From: Microbacteriaceae bacterium
GTDB taxonomy: Bacteria > Actinomycetota > Actinomycetes > Actinomycetales > Microbacteriaceae
DNA: 64,000 nucleotides
Direction of reading: 5' to 3'
NCBI GenBank assembly: GCA_031177985.1
Contig: JAPSJW010000001.1
Location: 434,001 to 498,000, forward strand
Shown: positions 1 to 64,000 of the stretch, one piece after another
Layout: each line of letters starts with the position of its first letter
How positions within the stretch are numbered: position 1 is the stretch's first letter
The notes under the pieces: model-generated
What the model was told of the DNA's origin: nothing
The model's database searches: none
Seen by the model: the letters and a program-made list of their open reading frames with translations, nothing else
Made by a program: the position numbers and the translations under genes

Positions 1-1035
1 CCCGCATCCTCTGAACCCTCGACAGCCTCCCTGGACCTGGCCGGGGAGTTCCTCGATCGTTCGACGCCCCTGAGCCGGGTCAGGAACGTCCTCCATCGTT
101 ATCCGGCCGTCAGCCCCGCCGTCGTGCTGGTGCTCGCCGTGATCGTCTTCGGTCTTCTCAACGACCGATTTCTGAACCCCTCGAACCTCTCCCTCATCAC
201 CCAGCAGGTCGCGGTGGTCGGAACGCTCGCGATCGCCCAGACCCTCATCATCCTCACCGCGGGCATCGACCTCTCCGTCGGGGCGGTCATGGTGCTGAGC
301 TCCATGGTGATCGCGCAGACCACGACCCAGCTGGGGGTGCCCGCGTTCGTCGGACTACTGCTGGGGCTCTTCACGGGATTGCTCGCCGGCGCCTTCAACG
401 GCTTCCTCGTGACGCGGCTCAAGCTGCCGCCGTTCATCGTCACGCTCGGAACGCTGAACATTTTCATCGCCTTGACGCTGCTGTACTCCAACGGGGCCAC
501 GGTGCGCGGCGGAGAAATGCCCGAGCTGATCCCCGCGACGGGCACCACGTTCAGCGTGGGAGGCGTCAATCTCACCGTGGGCGTGCTCATGATGCTGCTT
601 CTCTACGTCGCGATCGGCCTCATCCTGCAGAAGACCGCGTGGGGCAGACACGTGTACGCGGTCGGCGATGACCCCGAGGCCGCACGTCTGGCCGGCATCC
701 GCGTCAACCGAGTGCTCCTGAGCGTCTACCTCGCGGCAGGCGCGATCCTCGCAGTGGGCGCATGGATCCAGATCGGCCGCACAAACGCCGCGTCTCCCAA
801 TGTCGGCGCCGACCTCAATCTCGACTCGATCACGGCCGTGGTGATCGGAGGCACGAGCCTCTTCGGCGGACGCGGCACCGTCTGGGGCACGCTGCTGGGC
901 GCGCTCATCGTCGGAGTCTTCCGGAACGGCCTGTCGCTGGCCGGTCTGGACGTGCTCTGGCAGACCTTCGCGGTCGGCGTCCTGATCGTCGTCGCCGTCT
1001 CTGTCGACCAGTGGATCCGAAAGGTACGCAAGTGA
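1..1035 (+). CDS. CUT2 sugar ABC transporter permease (RbsC/FrcC-like), 5' partial
   Basis: The frame is open to the left edge, so the true start lies outside the window. At least 344 residues are visible. It encodes a very hydrophobic inner-membrane protein with about eight to ten membrane segments and the RbsC-family landmarks: GIDLSVGA near the second segment and a late GGTSLFGGRGTVWGT block, which is the EAA-like region of CUT2 permeases. It should form the channel for import of a monosaccharide, most likely fructose given the fructan genes that converge on it, though ribose or xylose is possible. Its stop overlaps the GTG start of the ATPase gene (GTGA), so the two are translationally coupled. 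The substrate-binding protein is presumably upstream of the window. Confidence 0.88.
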   Translation, partial: PASSEPSTASLDLAGEFLDRSTPLSRVRNVLHRYPAVSPAVVLVLAVIVFGLLNDRFLNPSNLSLITQQVAVVGTLAIAQTLIILTAGIDLSVGAVMVLSSMVIAQTTTQLGVPAFVGLLLGLFTGLLAGAFNGFLVTRLKLPPFIVTLGTLNIFIALTLLYSNGATVRGGEMPELIPATGTTFSVGGVNLTVGVLMMLLLYVAIGLILQKTAWGRHVYAVGDDPEAARLAGIRVNRVLLSVYLAAGAILAVGAWIQIGRTNAASPNVGADLNLDSITAVVIGGTSLFGGRGTVWGTLLGALIVGVFRNGLSLAGLDVLWQTFAVGVLIVVAVSVDQWIRKVRK

Positions 1036-1817
1036 GCACGATCATCCCAGATGGCGAAGAGCGCCGTCCCATCCTCAGGGCACGTCGGCTCGTGAAGACC
1101 TTCGGTCGCGTCGTGGGACTCGACGGCGTGAGCCTCGAGCTCTATCCCGGCGAGGTGCTCGCGGTCATCGGCGACAACGGAGCAGGAAAGTCGACGCTCA
1201 TCAAGTGCCTGACTGGGGCCGAGATCCCGGATGAGGGCGAGATCTGGCTCGATGGGGCGAAGGTCGACTTCAAGCGACCGCAGGATGCCCGCGCGGCAGG
1301 CATCGAGACGGTCTATCAGAACCTCGCCGTCTCGCCGGCGCTCGACGTCGCGTCGAACCTCTTCCTCGGACGTGAACTGCGCAAGAAGGGCATCCTCGGC
1401 TCGGTGTTCCGGGTCGTCGACCAGAAGGGAATGCGCCAGCGCGCGCGAGCGGAGCTCTCCGCGCTCGGCATCTCGACCCTGCAGGACGTCACCGTGCCGG
1501 TCGAGAACCTGTCCGGCGGACAGCGGCAGGCGGTCGCCGTGGCTCGCGCCGCCGCCTTCGGCTCGAAGGTCGTCGTCCTCGACGAGCCCACCGCGGCTCT
1601 CGGCGTGCGGGAGTCGAACCAGGTGCTCCAGCTGATCCATCAGCTACGCGAGCGCGGCATCCCGGTCATCCTCATCTCGCACAACATGCCCCACGTGTTC
1701 GACGTGGCCGACCGCATCCACATTCAGCGGTTGGGCAAGCGGGCCGCCACGATCACCCCGCAGTCGCATTCGATGACGGATGCGGTCGCGATCATGACGG
1801 GGGCGAGTGCCGCGTGA
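1032..1817 (+). CDS. Sugar ABC transporter ATP-binding protein, single-domain (FrcA-like)
   Basis: 261 residues from a GTG that overlaps the upstream stop. Walker A GDNGAGKS lies at residues 47-54, the signature LSGGQRQ at 160-166, Walker B VVLDEP at 181-186 and the switch histidine near 217. Most CUT2 ATPases (RbsA type) are fused duplications of about 500 residues. This one has a single nucleotide-binding domain and probably works as a homodimer, as FrcA does. The upstream part of the open frame (from 762) is a shadow of the permease gene. It powers the CUT2 permease next to it. Confidence 0.9.
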   Translation: MSTIIPDGEERRPILRARRLVKTFGRVVGLDGVSLELYPGEVLAVIGDNGAGKSTLIKCLTGAEIPDEGEIWLDGAKVDFKRPQDARAAGIETVYQNLAVSPALDVASNLFLGRELRKKGILGSVFRVVDQKGMRQRARAELSALGISTLQDVTVPVENLSGGQRQAVAVARAAAFGSKVVVLDEPTAALGVRESNQVLQLIHQLRERGIPVILISHNMPHVFDVADRIHIQRLGKRAATITPQSHSMTDAVAIMTGASAA

Positions 1818-2164
1818 GCGGCGACGCAGTCCCTGCTCCGGTGCGCTTGGTCGCTGAGTTCACGGCGCGCTCAGGGCATGAGCAGGAGGTGGCGTCGCTG
1901 CTGGCGGCGCTCCGAGCCGATGTGCGGAACGAGCCCGGATGCGTGCGCTTCGACTCCTTCCAGGTGGCGTCGGCGCCCGACGGCATCGATATCCCCTCAG
2001 GGCCGGCACCGATCGGCGCCCGGTTCGTGGTGATCGAGGAGTACCGCGACATCGAGGCCTTCCGAGCCCATCTCTCCGCTCCGTACGGGGCGGAGTTCAA
2101 CCACCGGCTGCGCGGGCTGATCCTCGAGAGTGGCTCTGTGCTGACCTTCCTCGCACCCGTGTAG
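1814..2164 (+). CDS. Putative antibiotic-biosynthesis monooxygenase (ABM/YgiN-like) domain protein
   Basis: 116 residues from a GTG overlapping the ATPase stop by 4 nt, so probably the last gene of the same transcript. The pattern is that of the small dimeric ABM ferredoxin-like fold: RLVAEFTARSGHEQEVASLLAAL, then NEPGCVRFDSFQV, then a VVIEEYRDIEAFRAHL helix and a closing strand. Members include quinol monooxygenases and heme-degrading enzymes, but many have no known reaction. It has an insertion around residues 57-68 compared with a minimal ABM domain. Fold assignment is fairly confident, activity is not. A role beside a sugar importer is unexplained. Confidence 0.7.
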   Translation: MSGDAVPAPVRLVAEFTARSGHEQEVASLLAALRADVRNEPGCVRFDSFQVASAPDGIDIPSGPAPIGARFVVIEEYRDIEAFRAHLSAPYGAEFNHRLRGLILESGSVLTFLAPV

Positions 2165-2193
2165 TGAATCGGTAGCGCGTTCAGCACGACGAA

Positions 2194-2220
2194 GGGGGCC
2201 AGCACCGGGTGCTGGCCCCC
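2194..2220. terminator. Bidirectional hairpin terminator between convergent genes
   Basis: A perfect 12-bp stem (2194-2205 with 2209-2220) closes a 3-nt loop, GC-rich, followed by TTCTC on the plus strand. It sits exactly between the stop of the monooxygenase-like gene and the stop of the leftward GH32 gene, so it can serve both directions. Confidence 0.85.
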
Positions 2221-2234
2221 TTCTCATGGGCCCG

Positions 2235-4235
2235 TCAGTCGGTCAGCAGCGGATGATCGACCATGATGTGGCCCCAGGTCGAGCTCGTGCTCTGGTCGAG
2301 GATCTGGAATTGCGCCGTCTGGCCCGCATAGGCGCTCAGATCCCAGGTGTAGAGCACCATCCCGGCGGCGTTGGTTCCGGTCTGGGTGCGCACGGGCGTG
2401 CCGTTGATCAGCAGCTGCACCGAGGTGGCTCCGGGTTGGCCGAGCGGATGGTTGCCACCACTCAGCTTGAACCGGAGGTACCGCCGGTCGATGACGAAGG
2501 AGGGTGACGTGATCATCCCCGTCGCCGGGTCGCCTCCGTTCACCGAGGTGTCGACGTAGCGGTGCTCGACCTTGCCCGGAAGAGCCCAGTCCACCGGGCC
2601 CTGGCCGGCGTATGATCCGGTCGCCGTCCAGCCAGGGCCGAAGCTCGTTCCCTCGAAGTTGTTGAGCAGCCTCGCGCCCCTCTGCTGGGTGTTCGCGAAG
2701 TTCTTGATGGTCACGCTGCTGAACGTCGCCGTGCCGTTGGTCGAGTAGAGCGCGAGGCCGTCATCGCCGGGGTTCGGGAAGACTGCGCTCGTGTGCACAT
2801 AGCGCCCGTCGTCGACGAACATCTCAATCGACGTCGTGTCGACGAGCACCCTCAGGTGCACCGTCTTCTTGCCGTAGTCGAAAGGAGCCCTGCTCTCAAC
2901 GCGTTGGTTCGATGTGTCGGGGTGCACACTCGGCCCCCGGTTGAGGTAGCTGTAGCCGCCTCCGCCCGCATACACGCCGACCTCAGCTCTGCGGGTGCCG
3001 TCCGGTGAGCGACGCAACTGGAGTCCCAGGTTGTCGGCCGTGGTCCAGGTCACGTCGGCATCGAACTGGTAGGCGACGCCACGGTAACCGAGCGGCAGGG
3101 TGCCGTTGACATTGATCGTGCCGAGGTTCGTCGTGCTGGAGACCACGTTGCGCAATCCGGGGGCCGGCTGAGACGCGAGCGAGTAGGTCGTGCCGTACTT
3201 CTTCAGGGTGATCTGGCGGGTGATCGAGTCAGTGCCGTTGTATCCGTCGTTAGCCCAGGTCGGGGTGTTGTTCGTGTAGGCCCAGTTGTTCAGCCAGCCC
3301 ACCGCGAAGCGTCGGTCAAGGGGCGCCGACGCGTCCTCCCAGGTGACGGCGCCATACCAGTCGAAGCCGTAATCCAACCACTGCGGAGTCGTTGCGTCGG
3401 GGGTGAACGTCGTTCCGTTGAAGGAACCGACCCAGTAGGCGTAGGTGTTCGGCTTCGAGGGGAAGCCGTTGGCACTTACCCCGAGCACCCACCTGACGGT
3501 GCCGTCGCTCGCCCTGATCTTGAACAGATCGGGGCACTCGACGACTCCGATGCCCGTCGTCACGAAGTCGTTGACGTACGTCCAGTCCTTCAGGTTCGAC
3601 GAGTGGTAGATGCCGATCCGGTTGCCCTCGGCGAGGGTCATCACCCAGCGTCCGCGGTCGCCGTCCCAGATCACCTTCGGGTCGCGGAAGTCGGTCACAC
3701 CGGGGTTCGACAGCACCGGCGCGGTGCCGTAGTTCGTGAAGTTGCGGCCTCCGTCGGTCGAGTACCAGAGGAACTGCGCCTGCGGCCCGCCCACACCGCC
3801 CGCCGCCTGGGTCACGAGCATGACGACGGCGCCGGCTCCGAAGCCCGCGGTGTTGTTCGTGTCGACGACTGCGGAACCACTCCACAGGTCGGCGTTGACG
3901 TTCGTGTTCTTCGGTGCAGCGACGAATTGGTCGGTCCAGCGCACGCCATCCGTGCTCGTCGCCATCCGCCACGAGGTGCCCACAGCGTTGGGGTAGTCCG
4001 GGTTGTAGAGGTAGTAGTACTGGTACTGCCCGTTGACGTAGATGGGCTTCTGCGGATCGTTCTTCCATCCGTCGGGCACGGTGAAGTGGTACACGCTCCG
4101 GTAGCTAGGGGCTGCCTGAGCGGTGTCCTCGGTGGTCACCATCGGTGCACCGAGAAGCGCAGTGACGGCGAGCACGCCGGCCAATGCGAGGACGGAAAAG
4201 CGGCGTATCCCTTTGCGGCGTGCGGCCATGGTCAT
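2235..4235 (-). CDS. Secreted GH32 fructan hydrolase (levanase/inulinase-type)
   Basis: 666 residues with a signal peptide (basic MTMAARRKGIRRF, hydrophobic 13-31, probable cleavage after AQA near 41). GH32 landmarks are in order: WKNDPQ with nucleophile D60, a WSGSAV block near 118, RDP at 184-186 and the acid/base region EC at 233-234. A beta-sandwich module follows, then a C-terminal domain from about residue 530 resembling the extra lectin-like modules of actinobacterial fructanases. It should cleave fructose or fructo-oligosaccharides from levan, inulin or sucrose outside the cell. GAGGAG lies 6-7 nt before the ATG. It is the last gene of the LacI-controlled operon. Exo or endo action cannot be told from sequence. 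Confidence 0.88.
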   Translation of the reverse strand: MTMAARRKGIRRFSVLALAGVLAVTALLGAPMVTTEDTAQAAPSYRSVYHFTVPDGWKNDPQKPIYVNGQYQYYYLYNPDYPNAVGTSWRMATSTDGVRWTDQFVAAPKNTNVNADLWSGSAVVDTNNTAGFGAGAVVMLVTQAAGGVGGPQAQFLWYSTDGGRNFTNYGTAPVLSNPGVTDFRDPKVIWDGDRGRWVMTLAEGNRIGIYHSSNLKDWTYVNDFVTTGIGVVECPDLFKIRASDGTVRWVLGVSANGFPSKPNTYAYWVGSFNGTTFTPDATTPQWLDYGFDWYGAVTWEDASAPLDRRFAVGWLNNWAYTNNTPTWANDGYNGTDSITRQITLKKYGTTYSLASQPAPGLRNVVSSTTNLGTINVNGTLPLGYRGVAYQFDADVTWTTADNLGLQLRRSPDGTRRAEVGVYAGGGGYSYLNRGPSVHPDTSNQRVESRAPFDYGKKTVHLRVLVDTTSIEMFVDDGRYVHTSAVFPNPGDDGLALYSTNGTATFSSVTIKNFANTQQRGARLLNNFEGTSFGPGWTATGSYAGQGPVDWALPGKVEHRYVDTSVNGGDPATGMITSPSFVIDRRYLRFKLSGGNHPLGQPGATSVQLLINGTPVRTQTGTNAAGMVLYTWDLSAYAGQTAQFQILDQSTSSTWGHIMVDHPLLTD

Positions 4236-4277
4236 CGTTGACTCCTCTTCTCAACTCCCCGACGGCGCCGGGGAGAC

Positions 4278-5258
4278 CTAGGCGACCTCGACGTCGTCGA
4301 GGCCCAGAATCTCCAGTCGCGGGCCGTTCCAGGCCACCGGCAACGGGTCTGCGATCCCGCCGACGAAGCGGCCCGACGGGCCGGTGTGGCGGAAGGCGAA
4401 CAACTGCCACGCACCTGTGGCGCGCTCCTGCAGCAGACGACCGACGTAGTAGCGGTCGTCGGTCAGCTGGTACGCGGCGGCGATGTCGAACGGACCGAGC
4501 AGGCTCTCGGCCGGAGCAGCCCAGATCCCCCCGCGCCCTAGCGCGCCGGCGCTCCGCTCGGCCGTGAGATGGTCGGTGAGGCAGGAGAACAGGAGCACGG
4601 GCCGCCCCTCGACTAGCTGCACCTCCATCACCTCCAGCTGCCCGAACCCGTTCGCTGATGGATGCGTCAGGGGCGGCTGCAAGCGCCACCGTCGGAGGTC
4701 GTCCGACCGCGCGTGACCGACCACGCCTCGACCGAGGGGATCCCCTTGCCGCGCCCGCGCGGTGATGAGCATGTGCCAGCCCTCGCCCGACGGGTCGGCG
4801 AACACCCAGGGGTCGCGGAACGCCTCGTCGTGCCAGCTCTCCTCCTCGAGCTTCTCGTACCAGCGGCCGTCGGCCTCCAAGACGGGAGAGTCCGCCGACT
4901 TGGTCCAGGTGACGAGGTCGGGGGAGGTCGCGTAGCCGATGCGCTGCACGTTCCTTCCGGCCGGCGCCAGGCGGGAGCCGGTGTAGAACATGAACCAGCG
5001 GCCGGAGTCGTCGCGGACGACCGAGCCGGTCCAGGTCGCGAGGTCGTCGAATGCCCCTTCGACGCCGCGCACCAGGGCGTCCTCGATGCGGGTCCACGAC
5101 CGGAGGTCGCTCGACACCGCATGTCCGATCGACGCTCGGTAGTGGCGGTCCTCCGGGTTGTGCAGCGCCTTGGAGGCGTAGAGGAAGAAGAGGTGATAAC
5201 GCTCGCCGTCGTCGGCGAACCAGAAGTCCCAGACCCAGGAGTCCCTAAGCTCGAACAT
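4278..5258 (-). CDS. Cytoplasmic clan GH-J (GH32/GH68-like) beta-fructosidase
   Basis: 326 residues, no signal peptide, a five-bladed-propeller pattern of WxxSxDLxxW repeats. Likely catalytic residues are D11 in WVWDFWF (nucleophile), RDP at 148-150 (transition-state Asp), and a Glu in QLEVMEVQ at 209-212 (acid/base). The WVWDFW and WTGSVV motifs are closer to GH68 than to classical GH32 WMNDPNG, yet the protein is too short and non-secreted for a levansucrase. It probably hydrolyses imported sucrose or short fructo-oligosaccharides. It lies 39 nt after the permease gene and 42 nt before the GH32 gene in one operon. Confidence 0.75.
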   Translation of the reverse strand: MFELRDSWVWDFWFADDGERYHLFFLYASKALHNPEDRHYRASIGHAVSSDLRSWTRIEDALVRGVEGAFDDLATWTGSVVRDDSGRWFMFYTGSRLAPAGRNVQRIGYATSPDLVTWTKSADSPVLEADGRWYEKLEEESWHDEAFRDPWVFADPSGEGWHMLITARARQGDPLGRGVVGHARSDDLRRWRLQPPLTHPSANGFGQLEVMEVQLVEGRPVLLFSCLTDHLTAERSAGALGRGGIWAAPAESLLGPFDIAAAYQLTDDRYYVGRLLQERATGAWQLFAFRHTGPSGRFVGGIADPLPVAWNGPRLEILGLDDVEVA

Positions 5259-5297
5259 CCGCTCCTCCCGCGGGACCGGTGCGTGTCCTCGGGGCGA

Positions 5298-6203
5298 TCA
5301 ACCTTTCACCCCGCTGGCGGCGATGCTCGAGATGAACGCCCGCTGAAAGACGAGGAAGACGATGAGCACCGGGAGGGTGATCATCGAGGTGTAGGCCATG
5401 ATCTCGCCCCACTGCGTGTTGAGCTGGAAGAAGTACTGCATGCCCACCATGACCGGCCGCAGCTCCTCCTTCTGAACCACCATGAGCGGCCACAGGTAGG
5501 AGTTCCAAGCAGGCAGGAACGTCAGGATGGCGACGGTCGCGAACGCTGGGCCTGACAGCGGGACGATGATCCGGCGATAGATGGTGAACCAGCCGGCGCC
5601 GTCGATCCTGGCTGCCTCGTCGAGCGAGGCCGGGATCGTCGAGAAATACTGCCGGAAGAGGAAGATCGAGAAGGCGTTCGCGACGAACGGGATGATCTGC
5701 ACTTGGTATGTGTTGAGCCAGCCGAAGTCGTACTTCAACAGGCCGCCCTCAAGGACGAGCGTCGGCAGCTTCGACACCCAGTAGACCATCGGGACCGCGA
5801 TGGTCTCGAACGGCACGATCAGGGTCGCGATGATCACCGCGAGCACGACTCCGCGCCCCGCCCAGCGGACCCGCGACAGAGCGAAGCCAGCCAGCGAGTT
5901 GACGAACAGCCCAAGGATGACGATCGCGCTCGTCACGAGCACCGAGTTGGTCATGAACTGGGCGACGGGAACACGTTCGAAGACCTCTCCGTAGTTGTCG
6001 AGGCTGATGTCGCCCACGGGGAGGAACGCTCTCAGGGAATCCGTGTCCGAGAGGATCTGCGCGTCGGGCTTCAGGCTCGAGACGACCATGAACACGAGTG
6101 GGAACAGGAAGAAGACGGCGAGGACGCTCATCCCGGCGTAGGAGAGCGCAAGGCGCCGGCGTCGGCCCAGCCGAGCGGATCCGGTCGATCGATGAACGGT
6201 CAT
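5298..6203 (-). CDS. CUT1 carbohydrate ABC transporter permease (MalG/UgpE-like)
   Basis: 301 residues, six predicted membrane segments. The cytoplasmic EAA loop reads SLDEAARIDGAGWFTIYRRIIVPLSGP, typical of the MalG-type subunit that docks the ATPase. The start ATG (MTVHRS) lies 5 nt after the stop of the partner permease. Upstream open frame belongs to that gene's shadow. Together with the next permease and the lipoprotein it should import fructo-oligosaccharides or sucrose. No ATPase gene is present, so a shared MsmK-type ATPase elsewhere is expected. Confidence 0.9.
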   Translation of the reverse strand: MTVHRSTGSARLGRRRRLALSYAGMSVLAVFFLFPLVFMVVSSLKPDAQILSDTDSLRAFLPVGDISLDNYGEVFERVPVAQFMTNSVLVTSAIVILGLFVNSLAGFALSRVRWAGRGVVLAVIIATLIVPFETIAVPMVYWVSKLPTLVLEGGLLKYDFGWLNTYQVQIIPFVANAFSIFLFRQYFSTIPASLDEAARIDGAGWFTIYRRIIVPLSGPAFATVAILTFLPAWNSYLWPLMVVQKEELRPVMVGMQYFFQLNTQWGEIMAYTSMITLPVLIVFLVFQRAFISSIAASGVKG

Positions 6204-6208
6204 GAGGC

Positions 6209-7138
6209 TCAGTCCTTCTCGCGAGTGAGGCGCTGCTGAACGAGCGCGATGAGCAGCACGGCGATGAAGAAGATGAGCGAGATCGCGGCCCCGTAGCCCA
6301 TCTCCTGCTCTTTGAACCCCTTGCGCACAGCGTGATAGACGAGGGTCGTCGTCGAGTCGACCGGGCCGCCTTGAGTCATCACGTCGATCTGCACGAACAG
6401 GCCGAGTGCCGCGATGGTGATCGTTATGAGGACGAAGACCATGGTGGGGCGCAGCCCCGGCCAGGTGACGTCGGCGAACTTGCGCCAGGGCGAGGCGCCG
6501 TCCATCTCGGCTGCTTCGTAGAGCTCCTCCGGGATGGTCTGCAGGCCCGAGAGCCAGATCACCATGTGGAACCCGACGGCTTGCCAGATCGACAGCACAA
6601 TGATCGCGCCGAGCGCGACATCCGGATCGTTGAGCCACGCGACGCCGTTCCACGCACCCGCGGTGACGGTGTCGAGGAAAGAGTTGATCAATCCGTCCTG
6701 CTGGTACATGAACTTCCACAGGATCGACACCACGACGATCGAGGTCACCACTGGGATGAAGAAGATGATGCGGAAGAGCGTGACACCGCGCAGTCGCTGA
6801 TTCACAAGGATGGCGAGCAGCAGCCCGAGCCCCGCCTGAATCGGGACGACGAACAACGCGAAGACGAACGTGTTGACGACCGAGTGCAGGAACGTCGGGT
6901 CGTCGACGAAGGCGCGGATGAAGTTGTCCAGTCCCACGAACCTGGGCGGATTCGGGGAGATGAGACGCGCGTTCGTGAACGCGAGGACGAACCCCAGGAT
7001 GACCGGGACGGCAAGGAAGAGCGCGAGGAGAAGCAGTGCCGGCGCTGCCATGGCGACGCCGGCGCGGCGCTCCGAGCGGATTGCCGCCGGCTTGCGCCGG
7101 ATCGGCGGGTGCGGCCGTTCAGACACGGGTGTGGGCAT
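6209..7138 (-). CDS. CUT1 carbohydrate ABC transporter permease (MalF/UgpA-like)
   Basis: 309 residues with a basic N-terminal tail of about 28 residues and six membrane segments. The EAA loop reads IPEELYEAAEMDGASPWRKFADVTWPGLRP. It pairs with the MalG-like permease immediately downstream. An 87-nt gap containing a GC-rich stem-loop separates it from the binding-protein gene, which may lower permease expression relative to the binding protein. Confidence 0.9.
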   Translation of the reverse strand: MPTPVSERPHPPIRRKPAAIRSERRAGVAMAAPALLLLALFLAVPVILGFVLAFTNARLISPNPPRFVGLDNFIRAFVDDPTFLHSVVNTFVFALFVVPIQAGLGLLLAILVNQRLRGVTLFRIIFFIPVVTSIVVVSILWKFMYQQDGLINSFLDTVTAGAWNGVAWLNDPDVALGAIIVLSIWQAVGFHMVIWLSGLQTIPEELYEAAEMDGASPWRKFADVTWPGLRPTMVFVLITITIAALGLFVQIDVMTQGGPVDSTTTLVYHAVRKGFKEQEMGYGAAISLIFFIAVLLIALVQQRLTREKD

Positions 7139-7165
7139 GGCGATCGGAACCCCCTGGGGTCGCGG

Positions 7166-7194
7166 GGGGAGGGGCCGTGGTGAAGCCCCTCCCC
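7166..7194 (-). other. Intercistronic stem-loop between binding-protein and permease genes
   Basis: A perfect 10-bp stem (GGGGAGGGGC 7166-7175 with its complement 7185-7194) closes a 9-nt loop. It lies in the gap after the binding-protein stop and has no T-run, which fits a partial terminator or an mRNA-stabilising end of the kind often seen after binding-protein genes. The function is inferred. Confidence 0.6.
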
Positions 7195-7225
7195 GGAGTT
7201 GTCGGCCGGTTGCGAAAGGTGTCGG

Positions 7226-8512
7226 CTAGAACCCGTAGCCGTCGTTGGACTCGATGTTCTGATCGATGTCCTTGACGGCGTTGTCCAGCGTCGACTGCAC
7301 GTCGGCGCCGTTCATGATGTCCTTCGCCGCTTTCTCGAACGTGGAGGAGATCACGGGATAGGCGGGCGTTGCAGGACGCGCGAGGGCGAACTGCTGGGAC
7401 AGCTCCACGAACGCGTGCAGGTCGTCGCCCTCTCCGAAGTGCTCGGAGAGCCCTTCCGCACCCGCGGTGGCGGGGATGACGATCTGGCTGTCCGAGAACG
7501 CCGCGATGTAGTCGTCGTTGAACGAGAACTCGAGGTAGTCCCGCGCGCCCTCGGCGTCGACGCAGTCGGCCGTGATACCCCACTGCCACGAGCCGCCGCC
7601 GATCTTCGGTCCGTGGCCGAAGTCCGGCGGCGGAAGAATCAGCAAGTCGTCGCCCACCTCCTCCAGGGCGGCTTGAGCGTTCCACACTCCCGTGTAGCTC
7701 AACGCGACCTGGTCGTCGACGAACTCTTGGTTGCCGATGGTGCCGGCGTTGCCGGCGTAGCCCTGGGTGAACAGCTCCTGGAACCAGGTGAACGCCTCGA
7801 CCGCCTCGGGTCCATTGAGGGCGCCCTCCGCAGTCAGATAGCTATCACGATCGATCTGATCGCCACCGAAGCTCTGCAGAATGGGAGAGTAGGCGTAGGA
7901 CCACCACTCGCCCTGATCCTCCGCGCCGATGTCGATCGGGGTGTCGTAGCCCGCTGCCTTCAGGGTTTCGAGCGCGGCGTCGAACTCCTCGCGAGTCCAG
8001 GGCTCCTCGATCGAGGGGATCCGGATCCTGTTGGCGTCGAGCACCGACTTGCGGGCGAAGATCGACAGCGCCGCATCCCAGTAGCCCGCCGAGTAGATCT
8101 TGTCCTGGTAGGTGCCGACCGCGGTGGGCAGCAGACTGTCGGTGAGCTTCTCAGGCAGCTTCAACTCCTGCAGGTACCCCGACCACGCCCAGTTCGGCAT
8201 GATCGGGCCGTCCATGTCGATGAGGCAGGGAAGGTCGCCTGAGGCCGCCGCTGCGACCACCGAGTCGTTGTAGGACTCCTGCGGGAAGTCCTCGCGCACG
8301 ACGACGTAGTCGTCCTGCGACGCGTTGTAATCCGAGATGATCTGGTCGTAGACCGCGATCTCTCCGGGATTGCCCGCGGAATGGGTCCACATCGTGAGCT
8401 CGGTCTTGCCGTCGGCGTTGACGGACCCTTGTCCTGCCTGGCCGCAGCCGGTGAGGACGAGAGCGCCGGCCGCCGTCGCGGCTACCATTGCCGCGAGGGA
8501 TCTGTGCTTCAT
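7226..8512 (-). CDS. Sugar ABC transporter substrate-binding lipoprotein (CUT1, MalE/UgpB-like)
   Basis: 428 residues from ATG with AAGGGAAG a few bases upstream. Residues 1-22 form a lipoprotein signal and the lipobox LTGC puts the modified cysteine at 23. The mature part has the two-lobed SBP_bac_1 pattern, with VYDQIISDYNASQDD early and a WEFS-like region late. It captures the sugar outside the membrane. Gene order with LacI, permeases and fructosidases points to sucrose or fructo-oligosaccharides. The longer frame upstream to 8725 lacks a credible start. Confidence 0.9.
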   Translation of the reverse strand: MKHRSLAAMVAATAAGALVLTGCGQAGQGSVNADGKTELTMWTHSAGNPGEIAVYDQIISDYNASQDDYVVVREDFPQESYNDSVVAAAASGDLPCLIDMDGPIMPNWAWSGYLQELKLPEKLTDSLLPTAVGTYQDKIYSAGYWDAALSIFARKSVLDANRIRIPSIEEPWTREEFDAALETLKAAGYDTPIDIGAEDQGEWWSYAYSPILQSFGGDQIDRDSYLTAEGALNGPEAVEAFTWFQELFTQGYAGNAGTIGNQEFVDDQVALSYTGVWNAQAALEEVGDDLLILPPPDFGHGPKIGGGSWQWGITADCVDAEGARDYLEFSFNDDYIAAFSDSQIVIPATAGAEGLSEHFGEGDDLHAFVELSQQFALARPATPAYPVISSTFEKAAKDIMNGADVQSTLDNAVKDIDQNIESNDGYGF

Positions 8513-8528
8513 AGTGCTTCCCTTTCGC

Positions 8529-8554
8529 GGCGCCTCACCGTCACGTGAGGCGCC
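8529..8554 (-). other. Leader stem-loop upstream of the binding-protein gene
   Basis: A perfect 10-bp inverted repeat (8529-8538 with 8545-8554, arm GGCGCCTCAC) with a 6-nt loop lies 16 nt before the start codon, between the LacI stop and the binding-protein ribosome site. There is no T-run. It could be a weak terminator for the LacI gene, an operator, or a 5' stabiliser of the transporter mRNA. Confidence 0.6.
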
Positions 8555-8601
8555 TGATCCGGACCGCTGCCAGGCGGTCGTGGTGAGTGCGAGGTCCGTC
8601 G

Positions 8602-9639
8602 TCATCCGGTCTTGGTAGGCGAGGGTGACGGCGGACCCACTGATGCCCGGCGGATGACCGGGCAGGTCATGAGGTACGTGCTCTCGGGCGGGGGGCGCTG
8701 GTCGAGCGCCATCTCCATCGCCCATCGGCCCATCTCGTAGTGGGGCAGGGCGACCGTCGACAGAGGCGGATCGAGCTCGGATGCGACCAGCTGCTGGTCG
8801 TCGAAGCCGAACACCGAGACGTCGCGCGGAATCTCCAGTCGCAGTGCGTTGGCAGCGGCGTATGCGCCTACCGCCATCCGATCGTTGAAGAAGAAGACCG
8901 CTGTCGGACGGGAATGCGGCGGAAGACGCAGGAGGGATTCGGTCGCTCGCCTGCCGCCGGCGGCGGACAGCTCCTCACGGACGTGCAGCCGAGGGTCGAT
9001 AGGAAGGCCGGCGGCCTTGAGCACGTCGAGATAGCCCCGCCAGCGCAGGTCGGCCGCCACCGGTCTCGGGTTCTCGGTGGTATCGACGTACGCGATCCGG
9101 CGATGGCCGGCGGCGATGAGCTCGGAGACGGCGGCGGCGCCGCCCGCTCGGTCGTCGGGCACCACGGCGGCGTGGTTCGAGCCGATAGGACGACAGTCGA
9201 GGAAGACGGCTGAGGAGGGCAGCTCGGCCGGCGCCCGCAACTCCTGGTGCCACATGGAGGCGTAGATGACGCGGTCGACTTGCTGCCCGGCCAGCGCTCG
9301 GATGGCATCCCGCTCGATCTGCGACTCACCGTCGGTGTTCACGAGAAAGACGAGGTACTCGTTCTCGCGGGCGACGTCGTGCACTCCGGCGAGCATTCGC
9401 CCGGCAAACGGCGTGGTCGCGATGCGATCAGAGATGAGTCCTATCGTGCGGGTCCGCCGCGTTCGCAAACTGCGGGCAACCGAATTGGGTGAGTAGCCGA
9501 TCTCTGTCGCGATCCGCCTCACACGCGTTTTCGTCTCGTCGGAGATGCGGGACTGGGCGTTGTTCAGGACAAGCGACACGGTCGTGCGCGACACGCCAGC
9601 GGCGGCAGCGACGTCCGCAATGCCTACCTGAGCCGTCAT
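8602..9639 (-). CDS. LacI-family transcriptional regulator of the fructan operon
   Basis: 345 residues from ATG (MTAQVG). The N-terminal helix-turn-helix IADVAAAAGVSRTTVSLVLN spans 7-26, followed by a hinge and a periplasmic-binding-like ligand domain (PNSVARSLRTRRTRTIGLI). It likely represses the downstream transporter and fructosidase genes until sucrose or fructose is present. An operator-like palindrome 15 nt before the start suggests it also controls itself. The frame extends upstream to 9810 but the N-terminal alignment with LacI proteins fixes this start. Confidence 0.88.
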   Translation of the reverse strand: MTAQVGIADVAAAAGVSRTTVSLVLNNAQSRISDETKTRVRRIATEIGYSPNSVARSLRTRRTRTIGLISDRIATTPFAGRMLAGVHDVARENEYLVFLVNTDGESQIERDAIRALAGQQVDRVIYASMWHQELRAPAELPSSAVFLDCRPIGSNHAAVVPDDRAGGAAAVSELIAAGHRRIAYVDTTENPRPVAADLRWRGYLDVLKAAGLPIDPRLHVREELSAAGGRRATESLLRLPPHSRPTAVFFFNDRMAVGAYAAANALRLEIPRDVSVFGFDDQQLVASELDPPLSTVALPHYEMGRWAMEMALDQRPPPESTYLMTCPVIRRASVGPPSPSPTKTG

Positions 9640-9653
9640 GTCACGCCTTCGTG

Positions 9654-9669
9654 GATAAATCGGTTTATC
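9654..9669. promoter_or_regulatory. LacI-type operator candidate
   Basis: GATAAATCGGTTTATC: 6-bp arms with a central CG and one mismatched pair, the usual architecture of LacI-family sites. It lies between the promoter of the LacI gene and its start codon, so binding would block early transcription. No second exact copy was found within the operon. Confidence 0.65.
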
Positions 9670-9682
9670 GGTTGGTGCCTCG

Positions 9683-9711
9683 ATTGTGCCGACGGCTGAC
9701 ATCGTTGTCAA
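9683..9711 (-). promoter_or_regulatory. Sigma-70-type promoter for the LacI-led operon
   Basis: On the minus strand a perfect -35 TTGACA (9706-9711) is followed after 17 nt by CACAAT (9683-9688), which matches four of six -10 bases. The operator palindrome starts 13 nt downstream, overlapping the expected start of transcription. Confidence 0.65.
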
Positions 9712-9775
9712 GCCGCAGAGCGGAGACAGGCGCCGCGACCCACCCGAGCAAGGCGCTCGGGCGTAGCGTGGACCC

Positions 9776-10873
9776 GTGACCGCACTCGACCAGGCGCTGC
9801 TCGACCGCATCCGTTCACGCGCCGCCGACTACGACCGCGAGAACCGCTTCTTCACCGAAGACCTGGAGGAGCTGAAGGCCGCGGGGTACCTGCGTGACCG
9901 GCCGCTCGCGGAGGTGGTCGCCGACCAGCGGCTGCTCGCCGCCTACGCCCCCGCGACGGCGCTCGCGATCAACATGCACCTCGTCTGGACGGGCGTCGCG
10001 AGGGTGCTGCGCGAGCGCGGCGACGACTCGCTCGCCTGGGTGGCGACGGATGCCGAGAACGGCGAAGTCTTCGCGTTCGGCAACAGCGAGCCGGGCAACG
10101 ACCTTGTGCTGTTCGACTCCCTGACCGAGGCCGAGGATGTCGAGGGCGGCGTCGCCTTCACTGGCACGAAGATCTTCACCTCCCTCTCTCCCGCCTGGAC
10201 CCGCCTCGGCGTCTTCGGGCGGCGCGGCGACGAGCTCGTGCACGGGTTCCTCACCCGCGACACCCCAGGGTGGCGCTCGCTCGACGACTGGGACACCCTC
10301 GGCATGCGCGCGACCCAGAGCCACACGACGCTGCTCGAGGGCGCGACCGTGCCGGCCGAGCGCATCTCGCGGGTGCTGCCGGTCGGGCCGAGCGCCGATC
10401 CGTTCGTCTTCGGCATCTTCGCCAACTTCCTGCTCACGATCTCGAGCGTCTACGCGGGCATCGCGGATCGGGCTCTCGAGCTCGCGGTGGAGTCGGCGCA
10501 CCGCCGCACGTCGCTCAAGAACGAGGGGCGGCGCTACTCGCAGGACCCGGACATCCGCTGGCGGGTGGCGGATGCGGCGCTAGCCCTCGACGCGCTCGCT
10601 CCGCAGATCGAGACGCTCGCCGCCGACGTCGACGGGCTCGCGGACCACGGGCAGCACTGGTTCCGCAAGCTCACGGGCGTCAAGCACCGGTCGACGGAGA
10701 CCGCACGGTACGTCGTCGACCAGGCCGCACGGGTCGCCGGCGGCGGCGGGTACCGCTCGTCGAGCGAGTTGGCGCGGCTGCAGCGCGACGTGCTGGCCGG
10801 GATCTTCCACCCGTCTGACACCGAGTCGGTGCACAACACGGTGGCGACCAACCTCCTTGGGCCGGTCGAATAG
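9776..10873 (+). CDS. Acyl-CoA dehydrogenase family flavoprotein
   Basis: 365 residues from GTG. The pattern follows acyl-CoA dehydrogenases: N-terminal helical part, a central beta domain with GTKIFTSLSPAWTRLGVFGR and GWRSLDDWDTLGMRATQSHTT, and a C-terminal helical domain ending in VHNTVATNLLG. The family oxidises acyl-CoA thioesters using FAD, but many relatives are desulfurisation-type (DszC-like) or other monooxygenases. I cannot see the catalytic glutamate with confidence, so the substrate is open. It stands alone, 17 nt before a membrane protein gene on the same strand. Confidence 0.8.
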   Translation: MTALDQALLDRIRSRAADYDRENRFFTEDLEELKAAGYLRDRPLAEVVADQRLLAAYAPATALAINMHLVWTGVARVLRERGDDSLAWVATDAENGEVFAFGNSEPGNDLVLFDSLTEAEDVEGGVAFTGTKIFTSLSPAWTRLGVFGRRGDELVHGFLTRDTPGWRSLDDWDTLGMRATQSHTTLLEGATVPAERISRVLPVGPSADPFVFGIFANFLLTISSVYAGIADRALELAVESAHRRTSLKNEGRRYSQDPDIRWRVADAALALDALAPQIETLAADVDGLADHGQHWFRKLTGVKHRSTETARYVVDQAARVAGGGGYRSSSELARLQRDVLAGIFHPSDTESVHNTVATNLLGPVE

Positions 10874-10889
10874 CCGCTAGCCTCGCCGG

Positions 10890-11699
10890 ATGGAGCAATC
10901 GTCGACTTCACCGACCACCGACCCGACAGCCGCCGCATCTCGCGGCCGCCGGTTGGGCGAGGCCGGCATCGTCTTCGGCGTCGGTCTCCTGGCGCATCTC
11001 GCCCTCCTCTTCGCCGCGTTCCCCGAGTCGCTTCCGTCGGCTCTCGCCGCCCTCGCGCGACCTCATCTGCTGCTGTGGGCGCTCGCCCTCGTCGTGCTCG
11101 CGACGGCCTCGGGCTCCGTCCCGTCCTCCCGCAGGCGGCTCTGGTACCTGCTCGCCGCGCCAGCCGCACTGCTGCTCGAACTGCTCGTGGCGTTCGGGCC
11201 GACTCTGCTGGTGTCGGGCTCTAGCGCGCTGCTGGCTCTTCTTCCGTGGGTCGTCTCCCTCCTCGCCTTCACCGGCGCGGCGGCCGTAGGGGTCGTCGTC
11301 GCCTCCCTGGTGTCGCCTGAGCGACAGGCGCCCCGTGCCCCCGCCGTCGCCGTGCTGCTCGTGATCACGGGGTGGCTCGCCGTCCTCCTGCTGCCGATGC
11401 AGTGGTTCACGGTGTACTTCGCCATCTGGACCCCCGCACCCGAGCCGAACGCGCTCGAGCGCAGCCGCTACCTCGGCACGGTCGCCGCCGCCTTCCTGCT
11501 GCCGATAGCGGCCCTCGTGCTGATACGGCGCATTCCGCGCGGCGGCATCAAGGCCGCTGCCGGGCTGGGGATCGCGTTCGCGGCGGTGTTCGCCCTCGTC
11601 TTCGCGGTGCCGACCATCGACTGGCGGCCGGATCGGACCTCGAACGAGCTGCCCGACGACTACGTGCCGTGCTGGGGCGAAGACTGTCCGGGTGGATGA
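10890..11699 (+). CDS. Integral membrane protein of unknown function
   Basis: 269 residues, with a short polar N-terminus (about 25 residues) and roughly seven hydrophobic segments, ending in an extracytoplasmic-looking tail with two cysteines (CWGEDC). No family was recognised. Its stop overlaps the ATG of the MFS gene (ATGA), implying co-translation. Confidence 0.65.
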   Translation: MEQSSTSPTTDPTAAASRGRRLGEAGIVFGVGLLAHLALLFAAFPESLPSALAALARPHLLLWALALVVLATASGSVPSSRRRLWYLLAAPAALLLELLVAFGPTLLVSGSSALLALLPWVVSLLAFTGAAAVGVVVASLVSPERQAPRAPAVAVLLVITGWLAVLLLPMQWFTVYFAIWTPAPEPNALERSRYLGTVAAAFLLPIAALVLIRRIPRGGIKAAAGLGIAFAAVFALVFAVPTIDWRPDRTSNELPDDYVPCWGEDCPGG

Positions 11700-12943
11700 T
11701 TGCTCCGGTGAGCGACGTCTTCCGTCTTCCCGGCTACTTCCGGTTCTGGCTGGGGGAGACGCTGTCGGGGTTCGGCACCTACATCACGACGGTCGCCCTG
11801 CAGGTGCTCGTGGTGCTCACCCTGGGCGGCGGAGCCGCGGAGGTCGGACTCGTCAACGCCGCGAGGTGGCTGCCGTACCTCCTGTTCGGTCTCGTCGTCG
11901 GTGCCCTGGTGGAGGGCTGGCGGCGCAAACCGGTGCTCGTGAGCACCGATCTCGCGCGCGGAGTGCTGCTCGCGGCCGTCCCTCTGCTCTGGATCGCCGA
12001 TGCGCTCACGCTGCCCGCGCTTCTCGTGGTCGTCGCCCTCGTCGGAGCGCTCACGCTGCTGAACGACTCCGCCTCGCAGTCGTTCGTGCCGCGGCTCGTG
12101 CCGCGTGACCGGCTGCTTCCCGCTCATTCGAGGCTCGACCAGAGCGGCGCGGTTGCCCAGACCTCGGGGCCCGCCCTCGGCGGCGCCCTCGTCAGCCTTC
12201 TCGGCGCGCCCTTCGCGGTGCTCGTCGATGCGCTCAGCTACCTGGCGTCCGCGGTGCTCATGGTGGGCGTGCGGGTCGCCGAGCCGCGCGCCGAGCGTCG
12301 ACCGCGTGGGCGGTTCTGGCGCGACGTCGGCGACGGGCTCAGATGGGTGTACCGCCATCGGATGCTCGCCCCGCTCGCCGTGTCGACGCATGGATGGTTC
12401 CTCGTGAACTCGCTCGCGACCACGGTGTTCGTGACCTTCGTGCTGCTGGAGCTGAGCCTCACGCCCTTCGAGCTCGGCCTCGCGCTGTCGGCGGCAGGGG
12501 CGGCGGGGCTCGGAGGCGCTCTACTGTCGACCCGGCTCGGAACCCGCTTCGGCGCAGGTCCCGTCGTGATCGCGTGCCGTGCCGCCATGCCGGTCGGCTG
12601 GGCCGTCATCGCGCTGGCTCCCGCGGTGTCGCCGGTCCCCGCTCTCGTCGTGCTGATGGCAGGCCAGGCGCTGATCGGGTTCGCGATGGGCGCCGAGAAC
12701 GCCAACGAGATGGCCTACCGTCAGGTCGCGACGCCGGATGCGCTGCAGGCTCGCACGAACACCACGATGCGGTCGATCAACCGGGCCGCGATCGTCGTCG
12801 GGGCACCTCTCGGCGGCCTGCTGGCGGATGCGATCGGCTACCGCCCGGCGCTGTGGCTCGCGGTCGCGGGCTTCGCCGTCGTCGCGGCCGGGCTCGCCGC
12901 GTCGCCATTCCGGAGGGCGCGGCACGGCGACCAGCGGCTCTGA
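11696..12943 (+). CDS. MFS transporter (EntS/MFS_3-like exporter)
   Basis: 415 residues and about twelve membrane segments. It begins VFRLPGYFRFWLGETLSGFGTYITTVALQVLV, characteristic of the EntS-like MFS group that exports siderophores or drugs. A conserved GALVEGWRRKPVL loop follows between segments 2 and 3. ATG 11696 overlaps the upstream stop. A GTG four codons later is an alternative. The substrate is unknown. Confidence 0.85.
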   Translation: MIAPVSDVFRLPGYFRFWLGETLSGFGTYITTVALQVLVVLTLGGGAAEVGLVNAARWLPYLLFGLVVGALVEGWRRKPVLVSTDLARGVLLAAVPLLWIADALTLPALLVVVALVGALTLLNDSASQSFVPRLVPRDRLLPAHSRLDQSGAVAQTSGPALGGALVSLLGAPFAVLVDALSYLASAVLMVGVRVAEPRAERRPRGRFWRDVGDGLRWVYRHRMLAPLAVSTHGWFLVNSLATTVFVTFVLLELSLTPFELGLALSAAGAAGLGGALLSTRLGTRFGAGPVVIACRAAMPVGWAVIALAPAVSPVPALVVLMAGQALIGFAMGAENANEMAYRQVATPDALQARTNTTMRSINRAAIVVGAPLGGLLADAIGYRPALWLAVAGFAVVAAGLAASPFRRARHGDQRL

Positions 12944-13023
12944 ACCGAGCGGATGGGCGCCCCGGCAGGTCCCCCGCCGCCGCTACAGTGACCCCGCACC
13001 CCCAAGAGATCGGATCCGACGCC

Positions 13024-13485
13024 ATGGCCTTCCCCGACCTGCTCGCGGTGATCGGCATCACCCTCCTTGCGCTCGCCGGCGGCACCTTCTGGTCGTTCTC
13101 CACCGGCGTGATGCCGGGCCTCCGCCGTGTCGACGACGCGACCTTCGTCGCCTCGATGCGCGCCATCAATCGCGCCGTGCTGAACCCGCTCTTCCTGGTG
13201 CCGATCTTCGTCGCGCCGCTGCTGCTGGCCTGGGCGGCGCTCCTCGAGCTCGACTCGCGAGGCGGCGGCCTGCTGCTGGCGGCGGCCCTCGTCTACTTCG
13301 TGGGCGGCGTGGTCGTGACGGCGGCGGGCAACGTGCCGCTCAACACGGCGCTCGACGGTTCCACCGCGCCGCCCTCGCAGACGCGGGCGGCCTTCGAGCG
13401 TCGGTGGAACGGGCTCAACACCGTCCGTTCGATCGCCTCGGTCGTGGCCATCGCGCTCGCCGCACTGGGCCTCGTGGTGGCCTAG
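13024..13485 (+). CDS. DUF1772 (anthrone oxygenase-like) membrane protein
   Basis: 153 residues with four hydrophobic segments. The DUF1772 pattern is visible: GGTFWSFSTGVMPGLRRVDDATFVASMRAINRAVLNPLF, then VTAAGNVPLNTAL and RRWNGLNTVRSIAS. The family is named after fungal anthrone oxygenase, but bacterial members are mostly uncharacterised. ATG at 13024 has only a weak ribosome site. It ends 25 nt from the stop of the convergent oxidoreductase gene. Confidence 0.75.
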   Translation: MAFPDLLAVIGITLLALAGGTFWSFSTGVMPGLRRVDDATFVASMRAINRAVLNPLFLVPIFVAPLLLAWAALLELDSRGGGLLLAAALVYFVGGVVVTAAGNVPLNTALDGSTAPPSQTRAAFERRWNGLNTVRSIASVVAIALAALGLVVA

Positions 13486-13510
13486 CAGGCGCTTCCCGGG
13501 TGCGGAGCGA

Positions 13511-14605
13511 CTAGGCGCCGCGCACCTTCGCGAGAGCGCCGGGCAGCGCCGCGGCGACCTCGGGGCGCTTCTCGGCGGCGAGTGCGGCGGCGTGAGCGTC
13601 GTCGAGCACCTCGTCGATGCGCACTCGGCGTCCCAGCTCCGCCGAGCGCACCGCGGCTTCGACCATCGCGAGGCTCACGAGGTTGGAGTGCACCTCGCCC
13701 GAGGGCGTCTCGCCCGTGCGCAATGCGGTCACGAACTCGTCGAGCGCCCCGCGGAACTCGCGCGGTCCTCCGTGGTCGAACAGCACGGGCACGGGGTCGT
13801 CCCCGACTCCCTGGGCGACGACGGTCCGCTCGCCGTCCCAGGTCGCGGTGCCGCCGGCGCCGTTCACGCGCCAGGAGCCGTTCCACGACGTCTCGAGCCC
13901 GTCGCTGGCCCAGCTGCCGGTGTAGCGGTAGCGCAGGCCGCCCTCGAACTCGAAGGTCGCGACCGCTGCCGCGTCCGCGCGGTACCAGCTCCAGGAGGGA
14001 TTGAACTCCTCGCAGATGACCGAGACGGGCTCCCGCTCGAGCAGGTACCGGGACGCGTCGAAGGCGTGGATCGCCATGTCGACGAGCAGCACGTGGGGCA
14101 TCTGCTCCCGGAAGCCGCCGAAGTGCGGCGCCTTGAAGAAGTCGGTCGTGGCGAGCCCCAGGTCGCCGAGTCCCCGCACCCGCTCGCGCAGAGCCCGGAG
14201 CGCGGGATAGTACCGGCGCGACTGGCTCACCATGAGCAGCCGTCCGGTGACGTCGGACGCGGCAGCGAGCGACAGGCCCTGCGCGACCGTGGGTGCCACG
14301 GGCTTCTCGCTCAGCACGGGCACGCCGGCGAAGAGCGCGGCGGTGGAGATGGCGTGATGGGCCTCCGGCACCGTCACGTTGAGCACGGCGTCCGCTCCGC
14401 GCTCGAGCGCGACATCGAGGGTGTCGGTGACGAGGGCATCCGCCAGTCCGGCGTCGCGAGCAGCGGACGCCGCGGCGCGCTCGTCGATGTCGACGATCGC
14501 CGTCACCTGGATGTCGTCGCGCTCGCGCAGGGCGTCGAGCCAGGCCCGACCCATCCCGCCCGCGCCGACCTGGACGAACCGGAGAGGAGGGGTCTGCGCT
14601 GTCAC
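13511..14605 (-). CDS. Gfo/Idh/MocA-family oxidoreductase
   Basis: 364 residues from GTG 14605 (VTAQTPPLRFVQVGAGGMG). Another in-frame GTG lies 18 nt upstream. The N-terminal Rossmann motif is VQVGAGGMGRAW, and the EKP motif (VLSEKPVAP) marks the catalytic Lys region. The C-terminal alpha/beta domain contains HAFDASRYL. It should be an NAD(P)-dependent sugar or inositol dehydrogenase. It is divergent from chaA and not obviously linked to a sugar operon. Confidence 0.82.
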   Translation of the reverse strand: MTAQTPPLRFVQVGAGGMGRAWLDALRERDDIQVTAIVDIDERAAASAARDAGLADALVTDTLDVALERGADAVLNVTVPEAHHAISTAALFAGVPVLSEKPVAPTVAQGLSLAAASDVTGRLLMVSQSRRYYPALRALRERVRGLGDLGLATTDFFKAPHFGGFREQMPHVLLVDMAIHAFDASRYLLEREPVSVICEEFNPSWSWYRADAAAVATFEFEGGLRYRYTGSWASDGLETSWNGSWRVNGAGGTATWDGERTVVAQGVGDDPVPVLFDHGGPREFRGALDEFVTALRTGETPSGEVHSNLVSLAMVEAAVRSAELGRRVRIDEVLDDAHAAALAAEKRPEVAAALPGALAKVRGA

Positions 14606-14679
14606 GCTCCGATTCTCCCGCACGGCGGCTGGATGCGAGCGCCGGGTACTCTGGAAGGACGGTTTCGAGGGGAGAGCGG

Positions 14680-15774
14680 ATGCGGTTGTTCCGATCGGCC
14701 CTGACCGTCGGAGTGCCCGTCGTCGCCTTCGCAGCCCTCCCTTTCGTGTGGGAACGGAGCCTTCCGGCGCTCGCCGTCGTGCTCGTCGCGGCGCTGCTGA
14801 TCGGCGCCGTGCTCGCCGCGGTGCATCACGCCGAGGTGGTCGCGCATCGGGTGGGCGAACCCTACGGATCGATCGTGCTCGCGGTCGCCGTGACGATCAT
14901 CGAGGTCGCCCTCATCATCACCCTGATGCTCGGCGGCAAGGAGGGAACCGACACTCTCGCGAGGGACACGGCGTTCGCCGCGGTCATGATCACGACCAAC
15001 GGCATCGTCGGCCTCTCGCTGCTGCTCGGCTCGATCAAGTTCGGCACCATCCGGTTCAATCCGGAGGGCGTCGGAGGGGCGCTCGCGGTGGTGACGACCC
15101 TGACGACCCTGACGCTCGTCATCCCCAGCTTCACGGTCACGACGGAGGGACCGACGCTCGCTCCGTCGCAGCTGGCCTTCGTCGCTATCGCCTCGCTGGT
15201 GCTCTACGGTGCGTTCGTCTATCTGCAGACCGGACGGCACCGGGACTTCTTCCTGCCCGTCGACGTCGACGGTGCGGTGCTCGTCGACGAGGACGGCGGT
15301 CACGCCGACCCGCCGTCCAACCGCTCGACCTTCATCAGCCTCGGACTTCTGCTGGTCTCGCTCATCGCCGTCGTCGGCCTCGCGAAGTCGGTGTCGCCGG
15401 CGATCGAGTCGGGCGTGCAGGCGGCGGGCATCCCCAACTCGTTCGTGGGCGTCGTGCTCGCGCTGCTCGTGCTGCTGCCCGAGGGCATCGCGGCGTCGAA
15501 GGCAGCGCTGCTCGGGCGGATCCAGACGAGTCTCAACCTCGGGATCGGCTCGGCGATGGCGTCCATCGGGCTCACGATCCCGGCGATCGCCGTCGCGAGC
15601 ATCTGGGTGGCGGGTCCTCTGACGCTCGGCCTCGATCCCGTCCAGATCGTGCTGCTCGTGCTGACGGTCGCCGTGACGACGCTCACGCTCGTGCCCGGCC
15701 GCGCGACCCGTCTTCAGGGCGCGGTGCACCTCATTCTGTTCGCGGCGTTCCTGTTCCTCGCGATCTCGCCGTAG
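14680..15774 (+). CDS. chaA: Calcium/sodium:proton antiporter ChaA-like
   Basis: 364 residues, about eleven membrane segments. Two Ca2+/cation antiporter alpha motifs are seen: HHAEVVAHRVGEPYGSIVLAVAVTIIEVALI with the conserved Glu pair, and LLPEGIAASKAALLGRIQTSLNLGIGSAMASIGLT in the second half. The two inverted halves are linked by an acidic cytoplasmic loop around residues 185-208. It should export Ca2+, Na+ or K+ in exchange for protons. Single gene with its own start close to the divergent oxidoreductase. Confidence 0.9.
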   Translation: MRLFRSALTVGVPVVAFAALPFVWERSLPALAVVLVAALLIGAVLAAVHHAEVVAHRVGEPYGSIVLAVAVTIIEVALIITLMLGGKEGTDTLARDTAFAAVMITTNGIVGLSLLLGSIKFGTIRFNPEGVGGALAVVTTLTTLTLVIPSFTVTTEGPTLAPSQLAFVAIASLVLYGAFVYLQTGRHRDFFLPVDVDGAVLVDEDGGHADPPSNRSTFISLGLLLVSLIAVVGLAKSVSPAIESGVQAAGIPNSFVGVVLALLVLLPEGIAASKAALLGRIQTSLNLGIGSAMASIGLTIPAIAVASIWVAGPLTLGLDPVQIVLLVLTVAVTTLTLVPGRATRLQGAVHLILFAAFLFLAISP

Positions 15775-15779
15775 TCGCG

Positions 15780-15795
15780 CGCTCGTTCACGAGCG
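15780..15795 (+). other. Short inverted repeat after chaA
   Basis: A 7-bp perfect stem (CGCTCGT / ACGAGCG) with a 2-nt spacer begins 6 nt after the chaA stop. It lacks a T-run. It may be part of the chaA mRNA end. Confidence 0.4.
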
Positions 15796-15927
15796 GAGGC
15801 GAGGGCTCTGGGACGCACCCCCGCCTCCTGACCGGTCGCTGGGATCTGATCGACCGGCTACCTGGACAGACACCTCGGGGGCCCCGCTGATGACGCGAAT
15901 CGGCCGAATCGGCTGAGGGGAAGAGGA

Positions 15928-15962
15928 TCCCCCGGCGACCCCACCACAGTGCCGCCGGGGGA
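15928..15962. terminator. Hairpin between convergent chaA and lactate dehydrogenase genes
   Basis: A 10-bp GC-rich stem (15928-15937 with 15953-15962) with a 15-nt loop, 12 nt from the stop of the leftward dehydrogenase gene. The T-tail is poor in both directions. Its position argues for a terminator. Confidence 0.6.
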
Positions 15963-15974
15963 CGTTTGTGCGAG

Positions 15975-17372
15975 CTACTCGACGTGCGGCACGCCCGCGG
16001 CGTCCGCCTCGACCCGAGCCTCGGGAGTCGTCGCGCCGGCGCTGGGCTTCGTCGTCGGGCGGGCAGCCGTCTTGCGCTGACGCGACGCCGGCCGCGGCTT
16101 GTGCGCCGCGGCGACCGCCTCGGCCGCACCCGCCGGCAGCGCCCGCGGAGCGAGGCGCTGCAGCTGGGTCACATGGCCGGGGTTCAGCTCCTCGAGCGTC
16201 GAGACGCCCAGCAGGCGCATCGTGCGGGCGATCTGCTCGCCGAGGATCGAGATCGTCTTGTCGACGCCTTCGCGTCCGCCGGCCATCAGGCCGTAGAGGT
16301 AGGCGCGGCCGATCATCGTGAACCGTGCGCCGAGCGCCACGGAGGCGACGATGTCGGAGCCCGACATGATGCCCGTGTCGAGATGCACCTCGAGGTCTCG
16401 GCCGACCTCACGGTGCACCTCGGGCAGCAGGTGGAACGGGATGGGCGCGCGGTCGAGCTGGCGGCCTCCGTGGTTCGACAGCGTGATGCCGTCGACGCCG
16501 AGGTCGGCGAGGCGCTTCGCGTCGTCGAGGGTCTGCACGCCCTTCACGACGACCTTGCCGGGCCACTGCTCCTTGATCCAGGCGAGGTCCTCGTAGGTCA
16601 CCGTCGGATCGAACATCGTGTCGAGCAGCTCGGCGACCGTGCCCGACCAGCGTGAGAGCGACGCGAAGGCGAGGGGCTCGGTCGTGAGGAAGTTGATCCA
16701 CCAGGCCGGGCGGGGGATCGCGTTGATCACGGTGCCGAGCGTGAGCGCGGGCGGGATGCTGAAGCCGTTGCGCTTGTCACGCAGGCGGGCGCCCGCGACG
16801 GGCACGTCGACGGTGACGAGGAGGGTGTCGAAGCCGGCCTTCGCGGCGCGGTCGACGAGCGCCATCGAGCGCTCGCGGTCCTTCCACATGTAGAGCTGGA
16901 ACCAGTTGCGTCCGGTCGCTCCGCCCGCTGCGGCGACGTCCTCGATCGCCGAGGTGCCCATCGTCGAGAGGGCGAACGGGATGCCGGCGGCCGCGGCGGC
17001 GGAGGCGCCCGCGATCTCGCCCTCGGTCTGCATCATCCGCGTGAAGCCGGTGGGGGCGATGCCGAAGGGCAGCTCGACGCGCTTGCCGAGCACGTCCCAC
17101 CCGGTGTCGACGGCGGAGACGTCGCGCAGGATCCCGGGGTGGAACTCGATGTCTTCGAACGCCTGACGGGCACGGGCGAGCGAGATCTCCGCCTCCGCAG
17201 CGCCCTCGGTGTAGTCGAAGGCGGCCTTCGGGGTGCGGCGCTGGGCGATCGCGCGCAGGTCGTAGATGGTGTGAGCCGAGTCGAGCCGGCGCTTCTTGGC
17301 GTTCAGCTCGGGCTTCTTGAACTGCATGAGCGGCAGCAGGTCTTTGGGATTGGGGAACTGTCTCTTGACCAT
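15975..17372 (-). CDS. lldD: FMN-dependent alpha-hydroxy-acid (L-lactate) dehydrogenase
   Basis: 465 residues. The FMN-binding TIM barrel shows [14 protein letters not shown] near the N-terminus, [13 protein letters not shown], and the active-site signature [12 protein letters not shown] containing the base histidine, then [19 protein letters not shown]. It oxidises L-lactate (or glycolate/mandelate) at the membrane. The last 65 or so residues are an Ala/Pro/Thr/Arg-rich extension, longer than usual for the family (about 390-400 residues). The GntR gene lies 11 nt upstream, forming an lldR-lldD operon. Confidence 0.88.
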
Positions 17373-17383
17373 GGTTCTTCCGT

Positions 17384-18025
17384 TCAGTGGGTTGCGTCGT
17401 AGTGCGCGAGCAGCCGCTCGCGGGAGGAGGCGATGTGCTCGCGGGTGAGGTCGGCCGCGCGCTCCGCGTCGCCCGCGACGACGGCGTCGAGGATGCCCTG
17501 GTGCTGATGGGCGACCTCGGCGGCGGTGAGCAGCGAGTGGGCCTGCACCTGGCCGATGCAGAGCTCGATCTCGCCCATCAGGGCCGAGTGCATCCGTGCC
17601 AGCCGCGCGCTCGGCTGGCCGGTGACGAGGGCTCGGTGGAAGGCGATGTCGGTCTCGGCGAAGGGCTCGCCAGCGGGAGTCGCGAGCAGCGCGCGGTGGG
17701 CAGCGAGCGCATCCGCGGAGAGGGTGCCCGAGGTGGCGACGGAGGCGACCGCCGCCGCTTCGACGACCGCCCGGCTGTCGAAGAGGTCGGCGATGTCGGC
17801 GCGGCTGAGCTCCGGAACGCGCGCGGCCCGATGGGCGGAGCGCACCAGGAGCCCCTCGGCGACGAGCCGGTCGATCGCGGTGCGCGCCGTGGACCGTGCG
17901 ACGCCGTAGCGGAGCGCTACCGCGCTCTCGGTGATGGCGGTTCCGGGTGCCTCGTCCTGCGCGATGATGCGGGCGCGTAGGTCGTCCGCGACGGTTCCGG
18001 GCAGCACGGGAGAGGACTCGGACAA
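17384..18025 (-). CDS. GntR-family (FCD domain) regulator, likely of lactate use
   Basis: 213 residues. The winged helix includes [36 protein letters not shown] (residues 28-62). The C-terminal FCD domain has the metal-site pattern with D106, H110 and later histidines in [21 protein letters not shown] regulators respond to organic acids, and its operon with lldD makes lactate the likely effector. A TTGTCGGACAA operator is placed just upstream. Confidence 0.85.
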
Positions 18026-18062
18026 CGTCGGCCTCCTCGTCTGCGCTGGCGTCCGGAATACG

Positions 18063-18077
18063 GATTGTCGGACAATC
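18063..18077. promoter_or_regulatory. FCD-GntR operator
   Basis: GATTGTCGGACAATC: 6-bp arms with a 3-nt centre, containing the FCD-GntR consensus form TNGTNNNACNA. It lies 38 nt upstream of the GntR start codon, consistent with autoregulation of the GntR-lldD operon. Confidence 0.75.
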
Positions 18078-18110
18078 TACGTTATTGCCCAGCGAAACGG
18101 AAGAGCTGCC

Positions 18111-19301
18111 TCAGCTCAGAGCTGCGCCGAGCGGTCGATTCCGGCTGAACCCGGGGAGGATCAGGAACGTGCCGCTCGCGGTCGCCGTCGTGAACCCCAT
18201 GAGGTCGTCGGTCTCGTCGAGTCGGTGCTGCGTCTGCACGAAGGTGCGCAGCTCGCGCTGGAAGCAGACGAACATGAGGCCCGCGTCCCGCGTGCCATCA
18301 GGCAGGGTGCCGTCGTCGAAGCTGTAGCCGCGGCGCAGCATCAGATTGCTACCGGTGAACGACGGATGCGCGGCGCGCGCGTGCGATCGCGCCGGCGTCA
18401 GATACTCGCCCTCCGGGGTCTTCGCCAGTAGGTCGACCTCGTCGCGCTGTCCGCCGCCCGACAGCGGAGCTCCGTCTGCGCGGCGCCGCCCGATGACGGC
18501 CTCCTGCTCGGTGCGAGAGGCGCCGTGGAACCGCGAGGTGTCGAGCCGCAGCCGACGGATGACGCAGACGGCTCCGCCGGCGAGCGGGCCCTCCGGCAGC
18601 CAGACGTGCTCGTTCAGCTCGGTCTCCGTGCGGGGCACGATGACGCCGTCGTGGAAGCCGAGAGGGTTGCGGGTGATGGTGCCCTGGCTCGGTCCACGGA
18701 AGAGGCGCTGCGACCAGCGGATCCGCGCCCCGGCAATGCTGGCCGCGAGCCAGGTCACCGCCGAGGCGGTCGCGTTCGGGTCGCTGCCGTAGCCGGCGAG
18801 AAGGAGGTCCCCTCCTCGGCGCTCGAGGGCCAGTCCTGCGTCGGACGCGAACTCGGGGAGGTCCTCGGAGCCGGGGAGGGAGGGATCGATCGCGCTCACG
18901 AGGCGCGGCCCCAGCCCGACCGTCACTGTCAGATCCCCTGCCCCGTCGAAGAGCCCCGCCTCTGACTGGGCCGCGGCGACGGCATCTCCAGAGGCGGCAC
19001 CGGTGAGGGCGGAGATCCGCTCGCCGAGGTCCCGCGTCAGCCGCACGAGCGAGGTGCGGTCCGGGGTTCCGGCGAGGTCGAGCACCGCGAGGAGGCCGTG
19101 GGGCTGCGGAGTGCCCGGTCGCACGATGCCGGCCTGATGCCTGCCGTGCGGGTCGACCGGTTCGATGCCGGCGGCCGCGGGCGGGTCCGGGTCGACATCC
19201 GTCAGTTGGGCCACGCCCCATCCGCCTGCCGCACCCGCGGCCGCGCCGAGGCCGGCCGTGGCGAGGCCGCGGAGGAGGTCCCGGCGGCGCAGCTCGCTCA
19301 T
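18111..19301 (-). CDS. Tat-exported DyP-type heme peroxidase
   Basis: 396 residues. A twin-arginine signal (ELRRRDLLRGLATAGLGAAAGAAGG) directs folded export. DyP landmarks are NPLGFHDG, the GxxDG distal motif with catalytic Asp, and HPSFTGSNLMLRRGYSFDDG, which should contain the proximal heme histidine and conserved Arg residues. It reduces H2O2 while oxidising dyes or phenolics, or acts in iron release like EfeB. ATGA overlap with the upstream lipoprotein gene shows coupling. No EfeU or EfeO gene is adjacent. Confidence 0.85.
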   Translation of the reverse strand: MSELRRRDLLRGLATAGLGAAAGAAGGWGVAQLTDVDPDPPAAAGIEPVDPHGRHQAGIVRPGTPQPHGLLAVLDLAGTPDRTSLVRLTRDLGERISALTGAASGDAVAAAQSEAGLFDGAGDLTVTVGLGPRLVSAIDPSLPGSEDLPEFASDAGLALERRGGDLLLAGYGSDPNATASAVTWLAASIAGARIRWSQRLFRGPSQGTITRNPLGFHDGVIVPRTETELNEHVWLPEGPLAGGAVCVIRRLRLDTSRFHGASRTEQEAVIGRRRADGAPLSGGGQRDEVDLLAKTPEGEYLTPARSHARAAHPSFTGSNLMLRRGYSFDDGTLPDGTRDAGLMFVCFQRELRTFVQTQHRLDETDDLMGFTTATASGTFLILPGFSRNRPLGAALS

Positions 19302-20086
19302 CCGTCGCCTCCCGAGGAGAGGAAGGCGTCGGCGAACTCGACCTCGGCCTCGTCGCCGAGCTCGATCTGCGTCCACTCCGATCCGCCGCCCAGTCGCGCC
19401 TCGATCCTCAGCAGCCGGGCGTCGGCGTCGACCCAGTAGCGCACGAGCGCGCCGCTGCCGTCGGCGGGGCCCGACACCGAGGGGTCGTAGGCCTCGTCCG
19501 AGGTCGGGCCCGCCACCACGTCGACCGCTGTGCCGTCGATGGTGTCGGCGCGAAGCCAGCGGGCATCCGTCTGCCGCAGCAGCAGCGGGTTGTCGGGGCG
19601 ATCGTGCCCCGCCTCGAGCAGCACGGCGAGCGCGGCGTGCAGCCGAGAGTCTGCGGGCACCAGGTCGCTCGTCGTCCAGGCGAGACCGCCGCCGTCGAGG
19701 CCGGGGGGCGGGACCGGCGGGAGCCCGTCGCCGGTGGCCTCGTGCGAGCTGATCACCGAGGAGCTCCAGGCGAGAAGGCTCGTCTCGTTCCCCGCGCTGA
19801 CCGTCGCGTAGCCGAGCGCCGCGGTGAAATCGACGTACCCGGCGATGTCGTAGGTCGTGCCGCCGTCGTCGACGGAGAGGCTGACCTCCCGCACCCCCGC
19901 CGAGTAGTTGAGGAACCGCATCGTCGACAGGCGCTGCGCCTCCTCATCGGAGAGGGGACGCGGACTGGCACTCGCGGCCGGCGCGGGGGAGTTCTCCGTC
20001 GCGGCGCTGCAGCCGGCGCTGCCGGCCAGCACTGCGAGCGACAGCATCAGCCCGGCCGCGACGCGCGAGGTGCGGGGCCGGATCAC
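19298..20086 (-). CDS. Putative lipoprotein between beta-helix protein and DyP peroxidase
   Basis: 262 residues from GTG, overlapping the upstream gene by 4 nt and the downstream gene by 4 nt. A lipoprotein signal ends at LAGSAGC near residue 26. The remainder is a soluble, strand-rich protein (STMRFLNYSAGVREVSLSV, YVDFTAALGYATVSAG, RYWVDADARLLRIEARLG). This pattern vaguely recalls LppX/LprG or LolA-like carriers, but I cannot assign a family. It is probably anchored outside the membrane, where the other two operon products also act. Confidence 0.65.
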   Translation of the reverse strand: MIRPRTSRVAAGLMLSLAVLAGSAGCSAATENSPAPAASASPRPLSDEEAQRLSTMRFLNYSAGVREVSLSVDDGGTTYDIAGYVDFTAALGYATVSAGNETSLLAWSSSVISSHEATGDGLPPVPPPGLDGGGLAWTTSDLVPADSRLHAALAVLLEAGHDRPDNPLLLRQTDARWLRADTIDGTAVDVVAGPTSDEAYDPSVSGPADGSGALVRYWVDADARLLRIEARLGGGSEWTQIELGDEAEVEFADAFLSSGGDG

Positions 20087-21399
20087 GTCACGGCCGCCCG
20101 GTCGGCGAGCAGGTCGACGGCGGGGAGGGGGTACTCGTCCGCCGCGACAGCCGGAAGCGCGTCCGGCAAGCGGTCGGGTGCCGACTCGAGGTCTGCGAGC
20201 TGCGGCTGCGCCGGGGGCGGGGGGATGTCGAGGAAGCTGAGGCCGCGGGGCACCGTGAGCTCCGGCAGTGTGCCGCCGCCCGAGGTGGCGCCTTCGGCGG
20301 GGCAGGTGGTGCTCACGAGTTCCGCCGGGGACGACGTCGACGCGGTGTTGTCGGCGAAGCAGTTGCCCTCGGAAGGGGCCCTCGAGGCGGAGATGTCGGC
20401 GGCATCCAGCCCGTTCGCACTCAGCTGGTTCAGCCGGAACTCGTTCGCGAGCGAAGGGATGTCCTCGGCGTTGCTGAGCAGCACTCCGGCCGTCGGGTTG
20501 CCCTCGATGCGGTTGGAGAGCACGGTGTTGCGCTGCCCGCCGTTGAGCGCCAGCCCGATGCCGAAGGCGCCGAGGGCGTGGGCGGGTGACTCGCCGTTCT
20601 CGTTCCCGGCGATGAGGTTGCCGACCACCAGGTTCTCGCGCTGCGGGGTGAACGCCTCCTGGTAGTTCGAGACGAGCGTCATGCCCACCCGGTTGCCCGC
20701 GAAGCGGTTGCCGGCGATGGTGACCGAATCCGACGCGTTGGCGTTCTCGAATCCGATCGCATTGCGCTCGGCGACGTTGCGCGCGACCAGGATGTCGCAC
20801 TCCTCGCACTGCCCGACGTAGAAGCCCGAGTCGGCCGAACCCGACGCGTAGGAGTCGACGATCTGCCCGTGCCGGGCGTTGAACGCGTAGATGCCGTAGA
20901 GCCCGTTGTTGTAGGCCGTCACGTGGTCGATCGAGAAGCGCTCCACGGGAGGGAACTCGGAGGGATCGAGCTCCGTGTACCCGGGGCCGCCGTGAGCGAG
21001 CGGCCCGTTCTCGTCGTGCATGCCCGTGACGAGCACCCCGTAGAAGAGGGTGGAGTGGACGGTGAGGTTCTCGATCCGCACGCCATCCGCCGAGGCGAAG
21101 ACGCCGAACGCCCTCGTGCCGCCGCCGTCGATGACCGTCTCGTTGCGGTCGAGTCCCCGCAGGGTGACGCCGGCCTTGTCGATCGTCACCTCCTCCTCGT
21201 AGGTGCCGGGAGAGACGAGCACCATCCCGCCCTCGGCGACGAGGTCGACCGCCTCGGAGATCGTTGGAGCGTCCGCGGGAACCTGCACGACGGACGGGGC
21301 GTCCGCGACGGGCGGTTCTGCGGGGGAGGAGCATCCGGCGAGGAGAAGCGTGGCGAGCGCGAGGGTCATCCCCACGAGCCCCCGCCCAGCCGCTGCCAT
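20083..21399 (-). CDS. Right-handed parallel beta-helix lipoprotein (NosD/pectate-lyase-like fold)
   Basis: 438 residues. Lipobox LLLAGC near residue 22 predicts anchoring. The repeat region begins DAPTISEAVDLVAEGGMVLVSPGTYEEEVTI, the standard first coil of NosD/PbH1 proteins, followed by many short coils (IENLTVHST, IVDSYASGSADSGFYVG, IAGNRFAGNRVG). A CEEC pair occurs in the middle. The last 85 residues are Pro-rich. It could bind polysaccharide or metal outside the cell. The open frame extends upstream to 22875 but that part is antisense to the next gene. First gene of the beta-helix/lipoprotein/DyP operon. Confidence 0.78.
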   Translation of the reverse strand: MAAAGRGLVGMTLALATLLLAGCSSPAEPPVADAPSVVQVPADAPTISEAVDLVAEGGMVLVSPGTYEEEVTIDKAGVTLRGLDRNETVIDGGGTRAFGVFASADGVRIENLTVHSTLFYGVLVTGMHDENGPLAHGGPGYTELDPSEFPPVERFSIDHVTAYNNGLYGIYAFNARHGQIVDSYASGSADSGFYVGQCEECDILVARNVAERNAIGFENANASDSVTIAGNRFAGNRVGMTLVSNYQEAFTPQRENLVVGNLIAGNENGESPAHALGAFGIGLALNGGQRNTVLSNRIEGNPTAGVLLSNAEDIPSLANEFRLNQLSANGLDAADISASRAPSEGNCFADNTASTSSPAELVSTTCPAEGATSGGGTLPELTVPRGLSFLDIPPPPAQPQLADLESAPDRLPDALPAVAADEYPLPAVDLLADRAAVT

Positions 21400-21516
21400 G
21401 CGCACGAGTGTAAGCGAGGGGCCGTCACCGCACCGGCCGCGGTCGTTCGTGGAGCGATGTCCGACGCGCGCCCCCTCTCTTGGGGCAGCCGTGGGCGCGA
21501 TCCGTTTTCCCACACG

Positions 21517-21537
21517 ATGCCTAGGGATGGTAGGCAT
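21517..21537. promoter_or_regulatory. Inverted repeat in the divergent region between the beta-helix operon and the surface protein
   Basis: ATGCCTA (21517-21523) and TAGGCAT (21531-21537) flank a 7-nt spacer. The region 21400-21636 separates two divergent transcription units, so this is a candidate site for a shared regulator. The identity of the regulator is unknown. Confidence 0.45.
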
Positions 21538-21636
21538 GGAGCATTCGAAGCCGAGGGCGCGGGTCAGGTGGCTCGTGCGCGGCTGTAGCGACGGGTTGGT
21601 CGCGGGGGGATCCGCCGACCAGCCGAGGGGATGTTG

Positions 21637-24600
21637 ATGCACGCACGCAGTTCTGCCCACCCGCCCGCCCGGCGGATGCTCGGCTCCGCTCTCGCGATCG
21701 GCTTGGTCGCCTCGGGGGTCGCCATCGGCACCGCGGCTCCCGCTGTGGCCGCGACCGGTGACCCGATCACGGGCACCATCTGGCAGGACTACGACTCCGA
21801 CGGCACCCTGGACAGCTTCGAGGACACCGGGCGCCTCGGCGGTGTCGAGGTCCGCGCGTTCGACGGTGCCGGCAACGTCGCAGGACCCGTGCTCACCGCC
21901 GCTGACGGCACCTACTCGCTTCCGGTGACCTCCGATGCTCCGCGCTGGCGCGTCGAGGCGAACGTGCCCGACACGGCGCAGTGGAATGGCTGGGAGGACG
22001 CGGTCGTCGGGCGCGCGGACGGCACCAGCCACGGAACGACCGTCCAGTTCGTCGACGTCCCCGCCGGCGGCGCTGCCGAGGTCGACTTCTCCTTCCAGGT
22101 TCCGGGTGCCTACGTCGAGAACAACCCGATGGTCTTCCTGCCCGCCTACCGGTACGGCGCGAGCGACGGAGCGCAGGGCGGCCTGTTTGGCGGCACTGCC
22201 CACCTGTACGACGCGATGAGCGCGGGAACCCAGTCCACCGTTCCCACCGCATGGAACGTGCCGTTCAACCAGCTCGGCGCGACCTTCGGAACGGCCTGGC
22301 AGCAGGCCTCGGCTCCCGGCGAGCTGGGAAGCCTGTTCGCCAGCGCCTACGTGCGCCGCCACTCCGGGCTCGGACCCGACGGCATCGGGGCGATCTACCG
22401 GATCACCCCTGACGACGGCACCATCGCCTCGCCGACGGCGTCGGCCGACCTGCTCGTCGACCTCGCCGCTGAGGGCATCGACCTGGGCGCCGACAGCGAC
22501 CCCGGTGCCGCGGCCGGAGACCCCAACGGACTGCGCCCCGCGGTCACGGCGGAGAACCCCGCCTACGACTGGCGACGCGACGCCCAGGCCTGGGACAAGG
22601 TCGGCCGGGTGGGCCTCGGCGGCATGGAGATCACCACCGACCAGCGTTACCTGTTCGCCGTGAACCTCTACAACCGGTCGCTCGTGCGCGTCGAGATCGA
22701 CCGCACAGGCACGTCGGTCGTCGGCGTCGACGAGTTCGAGCTCGACGAGTACTTCCCCGACGGCTCCGACCTGCGGCCGTTCGGCATCTCGTCGAACCCG
22801 CTCACCAACGAGCTCTACCTCACGGTGACCGACACGGCGGAGAGCACCGGTATCGCGGCCGATCTGCACGCGCACGTCTTCGCGTTCTCGCCGGAGGATC
22901 CCACCGACCTCGAGGAGGTCCTCGACTTCGGCCTCGGCTACAACCGCGGCGCGGGCTTCGCCGGCGTCAACGCGAGCTACCAGCCGTGGAGCACGGATCC
23001 GGCTGACTACGCGGCGTACTACAACGGCGACACCATGGCCTCATCGGTGCCCGTCGTCAGCGATGCCCGCTACCTGCACGGGGAGATCGTCATCGGCATC
23101 CGTGCCCTCGACGGCGACCTCTTCGGCTCGTACACCTATCTCTCCGACGTCCCGACCGACATGCGGGTCGTGCGCGCCCGCACCAACGGCGGCGAGCTCC
23201 TCATGGCGAGCGGCAACGGCGACGGCACCTTCACGATCGAGCAGAACGGCGTGGTCGACGGGCGCGCAGGCGCTGGCGCCGCGACGATGCTCGCGGGGCC
23301 CACAGGGCCGAACAAGTTCTTCATCGACCAGTGGCTGGGCGGTCCTGAGCACCTCGGCGCCGTGCTGGTCGTGCCGAGCCGGCCCGACGGTGTGATGGAG
23401 ACCGGGATCCACGTCGCCGAGGGTTCCTATCAGGTCGGAACGCGGCGGTTCTTCCAGGAGAACGGGTCCGTGGTGGAGCCCCGCGGCGCCGCGGTGATCA
23501 CCGGCACCAACGTGCTGGGCGTGACGACCAAGGGCAACGGACTCGGTGAGCTCACGGCTCTGGCTTCGGCCGCGCCGATCGAGATCGGCAACTACGTCTG
23601 GTACGACGTCGACAACGACGGAGTGCAGGACCCCGAAGAGGCGCCCGTCGTCGGGGCGACCGTCAACCTCTACGAGGTCGGCGACGACGGCACCCGCACG
23701 CTCGTCTCCTCGACCCTCACGAGCGCTGCCGGCGAGTACTACTTCTCGTCCGACCCCGCGCTCAACGCCAACGGCTATGCGCTGCAGACGAACACCGACT
23801 ACGTCGTGGGCATCGACAACCCGGCGGACTACGACGTCGAAGGCGCACCGCTGTTCGGCTGGTACCCGACCGTGCCGGACACCGGCGATGCGGCATCCGT
23901 CGATGCCGACCGCAACGACTCCGACGGGCTCGTCGAGACGACCGAGGCCGGTGCGTTCCCCTACGCGGCCATCACGACGGGCGGCCCCGGCCAGAACGAC
24001 CACACGATCGACTTCGGCTACTCGCAGCTCGACTACGAGTTCGACAAGCGGATGGTCGAGGGCCCGGTCGAGAATCCGGCGGACGACGGCACCTGGACGG
24101 TCAGCTACGAGCTGGTCGTGGAGAACCCGTCCGACTCGCCCGGCTCCTACCTGCTGAGCGACGACCTGACGGGCTACGGCACGGGGATCGAGGTCGTCTC
24201 GGCCGAGGTCGTGGACGGACCCGACGGTGCGCCGCTCAACGCGGCGTGGGACGGCACGGACGAGCAGGCGGTTCTGACCTCGCGCTTCCCGATCGCAGCA
24301 GGCTCGACGGAGGAGAGCGGTACGGCGCACGTCTACACCGTCGAGGTCTCGGTGCGGCTCGCGACCGACGCCACGACCGGCGAGGTCGTGGCACCTGCCG
24401 ACGAGCTGACCTGCACGCCCGATCAGGCGCCGGGCGACGCCACCACGGGTCTCTTCAACGTGGCGACGCTCGACCCCATCGGTCACGCCGACCTCGTCGA
24501 CGACGAGTGCGGCGACCTGCCCCTCGTGACGCTCGACAAGACCATCGTCGGCGAGCCGGAGCCGGTCGATCCTGCGGTCGAGCCGGGCCTCTGGCGCATC

Positions 24601-26025
24601 GTGTACGGCCTCGCCGTGACGAACAGCGGCGCCGTCGCGACCGAGTACGACCTGAGCGACGACTTCGACTTCGGCACCGCGGTGCAGGTCGAGTCCGTCG
24701 GAGTCGCGAACACCGGCCCCGGTGGCGTGGTGCCCGACCCCGCCTTCGACGGCGAGACCGTGACCACGATCGCCGAGGATGCCGCGATCGAGGCCGCGAC
24801 CACGCACACCTTCGAGGTGACGGTCGAGTACCGCTTCGACACCGCCGAGGTGCCGGCCGACCCGGCGCCCGTGGACTGCGCGGCCGAGGCAGGGGCCGAC
24901 GCCACGACCCGCCTGCTCAACGGCGCTTCGACCTCGTTCAACGGCTACCCCGACTTCGACACCGAGTGCCGCGAGCAGGGCCACCCGTCGCACCTGAAGG
25001 AGGTCGTCTCGGCCGAGCCGATCGGCGATGGGCGCTGGCAGGTCGTGTACGACATCACCGTCGTGAACATCGGCACCGAGCCGACGACCTACGACCTGGA
25101 CGACGAGTTGCTCTTCGCCCCGGGGATCACGGCCGAGGAGGTCGCGGTGAGCGGGCCGGACGGGTTCGTGATCGACCCCGCGTTCGACGGCGAGACGAAC
25201 GTGCGCATCGCGACCGATGTCGCGCTGCCGGGGCTCGATGACGACGGCTATGCGCCGCACGTCTACACGGTGGCGGTCATCGCCGAGGTGCCGATCGCGC
25301 TCGACGAGATCGGCGAAGACGGCACCGGATCGCCCGTGTGCGGCGTCGTCGACGGGCCCGACCTGATCGAGCGTGGACTCAACAACGCCGCGACGCTGAC
25401 CGATGAGGCCGGTGGCCAGCAGGTCGACACCGACTGCGCCGGGCTCCCCTCGCTCCACATCGCGAAGTCGGTCGTCGGAGCTCCCGTGGTCGACGCCGAC
25501 GGCGACCACACGATCGTGTACGAGATCGTCGTGACGAACGACGGCGCATCCGCCGGCGACTACACCGTGACCGACCAGCTGCGCTTCGGCGCCGGCATCG
25601 ACGTCGAGGACGCCGAGGTCACCGCGACGCCCGACGGCGTCACGGCGGCGGACACCTGGACCGGAGAGGGCGAGGACGGCGCCGAGGAGAACATCATCGC
25701 GGCCGACGTGCTGGTGGCCGCCGGTGACGAGCACGTCTACACGGTGGAGGTCGTCGCCTCGGTCGACCACACGGCGACCGACGCGGCCTCCTACGTCTGC
25801 CCGGCCGACGGTGTCGGTGCGGCAGGTGCCTTCGCGAACGTGGCGGGCATCGGCCACAACGACGCCGCCGCGGTCGACGTGGCGTGTGCCGCGCCGCAGA
25901 AGCCGGGCCTCGCTGCCACCGGTGTCGACCCGACCTCCGCGGCGCTGGCCGGGCTGCTCGCCCTGCTGGTCGGTGGAGCGTTGAGCGCGCTGGTCATCGC
26001 ACGACGGAAGAGCGCCACGCTCTAG
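21637..26025 (+). CDS. Large LAATG-anchored surface protein with SdrD-B-like and DUF11-like repeats
   Basis: 1462 residues. The second ATG (MHARSS) is preferred because GAGGGG sits 6 nt before it. A signal peptide covers about 1-45. Then come a first SdrD-B-like domain (IWQDYDSDGTLDSFEDTG), a large central domain of about 450 residues that looks like a beta-propeller, a second SdrD-B domain near 647 (GNYVWYDVDNDGVQDPEE), and four beta-sandwich repeats at about 800-1415. Each repeat starts with a conserved Lys (DKRMVEG, DKTIVGE, LKEVVSA, AKSVVGA), a possible isopeptide residue. The C-terminus has LAATG at 1425-1429, a hydrophobic helix and RRK. It should be covalently wall-anchored by a class E sortase. 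An adhesin or stalk role is inferred. Confidence 0.85.
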   Translation: MHARSSAHPPARRMLGSALAIGLVASGVAIGTAAPAVAATGDPITGTIWQDYDSDGTLDSFEDTGRLGGVEVRAFDGAGNVAGPVLTAADGTYSLPVTSDAPRWRVEANVPDTAQWNGWEDAVVGRADGTSHGTTVQFVDVPAGGAAEVDFSFQVPGAYVENNPMVFLPAYRYGASDGAQGGLFGGTAHLYDAMSAGTQSTVPTAWNVPFNQLGATFGTAWQQASAPGELGSLFASAYVRRHSGLGPDGIGAIYRITPDDGTIASPTASADLLVDLAAEGIDLGADSDPGAAAGDPNGLRPAVTAENPAYDWRRDAQAWDKVGRVGLGGMEITTDQRYLFAVNLYNRSLVRVEIDRTGTSVVGVDEFELDEYFPDGSDLRPFGISSNPLTNELYLTVTDTAESTGIAADLHAHVFAFSPEDPTDLEEVLDFGLGYNRGAGFAGVNASYQPWSTDPADYAAYYNGDTMASSVPVVSDARYLHGEIVIGIRALDGDLFGSYTYLSDVPTDMRVVRARTNGGELLMASGNGDGTFTIEQNGVVDGRAGAGAATMLAGPTGPNKFFIDQWLGGPEHLGAVLVVPSRPDGVMETGIHVAEGSYQVGTRRFFQENGSVVEPRGAAVITGTNVLGVTTKGNGLGELTALASAAPIEIGNYVWYDVDNDGVQDPEEAPVVGATVNLYEVGDDGTRTLVSSTLTSAAGEYYFSSDPALNANGYALQTNTDYVVGIDNPADYDVEGAPLFGWYPTVPDTGDAASVDADRNDSDGLVETTEAGAFPYAAITTGGPGQNDHTIDFGYSQLDYEFDKRMVEGPVENPADDGTWTVSYELVVENPSDSPGSYLLSDDLTGYGTGIEVVSAEVVDGPDGAPLNAAWDGTDEQAVLTSRFPIAAGSTEESGTAHVYTVEVSVRLATDATTGEVVAPADELTCTPDQAPGDATTGLFNVATLDPIGHADLVDDECGDLPLVTLDKTIVGEPEPVDPAVEPGLWRIVYGLAVTNSGAVATEYDLSDDFDFGTAVQVESVGVANTGPGGVVPDPAFDGETVTTIAEDAAIEAATTHTFEVTVEYRFDTAEVPADPAPVDCAAEAGADATTRLLNGASTSFNGYPDFDTECREQGHPSHLKEVVSAEPIGDGRWQVVYDITVVNIGTEPTTYDLDDELLFAPGITAEEVAVSGPDGFVIDPAFDGETNVRIATDVALPGLDDDGYAPHVYTVAVIAEVPIALDEIGEDGTGSPVCGVVDGPDLIERGLNNAATLTDEAGGQQVDTDCAGLPSLHIAKSVVGAPVVDADGDHTIVYEIVVTNDGASAGDYTVTDQLRFGAGIDVEDAEVTATPDGVTAADTWTGEGEDGAEENIIAADVLVAAGDEHVYTVEVVASVDHTATDAASYVCPADGVGAAGAFANVAGIGHNDAAAVDVACAAPQKPGLAATGVDPTSAALAGLLALLVGGALSALVIARRKSATL

Positions 26026-26044
26026 CGGCTGATCCGCGGAACAG

Positions 26045-26082
26045 CGAAGGGAGCCGGCTCCTACGGGGGCCGGCTCCCTTCG
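26045..26082. terminator. Bidirectional terminator after the surface-protein gene
   Basis: A perfect 14-bp stem (26045-26058 with 26069-26082) with a 10-nt loop lies 20 nt after the surface-protein stop and 13 nt from the stop of the convergent small gene. Confidence 0.85.
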
Positions 26083-26095
26083 GCGTTCTCCGGGG

Positions 26096-26308
26096 CTACT
26101 CGTGCCCGATCTTGCGGTCGGCGCTGTCGCGGGCCGAGTCGATCTTGTCGGCGTGCTTGCCGCCGGTGACCTTGTTCGCGGCTCCGGCGAGGCCGTCGAG
26201 GATCGTGTCGCTCGCGCCCTCCGCCTTCTCGCTCTTGAGGGCGTCCTTCACGCGGTCGTCCTTGAGGAACTCCTGCGCCTTCTTCGAGAGGTCGTCGAGG
26301 CCTGCCAT
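26096..26308 (-). CDS. MT0933/Rv0909-like small protein (annotated antitoxin family)
   Basis: 70 residues from the second ATG, which has GGAAGG at proper spacing. It is a charged, helical protein (MAGLDDLSKKAQEFLKDDRVKDALKSEKAEG...GAANKVTGGKHADKIDSARDSADRKIGHE) matching the MT0933-like family. That family is labelled antitoxin, but no toxin gene is next to it here, so a stress-related role like CsbD proteins is equally possible. Confidence 0.7.
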   Translation of the reverse strand: MAGLDDLSKKAQEFLKDDRVKDALKSEKAEGASDTILDGLAGAANKVTGGKHADKIDSARDSADRKIGHE

Positions 26309-26412
26309 GTGCATCCTTCCGTCGAGGTCCTCCGACGGTAACGACGGATGCGGTGCGCCCGCGCCCCGGTTGACGCGCGTTCCCCGGGCCGAGTAGCGGC
26401 TCGCTCCCGCCA

Positions 26413-26471
26413 GCGAGGTTAGGGTTTCGGCGATTCTCCTGACCGCATAACCCCCGAAACCCTAACCTCGC
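26413..26471. repeat. 18-bp perfect inverted repeat with TTAGGG core
   Basis: GCGAGGTTAGGGTTTCGG at 26413-26430 is repeated in perfect inverse orientation at 26454-26471 around a 23-nt loop. There is no T-run and no coding frame. It resembles an extragenic palindrome or small non-autonomous element. Confidence 0.7.
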
Positions 26472-26501
26472 GGAAACGGCAGGGTGGTCCGCACAAAGAT
26501 C

Positions 26502-26531
26502 GGGAGCGCGGTCCGGCCGGTCCGCGCTCCC
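26502..26531 (-). terminator. Hairpin downstream of the alcohol dehydrogenase gene
   Basis: A perfect 10-bp stem (GGGAGCGCGG 26502-26511 with 26522-26531) with a 10-nt loop is followed on the minus strand by GATCTTTGTG, a weak T-rich tail. It lies 97 nt past the dehydrogenase stop. Confidence 0.6.
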
Positions 26532-26627
26532 TGTGCCGCGCGCCGTACACCGATGACGGATCGCGCTTCCAAGTGATGACCCCCGAAGGGGGGTGTAGTC
26601 GATGGTAGGAAACTCTTCGCCCGAGAA

Positions 26628-27803
26628 TCAACCCCCTGGACGGAACGCGACTCTCACGCATCCGTCGTCCTTGTTCTTGAACATCTCGTAGCCCTTGGGG
26701 GCCTCGTCGAGCGGCATCGTGTGGGTCGCGAGGTGGTCGGTGCGGATCTCACCGCGCTGCACACGCTCGAGCAGCATCGGGATGTAGCGGTGCCCATGCT
26801 GCTGCGCGCTGCGCAGCGTGAGGCCCTTGTTCATGATCGCGCCGAGCGGAAACTTGTCGACGACCCCGCCGAACACGCCGAGCACGAACACGCTGCCGCC
26901 CTTGCGCGCGGCCATGATCGCCTGGCGCACCGCGGTCGGCCGGTCGGTCTGCAGCCGCAGCGGCGTCTTGACCTGGTCGTAGGCGTTCATCGGACCGCGG
27001 CTGTGAGCCTCCATGCCGACCGCCTCGATGCAGACGTCCGGTCCGCGGCCGCCGGTCAGCTCGCGCAGCTCGGGCAGGATCTCCGCCTGCGAGTAGTCGA
27101 GCGTCTCGGCTCCGATGACCTCCTCGACCTGACGCAGTCGCTCGGGCAGCCGGTCGATGACGATGACACGCTCGGCGCCCAGCAGCATCGCCGCGCGGGC
27201 CGCCATCTGCCCGACGCCGCCGGCACCCCACACCGCGACGGTGTCGCCGGGCTTCACGCCGCCGAGGTCGGCGCCCATCCATCCGGTCGGCACCGCGTCC
27301 GAGACGAACACGGCCTGCTCATCCGTCACGCCCTCGGGGATGCTGAACGCCGTGTTGTCGGCGAACGGCACCCGCACGTACTCGGCGTGGCTTCCCGCGA
27401 AGCCGCCCGTCGTCTGGCTGTAGCCGAAGCATCCGCCGGTGGACTGGCCCCACAGGGCCTCGCCGAATCCGGGATGCGGATTGCTGTTGTCGCAGAGGGA
27501 GGTCAAGCCCTGCTTGCAGTACCAGCAGTTGCCGCAGGACATGAACGAGCACATGACGACCCGGTCGCCCACCTTGTGCTTGCGGACACCCGGCCCGACT
27601 TCGACGATCTCGCCCATGAACTCGTGGCCGAGGATGTCGCCCGAGCGCATCGTCGGCACGTAGCCGCCGAGCAGATGCAGGTCGGAGCCGCAGGTGACCG
27701 TTCTCGTCACCTTCACGATCGCGTCGTGCGTGTTGAGGATCTGCGGGTCGTCGACCCGCTCCACCGAGAGCTCGTTCACTCCCTGCCAGACGAGCGCCTT
27801 CAC
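26628..27803 (-). CDS. Zinc-dependent alcohol dehydrogenase (formaldehyde dehydrogenase-like)
   Basis: 391 residues from GTG. It shows the medium-chain dehydrogenase pattern: catalytic-zinc ligands in TCGSDLH and GHEFMGE, a structural-zinc cluster C-x2-C-x2-C-x7-C (CGNCWYCKQGLTSLCD region), and a Rossmann motif GAGGVG. The length and the GPMNAYDQVKTPLRLQTDRP insert resemble glutathione-independent formaldehyde/aldehyde-dismutating dehydrogenases. Its start overlaps the stop of the SRPBCC gene upstream (GTGA), so the two are co-translated. Confidence 0.88.
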   Translation of the reverse strand: MKALVWQGVNELSVERVDDPQILNTHDAIVKVTRTVTCGSDLHLLGGYVPTMRSGDILGHEFMGEIVEVGPGVRKHKVGDRVVMCSFMSCGNCWYCKQGLTSLCDNSNPHPGFGEALWGQSTGGCFGYSQTTGGFAGSHAEYVRVPFADNTAFSIPEGVTDEQAVFVSDAVPTGWMGADLGGVKPGDTVAVWGAGGVGQMAARAAMLLGAERVIVIDRLPERLRQVEEVIGAETLDYSQAEILPELRELTGGRGPDVCIEAVGMEAHSRGPMNAYDQVKTPLRLQTDRPTAVRQAIMAARKGGSVFVLGVFGGVVDKFPLGAIMNKGLTLRSAQQHGHRYIPMLLERVQRGEIRTDHLATHTMPLDEAPKGYEMFKNKDDGCVRVAFRPGG

Positions 27804-28279
27804 AGCACGCCCTCCCCGCCGGAGCGCTTCGCTCCCATGTCGACGATCGCGCCGAACGGCGTGTTCCTGCGGTGCCCCTCCGGCTTCGGGTCGAGACGGA
27901 TGACCTCGCCCACCTCGATCAGCTGCTTCGCCTCCCGCAGTGCGGTGCGCACCGCCTGGCGCGGATCGGTGCCGCTGAGGCGGCTGATGCCCGCCCCTGC
28001 GCCGGTCGGCTCGCCGTCGACGAGGCGGGCCGAGAGCTCCGTGCCCCTGCCGCCCGGAGCATCCGTCGCCCGCACCTCGATCAGGTCGCCGAGCGCCGCG
28101 AGCGGCTCGGGGATGCCGTCGCGCATCACCTCATCGACCGGCTTGTCGATCGTGACGGACCGCCAGCGGCCCTTCTCGAGCTCGCGGCCTCCGGGTGACT
28201 TCGGGGCGATGGATCGGGCGACGACGACGGTTCCGGCAGCGATGCCTGCACCGACGAGCGCCCAGCGGGTGGCGCGCAT
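27800..28279 (-). CDS. SRPBCC/polyketide cyclase-like protein with N-terminal membrane anchor
   Basis: 159 residues from ATG preceded by GGAGGAAGC. An N-terminal hydrophobic stretch (WALVGAGIAAGTVVVARS) precedes a domain with WRSVTIDKPVDEVM...PEPLAALGDLIEVRATDAPGGRGTELSARL, the pattern of SRPBCC ligand-binding folds (cyclase/dehydrase). A PKPEGHRRNTPFG tail ends the protein. It overlaps the alcohol dehydrogenase gene, suggesting a joint function that cannot be read from sequence. Confidence 0.72.
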   Translation of the reverse strand: MRATRWALVGAGIAAGTVVVARSIAPKSPGGRELEKGRWRSVTIDKPVDEVMRDGIPEPLAALGDLIEVRATDAPGGRGTELSARLVDGEPTGAGAGISRLSGTDPRQAVRTALREAKQLIEVGEVIRLDPKPEGHRRNTPFGAIVDMGAKRSGGEGVL

Positions 28280-28385
28280 GCTTCCTCCAGGGGTTCTGCT
28301 CCACGGTAGGAGCGCGGCGGGGTGTCCGCATCCGTCTTGACGCGGCGTGGGGTGGGGCGTACGCGGCCCCAGCGCCCACGCGAGA

Positions 28386-28443
28386 GGGCGGATAGTGAGC
28401 GAGTGAGCGGATTGCATCACGCCCACTCGTTCACAATCCGCCC
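28386..28443. repeat. Imperfect 20-bp inverted repeat
   Basis: 28386-28405 and 28424-28443 are complementary at 18 of 20 positions around an 18-nt loop. It lies 41 nt after the stop of the leftward DHA2 exporter gene and could act as its terminator, although no T-run follows. Confidence 0.6.
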
Positions 28444-28484
28444 CGAGACGCACCGTGGCGCCCACGCCGGCCTCGTGCCCGGGG

Positions 28485-30814
<2,330 letters not shown>

Positions 30815-30882
30815 AGCGGACTCTCCGCCCGTTCCCAGACAAACCGGCGCAGTGTGGGAGTACGGCAACGAAGGGAGAGCGC

Positions 30883-31056
30883 ATGGGACTCGACGACAAG
30901 ATCAAGAACCAGGCGGAGGAGCTCGGAGGCAAGGCCAAGGAGGGTGTCGGACACCACACGGGTGACCGCGACCTCGAGGCCGAGGGCCACGGCGACCAGA
31001 CCAAAGCCGACCTGAAGCAGGCCGGCGAGGACGTCAAGGACGCCTTCAAGCACTGA
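30883..31056 (+). CDS. CsbD-family small stress protein
   Basis: 57 residues (MGLDDKIKNQAEELGGKAKEGVGHHTGDRDLEAEGHGDQTKADLKQAGEDVKDAFKH in outline: basic start, KIKNQAEELGGKAKEGVG core, KADLKQAGEDVKDAF end). This is the hydrophilic CsbD pattern, induced by general stress in relatives. AAGGGAGAGC precedes the ATG. It is divergent from the tetR gene, 68 nt away, and ends before a strong terminator. Confidence 0.88.
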   Translation: MGLDDKIKNQAEELGGKAKEGVGHHTGDRDLEAEGHGDQTKADLKQAGEDVKDAFKH

Positions 31057-31070
31057 CCTCCATGAGACGA

Positions 31071-31103
31071 AGGGCCGCTCGCGCATCGCGCGGGCGGCCC
31101 TTT
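31071..31103 (+). terminator. Rho-independent terminator of csbD
   Basis: A 12-bp stem with one G-T pair (31072-31083 with 31089-31100), a 5-nt loop and the tail TTTCTC. The right end reaches the stop of the convergent MORN-repeat gene. Confidence 0.85.
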
Positions 31104-31104
31104 C

Positions 31105-31494
31105 TCACGTTCCGATCCGTGTCGGATGCTGGTCCGTCTTCCGCAGCTTCCCGTCGCGGTCGTAGTGCCGCCACTCGCCCGAGCGCTTGCCGTGCACCCA
31201 CTCGCCCTCGTCCATGAGCGCGCCGTTGTCATGGAAGCGGCGCCAGAATCCGTGCTGCACGCCCTCGACGAAGGGACCCTGCTGCAGCAGTTCCCCGTTC
31301 TCCCGCCACCAGGTCCATTCGCCGGTGAAGAGGCCGTCGGCGAACTGACCGACACCTTTTCGACGGCCGTTCCGGTACCAGTACTCGCAGGCGCCCGACT
31401 TGACGCCGTTCTCGTAGTGCTCGACGGCGCTGAGGGAGCCGTCGGCGAAGTGAGTGCGGTGCTCGCCGTCCTGCGGCGCCGTCGGGGTGATCAT
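31105..31494 (-). CDS. MORN-repeat (YwqK-like) protein
   Basis: 129 residues. It is made of about four MORN-type repeats of the form YxNGxxxGxxxxWYxNGxxxxxGxFxDGxxxGxWxWW (GACEYWYRNGRRKGVGQF, GEWTWWRENGELLQQGPF, GFWRRFHDNGALMDEGEW, GEWRHYDRDGKL). No signal peptide. YwqK relatives are called antitoxins in Bacillus, but no toxin gene is adjacent. Function is unknown. Confidence 0.7.
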   Translation of the reverse strand: MITPTAPQDGEHRTHFADGSLSAVEHYENGVKSGACEYWYRNGRRKGVGQFADGLFTGEWTWWRENGELLQQGPFVEGVQHGFWRRFHDNGALMDEGEWVHGKRSGEWRHYDRDGKLRKTDQHPTRIGT

Positions 31495-31599
31495 GTCGCC
31501 ACGGTAGCGCCGAGGCCGCGGCTCGGGAACGGGGCGCTGGTGGGAGGATGGACGCGAGCCCGGGAGCAGGGTCCTCCTCTCGACGACGAAGGGACCGCA

Positions 31600-32217
31600 A
31601 TGGCCGAGCCGATCGACCTCGCGTATCCGTTCCGAGGACACTGGCTCGTGCAGAACAGCCCCGCCGATCGGGTGCCCAGTCACGGGACGGACCTGTTCGC
31701 GACGTCCTACGCGATCGACTTCGTGCCGGTCGATGCCGACGGAAGGTCCGCTCACTTCGGACTGGCCTCCGTGTTCCGCCCCGAGCCGCCGGAGAGGTTC
31801 CGCGGATTCGGGCGGCTGCTGCTCGCGCCGCTGGAAGGCGTCGTCGTAGCGGCGCACGACGGTGAACCGGATCATCCTGCCTATCGCGGGCTGCCGTCCG
31901 TCGGATATGCGCTCACTCAGCAGCGCCGAGCACGTGCCGGATGGCCGGCGCTTGCGGGCAACCACGTGATGATCGAGATCGACCGCGTCGTCGTGGCGCT
32001 GTGTCACCTGCAGCACGGGAGCGTCACGGTGCGCCAGGGTCAGCGCGTGGAAGCGGGTGAGGCGCTCGGCCGATGCGGCAACTCGGGCAACAGCACGGAG
32101 CCGCACGTCCATGTGCAGGCGATGGACAGCCGTGACGTCGGACAGGCCGACGCCGTGCCCGTCACGTTCCGGGGCTCCCTGCCCCGCAACGGCGCGGTGG
32201 TCGACGCCCCCGGGTAA
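31600..32217 (+). CDS. M23-like metallopeptidase-fold protein
   Basis: 205 residues, no signal peptide. LysM-free M23 core: SHGTDLFATSYAIDF near 30 replaces the usual HxxxD zinc site with H and D, then GNHVMIEID, VALCHLQHGSVTVRQGQRVEAGEALGRCGNSGNSTEPHVHVQ, in which the HVH pair is the second zinc site. It may cleave peptidoglycan or another substrate, but the lack of an export signal and the altered first motif make the activity uncertain. Confidence 0.75.
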   Translation: MAEPIDLAYPFRGHWLVQNSPADRVPSHGTDLFATSYAIDFVPVDADGRSAHFGLASVFRPEPPERFRGFGRLLLAPLEGVVVAAHDGEPDHPAYRGLPSVGYALTQQRRARAGWPALAGNHVMIEIDRVVVALCHLQHGSVTVRQGQRVEAGEALGRCGNSGNSTEPHVHVQAMDSRDVGQADAVPVTFRGSLPRNGAVVDAPG

Positions 32218-32245
32218 GTCTGCAGCTCGGATTCCGAGACCGCGC

Positions 32246-32276
32246 TTGACCCTGACGTAGCGTCAGCCCTTCACGC
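32246..32276 (+). promoter_or_regulatory. MerR-type promoter/operator of the DUF1048-ABC exporter operon
   Basis: TTGACC (32246-32251) is followed by the dyad CTGACG-TAG-CGTCAG (32252-32266) and a poor -10 about 19 nt downstream. Stretched spacing with a dyad between -35 and -10 is the hallmark of MerR control. A MerR-family gene lies at the end of the operon. Confidence 0.65.
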
Positions 32277-32284
32277 TCGTGGTC

Positions 32285-32671
32285 ATGAACACTTCACTCA
32301 CCTGGGTCGAGAAGCTGGTCGGCAGCCTCGACGACAAGAAGCAGTACCGCGACTACCGCGCGCGCGTGAAGCGCCTGCCCGGCGACTACCGTGCGACGGC
32401 CGAGGCGCTCGAGCGCTACCTCACCCACGTCGGACCCACCTCGGACAGCGCCGCGCTGCTCGCCCTCCTCACCGACCTCGTCGACACCCTCGAGCGCGGC
32501 GTCGCCGCGGGAGAGGCCGTCAGCACGGTCGTCGGAGACGATCCGACGACCTTCGCCGACGACCTGCTGCGCCGGCACCCCGGCGAGAGCTGGCTGGACG
32601 GATGGGTGGGCAGCGAGCGGGCCCGGCTGACGGATGCGGTGCGCGCCGCGAGCACGGGAGGTGCGCGATGA
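32285..32671 (+). CDS. DUF1048 protein
   Basis: 128 residues from ATG 32285. No clear ribosome site is seen. The protein is helical and charged (WVEKLVGSLDDKKQYRDYRARVKRLPGDYRATAEALERYLTHVG), typical of DUF1048 proteins that accompany PadR- or MerR-controlled ABC exporters. Its stop overlaps the start of the ATPase gene. Confidence 0.75.
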   Translation: MNTSLTWVEKLVGSLDDKKQYRDYRARVKRLPGDYRATAEALERYLTHVGPTSDSAALLALLTDLVDTLERGVAAGEAVSTVVGDDPTTFADDLLRRHPGESWLDGWVGSERARLTDAVRAASTGGAR

Positions 32672-33477
32672 GCGCGGCGACCGCTTCGGCCATCACCGTC
32701 CGCGGCATCGAGAAGTCGTACAAGAACCTGCACGTGCTGCGGGGCGTCGACCTCGAGGTGCAGCGCGGCACGGTGTTCGCGCTCCTCGGCTCCAACGGTG
32801 CGGGCAAGACGACGCTCGTGAAGATCCTCTCGACGCTGCTGAAGGCGGATGCGGGCACCGCATCCGTGGTCGGTCTGGATGTCGCGAAGGAGCCTGCCCA
32901 GGTGCGCGCGGCGATCAGTCTCACCGGGCAGTTCGCTGCCGTCGACGAGCGACTCACCGGGCGCGAGAACCTCGTGCTGATCGCACGGCTGCGGCACCTG
33001 CGTGCGCCGGGCACGATCGCCGACGAGCTGCTCGCCCGCTTCTCGCTCACCGAGGCCGGCGGACGCAAGGTGTCGACCTACTCGGGCGGCATGCGGCGGC
33101 GACTCGACATCGCGATGAGCCTCATCGGCGAACCGTCCGTCATCTTCCTCGACGAGCCGACGACGGGACTCGACCCAGAGGCTCGGCAGGAAGTGTGGCA
33201 GACCGTGCGGCAGCTCGCCGGCAAGGGCACGACGGTGCTGCTCACCACCCAGTACCTCGAGGAGGCCGAGCAGCTCGCCGATCGCATCGCAATCCTGCAC
33301 AAGGGCCGGATCATCGTCGACGGAACGCTCGACGAGCTCAAGAAGCTGCTGCCCGCGGCCACCGTCGAGTACGTCGAGAAGCAGCCCACCCTCGAGGAGG
33401 TGTTCTTCGCCCTCACCGGCGAGAGCACCGGCGACACCGCCGACGAGACGACCGACGCCGCGCAGGCGCAGAAGTAG
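32668..33477 (+). CDS. ABC exporter ATP-binding protein (DrrA-like)
   Basis: 269 residues. Walker A GSNGAGKTT near 46, the SGGMRRRLDIA signature near 144, Walker B VIFLDEPTTGLDPEA and the switch region TTQYLEEAEQLADRI. This DrrA-type pattern belongs to drug or lipid exporters. The final 20 residues are Thr/Asp/Ala-rich. Co-translated with the DUF1048 gene and followed after 11 nt by the permease gene. Confidence 0.9.
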   Translation: MSAATASAITVRGIEKSYKNLHVLRGVDLEVQRGTVFALLGSNGAGKTTLVKILSTLLKADAGTASVVGLDVAKEPAQVRAAISLTGQFAAVDERLTGRENLVLIARLRHLRAPGTIADELLARFSLTEAGGRKVSTYSGGMRRRLDIAMSLIGEPSVIFLDEPTTGLDPEARQEVWQTVRQLAGKGTTVLLTTQYLEEAEQLADRIAILHKGRIIVDGTLDELKKLLPAATVEYVEKQPTLEEVFFALTGESTGDTADETTDAAQAQK

Positions 33478-33488
33478 GGGACACCATC

Positions 33489-34253
33489 ATGAAGCACTTC
33501 TTCGGCGACACCGCCGTGCTCACCGGGCGCTCGCTCACGCACATCGTGCGCAGCCCCGACACCATCATCACGACAGCGGTCACCCCGATCGCGATCATGC
33601 TCATGTTCGTCTACGTGTTCGGCGGCGCCATCGACATCGGCGGCGCCACCGACTCGTATGTGACGTACCTGCTGCCCGGCATCCTGCTGATCACGGTCGC
33701 GTCGGGCATCTCGTACACGGCCTACCGGCTGTTCCTCGATATGCAGGGCGGGATCTTCGAGCGGTTCCAGTCGATGCCGATCGCGCGGGCATCCGTGCTC
33801 TGGGCTCACGTGCTCACCTCGCTCATCGCGAACCTGGTGTCGCTCGCGCTCGTCGTGGGCGTCGCGCTGATCATGGGGTTCCGCACGGGAGCCGACGTCG
33901 GGGGGTGGTTGGCGGTGCTCGGCATCATGGCGCTGTTCACCCTCGCGCTCACCTGGCTCGCCGTCATCCCCGGCCTCACGGCGAGCTCGGTGGAGGGCGC
34001 CAGCGCGTTCTCGTATCCGCTGATCTTCCTGCCGTTCGTCAGCTCCGCCTTCGCTCCGACGGAGTCGATGCCGGGCCCCGTGCGCTGGTTCGCCGAGAAC
34101 CAGCCGGTCACCTCGATCGTCGACTCCGTCCGGGCGATCTTCGCCGGACAGCCGGTCGGCGGCGAGCTGTGGGTTGCGCTCGCGTGGTGCCTCGGCATCC
34201 TCGTGGTGGCGTTCGTACTCGCGATCGCCACCTACCGGCGGAAGATCTCCTGA
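33489..34253 (+). CDS. ABC-2 type permease (DrrB-like)
   Basis: 254 residues, six membrane segments, starting with RSLTHIVRSPDTIITTAVTPIAIMLMFVYVFGGAI, the DrrB pattern, and containing FERFQSMPIARASVLWAHV after segment 2. It forms an exporter with the preceding ATPase, presumably for a toxic hydrophobic compound. Confidence 0.9.
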   Translation: MKHFFGDTAVLTGRSLTHIVRSPDTIITTAVTPIAIMLMFVYVFGGAIDIGGATDSYVTYLLPGILLITVASGISYTAYRLFLDMQGGIFERFQSMPIARASVLWAHVLTSLIANLVSLALVVGVALIMGFRTGADVGGWLAVLGIMALFTLALTWLAVIPGLTASSVEGASAFSYPLIFLPFVSSAFAPTESMPGPVRWFAENQPVTSIVDSVRAIFAGQPVGGELWVALAWCLGILVVAFVLAIATYRRKIS

Positions 34254-34296
34254 GCGGCTGTCGCCGAACGAACCGGATGAGGGGCAGGATCGGACC

Positions 34297-35076
34297 GTGC
34301 TGACCATCAGTCAACTGGCCTCCTACGCCGGAGTCACGGTGCGCGCCGTGCGCCACTACCACCAGATCGGTCTGCTGCCGGAGCCCGAGCGCGACCGCTC
34401 GGGCTACCGGCGGTACGGCGCCCACGCGGTGGTGTCGCTGGTGAAGATCGCCACCCTGGCGGATGCGGGTGTGCCGCTGTCGGAGATCGCGGATCTGGTG
34501 AAAGCCGACCAGGAGACCTTCGCGGCAGCGGTGCAGCGGATCGACGGGCGGCTGCGCGACGAGATCGCGAGACTCGAGCGCAGCCGCACGTCGATCGCGG
34601 AGCTCGCCGCCGGAGATGCGCTCCTGCTGCCACCCGAGGTGGTCGCATACCTGGACCGTCTGCGCGAGCTCGGGGTCGCCGGCCCGGTGTTGGATGGCGA
34701 GCGCGATGGCTGGATCATCATGGCTGCTCGGTGGCCGGATCGGGTGCGCGAGTGGATGCCCAGCAAGCTCGCCTCGCTCGACGACCCGCGGATCGTGCGG
34801 CTCTACCAGGTGCTGTCGCTGCTCTTCGACACGAGGGAGCTCGACGAGCCGCTCATGGCCGAGGCGGCGGATCTCATGGCCGAGCTCGCGGAGCAGGCCT
34901 ACGAGGCGGGATACAACACCCAGGAGGAGTCGGCGGAGGACGAGGTTCCGTTCGACCTGTTGGAACTGCTCGCCCTCGAGACCGACCCTCGCGCGCAGCG
35001 GATGGTGGAGCTGATGCGCGAGCGCGGATGGGACGGATGGACTCGGCTGGAGAAGGTGCCGCCGACGAAGGGGTGA
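34297..35076 (+). CDS. MerR-family regulator of the DrrAB-like exporter
   Basis: 259 residues from GTG. The N-terminal winged helix is LTISQLASYAGVTVRAVRHYHQIGLLPEPERDRSGYRRYG, followed by a coiled dimerisation helix and a C-terminal effector part of about 150 residues lacking cysteines, so it senses an organic ligand rather than a metal. It lies 43 nt after the permease gene, and the MerR-type promoter ahead of the operon should be its target. Confidence 0.85.
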   Translation: MLTISQLASYAGVTVRAVRHYHQIGLLPEPERDRSGYRRYGAHAVVSLVKIATLADAGVPLSEIADLVKADQETFAAAVQRIDGRLRDEIARLERSRTSIAELAAGDALLLPPEVVAYLDRLRELGVAGPVLDGERDGWIIMAARWPDRVREWMPSKLASLDDPRIVRLYQVLSLLFDTRELDEPLMAEAADLMAELAEQAYEAGYNTQEESAEDEVPFDLLELLALETDPRAQRMVELMRERGWDGWTRLEKVPPTKG

Positions 35077-35097
35077 CCCGGCCGCCGGCCGCAGTCG

Positions 35098-35544
35098 CTA
35101 GCTCGGCGTCCTGTCACCGCGGGGTGGGGCCACCGAGACGAAGAGCTCGTGGGCGTCGTCCGTCCCATCCGCGCGGTATCCGATGTCCAGCTTCGTAGCG
35201 CCGGGGCGGTGGCCCGATGCGAGCAGCGACGCTTCGATCTCTCCGAACGAGGCGGCGATCTGCGATTGAGGCCCTCGGTGCAGGAGGTAGCCATAGCTTC
35301 CGCCCGGCACCAGCGCGTGCACGAAGCCGTCGACCTGCTCCTCCACGTCGGCGAGCACTCCGACGACCTCGTGATAGCGACCGTCGAGGCGGGTGCTGGC
35401 CTCGGCGAAGGGGCGCCCGTCGTCGGCGAATGCGGAGAACGCCACCGCCCAGGCTTCAGGCACCAGCGTCGAGAGCCGGTCGAAGGCGGCGAGCACCGGC
35501 ACACCGATGACGAGCCGCGACGGCATCTGGATGATCTCTACCAC
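35098..35544 (-). CDS. GyrI-like/AraC effector-binding-type small protein (tentative)
   Basis: 148 residues from GTG. Visible features are EIIQMPSRLVIGVPVLAAFDRL at the start, GGSYGYLLHRGP in the middle and GATKLDIGYRADGTDDAHELFVSVAP at the end. This order resembles GyrI-like ligand-binding domains, but similarity is weak. Convergent with the MerR gene and divergent from the GrpB gene. Confidence 0.5.
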   Translation of the reverse strand: MVEIIQMPSRLVIGVPVLAAFDRLSTLVPEAWAVAFSAFADDGRPFAEASTRLDGRYHEVVGVLADVEEQVDGFVHALVPGGSYGYLLHRGPQSQIAASFGEIEASLLASGHRPGATKLDIGYRADGTDDAHELFVSVAPPRGDRTPS

Positions 35545-35622
35545 TGTGCCCCCTCGGCGCGCTCACCCGATGGTAGCGAGGGGACGTCACTCGGTGAGTC
35601 CGACTCCCATACGATCGCGATC

Positions 35623-36147
35623 GTGATCGAGCTGCAGGAGCATCGCCCCGAGTGGGCCGACGAATTCCTGCGCGAGTCCGGGCGCGTCTCGTCGGCGCTC
35701 GGCCCGCGCATCCTGCAGATCGAGCACATCGGCAGCACCGCCATACCTGGTCTGATCGCCAAGCCCATCATCGATCTGGCCGCCCGAGCAGCGCCTGAGG
35801 AGGATCCCCTCTCCTTCGGGTCGGCGCTGGGGGACATCGGCTACCAGCAGCACCGGACAGGCCCGAAGACGCACGGCGTCTACCTGCGCGGCACGTCGGA
35901 ACGTCGAACGCACATCCTGCACGTCTTCGCGGATGCGGCCTGGGACACCTGCAACCAGCGGCTGTTCCGAGACAAGCTGCTTCGCGACCCGTCGGCGCGG
36001 GAGGCCTACGGGCGGCTGAAGGCATCACTCGCGCATGCGCAGGATGGCCATGAGTACACCGCGGCGAAACGATCGTTGATCCAGACACTGCTCAACGAGG
36101 AACGTGCGATCAGGTGGCTTCCGCCGACCGTGCCGTGGGACAAGTAG
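35623..36147 (+). CDS. GrpB-family nucleotidyltransferase-like protein
   Basis: 174 residues from GTG. The GrpB pattern is clear: IELQEHRPEWADEFLRESGR, then LQIEHIGSTAIPGLIAKPIIDL, which is the GS...K nucleotidyltransferase-like motif, then RTHILHVF and FRDKLLRDPSAREAYGRLK. Family members are uncharacterised and sometimes fused to dephospho-CoA kinase. Single gene. Confidence 0.85.
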   Translation: MIELQEHRPEWADEFLRESGRVSSALGPRILQIEHIGSTAIPGLIAKPIIDLAARAAPEEDPLSFGSALGDIGYQQHRTGPKTHGVYLRGTSERRTHILHVFADAAWDTCNQRLFRDKLLRDPSAREAYGRLKASLAHAQDGHEYTAAKRSLIQTLLNEERAIRWLPPTVPWDK

Positions 36148-36224
36148 GGCGGCCGTCAGCGGGACGCTCCCAATTCCGCCTCTCCCTGAGGGAGTGAATT
36201 GAGCAAGTCTGGTCTTCCAATGTG

Positions 36225-36236
36225 AGCGTTAACGCT
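36225..36236. promoter_or_regulatory. LacI-type operator candidate before the GH43 gene
   Basis: AGCGTTAACGCT is a perfect 12-bp palindrome 40 nt upstream of the GH43 start. The form is typical of LacI-family sites. No LacI gene is adjacent, so a distant regulator is implied. Confidence 0.6.
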
Positions 36237-36276
36237 ATAACGTGACCGCCAAGTCGTCGTTGCAAAGGAGCATCCG

Positions 36277-39200
36277 ATGTCCAGTCTTCCTGCACCCACC
36301 GGGCGCCGATCGAGGAGGCGGGCCCTCGGCCTCCTCGCAGTCGGAATGGCGAGCGCGCTCGGCTTCGGAGCACTGACCGCATCGCCCGCGCTCGCTGAGC
36401 TTCCTCCCGAGCTCACGCAGGATCTGGTCGTGCACTACCCACTCGACGAGACCTCCGGCACGACGGTGTCGGACGCGTCCGGCAACGGACGGGACGCGGC
36501 CATCGTGGACGACCCCACCGGCCGCGCCACGTGGAACGCAGGTCTGGGGCTGACCCTTCCAGGCGGCGCAGGCACGGCGACGACCCGCCAACCTTCGGTG
36601 CAGCTGCCTTCAGGTCTGCTCGCAGGGCTCACCGAGGTGACCGTCGCCTACGACGTGCGGCCCACCTCCAACCAGAGCCAGCTGTTCACCTTCGGCACGA
36701 CGCCGGACGCATCGGGCGTCTTCAGCGCGACGACCGCCAGCCCACGCGGGGCGACCATCACCTATCCCGCGGGCGGCACCGCCGCCGCGACCGCATCGGG
36801 CTCGGTGACGACCAACGCCTGGCGGCACGTCACGATCACCTTCCGTGGCGGAACCGCCGCCGCCCCCGGCCAGCTCGTCGTGTACGAGAACGGCGTCCAG
36901 GTCGCGGCGAACAGCAACGTCACGATCGAGCCGCAGGCCATCGCCGCTCTGAACTCGTTCATCGGCCGACCGAGCAACACGGCCGGCAACGCCAACTACT
37001 TCGCCGGCACCGTCAAGGACTTCCGGGTGTACTCGAAGGTGCTGACCGCAGACCAGGCGCTCGCGCTGGCGCAGGAGACGGGGCGGGTCAACATCGCCCA
37101 GATCCTCAGCGGGGTCGACCTCGGCGACACCTCCCAGGTGACCAGCAAGATCATGCTTCCCGCCGTCGCGGGCATGACCTGGTCGAGCTCGAATCCCGAC
37201 GTGGTCTCTCCAACCGGAGACGTGACGCGCCCGCTGGCAGGTCAGGGGGATGCGACCGTCACTCTGACCGCGCAACTCACCTACCGGGGCCTCACCGAGA
37301 CCAAGCAGTTCGAGGTGACGGTGCTGGCGGAGCCGGAGGACAGCGAGAAGGTGCGCGTCGACTGCGCCGCCGCCATCCAGTCCGACGTGACCGACGTCCG
37401 CGGCAACCTGGAGCTGCCAACCACCGGACGGGAATGGGACTCGACGATCGTCTGGGAGACGAGCGCACCGGACGTCGTCTCCACCACCGGGATCGTCACC
37501 CGGCCCGCGCACGGTGAGCCGGCGCAGGAGGTGCGCCTGACGGCGACCGCGACGCTCAACGACGAGGTCGAGACCTGCCACTACGACCTCACGGTGACGC
37601 CGCTGCCCGAGAACGATCCGTACGAGCGCTACCTGTTCGCGTCCTTCCACGGGGGCGACGATGGCGGCCGGAACGGCGAGCAGATTTGGATCAGCGCCTC
37701 GAAGGACAACGACCCGTTCAACTGGTACGAGGTCAACTACGACGAGGGCACCGCGGTGTCGCAGCCGATCCTGCAGACGGTGAACCCGCCCCAGGGACAG
37801 ATGGGCCTGCGCGACCCCTCGCTGCTGCGCTCGCCGGACGGCGATCGCTTCTACCTGCTCGCCACGGACCTCAAGACCTACCAGGACGGCCAGTCCTGGT
37901 CGTACCGCCAGTCGAAGGGCTCGCGCAACCTCGTCGTCTATGAATCGGACGACCTGGTCAACTGGTCCGAGCCGCGGTTCGTGAAGGTCGAGGACGACCA
38001 CGCCGGCAACGTGTGGGCACCCGAGGCGTTCTGGGACGAGAAGACCGGCCAGTACATCGTGTTCTGGGCGTCGAACCTCTACCCGAGCGCGGACATCGCG
38101 AACCGCAACACGTCGCAGATCTCGTACAACCGCATCCGGGTCGCTACCACGAGGGACTTCGTGACCTTCAGCGAGCCGACCACGTGGGTCAACCTCGACC
38201 GCTCCACCAACCAGAACGGCTGGGGCATGATCGACTCGACGATGATCGCGACGGATGACCGCATCTACCGCCTCACCAAGGACGAGAACGGCTTCCGGGT
38301 GCTGTTGCAGTACATCGACTCGCTCGACGACCTCTACGACACGTGGGGCGCACCGGAGACCGAGCCGTACGTCACGAACCGGAATCCGATCACGCCGCTC
38401 ACGACGGACCCGAACGCCTGGACGATGGTCGGCAACGCCGACGGATCGAGCAAGTGGCAGGTGCCGGGGCTGAACGGCGGAAACCTCGAGGGCCCGCTTG
38501 TCTTCAAAGACAACGTCGAGGAGATGTACTACGTGTTCATCGACTACGCCTCCGGCGGCGGTTACGTCGCGTGGCGGTCGGATTCGATGGACCGGCCGCC
38601 GAGCGAGTGGGAGTACCTCGGGCAGTCCTGGTGCAACACCACCGGTCTGTCGAGCAACTGCACGGCGCAGTCGGCGACATCGCCCTACTGGTCTCTGCCC
38701 GTCAGCCCGCGGCACGGGTCCGTGCTGCCCATCACCCTCGAGGAGTGGGAGCGCGTGATGTCGCACTACAACTCCCCCGTGCACGCGGAGGCGTCGATCG
38801 TCACCGCAGACGGGACGCCTGTCCAGGAGGGCGCGTGGGTCAACGAGGCACCGGAGGTCGAGGTGACGTGGACCGACTTCAACGACACGGACCTCGCGCC
38901 GGCGTGGGTCCGCCTCGTCGAGGGCCACAACGACGGGAACCGCGTCGTCGGCGAGAAGGTGGAGTCGGGAATCGAGCAGGGCATGACACTTCCGGTCACC
39001 CCTGTCGAGGGAGTGAGCTGGGCGCAGGTCGAGTACCGCGATGCGTCGCTGGGAGGCGACGCGGTCATGCTGTGGACCACCGACGTGGAGTACCGGCTCG
39101 ACACCACGAGCCCGGTGATCACCGCCGAGGCCGACGGTCGAGAGCTGTCGATCGACGCGTCCGACCCGGTGCCCGCCAACGGCGCCGAGAACTCGGGGCT

Positions 39201-39645
39201 CGCCTCCTGCGAGTTCCGGGTCGGCGACGGGGAGGCGGAGGACTGCGAGGCCACGGTCACGCTTCCCGCGTCGATCGGGGACAGGACGGTCACCATCGTG
39301 GCGGCCGACCATGCCGGCAACGAGACGACTGAGACCGTGCTCGTCGAGGGCCGCGGGATCGACGTCTCGGCGACGGTCGCAACACGCTGCGTCGCGGGCA
39401 AGGTCACTCAGGTCGTGACTCTCACCAACGGCGAGGACGTGCCCGTCTCGACGACGATCCGCTCCACGTACGGGTCGAAGACGACCCCCGCGCTCGCCCC
39501 CGGCAAGACGGTGTCGCACGCCTTCTCGACTCGACTGGGCACCATCCCGAGCGGCTCGGTCACCATCGTGATCTCCGCCACGATCGACGGGGAGTCCGTC
39601 GAGCTCGACAAGGTCGCGCAGCACCCGCCGGCCTTCTGCGGCTGA
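36277..39645 (+). CDS. Secreted multidomain GH43 glycoside hydrolase with LamG and Ig-like domains
   Basis: 1122 residues. Strong AAAGGAG lies 6 nt before ATG. A signal peptide ends near residue 40 (SPALA). A LamG/concanavalin-like domain spans about 45-265, two atrophied Ig-like domains about 270-445 (the SSSNPDVVSPTGDVTRP and ETSAPDVVSTTGIVTRP motifs), then a GH43 propeller at about 448-845. Likely catalytic residues are D513 in LRDPSLLR, E583 in WAPEAF and E738 in EGP. C-terminal Ig-like domains follow, ending in cysteine-containing FCG. It should cut arabinose-, xylose- or galactose-containing side chains of plant polysaccharides. No anchor is seen. Confidence 0.85.
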   Translation: MSSLPAPTGRRSRRRALGLLAVGMASALGFGALTASPALAELPPELTQDLVVHYPLDETSGTTVSDASGNGRDAAIVDDPTGRATWNAGLGLTLPGGAGTATTRQPSVQLPSGLLAGLTEVTVAYDVRPTSNQSQLFTFGTTPDASGVFSATTASPRGATITYPAGGTAAATASGSVTTNAWRHVTITFRGGTAAAPGQLVVYENGVQVAANSNVTIEPQAIAALNSFIGRPSNTAGNANYFAGTVKDFRVYSKVLTADQALALAQETGRVNIAQILSGVDLGDTSQVTSKIMLPAVAGMTWSSSNPDVVSPTGDVTRPLAGQGDATVTLTAQLTYRGLTETKQFEVTVLAEPEDSEKVRVDCAAAIQSDVTDVRGNLELPTTGREWDSTIVWETSAPDVVSTTGIVTRPAHGEPAQEVRLTATATLNDEVETCHYDLTVTPLPENDPYERYLFASFHGGDDGGRNGEQIWISASKDNDPFNWYEVNYDEGTAVSQPILQTVNPPQGQMGLRDPSLLRSPDGDRFYLLATDLKTYQDGQSWSYRQSKGSRNLVVYESDDLVNWSEPRFVKVEDDHAGNVWAPEAFWDEKTGQYIVFWASNLYPSADIANRNTSQISYNRIRVATTRDFVTFSEPTTWVNLDRSTNQNGWGMIDSTMIATDDRIYRLTKDENGFRVLLQYIDSLDDLYDTWGAPETEPYVTNRNPITPLTTDPNAWTMVGNADGSSKWQVPGLNGGNLEGPLVFKDNVEEMYYVFIDYASGGGYVAWRSDSMDRPPSEWEYLGQSWCNTTGLSSNCTAQSATSPYWSLPVSPRHGSVLPITLEEWERVMSHYNSPVHAEASIVTADGTPVQEGAWVNEAPEVEVTWTDFNDTDLAPAWVRLVEGHNDGNRVVGEKVESGIEQGMTLPVTPVEGVSWAQVEYRDASLGGDAVMLWTTDVEYRLDTTSPVITAEADGRELSIDASDPVPANGAENSGLASCEFRVGDGEAEDCEATVTLPASIGDRTVTIVAADHAGNETTETVLVEGRGIDVSATVATRCVAGKVTQVVTLTNGEDVPVSTTIRSTYGSKTTPALAPGKTVSHAFSTRLGTIPSGSVTIVISATIDGESVELDKVAQHPPAFCG

Positions 39646-39664
39646 GGTCGTCCGGCCGACTGAG

Positions 39665-39699
39665 GAACCGCCCTTCCCGCATCGCGGGGAGGGCGGTTC
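39665..39699 (+). terminator. Terminator after the GH43 gene
   Basis: A 16-bp stem with one G-T pair (39665-39680 with 39684-39699) and a 3-nt loop lies 20 nt after the GH43 stop. There is no long T-run. Confidence 0.8.
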
Positions 39700-39791
39700 G
39701 CTGCGATACGAGGATGCGTGTCCCGGGCGTGCGCGGGGAAGGCGCGCCAGCAAACGGGACGCATCACGCTCCTGCCGGTACCCTCCTGGGC

Positions 39792-40640
39792 ATGGGAGCG
39801 ATCGTGAGCGAGCTGGGTGATTTCCTCCGGGCGAAGCGGGCGGCGGCATCGGTCGACGCGTTGCCCTTTCCGTCATCGGGACGACGGCGCGTGCCGGGGC
39901 TCCGCCGCGACGAAGTGGCGCTGCTCGCGGGAGTGAGCGTGGACTACTACACCCGACTCGAGCAGGGCAGGGAGCGGAACCCCTCGGCGCAGGTGATCGA
40001 CGCGCTGGCCCACGCGCTCGACCTCGACCTGCACGAGCGCCGATACGCCTACGGTCTCGCGCAGATCGCCTGGGTCCCCGAGCTGCCTGAGAACGAACCG
40101 CTGATCGACACCGCCCTCACCCGCCTGATGGACGGCTGGCCGGACGCCGCGTGCTTCGTGCTCGACCCGCTGCTCGACATCGTGGCGATGAACCGGCTCG
40201 CGGGCGCCCTGTTCCGGCCCTTCGCCTCCACCAGGAACCTGGTCGAGATGACCTTCCTCGACCCGGCGGGCCGCGACTTCTACGTCGACTGGGAGCGGGC
40301 GGCGAAGGGATGCGTCGCCAATCTCCGTGCTACGTCGGGCCTGTACGCGGGCGCCCCGCGTCGGCAGGAGCTGCTGGAGCGACTGACCACCGGCAGCAGG
40401 CACTTCGCCGAGCTCTGGGCCGCACACGACGTCGAGCCGAAGACCCACGAGGAGAAGACACTGCGGCACCCGGAGGTCGGGGAGTTCTCGATCGCGTTCG
40501 ACGCGTTCGAGGTCTCAGCGATCCCGGGGCACCAGCTCGTCGTCTACCGGGCCGAGCCGGCAAGCTCCGGAGAGCGCGCCTTACGCACACTGCTCGCGCA
40601 GTCCGAAGCCGTCGGCACCGGGGGTGTCGCCGCGGGCTGA
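39792..40640 (+). CDS. XRE-family regulator with MmyB-like ligand-binding domain
   Basis: 282 residues. The N-terminal helix-turn-helix is VPGLRRDEVALLAGVSVDYYTRLEQGRERNPSAQVIDALAHAL (about residues 37-78). The MmyB-like domain follows from about 110 (FVLDPLLDIVAMNRLAGALFRPF) and ends with HPEVGEFSIAFDAFEV...GHQLVVYRAEP. In Streptomyces, MmyB-type regulators bind small lipids and control neighbouring redox genes, which fits the SDR and flavin reductase genes downstream. Confidence 0.88.
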   Translation: MGAIVSELGDFLRAKRAAASVDALPFPSSGRRRVPGLRRDEVALLAGVSVDYYTRLEQGRERNPSAQVIDALAHALDLDLHERRYAYGLAQIAWVPELPENEPLIDTALTRLMDGWPDAACFVLDPLLDIVAMNRLAGALFRPFASTRNLVEMTFLDPAGRDFYVDWERAAKGCVANLRATSGLYAGAPRRQELLERLTTGSRHFAELWAAHDVEPKTHEEKTLRHPEVGEFSIAFDAFEVSAIPGHQLVVYRAEPASSGERALRTLLAQSEAVGTGGVAAG

Positions 40641-40704
40641 TCCTCCCGCTCCAGGGAGGACGGGGGCCAGGCTCGCGCGGCCGGACTGTGCCTACCGTTC
40701 GAGC

Positions 40705-41211
40705 ATGCATCCTCTGCTCGGCCCCGCCACGGGCTCGCCGCCGGCACGGTTCCCATGGCAACTGCCGCCGGACGAACCGGCCGTCGTCGTGACCGGCGAC
40801 CTGGTGGTCGTGGATTCGAACCGGCGGTGGCGATCACTGCACTCGCCCTTCGCCGACCTCGGCGACGCCGGGCGCATGGTGTTCTGCGATCCCGCCGCGG
40901 CCACGTTCTTCATCGACCGTCGCCATGAGGAGCATGACGTCGTGGCATTCCTGCTCGACGCCGTCGGCGAGGCGGCCGCGCGTGCCGCGGTGCATCGTCT
41001 GCGGCAAGAGAGCCCCCGCTTCGACCGGCTCTGGGCGGGTGCGCGGGTACGTCCACGCATGCGCGACACCTACGCCGTGCGCCACCCAGCACTCGGGACC
41101 CTGACCTTCGACCGCCGCACCACTCGTCGCGACGGTCTGCTGGTGCGCATCGCGACTCCGCGGCCGGCGGCGGCGCACCTGCTGCCGCTGCTGGATCACC
41201 TTCCTGGCTGA
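40705..41211 (+). CDS. Stand-alone MmyB-like ligand-binding domain, no DNA-binding domain
   Basis: 168 residues. It aligns by eye with the C-terminal two thirds of the preceding XRE regulator: VVVDSNRRWRSLHSPFADLGDAGRMVFCDPAAATFFID matches the regulator's VAMNRLAGALFRPF...EMTFLDPAGRDFYVD, and RMRDTYAVRHPALGTLTFDRRTTR...GLLVRIATP matches HPEVGEFSIAFDAFEV...LVVYRAEP. No helix-turn-helix is present. It could be a duplicated, truncated copy or a partner that modulates the regulator. Confidence 0.7.
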   Translation: MHPLLGPATGSPPARFPWQLPPDEPAVVVTGDLVVVDSNRRWRSLHSPFADLGDAGRMVFCDPAAATFFIDRRHEEHDVVAFLLDAVGEAAARAAVHRLRQESPRFDRLWAGARVRPRMRDTYAVRHPALGTLTFDRRTTRRDGLLVRIATPRPAAAHLLPLLDHLPG

Positions 41212-41335
41212 GCGACTCCGGCAGCCTGGCCCTGCGACAGCTAGGAAACCGGCGGCCTGGGTCGTGACGTCTCACCGCGCGACGCTGGAAACGACCCCGA
41301 ACGGGGACGGACCAGTGAGAGAAGGAGACACCGGA

Positions 41336-42112
41336 ATGACCGGAATCATCACCCCAGGTGCCCTGGACGGCCGCGTCGCCGTCATCACCGGCGCGTCGAG
41401 CGGCATCGGCGAGGCGACCGCAGAGACCTTCGCTGCCCTCGGTGCCAAGGTCGCGCTGCTCGCACGGCGAACCGATCGCCTCGACACGATCGCCGCGCGA
41501 ATCGCCGAGAACGGCGGCGCGGCTCTCGCGGTGCCGACCGACGTCACCGAGCGCGCCCAGGTGCTCGCCGCGGCAGACAGGATCGCGTCCGAGCTCGGCG
41601 AGGTCGACCTGGTGTTCGCGAACGCCGGCGTGCAACTCATCTCCTCCATCACCGACCTGAAGGTCGAGGACTGGGACGCTCAGATCGATCTCAACGTCAA
41701 GGGCGTGATGAACACGATCCAGGCGTTCGTGCCCAGCCTCGAGGCCGCCGCCGCTGCGGGCCGCTCCGCGGATCTCGTGACCACCTCATCCATCGCTGCG
41801 ACACGCATCCTCGAGAAGTTCCAGGTCTACTCGGGCACGAAGGCCTACATCAGCCACATCACCCGGCTGCTGCGGACGGAGCTCGGACGCAAGAACATCC
41901 GCGTCTCGACGATCGAACCGGGCATGGTCGACACCGAGCTGCCCGACCACGTGACCGACCCCGACGCGAGCCGTCTCATGGCCGACCTCATCGAGCAGAT
42001 CGACGTGCTGCAGTCGCGGGACGTTGCCGAGACAGTCGCGTTCCTGGCGGGCCTGCCGAAGCACGTCAACCTGACCGAGATCACGATTCTGCCTACCCAG
42101 CAGATCATCTGA
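41336..42112 (+). CDS. Short-chain dehydrogenase/reductase
   Basis: 258 residues with GAAGGAG before the ATG. Cofactor motif TGASSGIG near 19-26, NAG near 95, catalytic YxxxK (YSGTK) near 163, and a preceding TTSSIAA Ser motif. It belongs to the classical SDR group that reduces or oxidises small carbonyl compounds with NADP. First of three genes in a row (SDR, flavin reductase, SDR). Confidence 0.88.
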   Translation: MTGIITPGALDGRVAVITGASSGIGEATAETFAALGAKVALLARRTDRLDTIAARIAENGGAALAVPTDVTERAQVLAAADRIASELGEVDLVFANAGVQLISSITDLKVEDWDAQIDLNVKGVMNTIQAFVPSLEAAAAAGRSADLVTTSSIAATRILEKFQVYSGTKAYISHITRLLRTELGRKNIRVSTIEPGMVDTELPDHVTDPDASRLMADLIEQIDVLQSRDVAETVAFLAGLPKHVNLTEITILPTQQII

Positions 42113-42124
42113 ACGGGGAACGTC

Positions 42125-42691
42125 ATGACCGGCCGCTTCATCGAATACCCGCTCGAGAAGGTGCATCGCCTCTTCGAGCCGGGTCCTGTCGTGCTCGTCT
42201 CCACGTCGGACGGACGGGGCCGCACGAACCTCATGACCAACGGATTCAACATGCCGGTGCGGCACTCGACGACGGTCGCGCTCGTGCTCGGGCCCTGGGA
42301 TCACTCGTTCTCAGCACTGCGCGAGACGGGCGAGTGCGTCATCGGTATACCGGGGCGCGACATCCTCGAGGCCGTCGTGGACATCGGCAACGTGTCGGGC
42401 GCCGACGTCGACAAGTGGGAGCGGTTTGGCATGACGCCCGCGCCAGCAGCGACGGTTCGGCCCCCGCTCATCACCGAGTGCTTCGCGAACGTCGAATGCA
42501 CCGTCACCGACGACCGCCTCGTCGACGACTTCGACCTCTGGCTGCTGCGGGTCGAACGCGCCTGGATCGATCCGGCTGCCCCGGAGGGGTCGGAGATCCA
42601 CCACCGTGGCAACGGCACGTTCTCGACGAACGGCGAGGTCGTGGATCTGAGATCGCGCATGACGAAATGGGAAGCCCTCACCGGCGACTGA
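42125..42691 (+). CDS. Flavin reductase-like FMN-binding protein
   Basis: 188 residues. The split-barrel flavin reductase pattern is visible: PGPVVLVSTSDGRGRTNLMTNGFNMPVRHSTTVALVLGPWDHSFSALRETGECVIGIP, then a substrate-lid region and HHRGNGTF. It probably binds FMN and reduces it or a small substrate using NAD(P)H. Spaced 12 nt after the first SDR gene. Confidence 0.85.
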   Translation: MTGRFIEYPLEKVHRLFEPGPVVLVSTSDGRGRTNLMTNGFNMPVRHSTTVALVLGPWDHSFSALRETGECVIGIPGRDILEAVVDIGNVSGADVDKWERFGMTPAPAATVRPPLITECFANVECTVTDDRLVDDFDLWLLRVERAWIDPAAPEGSEIHHRGNGTFSTNGEVVDLRSRMTKWEALTGD

Positions 42692-42719
42692 GTCGCCCGG
42701 TGCAACGAAAGGAGAAGAG

Positions 42720-43514
42720 ATGGACATCGCCGGCAAGACGATCGTGCTCACCGGCGCGACGAGCGGCATCGGCGCGGCGGCCGCGCGGCTGCTCGCTCGG
42801 GAGGCCGGTCGCCTCATCGTGCAGGGGCCCGAGCCCGAGAATGAGGTCGCCGACCTGCTGCGGGAGCTGCGTGCCGTGGGCGGGGGAACGGTGGAGTACG
42901 TGCAGGCCGACTTCACGTCGTTCGCCGAGGTGCGCCGCGCTGCGCACCAGGTGATCGAGGCGACCGACGCGATCGACGTGCTCATCAACAATGCGGGAGT
43001 GCCGGGGAGCCGAGAGCGACACCTCACGAGCGACGGCCACGAGCGGACGATCCAGGTGAACTATCTGGCCCTCGCCCTGTGGTCGGACCTGCTGATCCCC
43101 GCGATGGTCGACGGCGGACGCATCGTCAACGTCGGATCGACGACCCACCGGATGACCTCGCTCGCCCTCGACGACCTCGACCTCGCGCGCGGGTACGACC
43201 CGGTGCGCGCCTACGCGCAGTCGAAGCTCGCCATCGTCACCTACTCGACGTGGCTCGCCGGCCGGCTGCCGCGCGGGATCAGCGTCGTCGCCATCAGCCC
43301 GGGAGTCATCAGCACCTCGCTCCTGCACTCCATGTTCGGCGGCGGTGGAGCGCCGGCAGAGCATGGGGCGATGCGCATCCGTGAGGCCGTGCTCGCCGAT
43401 GTCGCCTCCGGTAGCTACATCGACGACGGCGAGGTGGTTGCGGCTAGCGCGGATGCCCTCGACAGAAAAGCGCAGGACGGGCTCGCGCAGCTGACGGCAC
43501 GCCTGACCTCTTGA
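42720..43514 (+). CDS. Short-chain dehydrogenase/reductase
   Basis: 264 residues with AAGGAG ahead of the start. TGATSGIG near 12, NNAG near 89, catalytic YxxxK as YAQSK near 165 and GSTTHR before it. It resembles the retinol dehydrogenase/WW-oxidoreductase-like group. It ends convergent with the MarR gene. Confidence 0.87.
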   Translation: MDIAGKTIVLTGATSGIGAAAARLLAREAGRLIVQGPEPENEVADLLRELRAVGGGTVEYVQADFTSFAEVRRAAHQVIEATDAIDVLINNAGVPGSRERHLTSDGHERTIQVNYLALALWSDLLIPAMVDGGRIVNVGSTTHRMTSLALDDLDLARGYDPVRAYAQSKLAIVTYSTWLAGRLPRGISVVAISPGVISTSLLHSMFGGGGAPAEHGAMRIREAVLADVASGSYIDDGEVVAASADALDRKAQDGLAQLTARLTS

Positions 43515-43565
43515 ACCGCGGCGGCACGGCCGTTCTGCTCGAGGACGATTGCTCCTGTGGCGCGG

Positions 43566-44102
43566 TTAGTCCTCGGGCTCTGATGGCCGCAGCCCGCGCT
43601 CCCGCATCCCTGCGGCCGCGTCGATCGCGTCTGCTACGAAGCGCTCCGTGAGGTCGGTGTACCTGCGCACGTCGGCGGCGGACCAACCGTCGAGCACTTC
43701 CTCGATCATCCGATCGCCGAGCGCGTAGACGCCGCGCGCCGCCGCCTCTCCCGCATCCGTCAGCTGCACGAGGCTCGCGCGGCGGTCGGAGGGATCCGTC
43801 GACCGCTGCACCAGTCCGTCGTTTTCGAGTCGGCGCACGATCTTGCTGACGTAGGACGCGCCGGTGCCGAGCACCTCGGCGAGGGCGGTCGGGCGCATGG
43901 GCCCCCACGCCAGGAGGTGCCTCAGCGTCTGATGCGACGGCTGATCGAGGGTCTCGCCGCTCTTGGCGAGAATCTGACCCTGGAGCGTGGGCGACTCCCA
44001 CAGGAGGATCAGCGCGCTCAGGTTGGCGAGCAGCCGCGACCGGTACGGGAAGTCGCCCGGGGCCAGGGGCCGGATGCTCTCCGATGTCGCGTCGTCACTC
44101 AC
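43566..44102 (-). CDS. MarR-family regulator
   Basis: 178 residues from GTG. The winged helix reads MRPTALAEVLGTGASYVSKIVRRLENDGLVQRSTDPSDRRASLVQLTDAG. N-terminal and C-terminal helices form the dimer core. The gene is divergent from a SnoaL-like gene, and a 20-bp perfect palindrome between them is its likely operator. Confidence 0.88.
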   Translation of the reverse strand: MSDDATSESIRPLAPGDFPYRSRLLANLSALILLWESPTLQGQILAKSGETLDQPSHQTLRHLLAWGPMRPTALAEVLGTGASYVSKIVRRLENDGLVQRSTDPSDRRASLVQLTDAGEAAARGVYALGDRMIEEVLDGWSAADVRRYTDLTERFVADAIDAAAGMRERGLRPSEPED

Positions 44103-44128
44103 GTCACGACTCTAATAGGGCCTACATA

Positions 44129-44148
44129 TACTGTCCTGCAGGACAGTA
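44129..44148. promoter_or_regulatory. 20-bp perfect palindrome, MarR operator
   Basis: TACTGTCCTGCAGGACAGTA, perfectly self-complementary, 26 nt upstream of marR and 79 nt upstream of the divergent SnoaL-like gene. MarR dimers usually bind such sites of 16-20 bp. Confidence 0.8.
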
Positions 44149-44227
44149 ATGTGATACGCTTTTTCCACCACCCAAGCCAGCAGGCACGCGCCGCGGGCCC
44201 GGTTCGGAGAAGAGAAGAGGAAGAACG

Positions 44228-44551
44228 ATGAGCGTCATCACACTGCCCAAGGCCGTCGAGGAGTTCGTCACGACCACCAACACTCACGACGGCGAGGCGC
44301 TCTTCGGGCTCTTCGCGCCCGGCGCGACGGTCGTCGACGATGGCACTGCCTTCACGACGGAGGCGGAGCTCCGCGAATGGATTCAGGTGCACCAGGTGGG
44401 CCCGAAGATCGTCATCACACCGACCGCGTTCGAGGGCGGCCGCCTCGAGGCATCCGTCGACGGCGAGTTCCCCGGCGGACCCCTGAACTTCGCCTTCACC
44501 TTCGCCACGAGCGACGACCGCATCACTCACCTGTCGACCGCGCTGGCCTGA
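44228..44551 (+). CDS. SnoaL/NTF2-like small protein
   Basis: 107 residues. It has the NTF2-like cone fold pattern: AVEEFVTTTNTHDGEALFGLFAPGATVVDDGTAFTTEAELREWIQ..., then a set of strands ending RITHLSTA. Members bind small ligands or act as isomerases. GAAGAGGAAGAACG precedes the ATG. It should be repressed by MarR. Confidence 0.85.
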   Translation: MSVITLPKAVEEFVTTTNTHDGEALFGLFAPGATVVDDGTAFTTEAELREWIQVHQVGPKIVITPTAFEGGRLEASVDGEFPGGPLNFAFTFATSDDRITHLSTALA

Positions 44552-44560
44552 CCCGCCGTT

Positions 44561-44589
44561 GGGCCGGAGCAGCGCGACTGCTCCGGCCC
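44561..44589 (+). terminator. Stem-loop between the SnoaL-like gene and the alkylation-repair gene
   Basis: A perfect 12-bp stem (44561-44572 with 44578-44589) with a 5-nt loop, immediately before the ribosome site GGAAGG. No T-run. It may terminate the SnoaL transcript or attenuate read-through into the repair genes. Confidence 0.7.
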
Positions 44590-44603
44590 GGAAGGATGCA
44601 GTC

Positions 44604-45722
44604 ATGGGCACCATGGACGAACTGATCGACCCGGCCGTCGTCGGACGGCTGCGGGCCGCGCTCTCCGCCGTCGCGCCCACCCTGGACCTCTCGGCGCTTG
44701 CGCAGGCCGAGAGCAGCGTGGGCGGCAGGCGGCTGCGACAGGGAGTGGACCTCGTCCGCGACGCCATGCTCAGCGACCTCCCCGGCGGATTCGCCGCCGT
44801 CGAGCGGATCGTGCTCGACGCGCTCGACGAGCCGCGCTTCGCCGGATGGTTGATCTGGCCCACCACCGAGGTCGTCGCCGCGCGAGCCCTCGAGACCGGA
44901 GCTGCCGAGGACTTCGACGCGGCGATGGCACTCCTCGCCCGCCTCACCGTCGGCCTCACGGGGGAGTTCGCGATCCGCGACCTCCTCATCGCGCGGCCGG
45001 AACGCGGGCTCGCGATCATGCAGACCTGGACCGGTCACGACAACGAGCACGTCCGACGCCTGGCGACGGAAGGCTCCCGTGCCTACCTGCCCTGGGCGAA
45101 GCGGGTGCCGTGGCTGCTGGCGCATCCGGGCGCGACGCGGGGCATCCTCGATGCCACCTACCGCGACCCCTCCGACTATGTGCGCCGCTCGGCCGCGAAT
45201 CACCTCAACGACCTCAGCCGCGTCGATGCAGCAGTCGTGCTCGACACGGCCGCCGATTGGGCTGCAGCCCCCGACGCCAACACGCCCCGAGTGCTGCGCC
45301 ACGGCCTCCGAACGCTGGTCAAGCGCGCCGACCCCGCCGCGTTGGCCCTCCTCGGTTTCGAGGGGGGCGCCCTGCGTGTGTCCCGTCCGCAGCTCTCGAG
45401 CGAGATCGTGCCACTGGGTGGAAGCCTCGCGATCACGGCGACGGTCGAGAATCTCGGTGAGACGGATGCGATGGTCGCGATCGACTACTCCGTCGGCTTT
45501 CAACGCGCTGACGGCTCGATGCGCCCGAAGACCTTCAAACTCGGGTCGCGGCGCATTGCGCCGGGCGACGTCGCAACGGTCACGAAGGTGTATTCCTTCC
45601 GCCCGATCACCACGCGCACCTACTATCCGGGACCGCACTTCGTCACTGTCCAAGCCAATGGGGTGCTCTCCCCTCGCGCGGACTTCGCGATCGAGCGCAC
45701 TCACCAGGGAGCAACCCCATGA
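44604..45722 (+). CDS. DNA alkylation repair protein (AlkC/AlkD-type HEAT-repeat glycosylase) with C-terminal Ig-like domain
   Basis: 372 residues. The middle part is made of HEAT-like helical repeats (FAIRDLLIARPERGLAIMQTWTGHDNEHVRRLATEGSR, WLLAHPGATRGILDATYRDPSDYVRRSAANHLNDLSR). The C-terminal 110 residues form an Ig-like strand module (PLGGSLAITATVENLGETDAMVAIDYSVGF). This two-part plan fits AlkC-type enzymes, which excise 3-methyladenine-type lesions and carry an Ig-like domain. It overlaps the alkyltransferase-like gene by 4 nt. Confidence 0.82.
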   Translation: MGTMDELIDPAVVGRLRAALSAVAPTLDLSALAQAESSVGGRRLRQGVDLVRDAMLSDLPGGFAAVERIVLDALDEPRFAGWLIWPTTEVVAARALETGAAEDFDAAMALLARLTVGLTGEFAIRDLLIARPERGLAIMQTWTGHDNEHVRRLATEGSRAYLPWAKRVPWLLAHPGATRGILDATYRDPSDYVRRSAANHLNDLSRVDAAVVLDTAADWAAAPDANTPRVLRHGLRTLVKRADPAALALLGFEGGALRVSRPQLSSEIVPLGGSLAITATVENLGETDAMVAIDYSVGFQRADGSMRPKTFKLGSRRIAPGDVATVTKVYSFRPITTRTYYPGPHFVTVQANGVLSPRADFAIERTHQGATP

Positions 45723-46012
45723 CCGACCTGACGGAGCGGGTGCTGAGCACGGTCTCGTCCATCCCGCCAGGGCACGTGATGACCTACGGCGACGTCGCGC
45801 ACGCGACCGGCACGGGAGCGCGGGCGGTCGGCCGGGTACTGCACAACGGTGGGCACGACATCCCCTGGTGGCGGGTCGTCGCTGCCGACGGCCGGCCGTT
45901 CAGGGCGGCGGCAGAGGATGCTCGTGCGCGGTTCCTCGAGGAGGGGACCCCGCTGCTGGAAGCCGGGAGCGACGTGCGGGTGGACCTGGCCCGGGCGTCG
46001 TGGGGTCTCTAG
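45719..46012 (+). CDS. Alkyltransferase-like protein (ATL)
   Basis: 97 residues. It has the MGMT DNA-binding fold: IPPGHVMTYGDVAHATGTGARAVGRVLHNGGHDIPWWRVVAADGRP. The alkyl-acceptor motif PCHRV of true O6-alkylguanine transferases reads P49-W50-W51-R52-V53, so there is no reactive cysteine. ATLs flip O6-alkylguanine and hand it to nucleotide excision repair. The second Trp in the His position is unusual because most ATLs have PWHRV. Confidence 0.9.
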   Translation: MTDLTERVLSTVSSIPPGHVMTYGDVAHATGTGARAVGRVLHNGGHDIPWWRVVAADGRPFRAAAEDARARFLEEGTPLLEAGSDVRVDLARASWGL

Positions 46013-46965
46013 GGCGTGGTGACCACCTGGCCCAGGATCGCCATGAAGAGCTGGTAGACAAGCCAGAGGCCGCCGAGCTTCAGCGCCAACTCCACGAGGG
46101 CGGCGGCAGCACGATGCGGCCTCCGCCGCGGAACCGTTCTCTTCCTCCGGGCCTCGCGAACAGGTCGCGGCGTACGAGGCAGCCCGGTTCGAGTCGAACT
46201 CGTCGAAGCGTTCCTCTGTGCCTTCGTGGGCGCCGCGGCACCAGCCGTCGGGGGGCTGACGAGCAGGTGCCCGACCTCGGCCTCGAGCGCTTCGAACTCC
46301 CGCCGGACGGCCCGGGCAGAGCTCAGCACTGAGCTGTCCGCCGTCCAGGTCGAGGCGTCGCAAGCGGCCGCGACGATCCGTTCGAACTGCTCTTGGCTGA
46401 ATTGCGGCGCACCGCCGAGCCGCTCGAGCAGGCCTCGCTCGTCGATGACCTCGATGCGGGGACGGTACGGTCCGGCGCCGGGTTGATCGCGGATCGCGAT
46501 CCCAGCGGGATCGACGAAAGCGAGCATCGCCGTCACAGGCACAGTCAGCCCGGAGGCCCGGCTGATTCGTTCGGCGGCACGGTCTGCTTCCAGAAGAGAA
46601 CGATGGATGTATGGCTGCCGCTGCCCACCAACGAGCAAGGTCGTGCCCGCCACCCAGATCTTCTTGCCGGGGCTGTACTTCGTGTTGATCGTCCAGACGC
46701 CCACCCGGCTCACCACCAGGTGGTCGATGTCTGCGCCTCGGGGACCGACCGGGACCGAATGCAGCACCCGGTATCCGTCACTCAGCGCCGCCAACCTGGC
46801 GCCGACGCGTCGTTCGCCGAGTACTCCCTGGTACCAAGATCGGGCTTCCTCGTCGATTACCACCCTCTGCGTCGCCTCGTCGAACCGGATCACTTTCTGA
46901 TCCCATTGGCGCAGCAGCTCGTCGATCAGCGCATGCCCTGGCACGCGGTCCCTCAGATCCCCCAT
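46009..46965 (-). CDS. NERD-domain (nuclease-related) membrane-anchored protein
   Basis: 318 residues. A NERD domain occupies about 48-160 (GERRVGARLAAL, RGADIDHLVVSRVGVWTINTKY, WVAGTTLLVGG), with the D and K of the nuclease-like motif present. A Ser/Thr/Pro/Arg-rich basic linker (about 240-285) leads to one C-terminal membrane segment (LALKLGGLWLVYQLFMAILGQ). It may be a membrane-associated endonuclease-like protein. Its stop overlaps the ATL stop (CTAG). Confidence 0.8.
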   Translation of the reverse strand: MGDLRDRVPGHALIDELLRQWDQKVIRFDEATQRVVIDEEARSWYQGVLGERRVGARLAALSDGYRVLHSVPVGPRGADIDHLVVSRVGVWTINTKYSPGKKIWVAGTTLLVGGQRQPYIHRSLLEADRAAERISRASGLTVPVTAMLAFVDPAGIAIRDQPGAGPYRPRIEVIDERGLLERLGGAPQFSQEQFERIVAAACDASTWTADSSVLSSARAVRREFEALEAEVGHLLVSPPTAGAAAPTKAQRNASTSSTRTGLPRTPRPVREARRKRTVPRRRPHRAAAALVELALKLGGLWLVYQLFMAILGQVVTTP

Positions 46966-47115
46966 CGAACGAGCGTGTCACCGCGACGATCGAGAGGGCA
47001 GCCCGACGTCGGGGGTCGCCGGACGCGACCGTCCGAGTCGCCCTAGCGTCGAAGGATGCTGATCGCCCTCCGTGCGGCTCGACCCCTCGCCCCCGTTCCC
47101 GAGTAACCTGCACGG

Positions 47116-47634
47116 ATGACCGCGTGGGATCTGCTGAACGCACGGAGCCTCGTGGTCGGCGGGCTCACACGCGACGAACTGCTGGCTCTCCTCCGCTCGG
47201 CCGGGGTTCTCTTGAACGCCCACGCCGAGACGCTGGTCGCCGACTCGACCTTCGACGACAGCGGCAGTCCCGACGTCATCCACTTGGTGGAATGCTCGGT
47301 CGGCGACCTCGGCCTGCCGGAGGGCGCCACCCTCTCGCAGATCTACGACCGTGCACAGTCGCGGGGGCTTCACCTCTGTCCGCCCATGACCGCTCCCTAC
47401 CTGCGACTGGCGCTGAGGAGTCAGGCTTCGGCATCCGACACGGGGCTGAGCTCCGGTCGGGCGCCGTCGGGTTCTCTGACCGTCGCCGCGCCTGCGTTTC
47501 GGGATGACGACGAGTACCCGAAGGGCTTCTACTTGCGGGTGATCGCCGGGCAGCAGTGGCTGCGCGGCTATCGCTGCGACGACCAGCACCTGTGGTCGCC
47601 GCAGGACCGATTCGTCTTCCGAGCGGTCGGTTAG
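47116..47634 (+). CDS. Conserved hypothetical protein
   Basis: 172 residues, no signal peptide. Notable blocks are LTRDELLALLRSAGVLLNAHAETLVADSTFD, VGDLGLPEGATLSQIYDRAQSRGLHLCPPMTAPYLRLAL and FRDDDEYPKGFYLRVIAGQQWLRGYRCDDQHLWSPQDRFVFR. They look like a family conserved in actinobacteria that I cannot name. It sits 7 nt before the Nudix gene, so the two probably share a transcript. Confidence 0.65.
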   Translation: MTAWDLLNARSLVVGGLTRDELLALLRSAGVLLNAHAETLVADSTFDDSGSPDVIHLVECSVGDLGLPEGATLSQIYDRAQSRGLHLCPPMTAPYLRLALRSQASASDTGLSSGRAPSGSLTVAAPAFRDDDEYPKGFYLRVIAGQQWLRGYRCDDQHLWSPQDRFVFRAVG

Positions 47635-47641
47635 CTCTCCC

Positions 47642-48109
47642 ATGCCCCTGCCCGAGGTCTGCGTCGTCTACCTCCTCCGCCCCGGCGCATCCGGCAGCGA
47701 GGTGCTGCTCGGTGAGAAGCGGAAGGGACTCGGGCTCGGCAAGGTGGTAGCTCCAGGCGGCAAGCTCGAGCCGGGGGAGACGCCCGCCGCGGCGGCCGTG
47801 CGTGAGGTGCTCGAGGAGGTCGGGATCGCGATCGCCGAGTCCGACCTCGAAGCGGCCGGCTGCATCGACTACTACTTTCCGACCAAGCCGGAGTGGAGCC
47901 AGCGGTCGTGGGTGTTCCGCGCTCGCGGGAGCTGGGGCGAGGCCGCCGGGTCGGAGGAGCTCATCGCGCGGTGGCTGCCGGTCGACGAGGTGCCACTCGA
48001 TCGGATGTGGGATGACGCGAAGCGCTGGCTGCCCGGCGTGCTCGCGGGCGGAACGGTCGAGGCGTCTTTCGATTTCGGGTCCGACTTGTCGACCGTCGTG
48101 GAAGCCTAG
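47642..48109 (+). CDS. Nudix hydrolase (MutT/8-oxo-dGTP diphosphatase-like)
   Basis: 155 residues. The Nudix box GKLEPGETPAAAAVREVLEEVG spans 40-61 with G40, E46, R54, E55, E58, E59 and G61 all present. LGLGKVVAPGG and the YYFPTKPEWSQRSWVF segment resemble human MTH1-like enzymes. It likely cleans oxidised nucleotides. Its stop overlaps the stop of the HNH gene (CTAG). Confidence 0.87.
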   Translation: MPLPEVCVVYLLRPGASGSEVLLGEKRKGLGLGKVVAPGGKLEPGETPAAAAVREVLEEVGIAIAESDLEAAGCIDYYFPTKPEWSQRSWVFRARGSWGEAAGSEELIARWLPVDEVPLDRMWDDAKRWLPGVLAGGTVEASFDFGSDLSTVVEA

Positions 48110-48999
48110 GCCTGGAACTCCGCGAACCGCTCGTCGAGAAAGTCACGAGAGGGCCAATCCGCCTCGCGATGCGGCAGAGTGAGCTCGACCTCGTGCATGT
48201 CTTGGATGCCGTGCTTGAGCATCGGCCCGTCGACCTCATCGAGTAGGCGCGCGTTGACGTGCACCTTATAGTCCGGTGAGATCCCTAGGAACCGCTGGTC
48301 GTAGGCCGCGTGGTGGATCTTGCACAGCGCGAGGCCATTGCTCACGTGCGCGACGCTGTTGTGGTCGCGATCAGCGATGATATGCGCCGCGTCCAGCAGC
48401 TCGGGATGCTTCAAGCGGCAGATAGCGCACGTGGTCGAATAGGCGGACATCACCTGAGCGCGGAACATCGGCTGGTGTACGCGCTGAGCCACGACACGCT
48501 CGACGTAGCTCTTCTCGAAGATCGGCCTGATCCCCTCGCGGTATGCCTGGGCGAGAGCATCATCGGTCGCAATCAGAACATGGCCACGGATCAGGTCTTC
48601 GCCGACGACATATGCTGGAAAAACCGGCACGTATACGTTCGGGGAAGGCTTTCGAAAAACGATGATCGGCACGCGCGCCGTGAGCGCGGCGCGCAGCTTG
48701 CGGTTGTCGCCCCCCGTCATGTCGCCCGCCCGAAACGCATATTCCAGGAGGCCGGTTTCCGGGTCGATGCGATCGGCATAGGGGCCGTCCGCCGCACTCA
48801 CCACCGACAGCGTCGCGTCGAGTTCTTGTGGGTTTCGAATCCCTCGGTTGCGATCGATCAATCCGAATCGCCGGCCCCCGAGAACGAAGTCGACCAGTTC
48901 GTCTCTGGTAGCGAACCCGCCGCGTCTCTCGATGAAGAGTTCGAGGGCGGCCATGGCATTGAGACGGAGTTGGGCCTGCCCGACCTCACTGAGTGCCAT
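48106..48999 (-). CDS. SRA-HNH modification-dependent restriction endonuclease (putative type IV)
   Basis: 297 residues from ATG (MALSEVG) with AAAGAG upstream. Residues about 50-140 form an SRA/PUA-like base-reading domain (LEYAFRAGDMTGGDNRKLRAAL, PIIVFRKPSPNVYVPVFPAYVVGED). The HNH nuclease follows: C191/C194 zinc knuckle, H206 in LLDAAHI, N221 and C226-x2-H229. ScoMcrA-related SRA-HNH enzymes cut methylated or phosphorothioated DNA. Its gene lies 32 nt after the alditol oxidase gene on the same strand, so it may share that transcript. Confidence 0.82.
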   Translation of the reverse strand: MALSEVGQAQLRLNAMAALELFIERRGGFATRDELVDFVLGGRRFGLIDRNRGIRNPQELDATLSVVSAADGPYADRIDPETGLLEYAFRAGDMTGGDNRKLRAALTARVPIIVFRKPSPNVYVPVFPAYVVGEDLIRGHVLIATDDALAQAYREGIRPIFEKSYVERVVAQRVHQPMFRAQVMSAYSTTCAICRLKHPELLDAAHIIADRDHNSVAHVSNGLALCKIHHAAYDQRFLGISPDYKVHVNARLLDEVDGPMLKHGIQDMHEVELTLPHREADWPSRDFLDERFAEFQA

Positions 49000-49031
49000 G
49001 GCTCTTTTTACAGGGCGTCGACGGTCGCCGA

Positions 49032-50276
49032 CTAGACCCCCACCACGCGCTCCAAATACCCGTTGCCGAACTTGCGCTGCGGGTCGTGCTGCAGCACGAG
49101 GGCGCGGAAGTCGTCGATGCGCGGGTAGAGCTGCTGCACCGGGAACGACTGGTCGAACACCTTGCCCCAGTGCGGCCGAGCGTCGAACGGGGCGAGAGCC
49201 TGCTGGATGCGCGGAACCAGCGCGGCCACCGCATCCGGCTGGTTCTTCCAGGTGAAGTGGATGGCGAGCGTCTCTCGCTGGTAAGCGCCGCTGAGCCACA
49301 GGTCGTCGGCCTTCACGGTGCGGAGCTCGGTGATGAGCAGCGCGGGCGCGATGTCCTCGCCGAAGGCCCGCAGCGCGAGCAGCGCATCCCGGGCGGAGCC
49401 GCGCTCGACGAAGAACTCCGACTGGATCTCGTCGCCGTTCGACGGGGTGGCGTCGAGTCGGAAGTGCGGCAGGCGCTCGAGCCAGGGCCCGGGCACGCCG
49501 CCCTGCTGGGTCGTGTTGTCGTCGTGGCCGCCGGCGGGCGAGAGCTCCTTGGAAGGCGACGGATGCGCACCGAAGTAGGAGGACGGCATCCGCTGGTCGT
49601 CGCCGTCGTCGAGTCGCGTCTTCACCCAGACGCTCTCGATCGTGTCGCCCACCCAGTTGTGGAAGAGGCTGACGCTGTAGCCCCCGGCCATGACCGCCTC
49701 GAGCTCGTCGAGGGCGGTGGACCAGGGCAGATCGAGGTAGACGTCCTGTCGCATCCGGTAACTCGATTGCGTGTCGAAAGTGACGCGGGTCGCGACCCCG
49801 AGCGCACCGAGGGCGACGACCGCGCCCTCGAAGCCGGGGTCGCCGCGACGGATGGTCCACAGGGAGCCGTCGGGCGCGATCCGCTCGATCGCGCGCACGG
49901 CGGTCGAAAGGCTGCCGTTCGTGACACCCGAGCCGTGGGTGCCTGTAGCGGTCGCGCCGGCGACCGAGATGTGCGGCAGCGAGCCCATGTTGTGCAGCGC
50001 CCGGCCGTGCCGCTCGAGCTCGCGGGCGAGCACGCCGTAACGGGTGCCGCCCGTCACGGTGACGGTGTCGCCGTCGACGACGATCTCGGGTGCGATGTCG
50101 ATGAGGGTGATCAGCTCGCCGTCGCTGTCAGCGATGTCGTTGAACGAGTGGCGGGTGCCGAGAGAGCGGATGCGCGAGCTCGACGCGACGAGTTCCTGCG
50201 CCTCCTCGACCGTGCGAGGGGTGAGGATGCGCTCCGCGCCGAACTCGTAGGTGCCCGACCAGGTGCGCTCAGCCAT
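49032..50276 (-). CDS. FAD-linked alditol oxidase (AldO-like)
   Basis: 414 residues, close to the 418 of Streptomyces AldO. It shares GTRHSFNDIADSDGELITL, NMGSLPHISVAGATATGTHGSG (flavin-binding PP-loop with the HisGly covalent-FAD region), GALGVATRVTF, GVPGPWLERLPHFRLDATPSNGDEIQSEFFV and FDARPHWGKVF. It oxidises the terminal CH2OH of a sugar alcohol to an aldose with H2O2 production. It ends the amino-sugar operon 22 nt after the GNAT_C gene. Confidence 0.85.
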   Translation of the reverse strand: MAERTWSGTYEFGAERILTPRTVEEAQELVASSSRIRSLGTRHSFNDIADSDGELITLIDIAPEIVVDGDTVTVTGGTRYGVLARELERHGRALHNMGSLPHISVAGATATGTHGSGVTNGSLSTAVRAIERIAPDGSLWTIRRGDPGFEGAVVALGALGVATRVTFDTQSSYRMRQDVYLDLPWSTALDELEAVMAGGYSVSLFHNWVGDTIESVWVKTRLDDGDDQRMPSSYFGAHPSPSKELSPAGGHDDNTTQQGGVPGPWLERLPHFRLDATPSNGDEIQSEFFVERGSARDALLALRAFGEDIAPALLITELRTVKADDLWLSGAYQRETLAIHFTWKNQPDAVAALVPRIQQALAPFDARPHWGKVFDQSFPVQQLYPRIDDFRALVLQHDPQRKFGNGYLERVVGV

Positions 50277-50298
50277 GGCGTCGAGCCTAGCCAGGACG

Positions 50299-51015
50299 CT
50301 AGGAACGGCCGTACTCGAGCACGCCCGTCGGCTCCGTCCAGTGCTCGCCCGACCGCAGCACCTCGGCCACCAGGCGCTCCAGCCGCGTCGCCGGCTGCAC
50401 CTGAGCCGCATCGAACACCGCCTCGAGCGGTCGACGGAACACGAACTTCACGACGGCGCGGTCGGCATCCAGCGTCGGCTCTGCCGGGGCGACGTGGAAT
50501 CGGCGCGCGAACGCGACGAGGTTGCCCCCGCCGAGACGCTCGAGCCGCGGGTCGAGCAGCCAGGAGGTGCAGCGGAACCGGCGCTCGCCGAAGTGTCGTA
50601 CCGCCCTCGCGAGGGAGTCGTCGACGCTGTCGGGGCTGAGCGGGTCGCCCTCGGGGATGTGGATGGCGCGGCGTGTGGCCCCGCCGCCTCGCTCGTACTG
50701 CAGACGGCCGAGGGCGATGACATCGCCGCGCATCACCTCCAGCAGCCAACCCGTGTCGACCGAGGCGCCGTAGGCGTCCACCTTGCGACCGACGTCGACC
50801 AGCGACGCGTGCGCGATGTCGGAGGAGAGGTCCGCCTCCTCGTAGGCGCGCAACGCATCCGCCTCGAGCGCCGCGAGAGCACCGCGCAGCACGCTCGGAT
50901 CGAGCGGCGCCGGTGGAGGAGCCTCGCCCCCGAACGAAGCGCGCAGGGCGAGGACCGCTGGATGGCTGTCGGGGAGGGCCTGGGTCGCCCCGAGGCCGAG
51001 CAGCTCGCCCGTCAT
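50299..51015 (-). CDS. GNAT_C/DUF5596-like acyltransferase-domain protein
   Basis: 238 residues. The core reads VIALGRLQYERGG...HIPEGDPLSPDSVDDSLARAVRHF...FRCTSWLLDPRLERLGGGNLVAFARRFHVAP, matching the GNAT-like C-terminal domain family. Members are uncharacterised and found in many Firmicutes and Actinobacteria. It overlaps the aldolase stop by 4 nt (ATGA), so it is translated with the sugar genes. A role in modifying the amino-sugar or its acetyl group is speculation. Confidence 0.65.
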   Translation of the reverse strand: MTGELLGLGATQALPDSHPAVLALRASFGGEAPPPAPLDPSVLRGALAALEADALRAYEEADLSSDIAHASLVDVGRKVDAYGASVDTGWLLEVMRGDVIALGRLQYERGGGATRRAIHIPEGDPLSPDSVDDSLARAVRHFGERRFRCTSWLLDPRLERLGGGNLVAFARRFHVAPAEPTLDADRAVVKFVFRRPLEAVFDAAQVQPATRLERLVAEVLRSGEHWTEPTGVLEYGRS

Positions 51016-51845
51016 GCCCCGAGCAGCCGCAGCAGACGCTCCACCTCGTCGCGCACGGCGTCGCGCGCCGGGGCCAGGTACCGGCGCGGGTCGACGAGGG
51101 ATTCGTCGGTTGCGAGTGCCTTGCGCACCTCGGTGGTGAAGAGCCCGTTGAGGTGGGTCGAGATGTTGATCTTCGTCATGCCGGCCTGGACGGCGCCAGC
51201 AAGCTCGTCGTCGCTCAGTCCCGAGGACCCGTGCAGCACCAGCGGCACCCCGGTCGATGCCTTCAGCGCCGCGATGAGCTCGCGATCGACCGTGGCGACC
51301 CGCGACGTCATGGCGTGCGACGTGCCGACCGCGACGGCCAGAGAGTCGACCCCCGTCGCCTCGACGAACTCGGACGCCTCGTCGGGGCGGGTGCGAGCGC
51401 CGGGAGCGTGCACGCCGTCCTTGCCGCCGACCTCCCCGAGTTCGGCCTCGACCCGCACGCCTCGCGCGTGGCAGTGCTCGACGACGGCGCGGGTCGTGGC
51501 GACGTTCTCGTCGTAGGGCAGCGCGGAGCCGTCGAACATGACGCTGTGCACCCCGAGCTCGACGGCCTCATGCACGAGGGCCACGTCCTCGGCGTGGTCG
51601 AGGTGCACGATCGCGGGAACGGCCGCCGACCGGGCGAGTGCCAGTGAGGCGAGGGCGATCGGGGCGAGACCGCCGTGGTACCGGGCGGCGTTGTGGCTGA
51701 TCTGCAGGACCACCGGGAGCCCGGCGCGCTCCGCGCCGCCGACGATCGCCTCGGCGTGTTCAAGCAGCACGACGTTGAAGGCACCGAGGCCGCGGCCGGC
51801 GGCGGCGGCCTCGGACACGGGATCGGACGGGAGCGTGGCGGTCAT
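51012..51845 (-). CDS. Class II (zinc) fructose/tagatose-bisphosphate aldolase
   Basis: 277 residues. Zinc and active-site blocks are visible: IVHLDHAEDVALVHEAVELGVHSVMFDGSALPYDEN, VEAELGEVGGKDG and LVLHGSSGLSDDEL, then NISTHLN. This is the FbaA/KbaY/GatY type that splits tagatose- or fructose-1,6-bisphosphate into dihydroxyacetone phosphate and glyceraldehyde-3-phosphate. With the PfkB kinase directly upstream it supports a tagatose-6-phosphate route. Confidence 0.88.
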   Translation of the reverse strand: MTATLPSDPVSEAAAAGRGLGAFNVVLLEHAEAIVGGAERAGLPVVLQISHNAARYHGGLAPIALASLALARSAAVPAIVHLDHAEDVALVHEAVELGVHSVMFDGSALPYDENVATTRAVVEHCHARGVRVEAELGEVGGKDGVHAPGARTRPDEASEFVEATGVDSLAVAVGTSHAMTSRVATVDRELIAALKASTGVPLVLHGSSGLSDDELAGAVQAGMTKINISTHLNGLFTTEVRKALATDESLVDPRRYLAPARDAVRDEVERLLRLLGA

Positions 51846-51852
51846 CTTCACC

Positions 51853-52803
51853 TCAGGGGATCGGGACGGGGAGAGGGAACTGCGGACGGTGCTGAGCATC
51901 GAGTCGGGCGGCGAGCTCGGGGAGCACCGCTGGATCGATCTGCCCGGCGGTGGGAGAGAGCACGGCGGCGGCGCCGACGAGCGACGCCCAGCGCAGCGCC
52001 TCGTCGAGCGGATGCCCCAGCTGCAGGGCGGCCACGAGACCGGCGGTTGCGGCGTCGCCGGCCCCGGTGGGGTTGCCGCTGACTCCCGGAACTGCGACGG
52101 CCGTCGCATGATGGCCGTCGGCGGTCAGCGCGACGAGACCGTCCGACCCTCGCGACACCGCGATGGCGCGGGCGCCGCGGGTCAGAAGCTCCCGCATCCC
52201 CGCATCGAGGTCGTCTGCGCCGGTCGCGCCGAGCAGCTCCTGCACATTGGGCTTCAGCAGCTCCGCTCCCGCGTCGGCGGCGGCGAGCAGGTGCACCCCG
52301 GATGCGTCGACCAGCACCCGTCCGCCTGCCGTGCGACCGGCGTCGACCAGCGCGGCGACCCGGTCGGAGTCTGTTCCTGGAGGGAAGGAGCCGGCGACGA
52401 CCAGCATGCCGCCCGGCTCGAGGGCAGCGCCCGCGGCATCCGCGAGACGGCGCCAGGCCTCGTCGTCGAGCGGCTCTCCCGGCTCGGAGTAGAGCGTGGG
52501 ATGGTCGGAGCCGCCGACGACGGCCACCGTGGTGCGGGTCTCCCCGGCCACCTCGACGGTGCGGGCCTCCACACGATCGCGCTCGAGCGCCTCGCGCATC
52601 CAAGTGCCCGCGCTTCCGCCGAGCGGATGCACGGCGACGGCGTGCACCCCGAGGTGACGCAGTACCCGGACTACGTTGAGTCCCTTGCCGCCCGGCCGCC
52701 GGACGACCTGCTCGACGCGGATCGTCTCACCGACGACCTGGCGCGGCACCGTGTAAGTGACGTCGACCGCCGGGTTCGGGGTCACGACGACGACGGAAGC
52801 CAT
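51853..52803 (-). CDS. PfkB-family tagatose-6-/1-phosphofructokinase-type kinase
   Basis: 316 residues. N-terminal TPNPAVDVTYTV and RRPGGKGLNVVRVLRHLG, LKPN at 183-186 and the GAGD anion hole with catalytic D250 (GNPTGAGDAATAGL) fit the LacC/FruK branch. It probably phosphorylates tagatose-6-P at C1. Its start overlaps the end of the deacetylase gene by 22 nt. Confidence 0.85.
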   Translation of the reverse strand: MASVVVVTPNPAVDVTYTVPRQVVGETIRVEQVVRRPGGKGLNVVRVLRHLGVHAVAVHPLGGSAGTWMREALERDRVEARTVEVAGETRTTVAVVGGSDHPTLYSEPGEPLDDEAWRRLADAAGAALEPGGMLVVAGSFPPGTDSDRVAALVDAGRTAGGRVLVDASGVHLLAAADAGAELLKPNVQELLGATGADDLDAGMRELLTRGARAIAVSRGSDGLVALTADGHHATAVAVPGVSGNPTGAGDAATAGLVAALQLGHPLDEALRWASLVGAAAVLSPTAGQIDPAVLPELAARLDAQHRPQFPLPVPIP

Positions 52804-53900
52804 GACCCCTCCTTCATGACGCGGCGCACGCGGCCGGCGTCGAGCTCCACGAGGTCGGCCCGGTGCCCGGGGGCGAGCGACGGTTCGGCGAGCCCGAGGG
52901 CTCGGGCCGGAGCAGTGGAGGTCGACGCGACGATCTCGGGCAGGTCCGCCCCGCGGGCCAGCAGCCGCTCGACGGCACCCGCCACGGACGTCGTGCTCCC
53001 AGCGAGCGATGATCCGTCTACGAGCATCGCGACGCCGCCCGACACGTCGACCTCGGCTGCACCCAGCAGGTAGCGGCCGTCCGAGAGCCCGGTCGCCGCC
53101 ATCGCGTCCGAGACGAAGGTCATCCGACCTGCGGCGGCGCCCCGGACGAGGTCGACGACCCGGTCCTCGAGATGCACTCCGTCGCCGATGACCTCGACCG
53201 TCAGCCTCGGGTCGGTGAGTGCGACGCCGACGGGCCCCGGCGCGCGGTGGTGCAGCGGGGGCATCCCGTTGAAGACGTGGGTGATCACGGTCGCTCCCGC
53301 GTCGACCGCCCGCAGCATGGTCGCCTCATCCGCGTCGGTGTGGCCTAGAGCCACGGTGACGCCTGCGTCGACGAAGCGCCGGACCGCGTCTATACCGCCG
53401 GGCAGCTCGGGCGCCAGGGTCACGAGGCGCAGCGCCCCGTCGGCGGCCGCCAGCAGCGCGGCGACGGATGCGGGGTCCGGCTCCAGCAGGAGGCGCGGGT
53501 CGTGAGCACCGCGGCGGGCGTCTGCGAGGAAGGGCCCCTCGAGGTGGAGCCCCTCGAGCGCTCCGTCGTGCACGAGCGGCGCGAGCTCCCGCAACCGGGC
53601 GATGAGCACGTCGAGCTCAGCCGTCGCGAGTGACGCGACCAGCCGCGTGCTGCCGACGGACGCGTGGTAGCCGATCGCGGGCGAGGGGTCGACGCCCGGA
53701 GCGCCGAAGTCGGCACCCAGCGCGCCGTGCACGTGTCCGTCGATGAAGGCGGGCAGCAGCCCAGCGAGCTCGTCATCCGGCTGCCTCGGCGGCACCCCGG
53801 TTCCGGCGTCGGCGATGACCCCGTCGCGCACGAGCAGCCAGCCGGGGCCGTCCTGAGCGGAGTCGACGATGCGGGAGGCGGAGATCAGGCGCTCGGTCAT
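52782..53900 (-). CDS. nagA: N-acetylglucosamine/N-acetylgalactosamine-6-phosphate deacetylase
   Basis: 372 residues of the amidohydrolase fold. Expected residues are all seen: H56/H58 in DGHVHG, E121 in HLEGP, H187 in LGHTDA, H208 in THVFNGM and D265 in FVSDAM. It removes the acetyl group of an amino-sugar-6-phosphate. The operon partners (SIS isomerase, PfkB, aldolase) suggest GalNAc-6-P rather than GlcNAc-6-P. AgaA would then be the functional name. Confidence 0.9.
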   Translation of the reverse strand: MTERLISASRIVDSAQDGPGWLLVRDGVIADAGTGVPPRQPDDELAGLLPAFIDGHVHGALGADFGAPGVDPSPAIGYHASVGSTRLVASLATAELDVLIARLRELAPLVHDGALEGLHLEGPFLADARRGAHDPRLLLEPDPASVAALLAAADGALRLVTLAPELPGGIDAVRRFVDAGVTVALGHTDADEATMLRAVDAGATVITHVFNGMPPLHHRAPGPVGVALTDPRLTVEVIGDGVHLEDRVVDLVRGAAAGRMTFVSDAMAATGLSDGRYLLGAAEVDVSGGVAMLVDGSSLAGSTTSVAGAVERLLARGADLPEIVASTSTAPARALGLAEPSLAPGHRADLVELDAGRVRRVMKEGSWLPSSS

Positions 53901-54763
53901 TGTTCCGCCGCCAGATCGGAGGCCATCATCGCAGCGCCGAGAGCGGCGGCGAGGTCGCCGTGGTGCGCGGCGACGAGTCGCGGCATCCGCAGCCCGGGCA
54001 GCCGCGATGCGAGGGCAGAGGCGAGCGGGTCGAGCAGAAGATCTCCGGATGCGGCGAGTCCGCCCCCCACGATGATCACGTCGGGCGCGACGGTCGCGGT
54101 CATCCCGGCCAGCGACATGGCCAGAAGGTCGACGGCTTCCGTCCAGACGGCAGTGGCATCAGGGTCGCCCGCAGCCACTCGCCGGGCGACCGCCTCGGCA
54201 TCGGGCTCGCCGGCCGCTCGCGCGATGGCGGCAGCCGAGGCGACCTCCTCCATCCGTCGTCCCTCGTGCTCACCGGCGGCGATCGGCAGCTGACCGATCT
54301 CGCCCGCCCAGCCGCCGGACACGACAGGCACGCCTTCGATCAGTGTCGCCGCCGCGATGCCGGTGCCGATCGGCACGAAGACGACGGTTCCGCTCACTCC
54401 CGCGGCTGCACCTGTGCGGGCCTCGGCGAGAGCGCCCGCGCGCACGTCGTGACCGAACGCGACGGGTCGGCTCAGGGCGCGCTGCAGCAGGTCCTGCAGC
54501 GCAGCGTCGTGGAAGCCGACGTTGGCAGACCGCACCGCGACGCCGCGCGCCTCGTCGACGACACCGGGTACGACCACCCCGATCGCCGCAGGGGCACCCC
54601 CGAGCGCGCGCACGACCTCTCCCACCGCGGCGGCCACGAGCTCGCCGGTCGGGTCAGGCGACGGAGTCGACGCCCGGCGCTCCGCCGTCACCGCGCCCCG
54701 CTCGACCAGCAGTGCCTTGATCGTCGTGCCGCCGACGTCGACGCCGACGACGGCCTCGCTCAT
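53897..54763 (-). CDS. ROK-family sugar kinase lacking the zinc motif
   Basis: 288 residues. ATP-binding GVDVGGTTIKALLV at the start, catalytic Asp in GHDVRAG, and PIGTGIAAA. The usual ExGH...CxCGxxGC zinc motif of ROK kinases is replaced by AGEIGQLPIAAGEHEGRRM with no cysteines. It likely phosphorylates GalNAc or GlcNAc at C6. It overlaps both neighbours by 4 nt. Confidence 0.85.
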   Translation of the reverse strand: MSEAVVGVDVGGTTIKALLVERGAVTAERRASTPSPDPTGELVAAAVGEVVRALGGAPAAIGVVVPGVVDEARGVAVRSANVGFHDAALQDLLQRALSRPVAFGHDVRAGALAEARTGAAAGVSGTVVFVPIGTGIAAATLIEGVPVVSGGWAGEIGQLPIAAGEHEGRRMEEVASAAAIARAAGEPDAEAVARRVAAGDPDATAVWTEAVDLLAMSLAGMTATVAPDVIIVGGGLAASGDLLLDPLASALASRLPGLRMPRLVAAHHGDLAAALGAAMMASDLAAEQ

Positions 54764-55638
54764 GCCAGGATGACGGACCGCGTGAGCGAACGCGGGTTGT
54801 CGGGGTCGAGGCCCTTGCCCTTGGCCAGGGCGACGGCGAAGCGCTGGGCGACGATCAGCCCGGCCTGCGGATCGAGGTCGTGCTGCACGAAGCGGGCGCC
54901 GGTGGCGGCGACCTCGTCGGCCAGGCCGTCGGGAGCGGGGCCGAAGCTCCACACCAGTCGACCGGGCTGCGCGATCGCGATCGGGCCGTGCCGGTAGTCC
55001 ATCGCGGGGTAGGACTCCGACCAGAACTGCGCGGCCTCGCGGGTCTTCAGCGCGGCCTCGTAGGTGAGCCCGACCGCCCAGCCGCGAGCGATGAAGGTGC
55101 TCTGGTCGACGTCGACGAGGTCGTCGATCGGGATGTCGAGCGCCTTCTCGGCATCGGCCACCAGCGTGTCGACGTCGTCGCCGAGATGTGCACGCAGCAG
55201 CGTCAGCGCCGACGTGGCGAAGCGGGTCTGCACGACGGAGCGCTCGTCGGCGAAGGGCAGAGCCACCGTCTCGTCAGCGAGGCCGGCCGCGGGGGAATCG
55301 CTCACGGCCGTGATCAGGGTGGTCGGGGTGGCGGGCAGGGCGCTCAGCAGGTCGATGATCTCCGTCGTGGTGCCCGAACGCGAGATCGCGACGACCCGGT
55401 CGTACTGCCTGGTGAGCGGGAACTCGCTGCCGGCGAAGGCATCCGTCTCGCCGTGCCCGAGGGTCTCGCGGCGGACGGCGTAGGCCATCGCGATGAACCA
55501 GCTGGTGCCGCAGCCGACGACCGCCACCCGCTCGCCGGGACGGGGCAGCGCGTCGGCGACCGTCGGGACGAGTTCGGCGGCGGTGCGCCAGGTGGCCGGC
55601 TGAGACGCGATTTCCGCATCGACGAAGGGAGAGGGCAT
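54760..55638 (-). CDS. SIS-domain aldose-ketose isomerase/deaminase (AgaS-like)
   Basis: 292 residues from ATG (MPSPFVD) with GGAAGAAG upstream. Two SIS domains: VAVVGCGTSWFIAMAYAVRRE and VVAISRSGTTTEIIDLLS in the first, and YEAALKTREAAQFWSESYPAMDYRHGP in the second. AgaS converts galactosamine-6-P to tagatose-6-P plus ammonia. It is the first gene of the leftward operon, divergent from the DeoR gene. Confidence 0.82.
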   Translation of the reverse strand: MPSPFVDAEIASQPATWRTAAELVPTVADALPRPGERVAVVGCGTSWFIAMAYAVRRETLGHGETDAFAGSEFPLTRQYDRVVAISRSGTTTEIIDLLSALPATPTTLITAVSDSPAAGLADETVALPFADERSVVQTRFATSALTLLRAHLGDDVDTLVADAEKALDIPIDDLVDVDQSTFIARGWAVGLTYEAALKTREAAQFWSESYPAMDYRHGPIAIAQPGRLVWSFGPAPDGLADEVAATGARFVQHDLDPQAGLIVAQRFAVALAKGKGLDPDNPRSLTRSVILA

Positions 55639-55704
55639 GAACTTCTTCCGCTCGGGAGCCGCGCTGATCAGCGGTGGCACAAGATTGATCGAACTGCCTC
55701 CATT

Positions 55705-55720
55705 TGAGCAGAATCGCTCA
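55705..55720. promoter_or_regulatory. Inverted repeat in the divergent SIS-DeoR region
   Basis: TGAGC-N6-GCTCA at 55705-55720 lies between the divergent starts of the SIS and DeoR genes, a fitting place for the regulator's operator. The match to known DeoR/AgaR sites is not strong. Confidence 0.4.
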
Positions 55721-55780
55721 GCGTGCGCAACAACCCGCTATGCCAGGATGAGGGAACCCGATCGTGAGGAACGGCCGACG

Positions 55781-56569
55781 ATGACGCAGCAGCAGCGCCT
55801 GAACGTGGTACTCGAGCTCGTGAGCGAGCGCGGCAGCGTGTCGATCTCCGAGGTGAGCGACGCGCTCGGCGTCTCGACCGCGACTGTGCGCCGTGACCTC
55901 AACACCCTCGCCGAGCAGCGCCTCGTGACGCGCACGCACGGCGGGGCGGCCGCGCTCGGCTCGGGCTACGAGCTGCCGCTGCAGTACAAGATCGCGCGGC
56001 AGGCGGAGGCGAAGGTCGCGATCGCGCGGGCGGTCGCCGACCTCGTGCGACCCGGGGAGTCCGTGGGGCTCAACGGCGGCACCACCACGAGCGAGGTGGC
56101 ACGGATGCTCGGCCGCAGCGAGCGGCTGCGCCCGCAGGGCGACGCGCCGGGCGTCACGATCGTCACCAACGCGCTCAACATCGCGTACGAGCTCTCCGTG
56201 CGCGAGCACGTGAAGATCGTCGTGACCGGAGGGGTGCCCCGGCGGCAGTCGTACGAGCTGGTCGGCCCTCTGGTCGGCGCGTCCCTGCGCGACTTCAGCC
56301 TCGACACCGCGGTGCTGGGCGTGGACGGGATCAGCGGCACCTTCGGCGCCACCACCGTGCACGAGGGCGAGGCGGACGCGAGCCGCGAGATCGCCCGGGT
56401 GGCGCGCCGGGTCGTGGTCGCCGCCGACGCGACGAAGATCGGCCGCAGCACCTTCGCGCGCATCTGCCCGCTCTCCCGGATCGACCTCCTCGTCACCGAT
56501 CAGGACGTCTCCGCCGAGTTCGCCGCGGAGCTCGCAACCGCCGGGGTCGACCTGCTCGTCGCCTCCTGA
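55781..56569 (+). CDS. DeoR-family regulator (AgaR-like)
   Basis: 262 residues from ATG 55781 (MTQQQR). Helix-turn-helix SVSISEVSDALGVSTATVRRDLNTLAEQRLVTRTHGGA and sugar-phosphate sensor DeoRC blocks GLNGGTTTSEVARML, NALNIAYEL, LGVDGI and ADATKIG. DeoR regulators with this sensor bind a phosphorylated sugar, here probably tagatose-6-P or galactosamine-6-P. It should control both the leftward catabolic genes and the rightward transporter genes. Confidence 0.88.
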   Translation: MTQQQRLNVVLELVSERGSVSISEVSDALGVSTATVRRDLNTLAEQRLVTRTHGGAAALGSGYELPLQYKIARQAEAKVAIARAVADLVRPGESVGLNGGTTTSEVARMLGRSERLRPQGDAPGVTIVTNALNIAYELSVREHVKIVVTGGVPRRQSYELVGPLVGASLRDFSLDTAVLGVDGISGTFGATTVHEGEADASREIARVARRVVVAADATKIGRSTFARICPLSRIDLLVTDQDVSAEFAAELATAGVDLLVAS

Positions 56570-56740
56570 CAGACCGCCGGGCGCCCGCGTGTTACGGCGC
56601 GGTAAACAATGCGGCGCGGATGGCCGGTGCCATCGTTCGAGCATCTACTGTTCCAACATGCTCATTTCGGCGGCAGTAGTGACATTTCCGAGCACCTGGT
56701 GCAGGATGGCCCCATGCACGACGACGTGGAAGACGGCTCG

Positions 56741-57943
56741 ATGACGTCCTCGGGACTCAGGGTCGCGGTCATCGGCTTCGGCGCCCGCGCCTACATCGCC
56801 GGGCACGTACCCGCGGCCCGCCCCGACGCCAGGGTCGTCGCGATCGTCGAGCCGAATCCCCAGGCTGGGGAGCGAGGCCGACTGGCACACCCCGAGGCCG
56901 TCCTCTTCACGAGCGTCGACGAGCTCATTGCGGCTGGCGGCATCGACGCGGCCATCGTGACGACACCCGATCACACCCACGCCGACATCGCGACCGCGCT
57001 GCTCGGCGCGGGCATCGCCGTCTACCTCGAGAAGCCGCTCGCCATCACGCTCGAGCAAGCCGACCGCGTGCTCGCCGAGGCCGCTCGCACCAAGACCCCC
57101 CTCTACGTCGGGCACAACTTCCGGCACGCGGCTGTCGTGCGCACGATGCGCGACGTGATCGAACGGGGCCGCATCGGCGAGGTGCGCGCCGTGTGGGTGC
57201 GCCACTTCGTCGGCAACGGCGGCGACTACTACTTCAAGGACTGGCACGCAGACCGCAGCAGGACGAACACGCTGCTGCTGCAGAAGGCCAGCCACGATAT
57301 CGACGTCGTGCACTACCTCGCCTCCGGCTACACCCGCCGAGTCGTGGGCATGGGCGACCTCATGCTCTACGGCGGCATCACCGACCGCCGTGAGCGGGTC
57401 GGCGAGACGATGCCCGACTGGTTCTCGTTCGACAACTGGCCGCCCGCAGCGCAGACCGGTCTCAACCCGGTCGTCGACGTGGAAGACGTGTCGATGATGA
57501 TGATGCGCCTCGACAACGGTGTACTCGCGAGCTATCAGCAGTGCCACTTCACCCCCGACTACTGGCGCAACTACACGGTCATCGGCACCGAGGGGCGGCT
57601 CGAGAACATCGGCGACACGGCAGGCGGCGTCGTGCGGGTCTGGAACCGTCGGCACGAGTGGCAGGTCGAGGGCGACGAGGAGTACCCGATCGAGGGCGTC
57701 GCCAGCGGCCACGAAGACGCCGACCTGCTGACGATGACCGAGTTCTTCGCCTCCGTCGTCGAAGGAGCGCCCACCATCGTCTCGCCGATCGCCGCCCGCG
57801 AAGCGGTAGCGGCCGGGGCCCTCGCGGCGGAGTCGCTGCGCAACGGCTCGGTGCCGCTCGACGTGCCGGAGCTCGCTCCCGAGATCCTCGCGCATTTCTC
57901 CCCCACCATGTCCCAGCACAGCGGAAGGACCACCCCCCGATGA
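56741..57943 (+). CDS. Gfo/Idh/MocA-family oxidoreductase
   Basis: 400 residues from ATG 56741 (an in-frame ATG lies at 56714). Rossmann motif VAVIGFGARAYI, EKP catalytic motif as LEKPLAI, then GGDYYFKDWHADRSRTNTLLLQKASHDIDVVHYL and a substrate domain typical of sugar dehydrogenases. Its stop overlaps the start of the binding-protein gene (ATGA), so it works with the transporter, probably oxidising or converting the imported sugar. Confidence 0.85.
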   Translation: MTSSGLRVAVIGFGARAYIAGHVPAARPDARVVAIVEPNPQAGERGRLAHPEAVLFTSVDELIAAGGIDAAIVTTPDHTHADIATALLGAGIAVYLEKPLAITLEQADRVLAEAARTKTPLYVGHNFRHAAVVRTMRDVIERGRIGEVRAVWVRHFVGNGGDYYFKDWHADRSRTNTLLLQKASHDIDVVHYLASGYTRRVVGMGDLMLYGGITDRRERVGETMPDWFSFDNWPPAAQTGLNPVVDVEDVSMMMMRLDNGVLASYQQCHFTPDYWRNYTVIGTEGRLENIGDTAGGVVRVWNRRHEWQVEGDEEYPIEGVASGHEDADLLTMTEFFASVVEGAPTIVSPIAAREAVAAGALAAESLRNGSVPLDVPELAPEILAHFSPTMSQHSGRTTPR

Positions 57944-59235
57944 AGACCCAACCCCACGCCTTCGCCCGACGAGCACTCGCGGCGACGGCGGCGGCCACCG
58001 TCGCGATCGTGATCAGCGGATGCTCCGCCGGCGGCGGAGGCAGCGCGCCGGCCGAGTATGAGGCCCCCGACAGCGACCTCGAGGCGTCGATCACCTACGG
58101 AGTCTGGGACCAGAACCAGGTGCCGGCGATCGAGGAGAACATCGCCCTCTTCAACGAGCAGTTCCCCAACATCGACGTGACCGTCAACGTCACCCCGTAC
58201 GCGGAGTACTGGACGAAGCTGCAGACCCAGGGCTCGAGCGACACGCTGCCCGACGTGTTCTGGATGAACGGACCCAACATCGGGCTCTACGGGTCGAACG
58301 GCCTGCTCGAGCCGATCGCCGGCGCCGTCGAGGCCGGCGACATCGACCCCGCGAACTACCCCGAGGCGCTCGTCGACCTCTACACGATCGACGACGTGCA
58401 GTACGGCGTGCCGAAGGACTTCGACACGATCGGCATCTGGGCCAACCGCGCGCTCTTCGAGCAGGCGGGCGTCGAGCTGCCCGAGGGCGACTGGACCTGG
58501 GACGAGTTCCAGCAGACCGCCGCCGACATCTCGGAGGCGCTCTCGGCTGAGGGCATCTACGGCGCCGCGGGCGGCATGGACGGCCAGACGACCTACTACA
58601 ACACGATCTTCCAGGCCGGCGGCACCGTCATCGACGGCGACACCTCCGGCTACGCCGCTCCCGAGGCGCAGGCGGGCATCCAGTTCTGGACCGACCTGAT
58701 CGCGAGCGGCGGCTCACCCACCATCCAGCAGCTGACCGACACCACGGGCGACCAGTGGTTCACCTCGGGCAAGACGGCGATGTACTGGGGCGGCAGCTGG
58801 TTCCGATCCGCCCTCATCGACTCCGACCTCGATGTCACCGTGCTGCCTCTCCCCACCGGCGAGGAGCAGGCGACTGTGATCCACGGCGTGTCGAACGTCG
58901 TCTCGGCGACCTCGCAGAACAAGCAGGCGGCGCAGGCCTTCCAGGTCTTCCTCGCGAGCGAGGAGGCGCAGGCACAGCAGGGTGAAGCAGGCGCCGTGAT
59001 CCCCGCCTTCACCGGCACGCAGGGCGCCTTCACCGAGTCGATGCCCGACGCCGACCTGCAGGTCTTTCTCGACGCGCTCGAGTATGCGCAGCCGCTGCCG
59101 GTCAGCAACAACTCGGCCGCGTGGAACGCCTTCGAGGCCGAGCTGCTGCCGCAGGCGTTCTCCGGAGAGCGGCCCGTCGAAGAAGTCACGACCGAGCTCG
59201 CCGAGCAGATGGACGCCGCGCTCGCGGAGGAGTGA
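57940..59235 (+). CDS. CUT1 sugar ABC transporter substrate-binding lipoprotein
   Basis: 431 residues. Lipobox IVISGC near residue 27. The mature protein matches SBP_bac_1 with SITYGVWDQNQVPAIEENIALFNEQFPNIDV and TGDQWFTSGKTAMYWGGSWF. It follows the oxidoreductase and precedes two permease genes. Context suggests an amino-sugar or a short glycan released from a GalNAc-containing polymer. Confidence 0.9.
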   Translation: MKTQPHAFARRALAATAAATVAIVISGCSAGGGGSAPAEYEAPDSDLEASITYGVWDQNQVPAIEENIALFNEQFPNIDVTVNVTPYAEYWTKLQTQGSSDTLPDVFWMNGPNIGLYGSNGLLEPIAGAVEAGDIDPANYPEALVDLYTIDDVQYGVPKDFDTIGIWANRALFEQAGVELPEGDWTWDEFQQTAADISEALSAEGIYGAAGGMDGQTTYYNTIFQAGGTVIDGDTSGYAAPEAQAGIQFWTDLIASGGSPTIQQLTDTTGDQWFTSGKTAMYWGGSWFRSALIDSDLDVTVLPLPTGEEQATVIHGVSNVVSATSQNKQAAQAFQVFLASEEAQAQQGEAGAVIPAFTGTQGAFTESMPDADLQVFLDALEYAQPLPVSNNSAAWNAFEAELLPQAFSGERPVEEVTTELAEQMDAALAEE

Positions 59236-59237
59236 GC

Positions 59238-60212
59238 GTGACGACCGTCTCCCGGCCGACCGCTGTGCCGGCCCCGTCCACACCGGACGGGGCCGGCCCG
59301 GCAGGGCCTCCGGCACACACACCGCGACGGCGGCCGTCGCTGCGAGGCGACGGGGCATGGCCCTGGCTCTTCGTCACCCCGCTCGTGGCGGGCGTCGCGG
59401 TCTTCTACCTGTGGCCGATCCTCCAGACCGCGGGCTACTCGCTCACCGAGTCGGGTCCGTTCGGCGGGTCGACCTTCGCGGGCATCGAGAACTACCTCGC
59501 GCTGTTCGCTGACCCGAGGCTCTACCTCTCCCTCGCGAACACCCTGCTCTACACCGGCATCGTGCTGCTCGGCATCCCGCTCGCCGTGGTGCTCGCGAGC
59601 CTGTTGAACCTGCCCGGCCTGCGGTTCGCCTCGCTCTACCGCGTGCTGTTCTTCCTGCCCTACGTCGCGATGCCCACAGCGGTCGCCATGGTGTGGCGGG
59701 TCATCTTCAACGGCGACTTCGGGCTGCTCAACTTCCTGCTCGGCACCGTGGGCATCGAGGGTCCCTACTGGATCAGCACCCCGGGCGCCGCGGTGGTCGC
59801 CGTCGCGATCGTGGGTCTCTGGTCGTCGCTCGGCTTCAGCATGATCGTGCTGGCGGCGGGCCTCAAGAACATCCCGCCCGAGCTGTACGAGGCGGCGGAG
59901 CTCGACGGCGCCTCCCGCTGGCGGCAGTTCCGGGCGATCACGGTGCCGCTGCTCACCCCGAGCATCTTCTTCGTCACGATCATCACCGTCATCTCGAGCT
60001 TCCAGCTCTTCGACCTGCTCTACGCGATCCTCGGCAGCAGCAACCCCGTGCTGCCGCGCAGCATGTCGCTCGTCTACTTCTTCTACCGCGAGGGCTTCGT
60101 CGACAACGACAAGGGCTACGCCGCGGCTATCGCCATGGTCGTGTTCCTCATCATCGGCCTCGTGACCGCCGTGCAGTTCCGACTCCAGAGGAGGTGGGTC
60201 CATGGCGACTGA
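59238..60212 (+). CDS. CUT1 sugar ABC transporter permease (MalF-like)
   Basis: 324 residues from GTG with GGAGG 7 nt before. A Pro-rich cytoplasmic N-terminus is followed by six membrane segments. The EAA loop is PPELYEAAELDGASRWRQFRAITVPLLTPS. It overlaps the next permease gene by 11 nt. Confidence 0.9.
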   Translation: MTTVSRPTAVPAPSTPDGAGPAGPPAHTPRRRPSLRGDGAWPWLFVTPLVAGVAVFYLWPILQTAGYSLTESGPFGGSTFAGIENYLALFADPRLYLSLANTLLYTGIVLLGIPLAVVLASLLNLPGLRFASLYRVLFFLPYVAMPTAVAMVWRVIFNGDFGLLNFLLGTVGIEGPYWISTPGAAVVAVAIVGLWSSLGFSMIVLAAGLKNIPPELYEAAELDGASRWRQFRAITVPLLTPSIFFVTIITVISSFQLFDLLYAILGSSNPVLPRSMSLVYFFYREGFVDNDKGYAAAIAMVVFLIIGLVTAVQFRLQRRWVHGD

Positions 60213-61071
60213 GTCGATCCTCGTGCCCGAAGGGGCGAGACGACGCGGAGCATCACGGCGGAGGGGCTCACACGTCGTCGCCCACGTCGTGCTCGGCACC
60301 GGCGGGTTCATCATGGCGTTCCCGTTCCTGTGGCAGATCATCATGTCGCTGTCGACGAATGCCGAGGTGCAGAGCGTCACGCCGGTGCTCTGGCCGGCAG
60401 AGCTGCAGTGGTCGAACTATGCGGAGGTCTTCGACCGCCTCCCCTTCTTCGACCAGCTGCAGACCTCGGTGCTCATCACGGTCATCCGCACCGTCGCGCA
60501 GATCCTGTTCTGCACGCTCGCGGGCTACGCCTTCGCGCGGATGCGGTTCCGCGGCAGCGGTGTGCTGCTCGCCCTCGTGCTCTCGATCCTGATGGTGCCG
60601 TCGCAGGTCTACCTGCTGTCGCAGTACCAGATCATCCAGGGCCTCGGGCTGCTCGACAGCCTCGGCGGCCTCGTGCTGCCCGGGCTCTTCAGCGCCTTCG
60701 GCACCTTCCTCATGCGCACGGCGTTCCTCGCGATGCCGGCCGAGCTCGAGGAGGCCGCGCGGCTCGACGGCGCGAACCCGTTCCAGATCTTCTGGAAGAT
60801 CATGCTGCCGCTCGCGCGGCCCTCGATCAGCGTGCTCGCGATCACGACCGCCCTCTGGTCGTGGAACGAGCTGCTCTGGCCGCTCGTCATCACCACGTTC
60901 AGCGACCGCATGCCGCTCTCCGCGGGACTCGCGACGCTGATCGGCGACCGCACCACCGACTACCCGGTCGTCATGGCGGCGAGCCTGCTCGCCATGGCGC
61001 CCATCCTCATCCTGTTCATCGTGCTGCAGCGCCGGGTCATCGACGGCCTGGCGTCCAGCGGCCTGAAGTGA
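60202..61071 (+). CDS. CUT1 sugar ABC transporter permease (MalG-like)
   Basis: 289 residues, a basic N-terminal tail and six membrane segments. The EAA loop is PAELEEAARLDGANPFQIFWKIMLPLARPS. It completes the transporter with the MalF-like gene, with no ATPase gene nearby. A LAATG-anchored protein gene starts 15 nt later. Confidence 0.9.
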   Translation: MATESILVPEGARRRGASRRRGSHVVAHVVLGTGGFIMAFPFLWQIIMSLSTNAEVQSVTPVLWPAELQWSNYAEVFDRLPFFDQLQTSVLITVIRTVAQILFCTLAGYAFARMRFRGSGVLLALVLSILMVPSQVYLLSQYQIIQGLGLLDSLGGLVLPGLFSAFGTFLMRTAFLAMPAELEEAARLDGANPFQIFWKIMLPLARPSISVLAITTALWSWNELLWPLVITTFSDRMPLSAGLATLIGDRTTDYPVVMAASLLAMAPILILFIVLQRRVIDGLASSGLK

Positions 61072-61085
61072 TTCGAAGGAGCATC

Positions 61086-62630
61086 ATGAAAGCCCACATT
61101 TCCCTCGGCGCCCTGGGCGTGGCGGGAGCCCTCCTGCTCGCCCCGGTGCCGGCCGTCGCGGCCGAGCCCGAGACGACCACCGTGACCTACGTCGAGAACG
61201 ACACGGTCATCCCCAACCCGCAGCGCGGGTTCTACCACCACACCGAGACGCACTACCGCGAAGACGGCACCGGCTACACGCCGCTCGACGGCGCGACGCT
61301 GGAGTCGTTCCGCGAGGAGGGGATCACCCAGATCCTGCGGGTGTTCTACCTGGAGAAGTTCGCCGACCAGGCGCAGCTCGACCAGGAGTTCCTCGACCTC
61401 GTCGCCGCCGACTACGCCACCGCGCGCGCCGCAGGCGTCTCGGTGATCACCCGCTTCGCCTACGTGCAGGGCGGCGCGTGGCCGTACCTTCCGCCGTACG
61501 GCGACGCTCCGGTCGACATCGTGCTCGGCCACATCGATCAGCTCGGGCCCGTGCTGCGCGCGAACGCCGACGTGATCCCGGTCGTGCAGAACGGCTTCAT
61601 CGGGCTGTGGGGCGAGGGCTACTACACCGACTACTTCGTCGCCGACCCAGCGAACCCGGGCGTCGTGACGGATGCGGACTGGGCCAACCGCTCGGCCGTC
61701 ACACAGGCGATCCTCGACGAGCTCCCCGTGGACCGCTCGGTGCAGGTGCGCACGATGCTCTCGAAGCAGCGGATGTTCGATGTGCCGACCGGCGCTGAAG
61801 GTGCGATCGACGCGTCCGAGGCCTGGAGCGGGAGCGACATCTCCCGTGTCGGCCACCACAACGACTGTCTGCTCGCGGCACCGGATGACTGGGGCACGTT
61901 CCTCAGCGACCCGATCGAGCTCGACCAGCAGTACCTCGAGGCCGACAGCCTCTACGTGCCGATCGGCGGCGAGACCTGCAACGTGAACCCGCCCCGCTCG
62001 GAGTGGCCGAGCGCCTCCGCCGAGATGGAGCGGTACCACTACAGCTACCTCAACCGCGACTACCAGCCGCTGGTGCTCGAGTCCTGGGGTGAGGAGGGGC
62101 TCACCATCACGGCGCAGCGCCTCGGCTACCGCTTCGTGCTCGAGTCGAGCACGGTGACGACAGCCGAGGACGGCACGGCGACCGTGCAGCTCACGGTGCG
62201 CAACGAGGGCTGGGCCTCGCCCTACAACCCGCGGCCGGCGACACTCGTGCTCGAGAGCGCGGCGGGCGACCGAGTCGTCGCCCTCGACGGCGGGGCGGAT
62301 GTGCGCACCTGGCTCCCGGGAACCACGACTACCCTGACGGCGACGCTCGCCGACCTGCCGGTGGGCTCGTACGAGCTCGCGCTCGCGCTGCCCGCGCCCG
62401 ACGAGGCGACGAGCGGCGACCCGCGATTCGCGATCCAGACCGCGAACGAGGGCACCTGGAACGCAGAGACCGGACGCAACGAGCTCGGGCAGACGCTCAC
62501 CGTGACGGCCGACGCGCCGGAGCTCGCGGCCACCGGCACCGAGCTCACCCCGCTCGCGGGGATGCTGGCGCTCGGCGCGGCGCTCACCGGCATCGTGCTG
62601 CTGTCGGCTCGCCGCCGAACGCAGGCCTGA
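61086..62630 (+). CDS. LAATG-anchored DUF4874/DUF4832 surface protein, candidate glycosidase
   Basis: 514 residues. Signal peptide to about residue 27. The DUF4874-like part starts IPNPQRGFYHHTETHYREDGTGYTPLD and continues with LRVFYLEKFADQAQLDQEFLDL, resembling a TIM barrel, and VQNGFIGLWGEGYYTDYF carries a candidate catalytic Glu. The DUF4832 part contains VGHHNDCLLAAPDDWGTF, GGETCNVNPPRSEWPSA and a beta-sandwich end. LAATG at 480-484, a hydrophobic helix and RRR form the sorting signal. It is operonic with the CUT1 transporter. Confidence 0.8.
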   Translation: MKAHISLGALGVAGALLLAPVPAVAAEPETTTVTYVENDTVIPNPQRGFYHHTETHYREDGTGYTPLDGATLESFREEGITQILRVFYLEKFADQAQLDQEFLDLVAADYATARAAGVSVITRFAYVQGGAWPYLPPYGDAPVDIVLGHIDQLGPVLRANADVIPVVQNGFIGLWGEGYYTDYFVADPANPGVVTDADWANRSAVTQAILDELPVDRSVQVRTMLSKQRMFDVPTGAEGAIDASEAWSGSDISRVGHHNDCLLAAPDDWGTFLSDPIELDQQYLEADSLYVPIGGETCNVNPPRSEWPSASAEMERYHYSYLNRDYQPLVLESWGEEGLTITAQRLGYRFVLESSTVTTAEDGTATVQLTVRNEGWASPYNPRPATLVLESAAGDRVVALDGGADVRTWLPGTTTTLTATLADLPVGSYELALALPAPDEATSGDPRFAIQTANEGTWNAETGRNELGQTLTVTADAPELAATGTELTPLAGMLALGAALTGIVLLSARRRTQA

Positions 62631-62635
62631 ACCGA

Positions 62636-62677
62636 CGACGGGCCGGCGGGAGCATGATCGCCCCCGTCGGCCCGTCG
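62636..62677. terminator. Bidirectional terminator between the DUF4832 and rhamnulokinase genes
   Basis: A 15-bp stem with one G-T pair (62636-62650 with 62663-62677) and a 12-nt loop separates the two convergent stops. Confidence 0.8.
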
Positions 62678-62690
62678 ATGGGTGTGCGCT

Positions 62691-64000
62691 TCAGGCGCGC
62701 GGCAGGTACTGCACCGGCGGGAACGCCCGCGCCACGAGCGCCCGCAGCGCCTCGAGGTCGCCCTCGACGTAGCCGTGGGCACGGGCCTGCACGAGGATGT
62801 TGCCGAGCGCCGTCGCCTCGACGGGACCGGCGAGCACCGGGAGTCCCGTCGCGTCCGCGGTGAGCTGGCAGAGCAGCTCGTTGAGGCTGCCGCCTCCCAC
62901 GAGGTGCACCACGCTGATCGAGCGGCCCGACAGCTCGCCGGCCTTCCGCACGGCGCGCGCGTAGGCATCCGCGAGGCTCTGCAGGATGCTGCGCACGAGC
63001 TCGGGGCGCGACTGGGGCGCCCGCAGTCCGCGGCTCGTGAACCAGGCCTCGATGCGCGCGGGCATGTCGCCCGGGGCGAGGAAGATCTCGTCGTCGGCGT
63101 CGAACACCGGCACGTCGCCCTCGACGGCGGCCGCCTGGTCGAGCAGCCGGCGCAGCGACACCGTCTCGCCCGAGCGCTCCCAGTCGCGGATGCTCTCGCT
63201 CAGCAGCCAGAGCCCCATCACGTTGTGCAGGTACCGCACGCGCCCGTCGACGCCGCCCTCGTTCGTGAAGCCGGCGAGGCGGCTCTCCTCGCTGAGCACC
63301 GGACGCTCGAGCTCCACGCCCACGAGCGACCAGGTGCCGCAGGAGATGTAGGCGAAGTCCTGCCCGGTGGCCGGCACCGCGACGACGGCGGATGCGGTGT
63401 CGTGCGACCCGACGGTGGTCACGACCGCGTTGGTGTCGACTCCGCGACGCGCCGTCGCGGTGAGCCGACCGACGCGGGTGCCTGGGTCGACCAGCTCGGG
63501 GAAGATGCCGCCCGGGATCGCCAGCCGCTCGGCGAGGTCCCGGTCCCAGGTGCCGTCCGTGACGCTCACGAGTCCGGTCGTCGAGGCGTTGGTGCGCTCC
63601 GCGACGCCCCGCCCGGTGAGCCAGTAGGCCAGCAGGTCGGGCAGCAGCAGGAACGAGTCGGCGAGCTCGAGCATGCCGGCCGTGCGGTCGGCCGTCAGCT
63701 GGAAGAGCGTGTTGAACGGCAGGTGCTGCAGGCCGTTGCGGCGGTACAGCTCGTCGGCCGGCACGAGCGCGTGCGCCTCAGCGACGGCGGCGAGGTTGCG
63801 CTCGTCCCGGTAGGCGTAGGGGGTGCCGAGCATCCGCCCGCCGCGCAGCAGCGCGTAGTCGACCGCCCACGAGTCGATGCCGATGCTCGACACCTGCGGC
63901 TCCTGGCGCACGGCCGCGGCGAGGCCCTCGACGACGTCGCGGTACAGCTCGAGGATGCTCCAGTGCAGCCCGTCGAGGGTGCGCACCGGCCGGTTCTGAA
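62691..64000 (-). CDS. rhaB: Rhamnulokinase (FGGY family), 5' partial
   Basis: The frame is open past the right edge. About 436 residues are visible, lacking only the N-terminal ATP-phosphate loop. FGGY landmarks: RTLDGLHWSILELYRDVVEGL, SIGIDSWAVDYALL, GRMLGTPYAYRDERN, SHDTASAVVAVPATGQDFAYISCGTWSLVGVE and VVHLVGGGSLNELLCQLTADATGLPVLAGPVEATALGN. This is the RhaB branch that phosphorylates L-rhamnulose. It implies a rhamnose operon to the right. Confidence 0.87.
   Translation of the reverse strand, partial: QNRPVRTLDGLHWSILELYRDVVEGLAAAVRQEPQVSSIGIDSWAVDYALLRGGRMLGTPYAYRDERNLAAVAEAHALVPADELYRRNGLQHLPFNTLFQLTADRTAGMLELADSFLLLPDLLAYWLTGRGVAERTNASTTGLVSVTDGTWDRDLAERLAIPGGIFPELVDPGTRVGRLTATARRGVDTNAVVTTVGSHDTASAVVAVPATGQDFAYISCGTWSLVGVELERPVLSEESRLAGFTNEGGVDGRVRYLHNVMGLWLLSESIRDWERSGETVSLRRLLDQAAAVEGDVPVFDADDEIFLAPGDMPARIEAWFTSRGLRAPQSRPELVRSILQSLADAYARAVRKAGELSGRSISVVHLVGGGSLNELLCQLTADATGLPVLAGPVEATALGNILVQARAHGYVEGDLEALRALVARAFPPVQYLPRA

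Follow-up and report, generated by a model that had tools for sequence, protein, structure and literature searches.

Introduction

Pel-type polymers containing N-acetylgalactosamine (GalNAc) bind bacterial biofilms together, and galactosaminogalactan is a matrix polymer of fungi. GalNAc itself is catabolized through the aga/gam pathway of Escherichia coli and Shewanella, which comprises a deacetylase, a SIS-domain deaminase, a tagatose-6-phosphate kinase, a tagatose-bisphosphate aldolase and a DeoR-type regulator. Our literature search found no description of a locus through which another microbe consumes Pel-type polymers or galactosaminogalactan.

Genes encoding DUF4832 proteins adjoin pelDEADAFG (PMC7112168). 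One protein of this kind, SIR_1591 from the pel operon of Streptococcus intermedius, combines a TIM barrel with a DUF4832 region and reportedly disrupts GalNAc-rich Pel aggregates; its C-terminal domain has been likened to domains that bind carbohydrates (PMC12345266). The view, held in the original prediction, that DUF4874/DUF4832 proteins have no established activity is therefore out of date. A DUF4874-DUF4832-dockerin protein reported from a lignocellulose-degrading rumen consortium hints at other substrates (PMC7480376). In addition, a study on Bacteroides thetaiotaomicron reports a mucin/GalNAc locus that contains GH109 and describes an APH-type GalNAc kinase (PMC11992087).

Here, we analyze a 64,000-nucleotide stretch of a Microbacteriaceae genome (the window), whose DUF4874/DUF4832 protein we propose, with a probability of roughly 0.6, to be a surface glycoside hydrolase for alpha-linked GalNAc or galactosamine polymers that feeds an import system and a tagatose-phosphate route.

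Results

Open reading frames and profile searches confirmed the gene arrangement at positions 55781-62630, where, as originally described, genes for a DeoR-type regulator and a Gfo/Idh/MocA protein precede those for a CUT1 binding protein and two permeases, and the gene for the LAATG-anchored DUF4874/DUF4832 protein comes last. An amino-sugar operon at 51012-55680 runs divergently from this group (Table 1). Gene starts were chosen by eye among the open reading frames. The host is a soil-type bacterium.

Table 1. Features of the locus, with positions in the window.
Feature	Position	Strand	Basis
DeoR-family regulator, AgaR-like	55781..56569	+	DeoRC 145.7 bits; AgaR model 188.2 bits (below cut-off 260)
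Gfo/Idh/MocA protein, possible intracellular glycosidase or glycoside dehydrogenase	56741..57943	+	Pfam; Foldseek of weak model
CUT1 solute-binding lipoprotein	57937..59235	+	SBP_bac_1 138.5 bits (searched from 57949); lipobox-like VISGC by eye
CUT1 permease 1	59232..60212 (about; GTG start by eye)	+	BPD_transp_1 69.4 bits (searched from 59259)
CUT1 permease 2	60202..61071	+	BPD_transp_1 63.3 bits
DUF4874/DUF4832 protein, 514 aa	61086..62630	+	Pfam; AlphaFold2 model; invariant columns; class E sortase in genome
SIS-domain sugar-phosphate deaminase/isomerase	54760..55680	-	SIS 31.8 bits; GlmD model 77 bits (below cut-off 580)
ROK-family sugar kinase	53897..54760	-	ROK 137.7 bits
NagA/AgaA-like amino-sugar-phosphate deacetylase	52782..53900	-	TIGR00221 181.5 bits (below cut-off 225.65)
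PfkB kinase, candidate tagatose-6-phosphate kinase	51853..52803	-	TIGR03168 226.3 bits (above cut-off 216.4)
Class II ketose-bisphosphate aldolase, candidate tagatose-bisphosphate aldolase	51012..51863	-	TIGR00167 220.7 bits (above cut-off 215.6)
Operator-like word ATTTGAGCA	55702..55710	+	Between divergent SIS and DeoR genes
Operator-like word AAATGAGCA	56659..56667	-	Before Gfo/Idh/MocA gene

Two elements of this arrangement call for revision or qualification. The transporter, previously regarded as full, is not, since the operon lacks an ATPase gene although it encodes the binding protein and both permeases. The divergent operon is real and encodes SIS, ROK, NagA-like, PfkB and class II aldolase proteins. 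Its amino sugar is probably GalNAc, as judged from this combination of genes; the SIS and NagA-like proteins score below the AgaS/GlmD and NagA cut-offs, with the SIS protein falling outside the AgaS family (TIGR02815, 15.3 bits vs a cut-off of 529.2). The best NCBIfam match of the DeoR protein is the AgaR model NF040755, and an operator-like word is repeated upstream of both divergent operons.

A GH109 assignment of the Gfo/Idh/MocA protein was rejected, as Pfam identified Gfo/Idh/MocA families only and the C-terminal domain PF21252 is absent. Its structural model is weak (pLDDT 71.7) and matches 1,5-anhydrofructose reductases, NAD-dependent sulfoquinovosidases and glycoside dehydrogenases alike in Foldseek searches. 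A link to rhamnose through the rhamnulokinase-like gene at 62691-63986 was likewise discarded: no match was found near DUF genes in 120 loci, some of them duplicated, or in 40 control regions, so that this gene looks like a local neighbor.

The DUF4874/DUF4832 protein comprises a signal region, a TIM barrel (residues ~44-349), a beta-sandwich (350-473), the LAATG motif and a C-terminal helix (490-512). Pfam places DUF4874 (PF16173) at residues 44-224 (140.6 bits vs a cut-off of 30.1) and DUF4832 (PF16116) at residues 254-454 (197.5 bits vs 29.2), with no match to a Pfam glycoside hydrolase family; single-sequence and profile searches of the PDB found no sequence relatives. LAATG represents a LAXTG signal and, together with the hydrophobic nature of helix 490-512 and a class E sortase encoded in the genome (229.8 bits vs 160), gives the protein the features of a class E sortase substrate. 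A search of plasmids contributed little: it returned five records, three of which cover at least 80% of the protein.

The barrel, modeled by AlphaFold2 with a pLDDT of 91.6, is structurally closest to GH5 and GH14 enzymes, with low TM-scores in Foldseek (~0.3 on the query) and an identity of ~6-15% in the structural rows. The GH5 structure 4v2x matches with a VIA Z of 14.6 and an rmsd of 4.1 over 248 residues. In the model, Glu177, the glutamate of LWGE in the LWGEGYY motif around which an active site had been anticipated, lies nine residues past strand 4, and Glu296 lies within strand 7. Neither residue varies in any of the 56 rows of a homolog alignment (A2), which represents 55 of the 79 named loci and omits 24. 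In a more distant set, Glu177 is kept in 14/14 and Glu296 in 13/14 sequences; locus L055 has Val at the position of Glu296. On the basis of the model, Glu177 and Glu296 are a candidate catalytic pair.

The neighbors of DUF4874/DUF4832 homologs were surveyed in family and named locus sets, which overlap, and in Bacteroidota and distant actinobacterial loci. The order DeoR-Gfo-SBP-permease-permease-DUF, divergent from SIS-ROK-NagA, is kept in seven of 20 other strong family loci, which argues that the arrangement in the window reflects more than chance. The DUF gene has SIS/AgaS or GH109 genes in its vicinity in 11/20 family, 16/79 named and 6/17 Bacteroidota loci, with none in four distant actinobacterial loci or 40 control regions, and these genes recur in differing arrangements and phyla. 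In six Bacteroidota loci, Pfam confirmed the assignment to GH109, an alpha-N-acetylgalactosaminidase family. Bacteroidota copies are also accompanied by genes for GH31 and APH kinases and by a recurrent membrane protein that yielded no confident Pfam family. The expected association with GalNAc genes thus holds in several lineages, while the fetched flanks of many loci (9/20 family, 63/79 named, 11/17 Bacteroidota and 4/4 distant) lack SIS/AgaS or GH109; 18 of the 79 named loci span less than 15 kb. Eleven of the 63 named loci contain GH114, eight of these also PelF, and a twelfth has only DUF2194 from the same Pel-like operon. The notion that GalNAc genes are found everywhere was rejected: sampling of marker-free loci (20 proteins from 14 loci) from genera such as Curtobacterium, Plantibacter, Kineosporia, Nonomuraea and Actinoplanes revealed mostly unrelated neighbors, loci L056-L059 have no marker gene, and in the five genomes of genus g50 the SIS gene is located elsewhere. 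The accompanying tree omits six twice-fetched loci and the row of the window itself and leaves 11 short-flank rows unlabeled.

Flavobacterium-type DUF copies adjoin a Pel-like operon with PelF and GH114. In the genome that contains the window, no match to PelG was found, and turnover of the cell's own Pel was rejected on these grounds.

Discussion

Our analysis suggests that a wall-anchored, probably endo-acting hydrolase cuts alpha-linked GalNAc- and galactosamine-rich polymers, with bacterial Pel and fungal galactosaminogalactan as candidates. The CUT1 binding protein and permeases would take up the fragments, from which the Gfo/Idh/MocA protein may free GalNAc inside the cell, and the ROK kinase, NagA-like deacetylase, SIS deaminase, PfkB kinase and class II aldolase would then channel GalNAc through tagatose phosphates into glycolysis. 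A DeoR/AgaR-like repressor may govern both divergent operons. This reading is favored by the TIM barrel with its invariant glutamate pair and GH5/GH14 matches, by the linkage to SIS/AgaS, GH109 and Pel-like operons with 0/40 controls, and by the reported action of SIR_1591 (PMC12345266) and the pelDEADAFG linkage (PMC7112168). It is also supported by the common upstream word and the LAXTG-type anchor with its class E sortase. Points against it are the lack of SIS/AgaS or GH109 in all four distant loci and in most named and Bacteroidota loci, the mostly unrelated neighbors in the marker-free loci sampled, the low TM-scores, the Val in L055, the sub-cut-off SIS, DeoR and NagA-like scores, the exclusion of the Gfo/Idh/MocA protein from GH109 and the dockerin-borne relative. 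The surface system for a GalNAc glycan proposed originally is thus supported in part, by the fold, glutamate pair and neighbors, whereas its transporter lacks an ATPase gene in the operon and its substrate is a candidate.

The hydrolase could also feed the GalNAc pathway from a GalNAc-bearing glycoconjugate, such as a mucin-type O-glycan or a side chain of teichoic acid or lipopolysaccharide, instead of a polymer. The presence of GH109, GH31 and APH kinase genes around Bacteroidota copies does recall the B. thetaiotaomicron mucin/GalNAc locus (PMC11992087), but the linkage of DUF4832 genes to operons for Pel-like synthesis that include PelF and GH114 (see also PMC7112168) and the reported action on Pel aggregates of SIR_1591 (PMC12345266) make this source unlikely. 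Alternatively, the substrate could be a plant or other bacterial glycan, with the amino-sugar genes adjoining for other reasons. In line with this idea, many homologs lie among unrelated genes, a relative carries a dockerin in a lignocellulose consortium (PMC7480376), the fold is like that of GH5 endoglucanases, and the SIS gene is present in 88 of 299 family genomes, many of which lack the DUF protein. We nevertheless consider it improbable, given that SIS/AgaS or GH109 recur near DUF genes across arrangements and phyla and are absent from all 40 controls. A non-catalytic surface protein that binds polymer for uptake would accord with the carbohydrate-binding-like domain of SIR_1591 and with an activity that is a prediction for this branch, yet the invariance of the candidate glutamate pair and the reported disruption of aggregates by SIR_1591 (PMC12345266) make it very unlikely.

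Extending the proposed polymer hydrolysis to the whole family is more tentative. DUF4874/DUF4832 could possibly define a widespread, unnamed hydrolase family for partly deacetylated alpha-GalNAc/galactosamine polymers, found both in producers with pel operons and in consumers with dedicated utilization loci. In Bacteroidota consumers, an HGSNAT-like membrane acetyltransferase might re-acetylate terminal galactosamine for GH109, and Microbacteriaceae might use a new intracellular NAD-dependent Gfo/Idh/MocA glycosidase.

If true, the proposed function would widen the range of polymer-cutting enzymes under study as biofilm dispersants by a further group and explain two domains of unknown function present in several phyla. 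Each proposed step is testable, because the locus supplies an enzyme with two candidate catalytic residues, genes for import and breakdown, and a candidate operator; this poorly known family is thereby made accessible to experiment.

In enzymes of clan GH-A (GH5, GH30, GH35) and GH14, the TIM barrel carries one acidic residue of a pair after strand 4 and the other in strand 7. The model of the window protein is a TIM barrel with a candidate pair in a comparable layout, but its structural-row identity and the lack of a Pfam glycoside hydrolase match set the protein apart. It also shares its proposed substrate class with known GalNAc/galactosamine-polymer hydrolases (the PelA hydrolase domain, GH114, Sph3 and Ega3); Flavobacterium-type DUF copies have a GH114 gene close by, whereas the window protein has no Pfam match to any of the four. 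The locus parallels the aga/gam pathway in its predicted deacetylase, SIS, kinase and aldolase steps and its DeoR-type regulator. It differs in combining ABC import with a ROK kinase, in place of the PTS of E. coli, and in a SIS protein that falls outside the AgaS family by score. Compared with SIR_1591, which is described as having an N-terminal transmembrane helix and which belongs to a pel synthesis operon, the window protein bears a LAATG wall anchor and lies beside an importer and an amino-sugar operon in a genome without PelG. By published description rather than by sequence, however, both are extracellular and have a DUF4832 beta domain behind their TIM barrel, and the likeness to beta-amylase reported for SIR_1591 is mirrored by GH14 enzymes near the top of the structural matches of the window protein.

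Locus organization and predicted regulation

The original prediction was that this locus probably encodes a surface system that cuts a GalNAc-containing glycan, imports the product and degrades it; in outline this idea holds up and has gained support. In the host genome (3.16 Mb; window, C7:434001-498000), genes for a DeoR regulator, a Gfo/Idh/MocA protein (Gfo), a CUT1 solute-binding lipoprotein and two permeases precede that of the DUF4874/DUF4832 protein (DUF protein), with no ATPase gene in the CUT1 operon, and SIS, ROK, NagA-like, PfkB and class II aldolase genes lie on the opposite (-) strand. GalNAc breakdown via tagatose phosphates needs an amino-sugar deacetylase and deaminase plus two further enzymes, hexose-phosphate kinase and ketose-bisphosphate aldolase, neither of which GlcNAc catabolism requires. 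In model searches, the SIS, DeoR and NagA-like proteins scored below the AgaS, AgaR and NagA cut-offs, and the kinase and aldolase exceeded theirs at the subfamily level only. The adjacent rhamnulokinase-like gene was not found near DUF genes elsewhere.

Features of the locus and of related loci
Feature	Location	Strand	Remark
DeoR-to-DUF gene series	55781-62630	+	
DUF protein	61086-62630	+	514 aa
Third AWWTGAKCA match	36197-36205	+	~70 bases ahead of the next feature
Secreted 1122-aa protein	36277-39645		by eye, GH43-type enzyme look with LamG and Ig-like parts
Rhamnulokinase-like gene	62691-63998	-	3' of DUF gene, reaches window end; 379.9 bits, below cut-off of 527.95
Pel-like operon by Flavobacterium DUF gene, 656-aa protein	L101:15497-17467		no Pfam family
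Pel-like operon by Flavobacterium DUF gene, DUF2194 protein	L101:11624-15493		1289 aa
Recurrent membrane protein	L095:17147-18241		
Fused Glucosamine_iso and PIG-L proteins	L202:605-2533; L128:16342-18255		

The DUF protein carries an LAATG anchor, and the genome yields a single sortase match, assigned to class E by NCBIfam (229.8 bits, cut-off 160); LAXTG signals are described as being served by class E sortases (PMC5148588). The C-termini of relatives vary (LAATG, LAETG, LANTG, LPETG, LPDTG), with no such motif in L036, L038 and L040.

Inspection by eye of 13 oriented loci brought out an operator-like word common to the SIS-DeoR and DeoR-Gfo intergenic regions. This word, AWWTGAKCA, has three matches in the window (0.46 expected), two of them in these regions. 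Over 240,170 bases, 19 of its 20 matches fall in one or the other region, with both occupied in 6 of 13 loci, at least one in 11 and neither in L036 and L065, counts that overstate independence because the word was picked from the same related sequences.

Predicted fold and candidate active site

The AlphaFold2 model (pLDDT 91.6, pTM 0.86) was built from 56 rows, comprising the window and 55 of 79 named loci (from the best 80 of 528 relatives). It comprises a barrel (strands 48-56, 82-88, 119-125, 166-168, 218-221, 255-262, 293-297 and 321-323), a beta-sandwich (350-473) and a helix (490-512). A sequence comparison with the PDB gave no match. The tied top rows of VIA-align include the GH5 structure 4v2x (Z 14.6, rmsd 4.1, 248 residues) and the beta-amylase 1b90 (Z 14.3, rmsd 4.3, 256 residues), and Foldseek matched a mannanase, GH30, an endoglycoceramidase, GH5, PslG and GH35, at query TM-scores of only ~0.3. 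In the model, Glu177 (LWGEGYY) lies nine residues past strand 4 and Glu296 (GGE) within strand 7. Both are invariant in all 56 input rows; in a 14-sequence set with more distant copies, Glu177 is kept in 14 and Glu296 in 13 (Val in L055).

The distant DUF4832 copies L049, L054, L055 and L056-L059 have WGEW or YGEW/FGEW rather than WGEG at the conserved Glu, and window-type transporter and SIS genes are absent nearby.

Conservation and genomic context

Among 299 genomes of the same family, 29 contain DUF4832 matches (25 over the cut-off), which provided 20 strong places besides the window's own. The DeoR-Gfo-SBP-permease-permease-DUF series (SBP, solute-binding protein), divergent from SIS-ROK-NagA, is kept in seven of the 20. 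L044 lacks SIS but retains the stretch from DeoR to DUF; in L052 and L053, which possess the transporter, SIS immediately adjoins DUF; L038 and L040 are reshuffled. No transporter match was found in eight of the 20, namely five loci of genus g50 and L049, L054 and L055 (31-33% identity). SIS genes are present in 88 of the 299 genomes, which makes the pathway more widespread than the DUF protein.

A tblastn survey (30% identity, 70% coverage) detected the GalNAc markers SIS/AgaS or GH109 near the DUF gene in 11 of 20 family loci, 6 of 17 Bacteroidota regions (from 16 of 395 genomes) and 16 of 79 named loci, a set that leans to close relatives because it stems from the best 80 of 528, and in which 18 loci are shorter than 15 kb. 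Six loci are common to the family and named sets (L036=L067, L037=L060, L038=L085, L045=L061, L048=L073, L053=L064). The markers were found in none of four distant actinobacterial loci (DUF4874 occurring in 3 of 396 phylum genomes) and in none of 40 control regions, which were 20-kb stretches at chosen, non-random round-number positions in family and Bacteroidota genomes, with none from named-only genomes. For Bacteroidota (6/17 versus 0/20), a one-sided Fisher test calculated by hand gives ~0.005.

According to Pfam, 20 neighbours of 14 marker-free loci are mostly unrelated genes, the exceptions being Gfo/Idh/MocA (L072, L083), a LacI regulator, two solute-binding proteins, a CBM5/12 protein and GH31. 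DUF4832 is also recorded in other contexts, including a DUF4874-DUF4832-dockerin protein in a lignocellulose consortium (PMC7480376) and a Klebsiella exopolysaccharide cluster (PMC6258164). Given these neighbours and records, many relatives may have different glycan substrates or work as stand-alone enzymes.

In the Kribbella/Streptomyces copies L081, L088 and L097, a CUT1 permease match adjoins DUF, and L081 and L088 also have a ROK gene. Two DUF genes in tandem are found in six Kribbella loci (L080-L084, L110).

A rapid 127-protein tree (LG+G4, SH-aLRT only) drew program warnings about uneven residue composition and the joining of long branches. On it, the GalNAc label, carried by 32 rows, takes 14 changes, of which starred branches force 11, compared with a mean of 28.2 in shuffles. 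The label is clustered yet recurs in separate lineages, with gain and loss indistinguishable.

Bacteroidota neighbourhoods

In L093 and L092, DUF lies near SusC/D, AgaR, an AgaS-family protein, a sugar kinase, an aldolase and a Melibiase-domain protein (in L093, AgaR 277.3 bits, cut-off 260; AgaS family 360.4 bits, below the cut-off of 529.2). L095 has a GH109 gene immediately 5' of the DUF gene, together with SusC/D, AgaR over the cut-off and AgaS family. PF21252 confirmed GH109 in L095, L211, L128, L200, L202 and L209; L131 rests on BLAST only. AgaS-family genes near DUF in L121, L091 and L085 score 356-482 bits, all below the cut-off (E <= 1e-104).

Clustering of neighbours from 43 Bacteroidota DUF loci and 20 controls (clusters in at least four loci given) recovered a PKD protein (13 v 0), SusD (17 v 2), SusC (16 v 2), GH109 (7 v 0), AgaR, AgaS, GH31, APH kinase and NagB plus PIG-L (each 5 v 0), and kinase and aldolase (each 4 v 0); several further clusters are confined to Flavobacterium. 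An APH protein of B. thetaiotaomicron is reported to be a GalNAc kinase (PMC11992087). The NagB plus PIG-L proteins are Glucosamine_iso and PIG-L fusions.

A membrane protein with no confident Pfam family recurs in 8 of 43 DUF loci (L095, L128, L131, L199, L200, L202, L208, L211), compared with 1 of 20 controls. The L211 copy weakly resembles human heparan-alpha-glucosaminide N-acetyltransferase (HGSNAT; phmmer E 3.1e-5, 74 residues). HGSNAT acetylates alpha-glucosamine ends.

Relation to Pel systems

Flavobacterium-type loci have the DUF gene convergent with an operon carrying DUF2194, GH114 and PelF, found in 12, 11 and 8, respectively, of 26 named Bacteroidota loci (from the best 80 of 528). 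In L101, Pfam identifies GH114 (E 1.8e-22) and DUF3492 plus GT4 (E 1.9e-34); a PelG-like match reaches 26 bits, below the cut-off of 29, and the equivalent protein of L096 gives no PelG match. This linkage counts only once, because its rows form one side of a single tree branch and the controls contain no Flavobacterium.

Within the literature searched, preprints and most subscription papers lying outside this scope, DUF4832 is mentioned in 4 papers and DUF4874 in 1, and the titles and abstract openings retrieved for GalNAc-polymer utilization do not name the DUF4874/DUF4832 family. In streptococci and clostridia, DUF4832 genes are described next to pelDEADAFG (PMC7112168). For SIR_1591, the TIM-barrel/DUF4832 protein of the Streptococcus intermedius pel operon, deletion is reported to cause no aggregation phenotype; the main text does not contain the word 'catalytic', and the purified protein is reported to disrupt preformed aggregates comparably with the PelA hydrolase domain (PMC12345266). 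The system in the window is probably a catabolic variant of this family, for which a 2025 paper reported activity.
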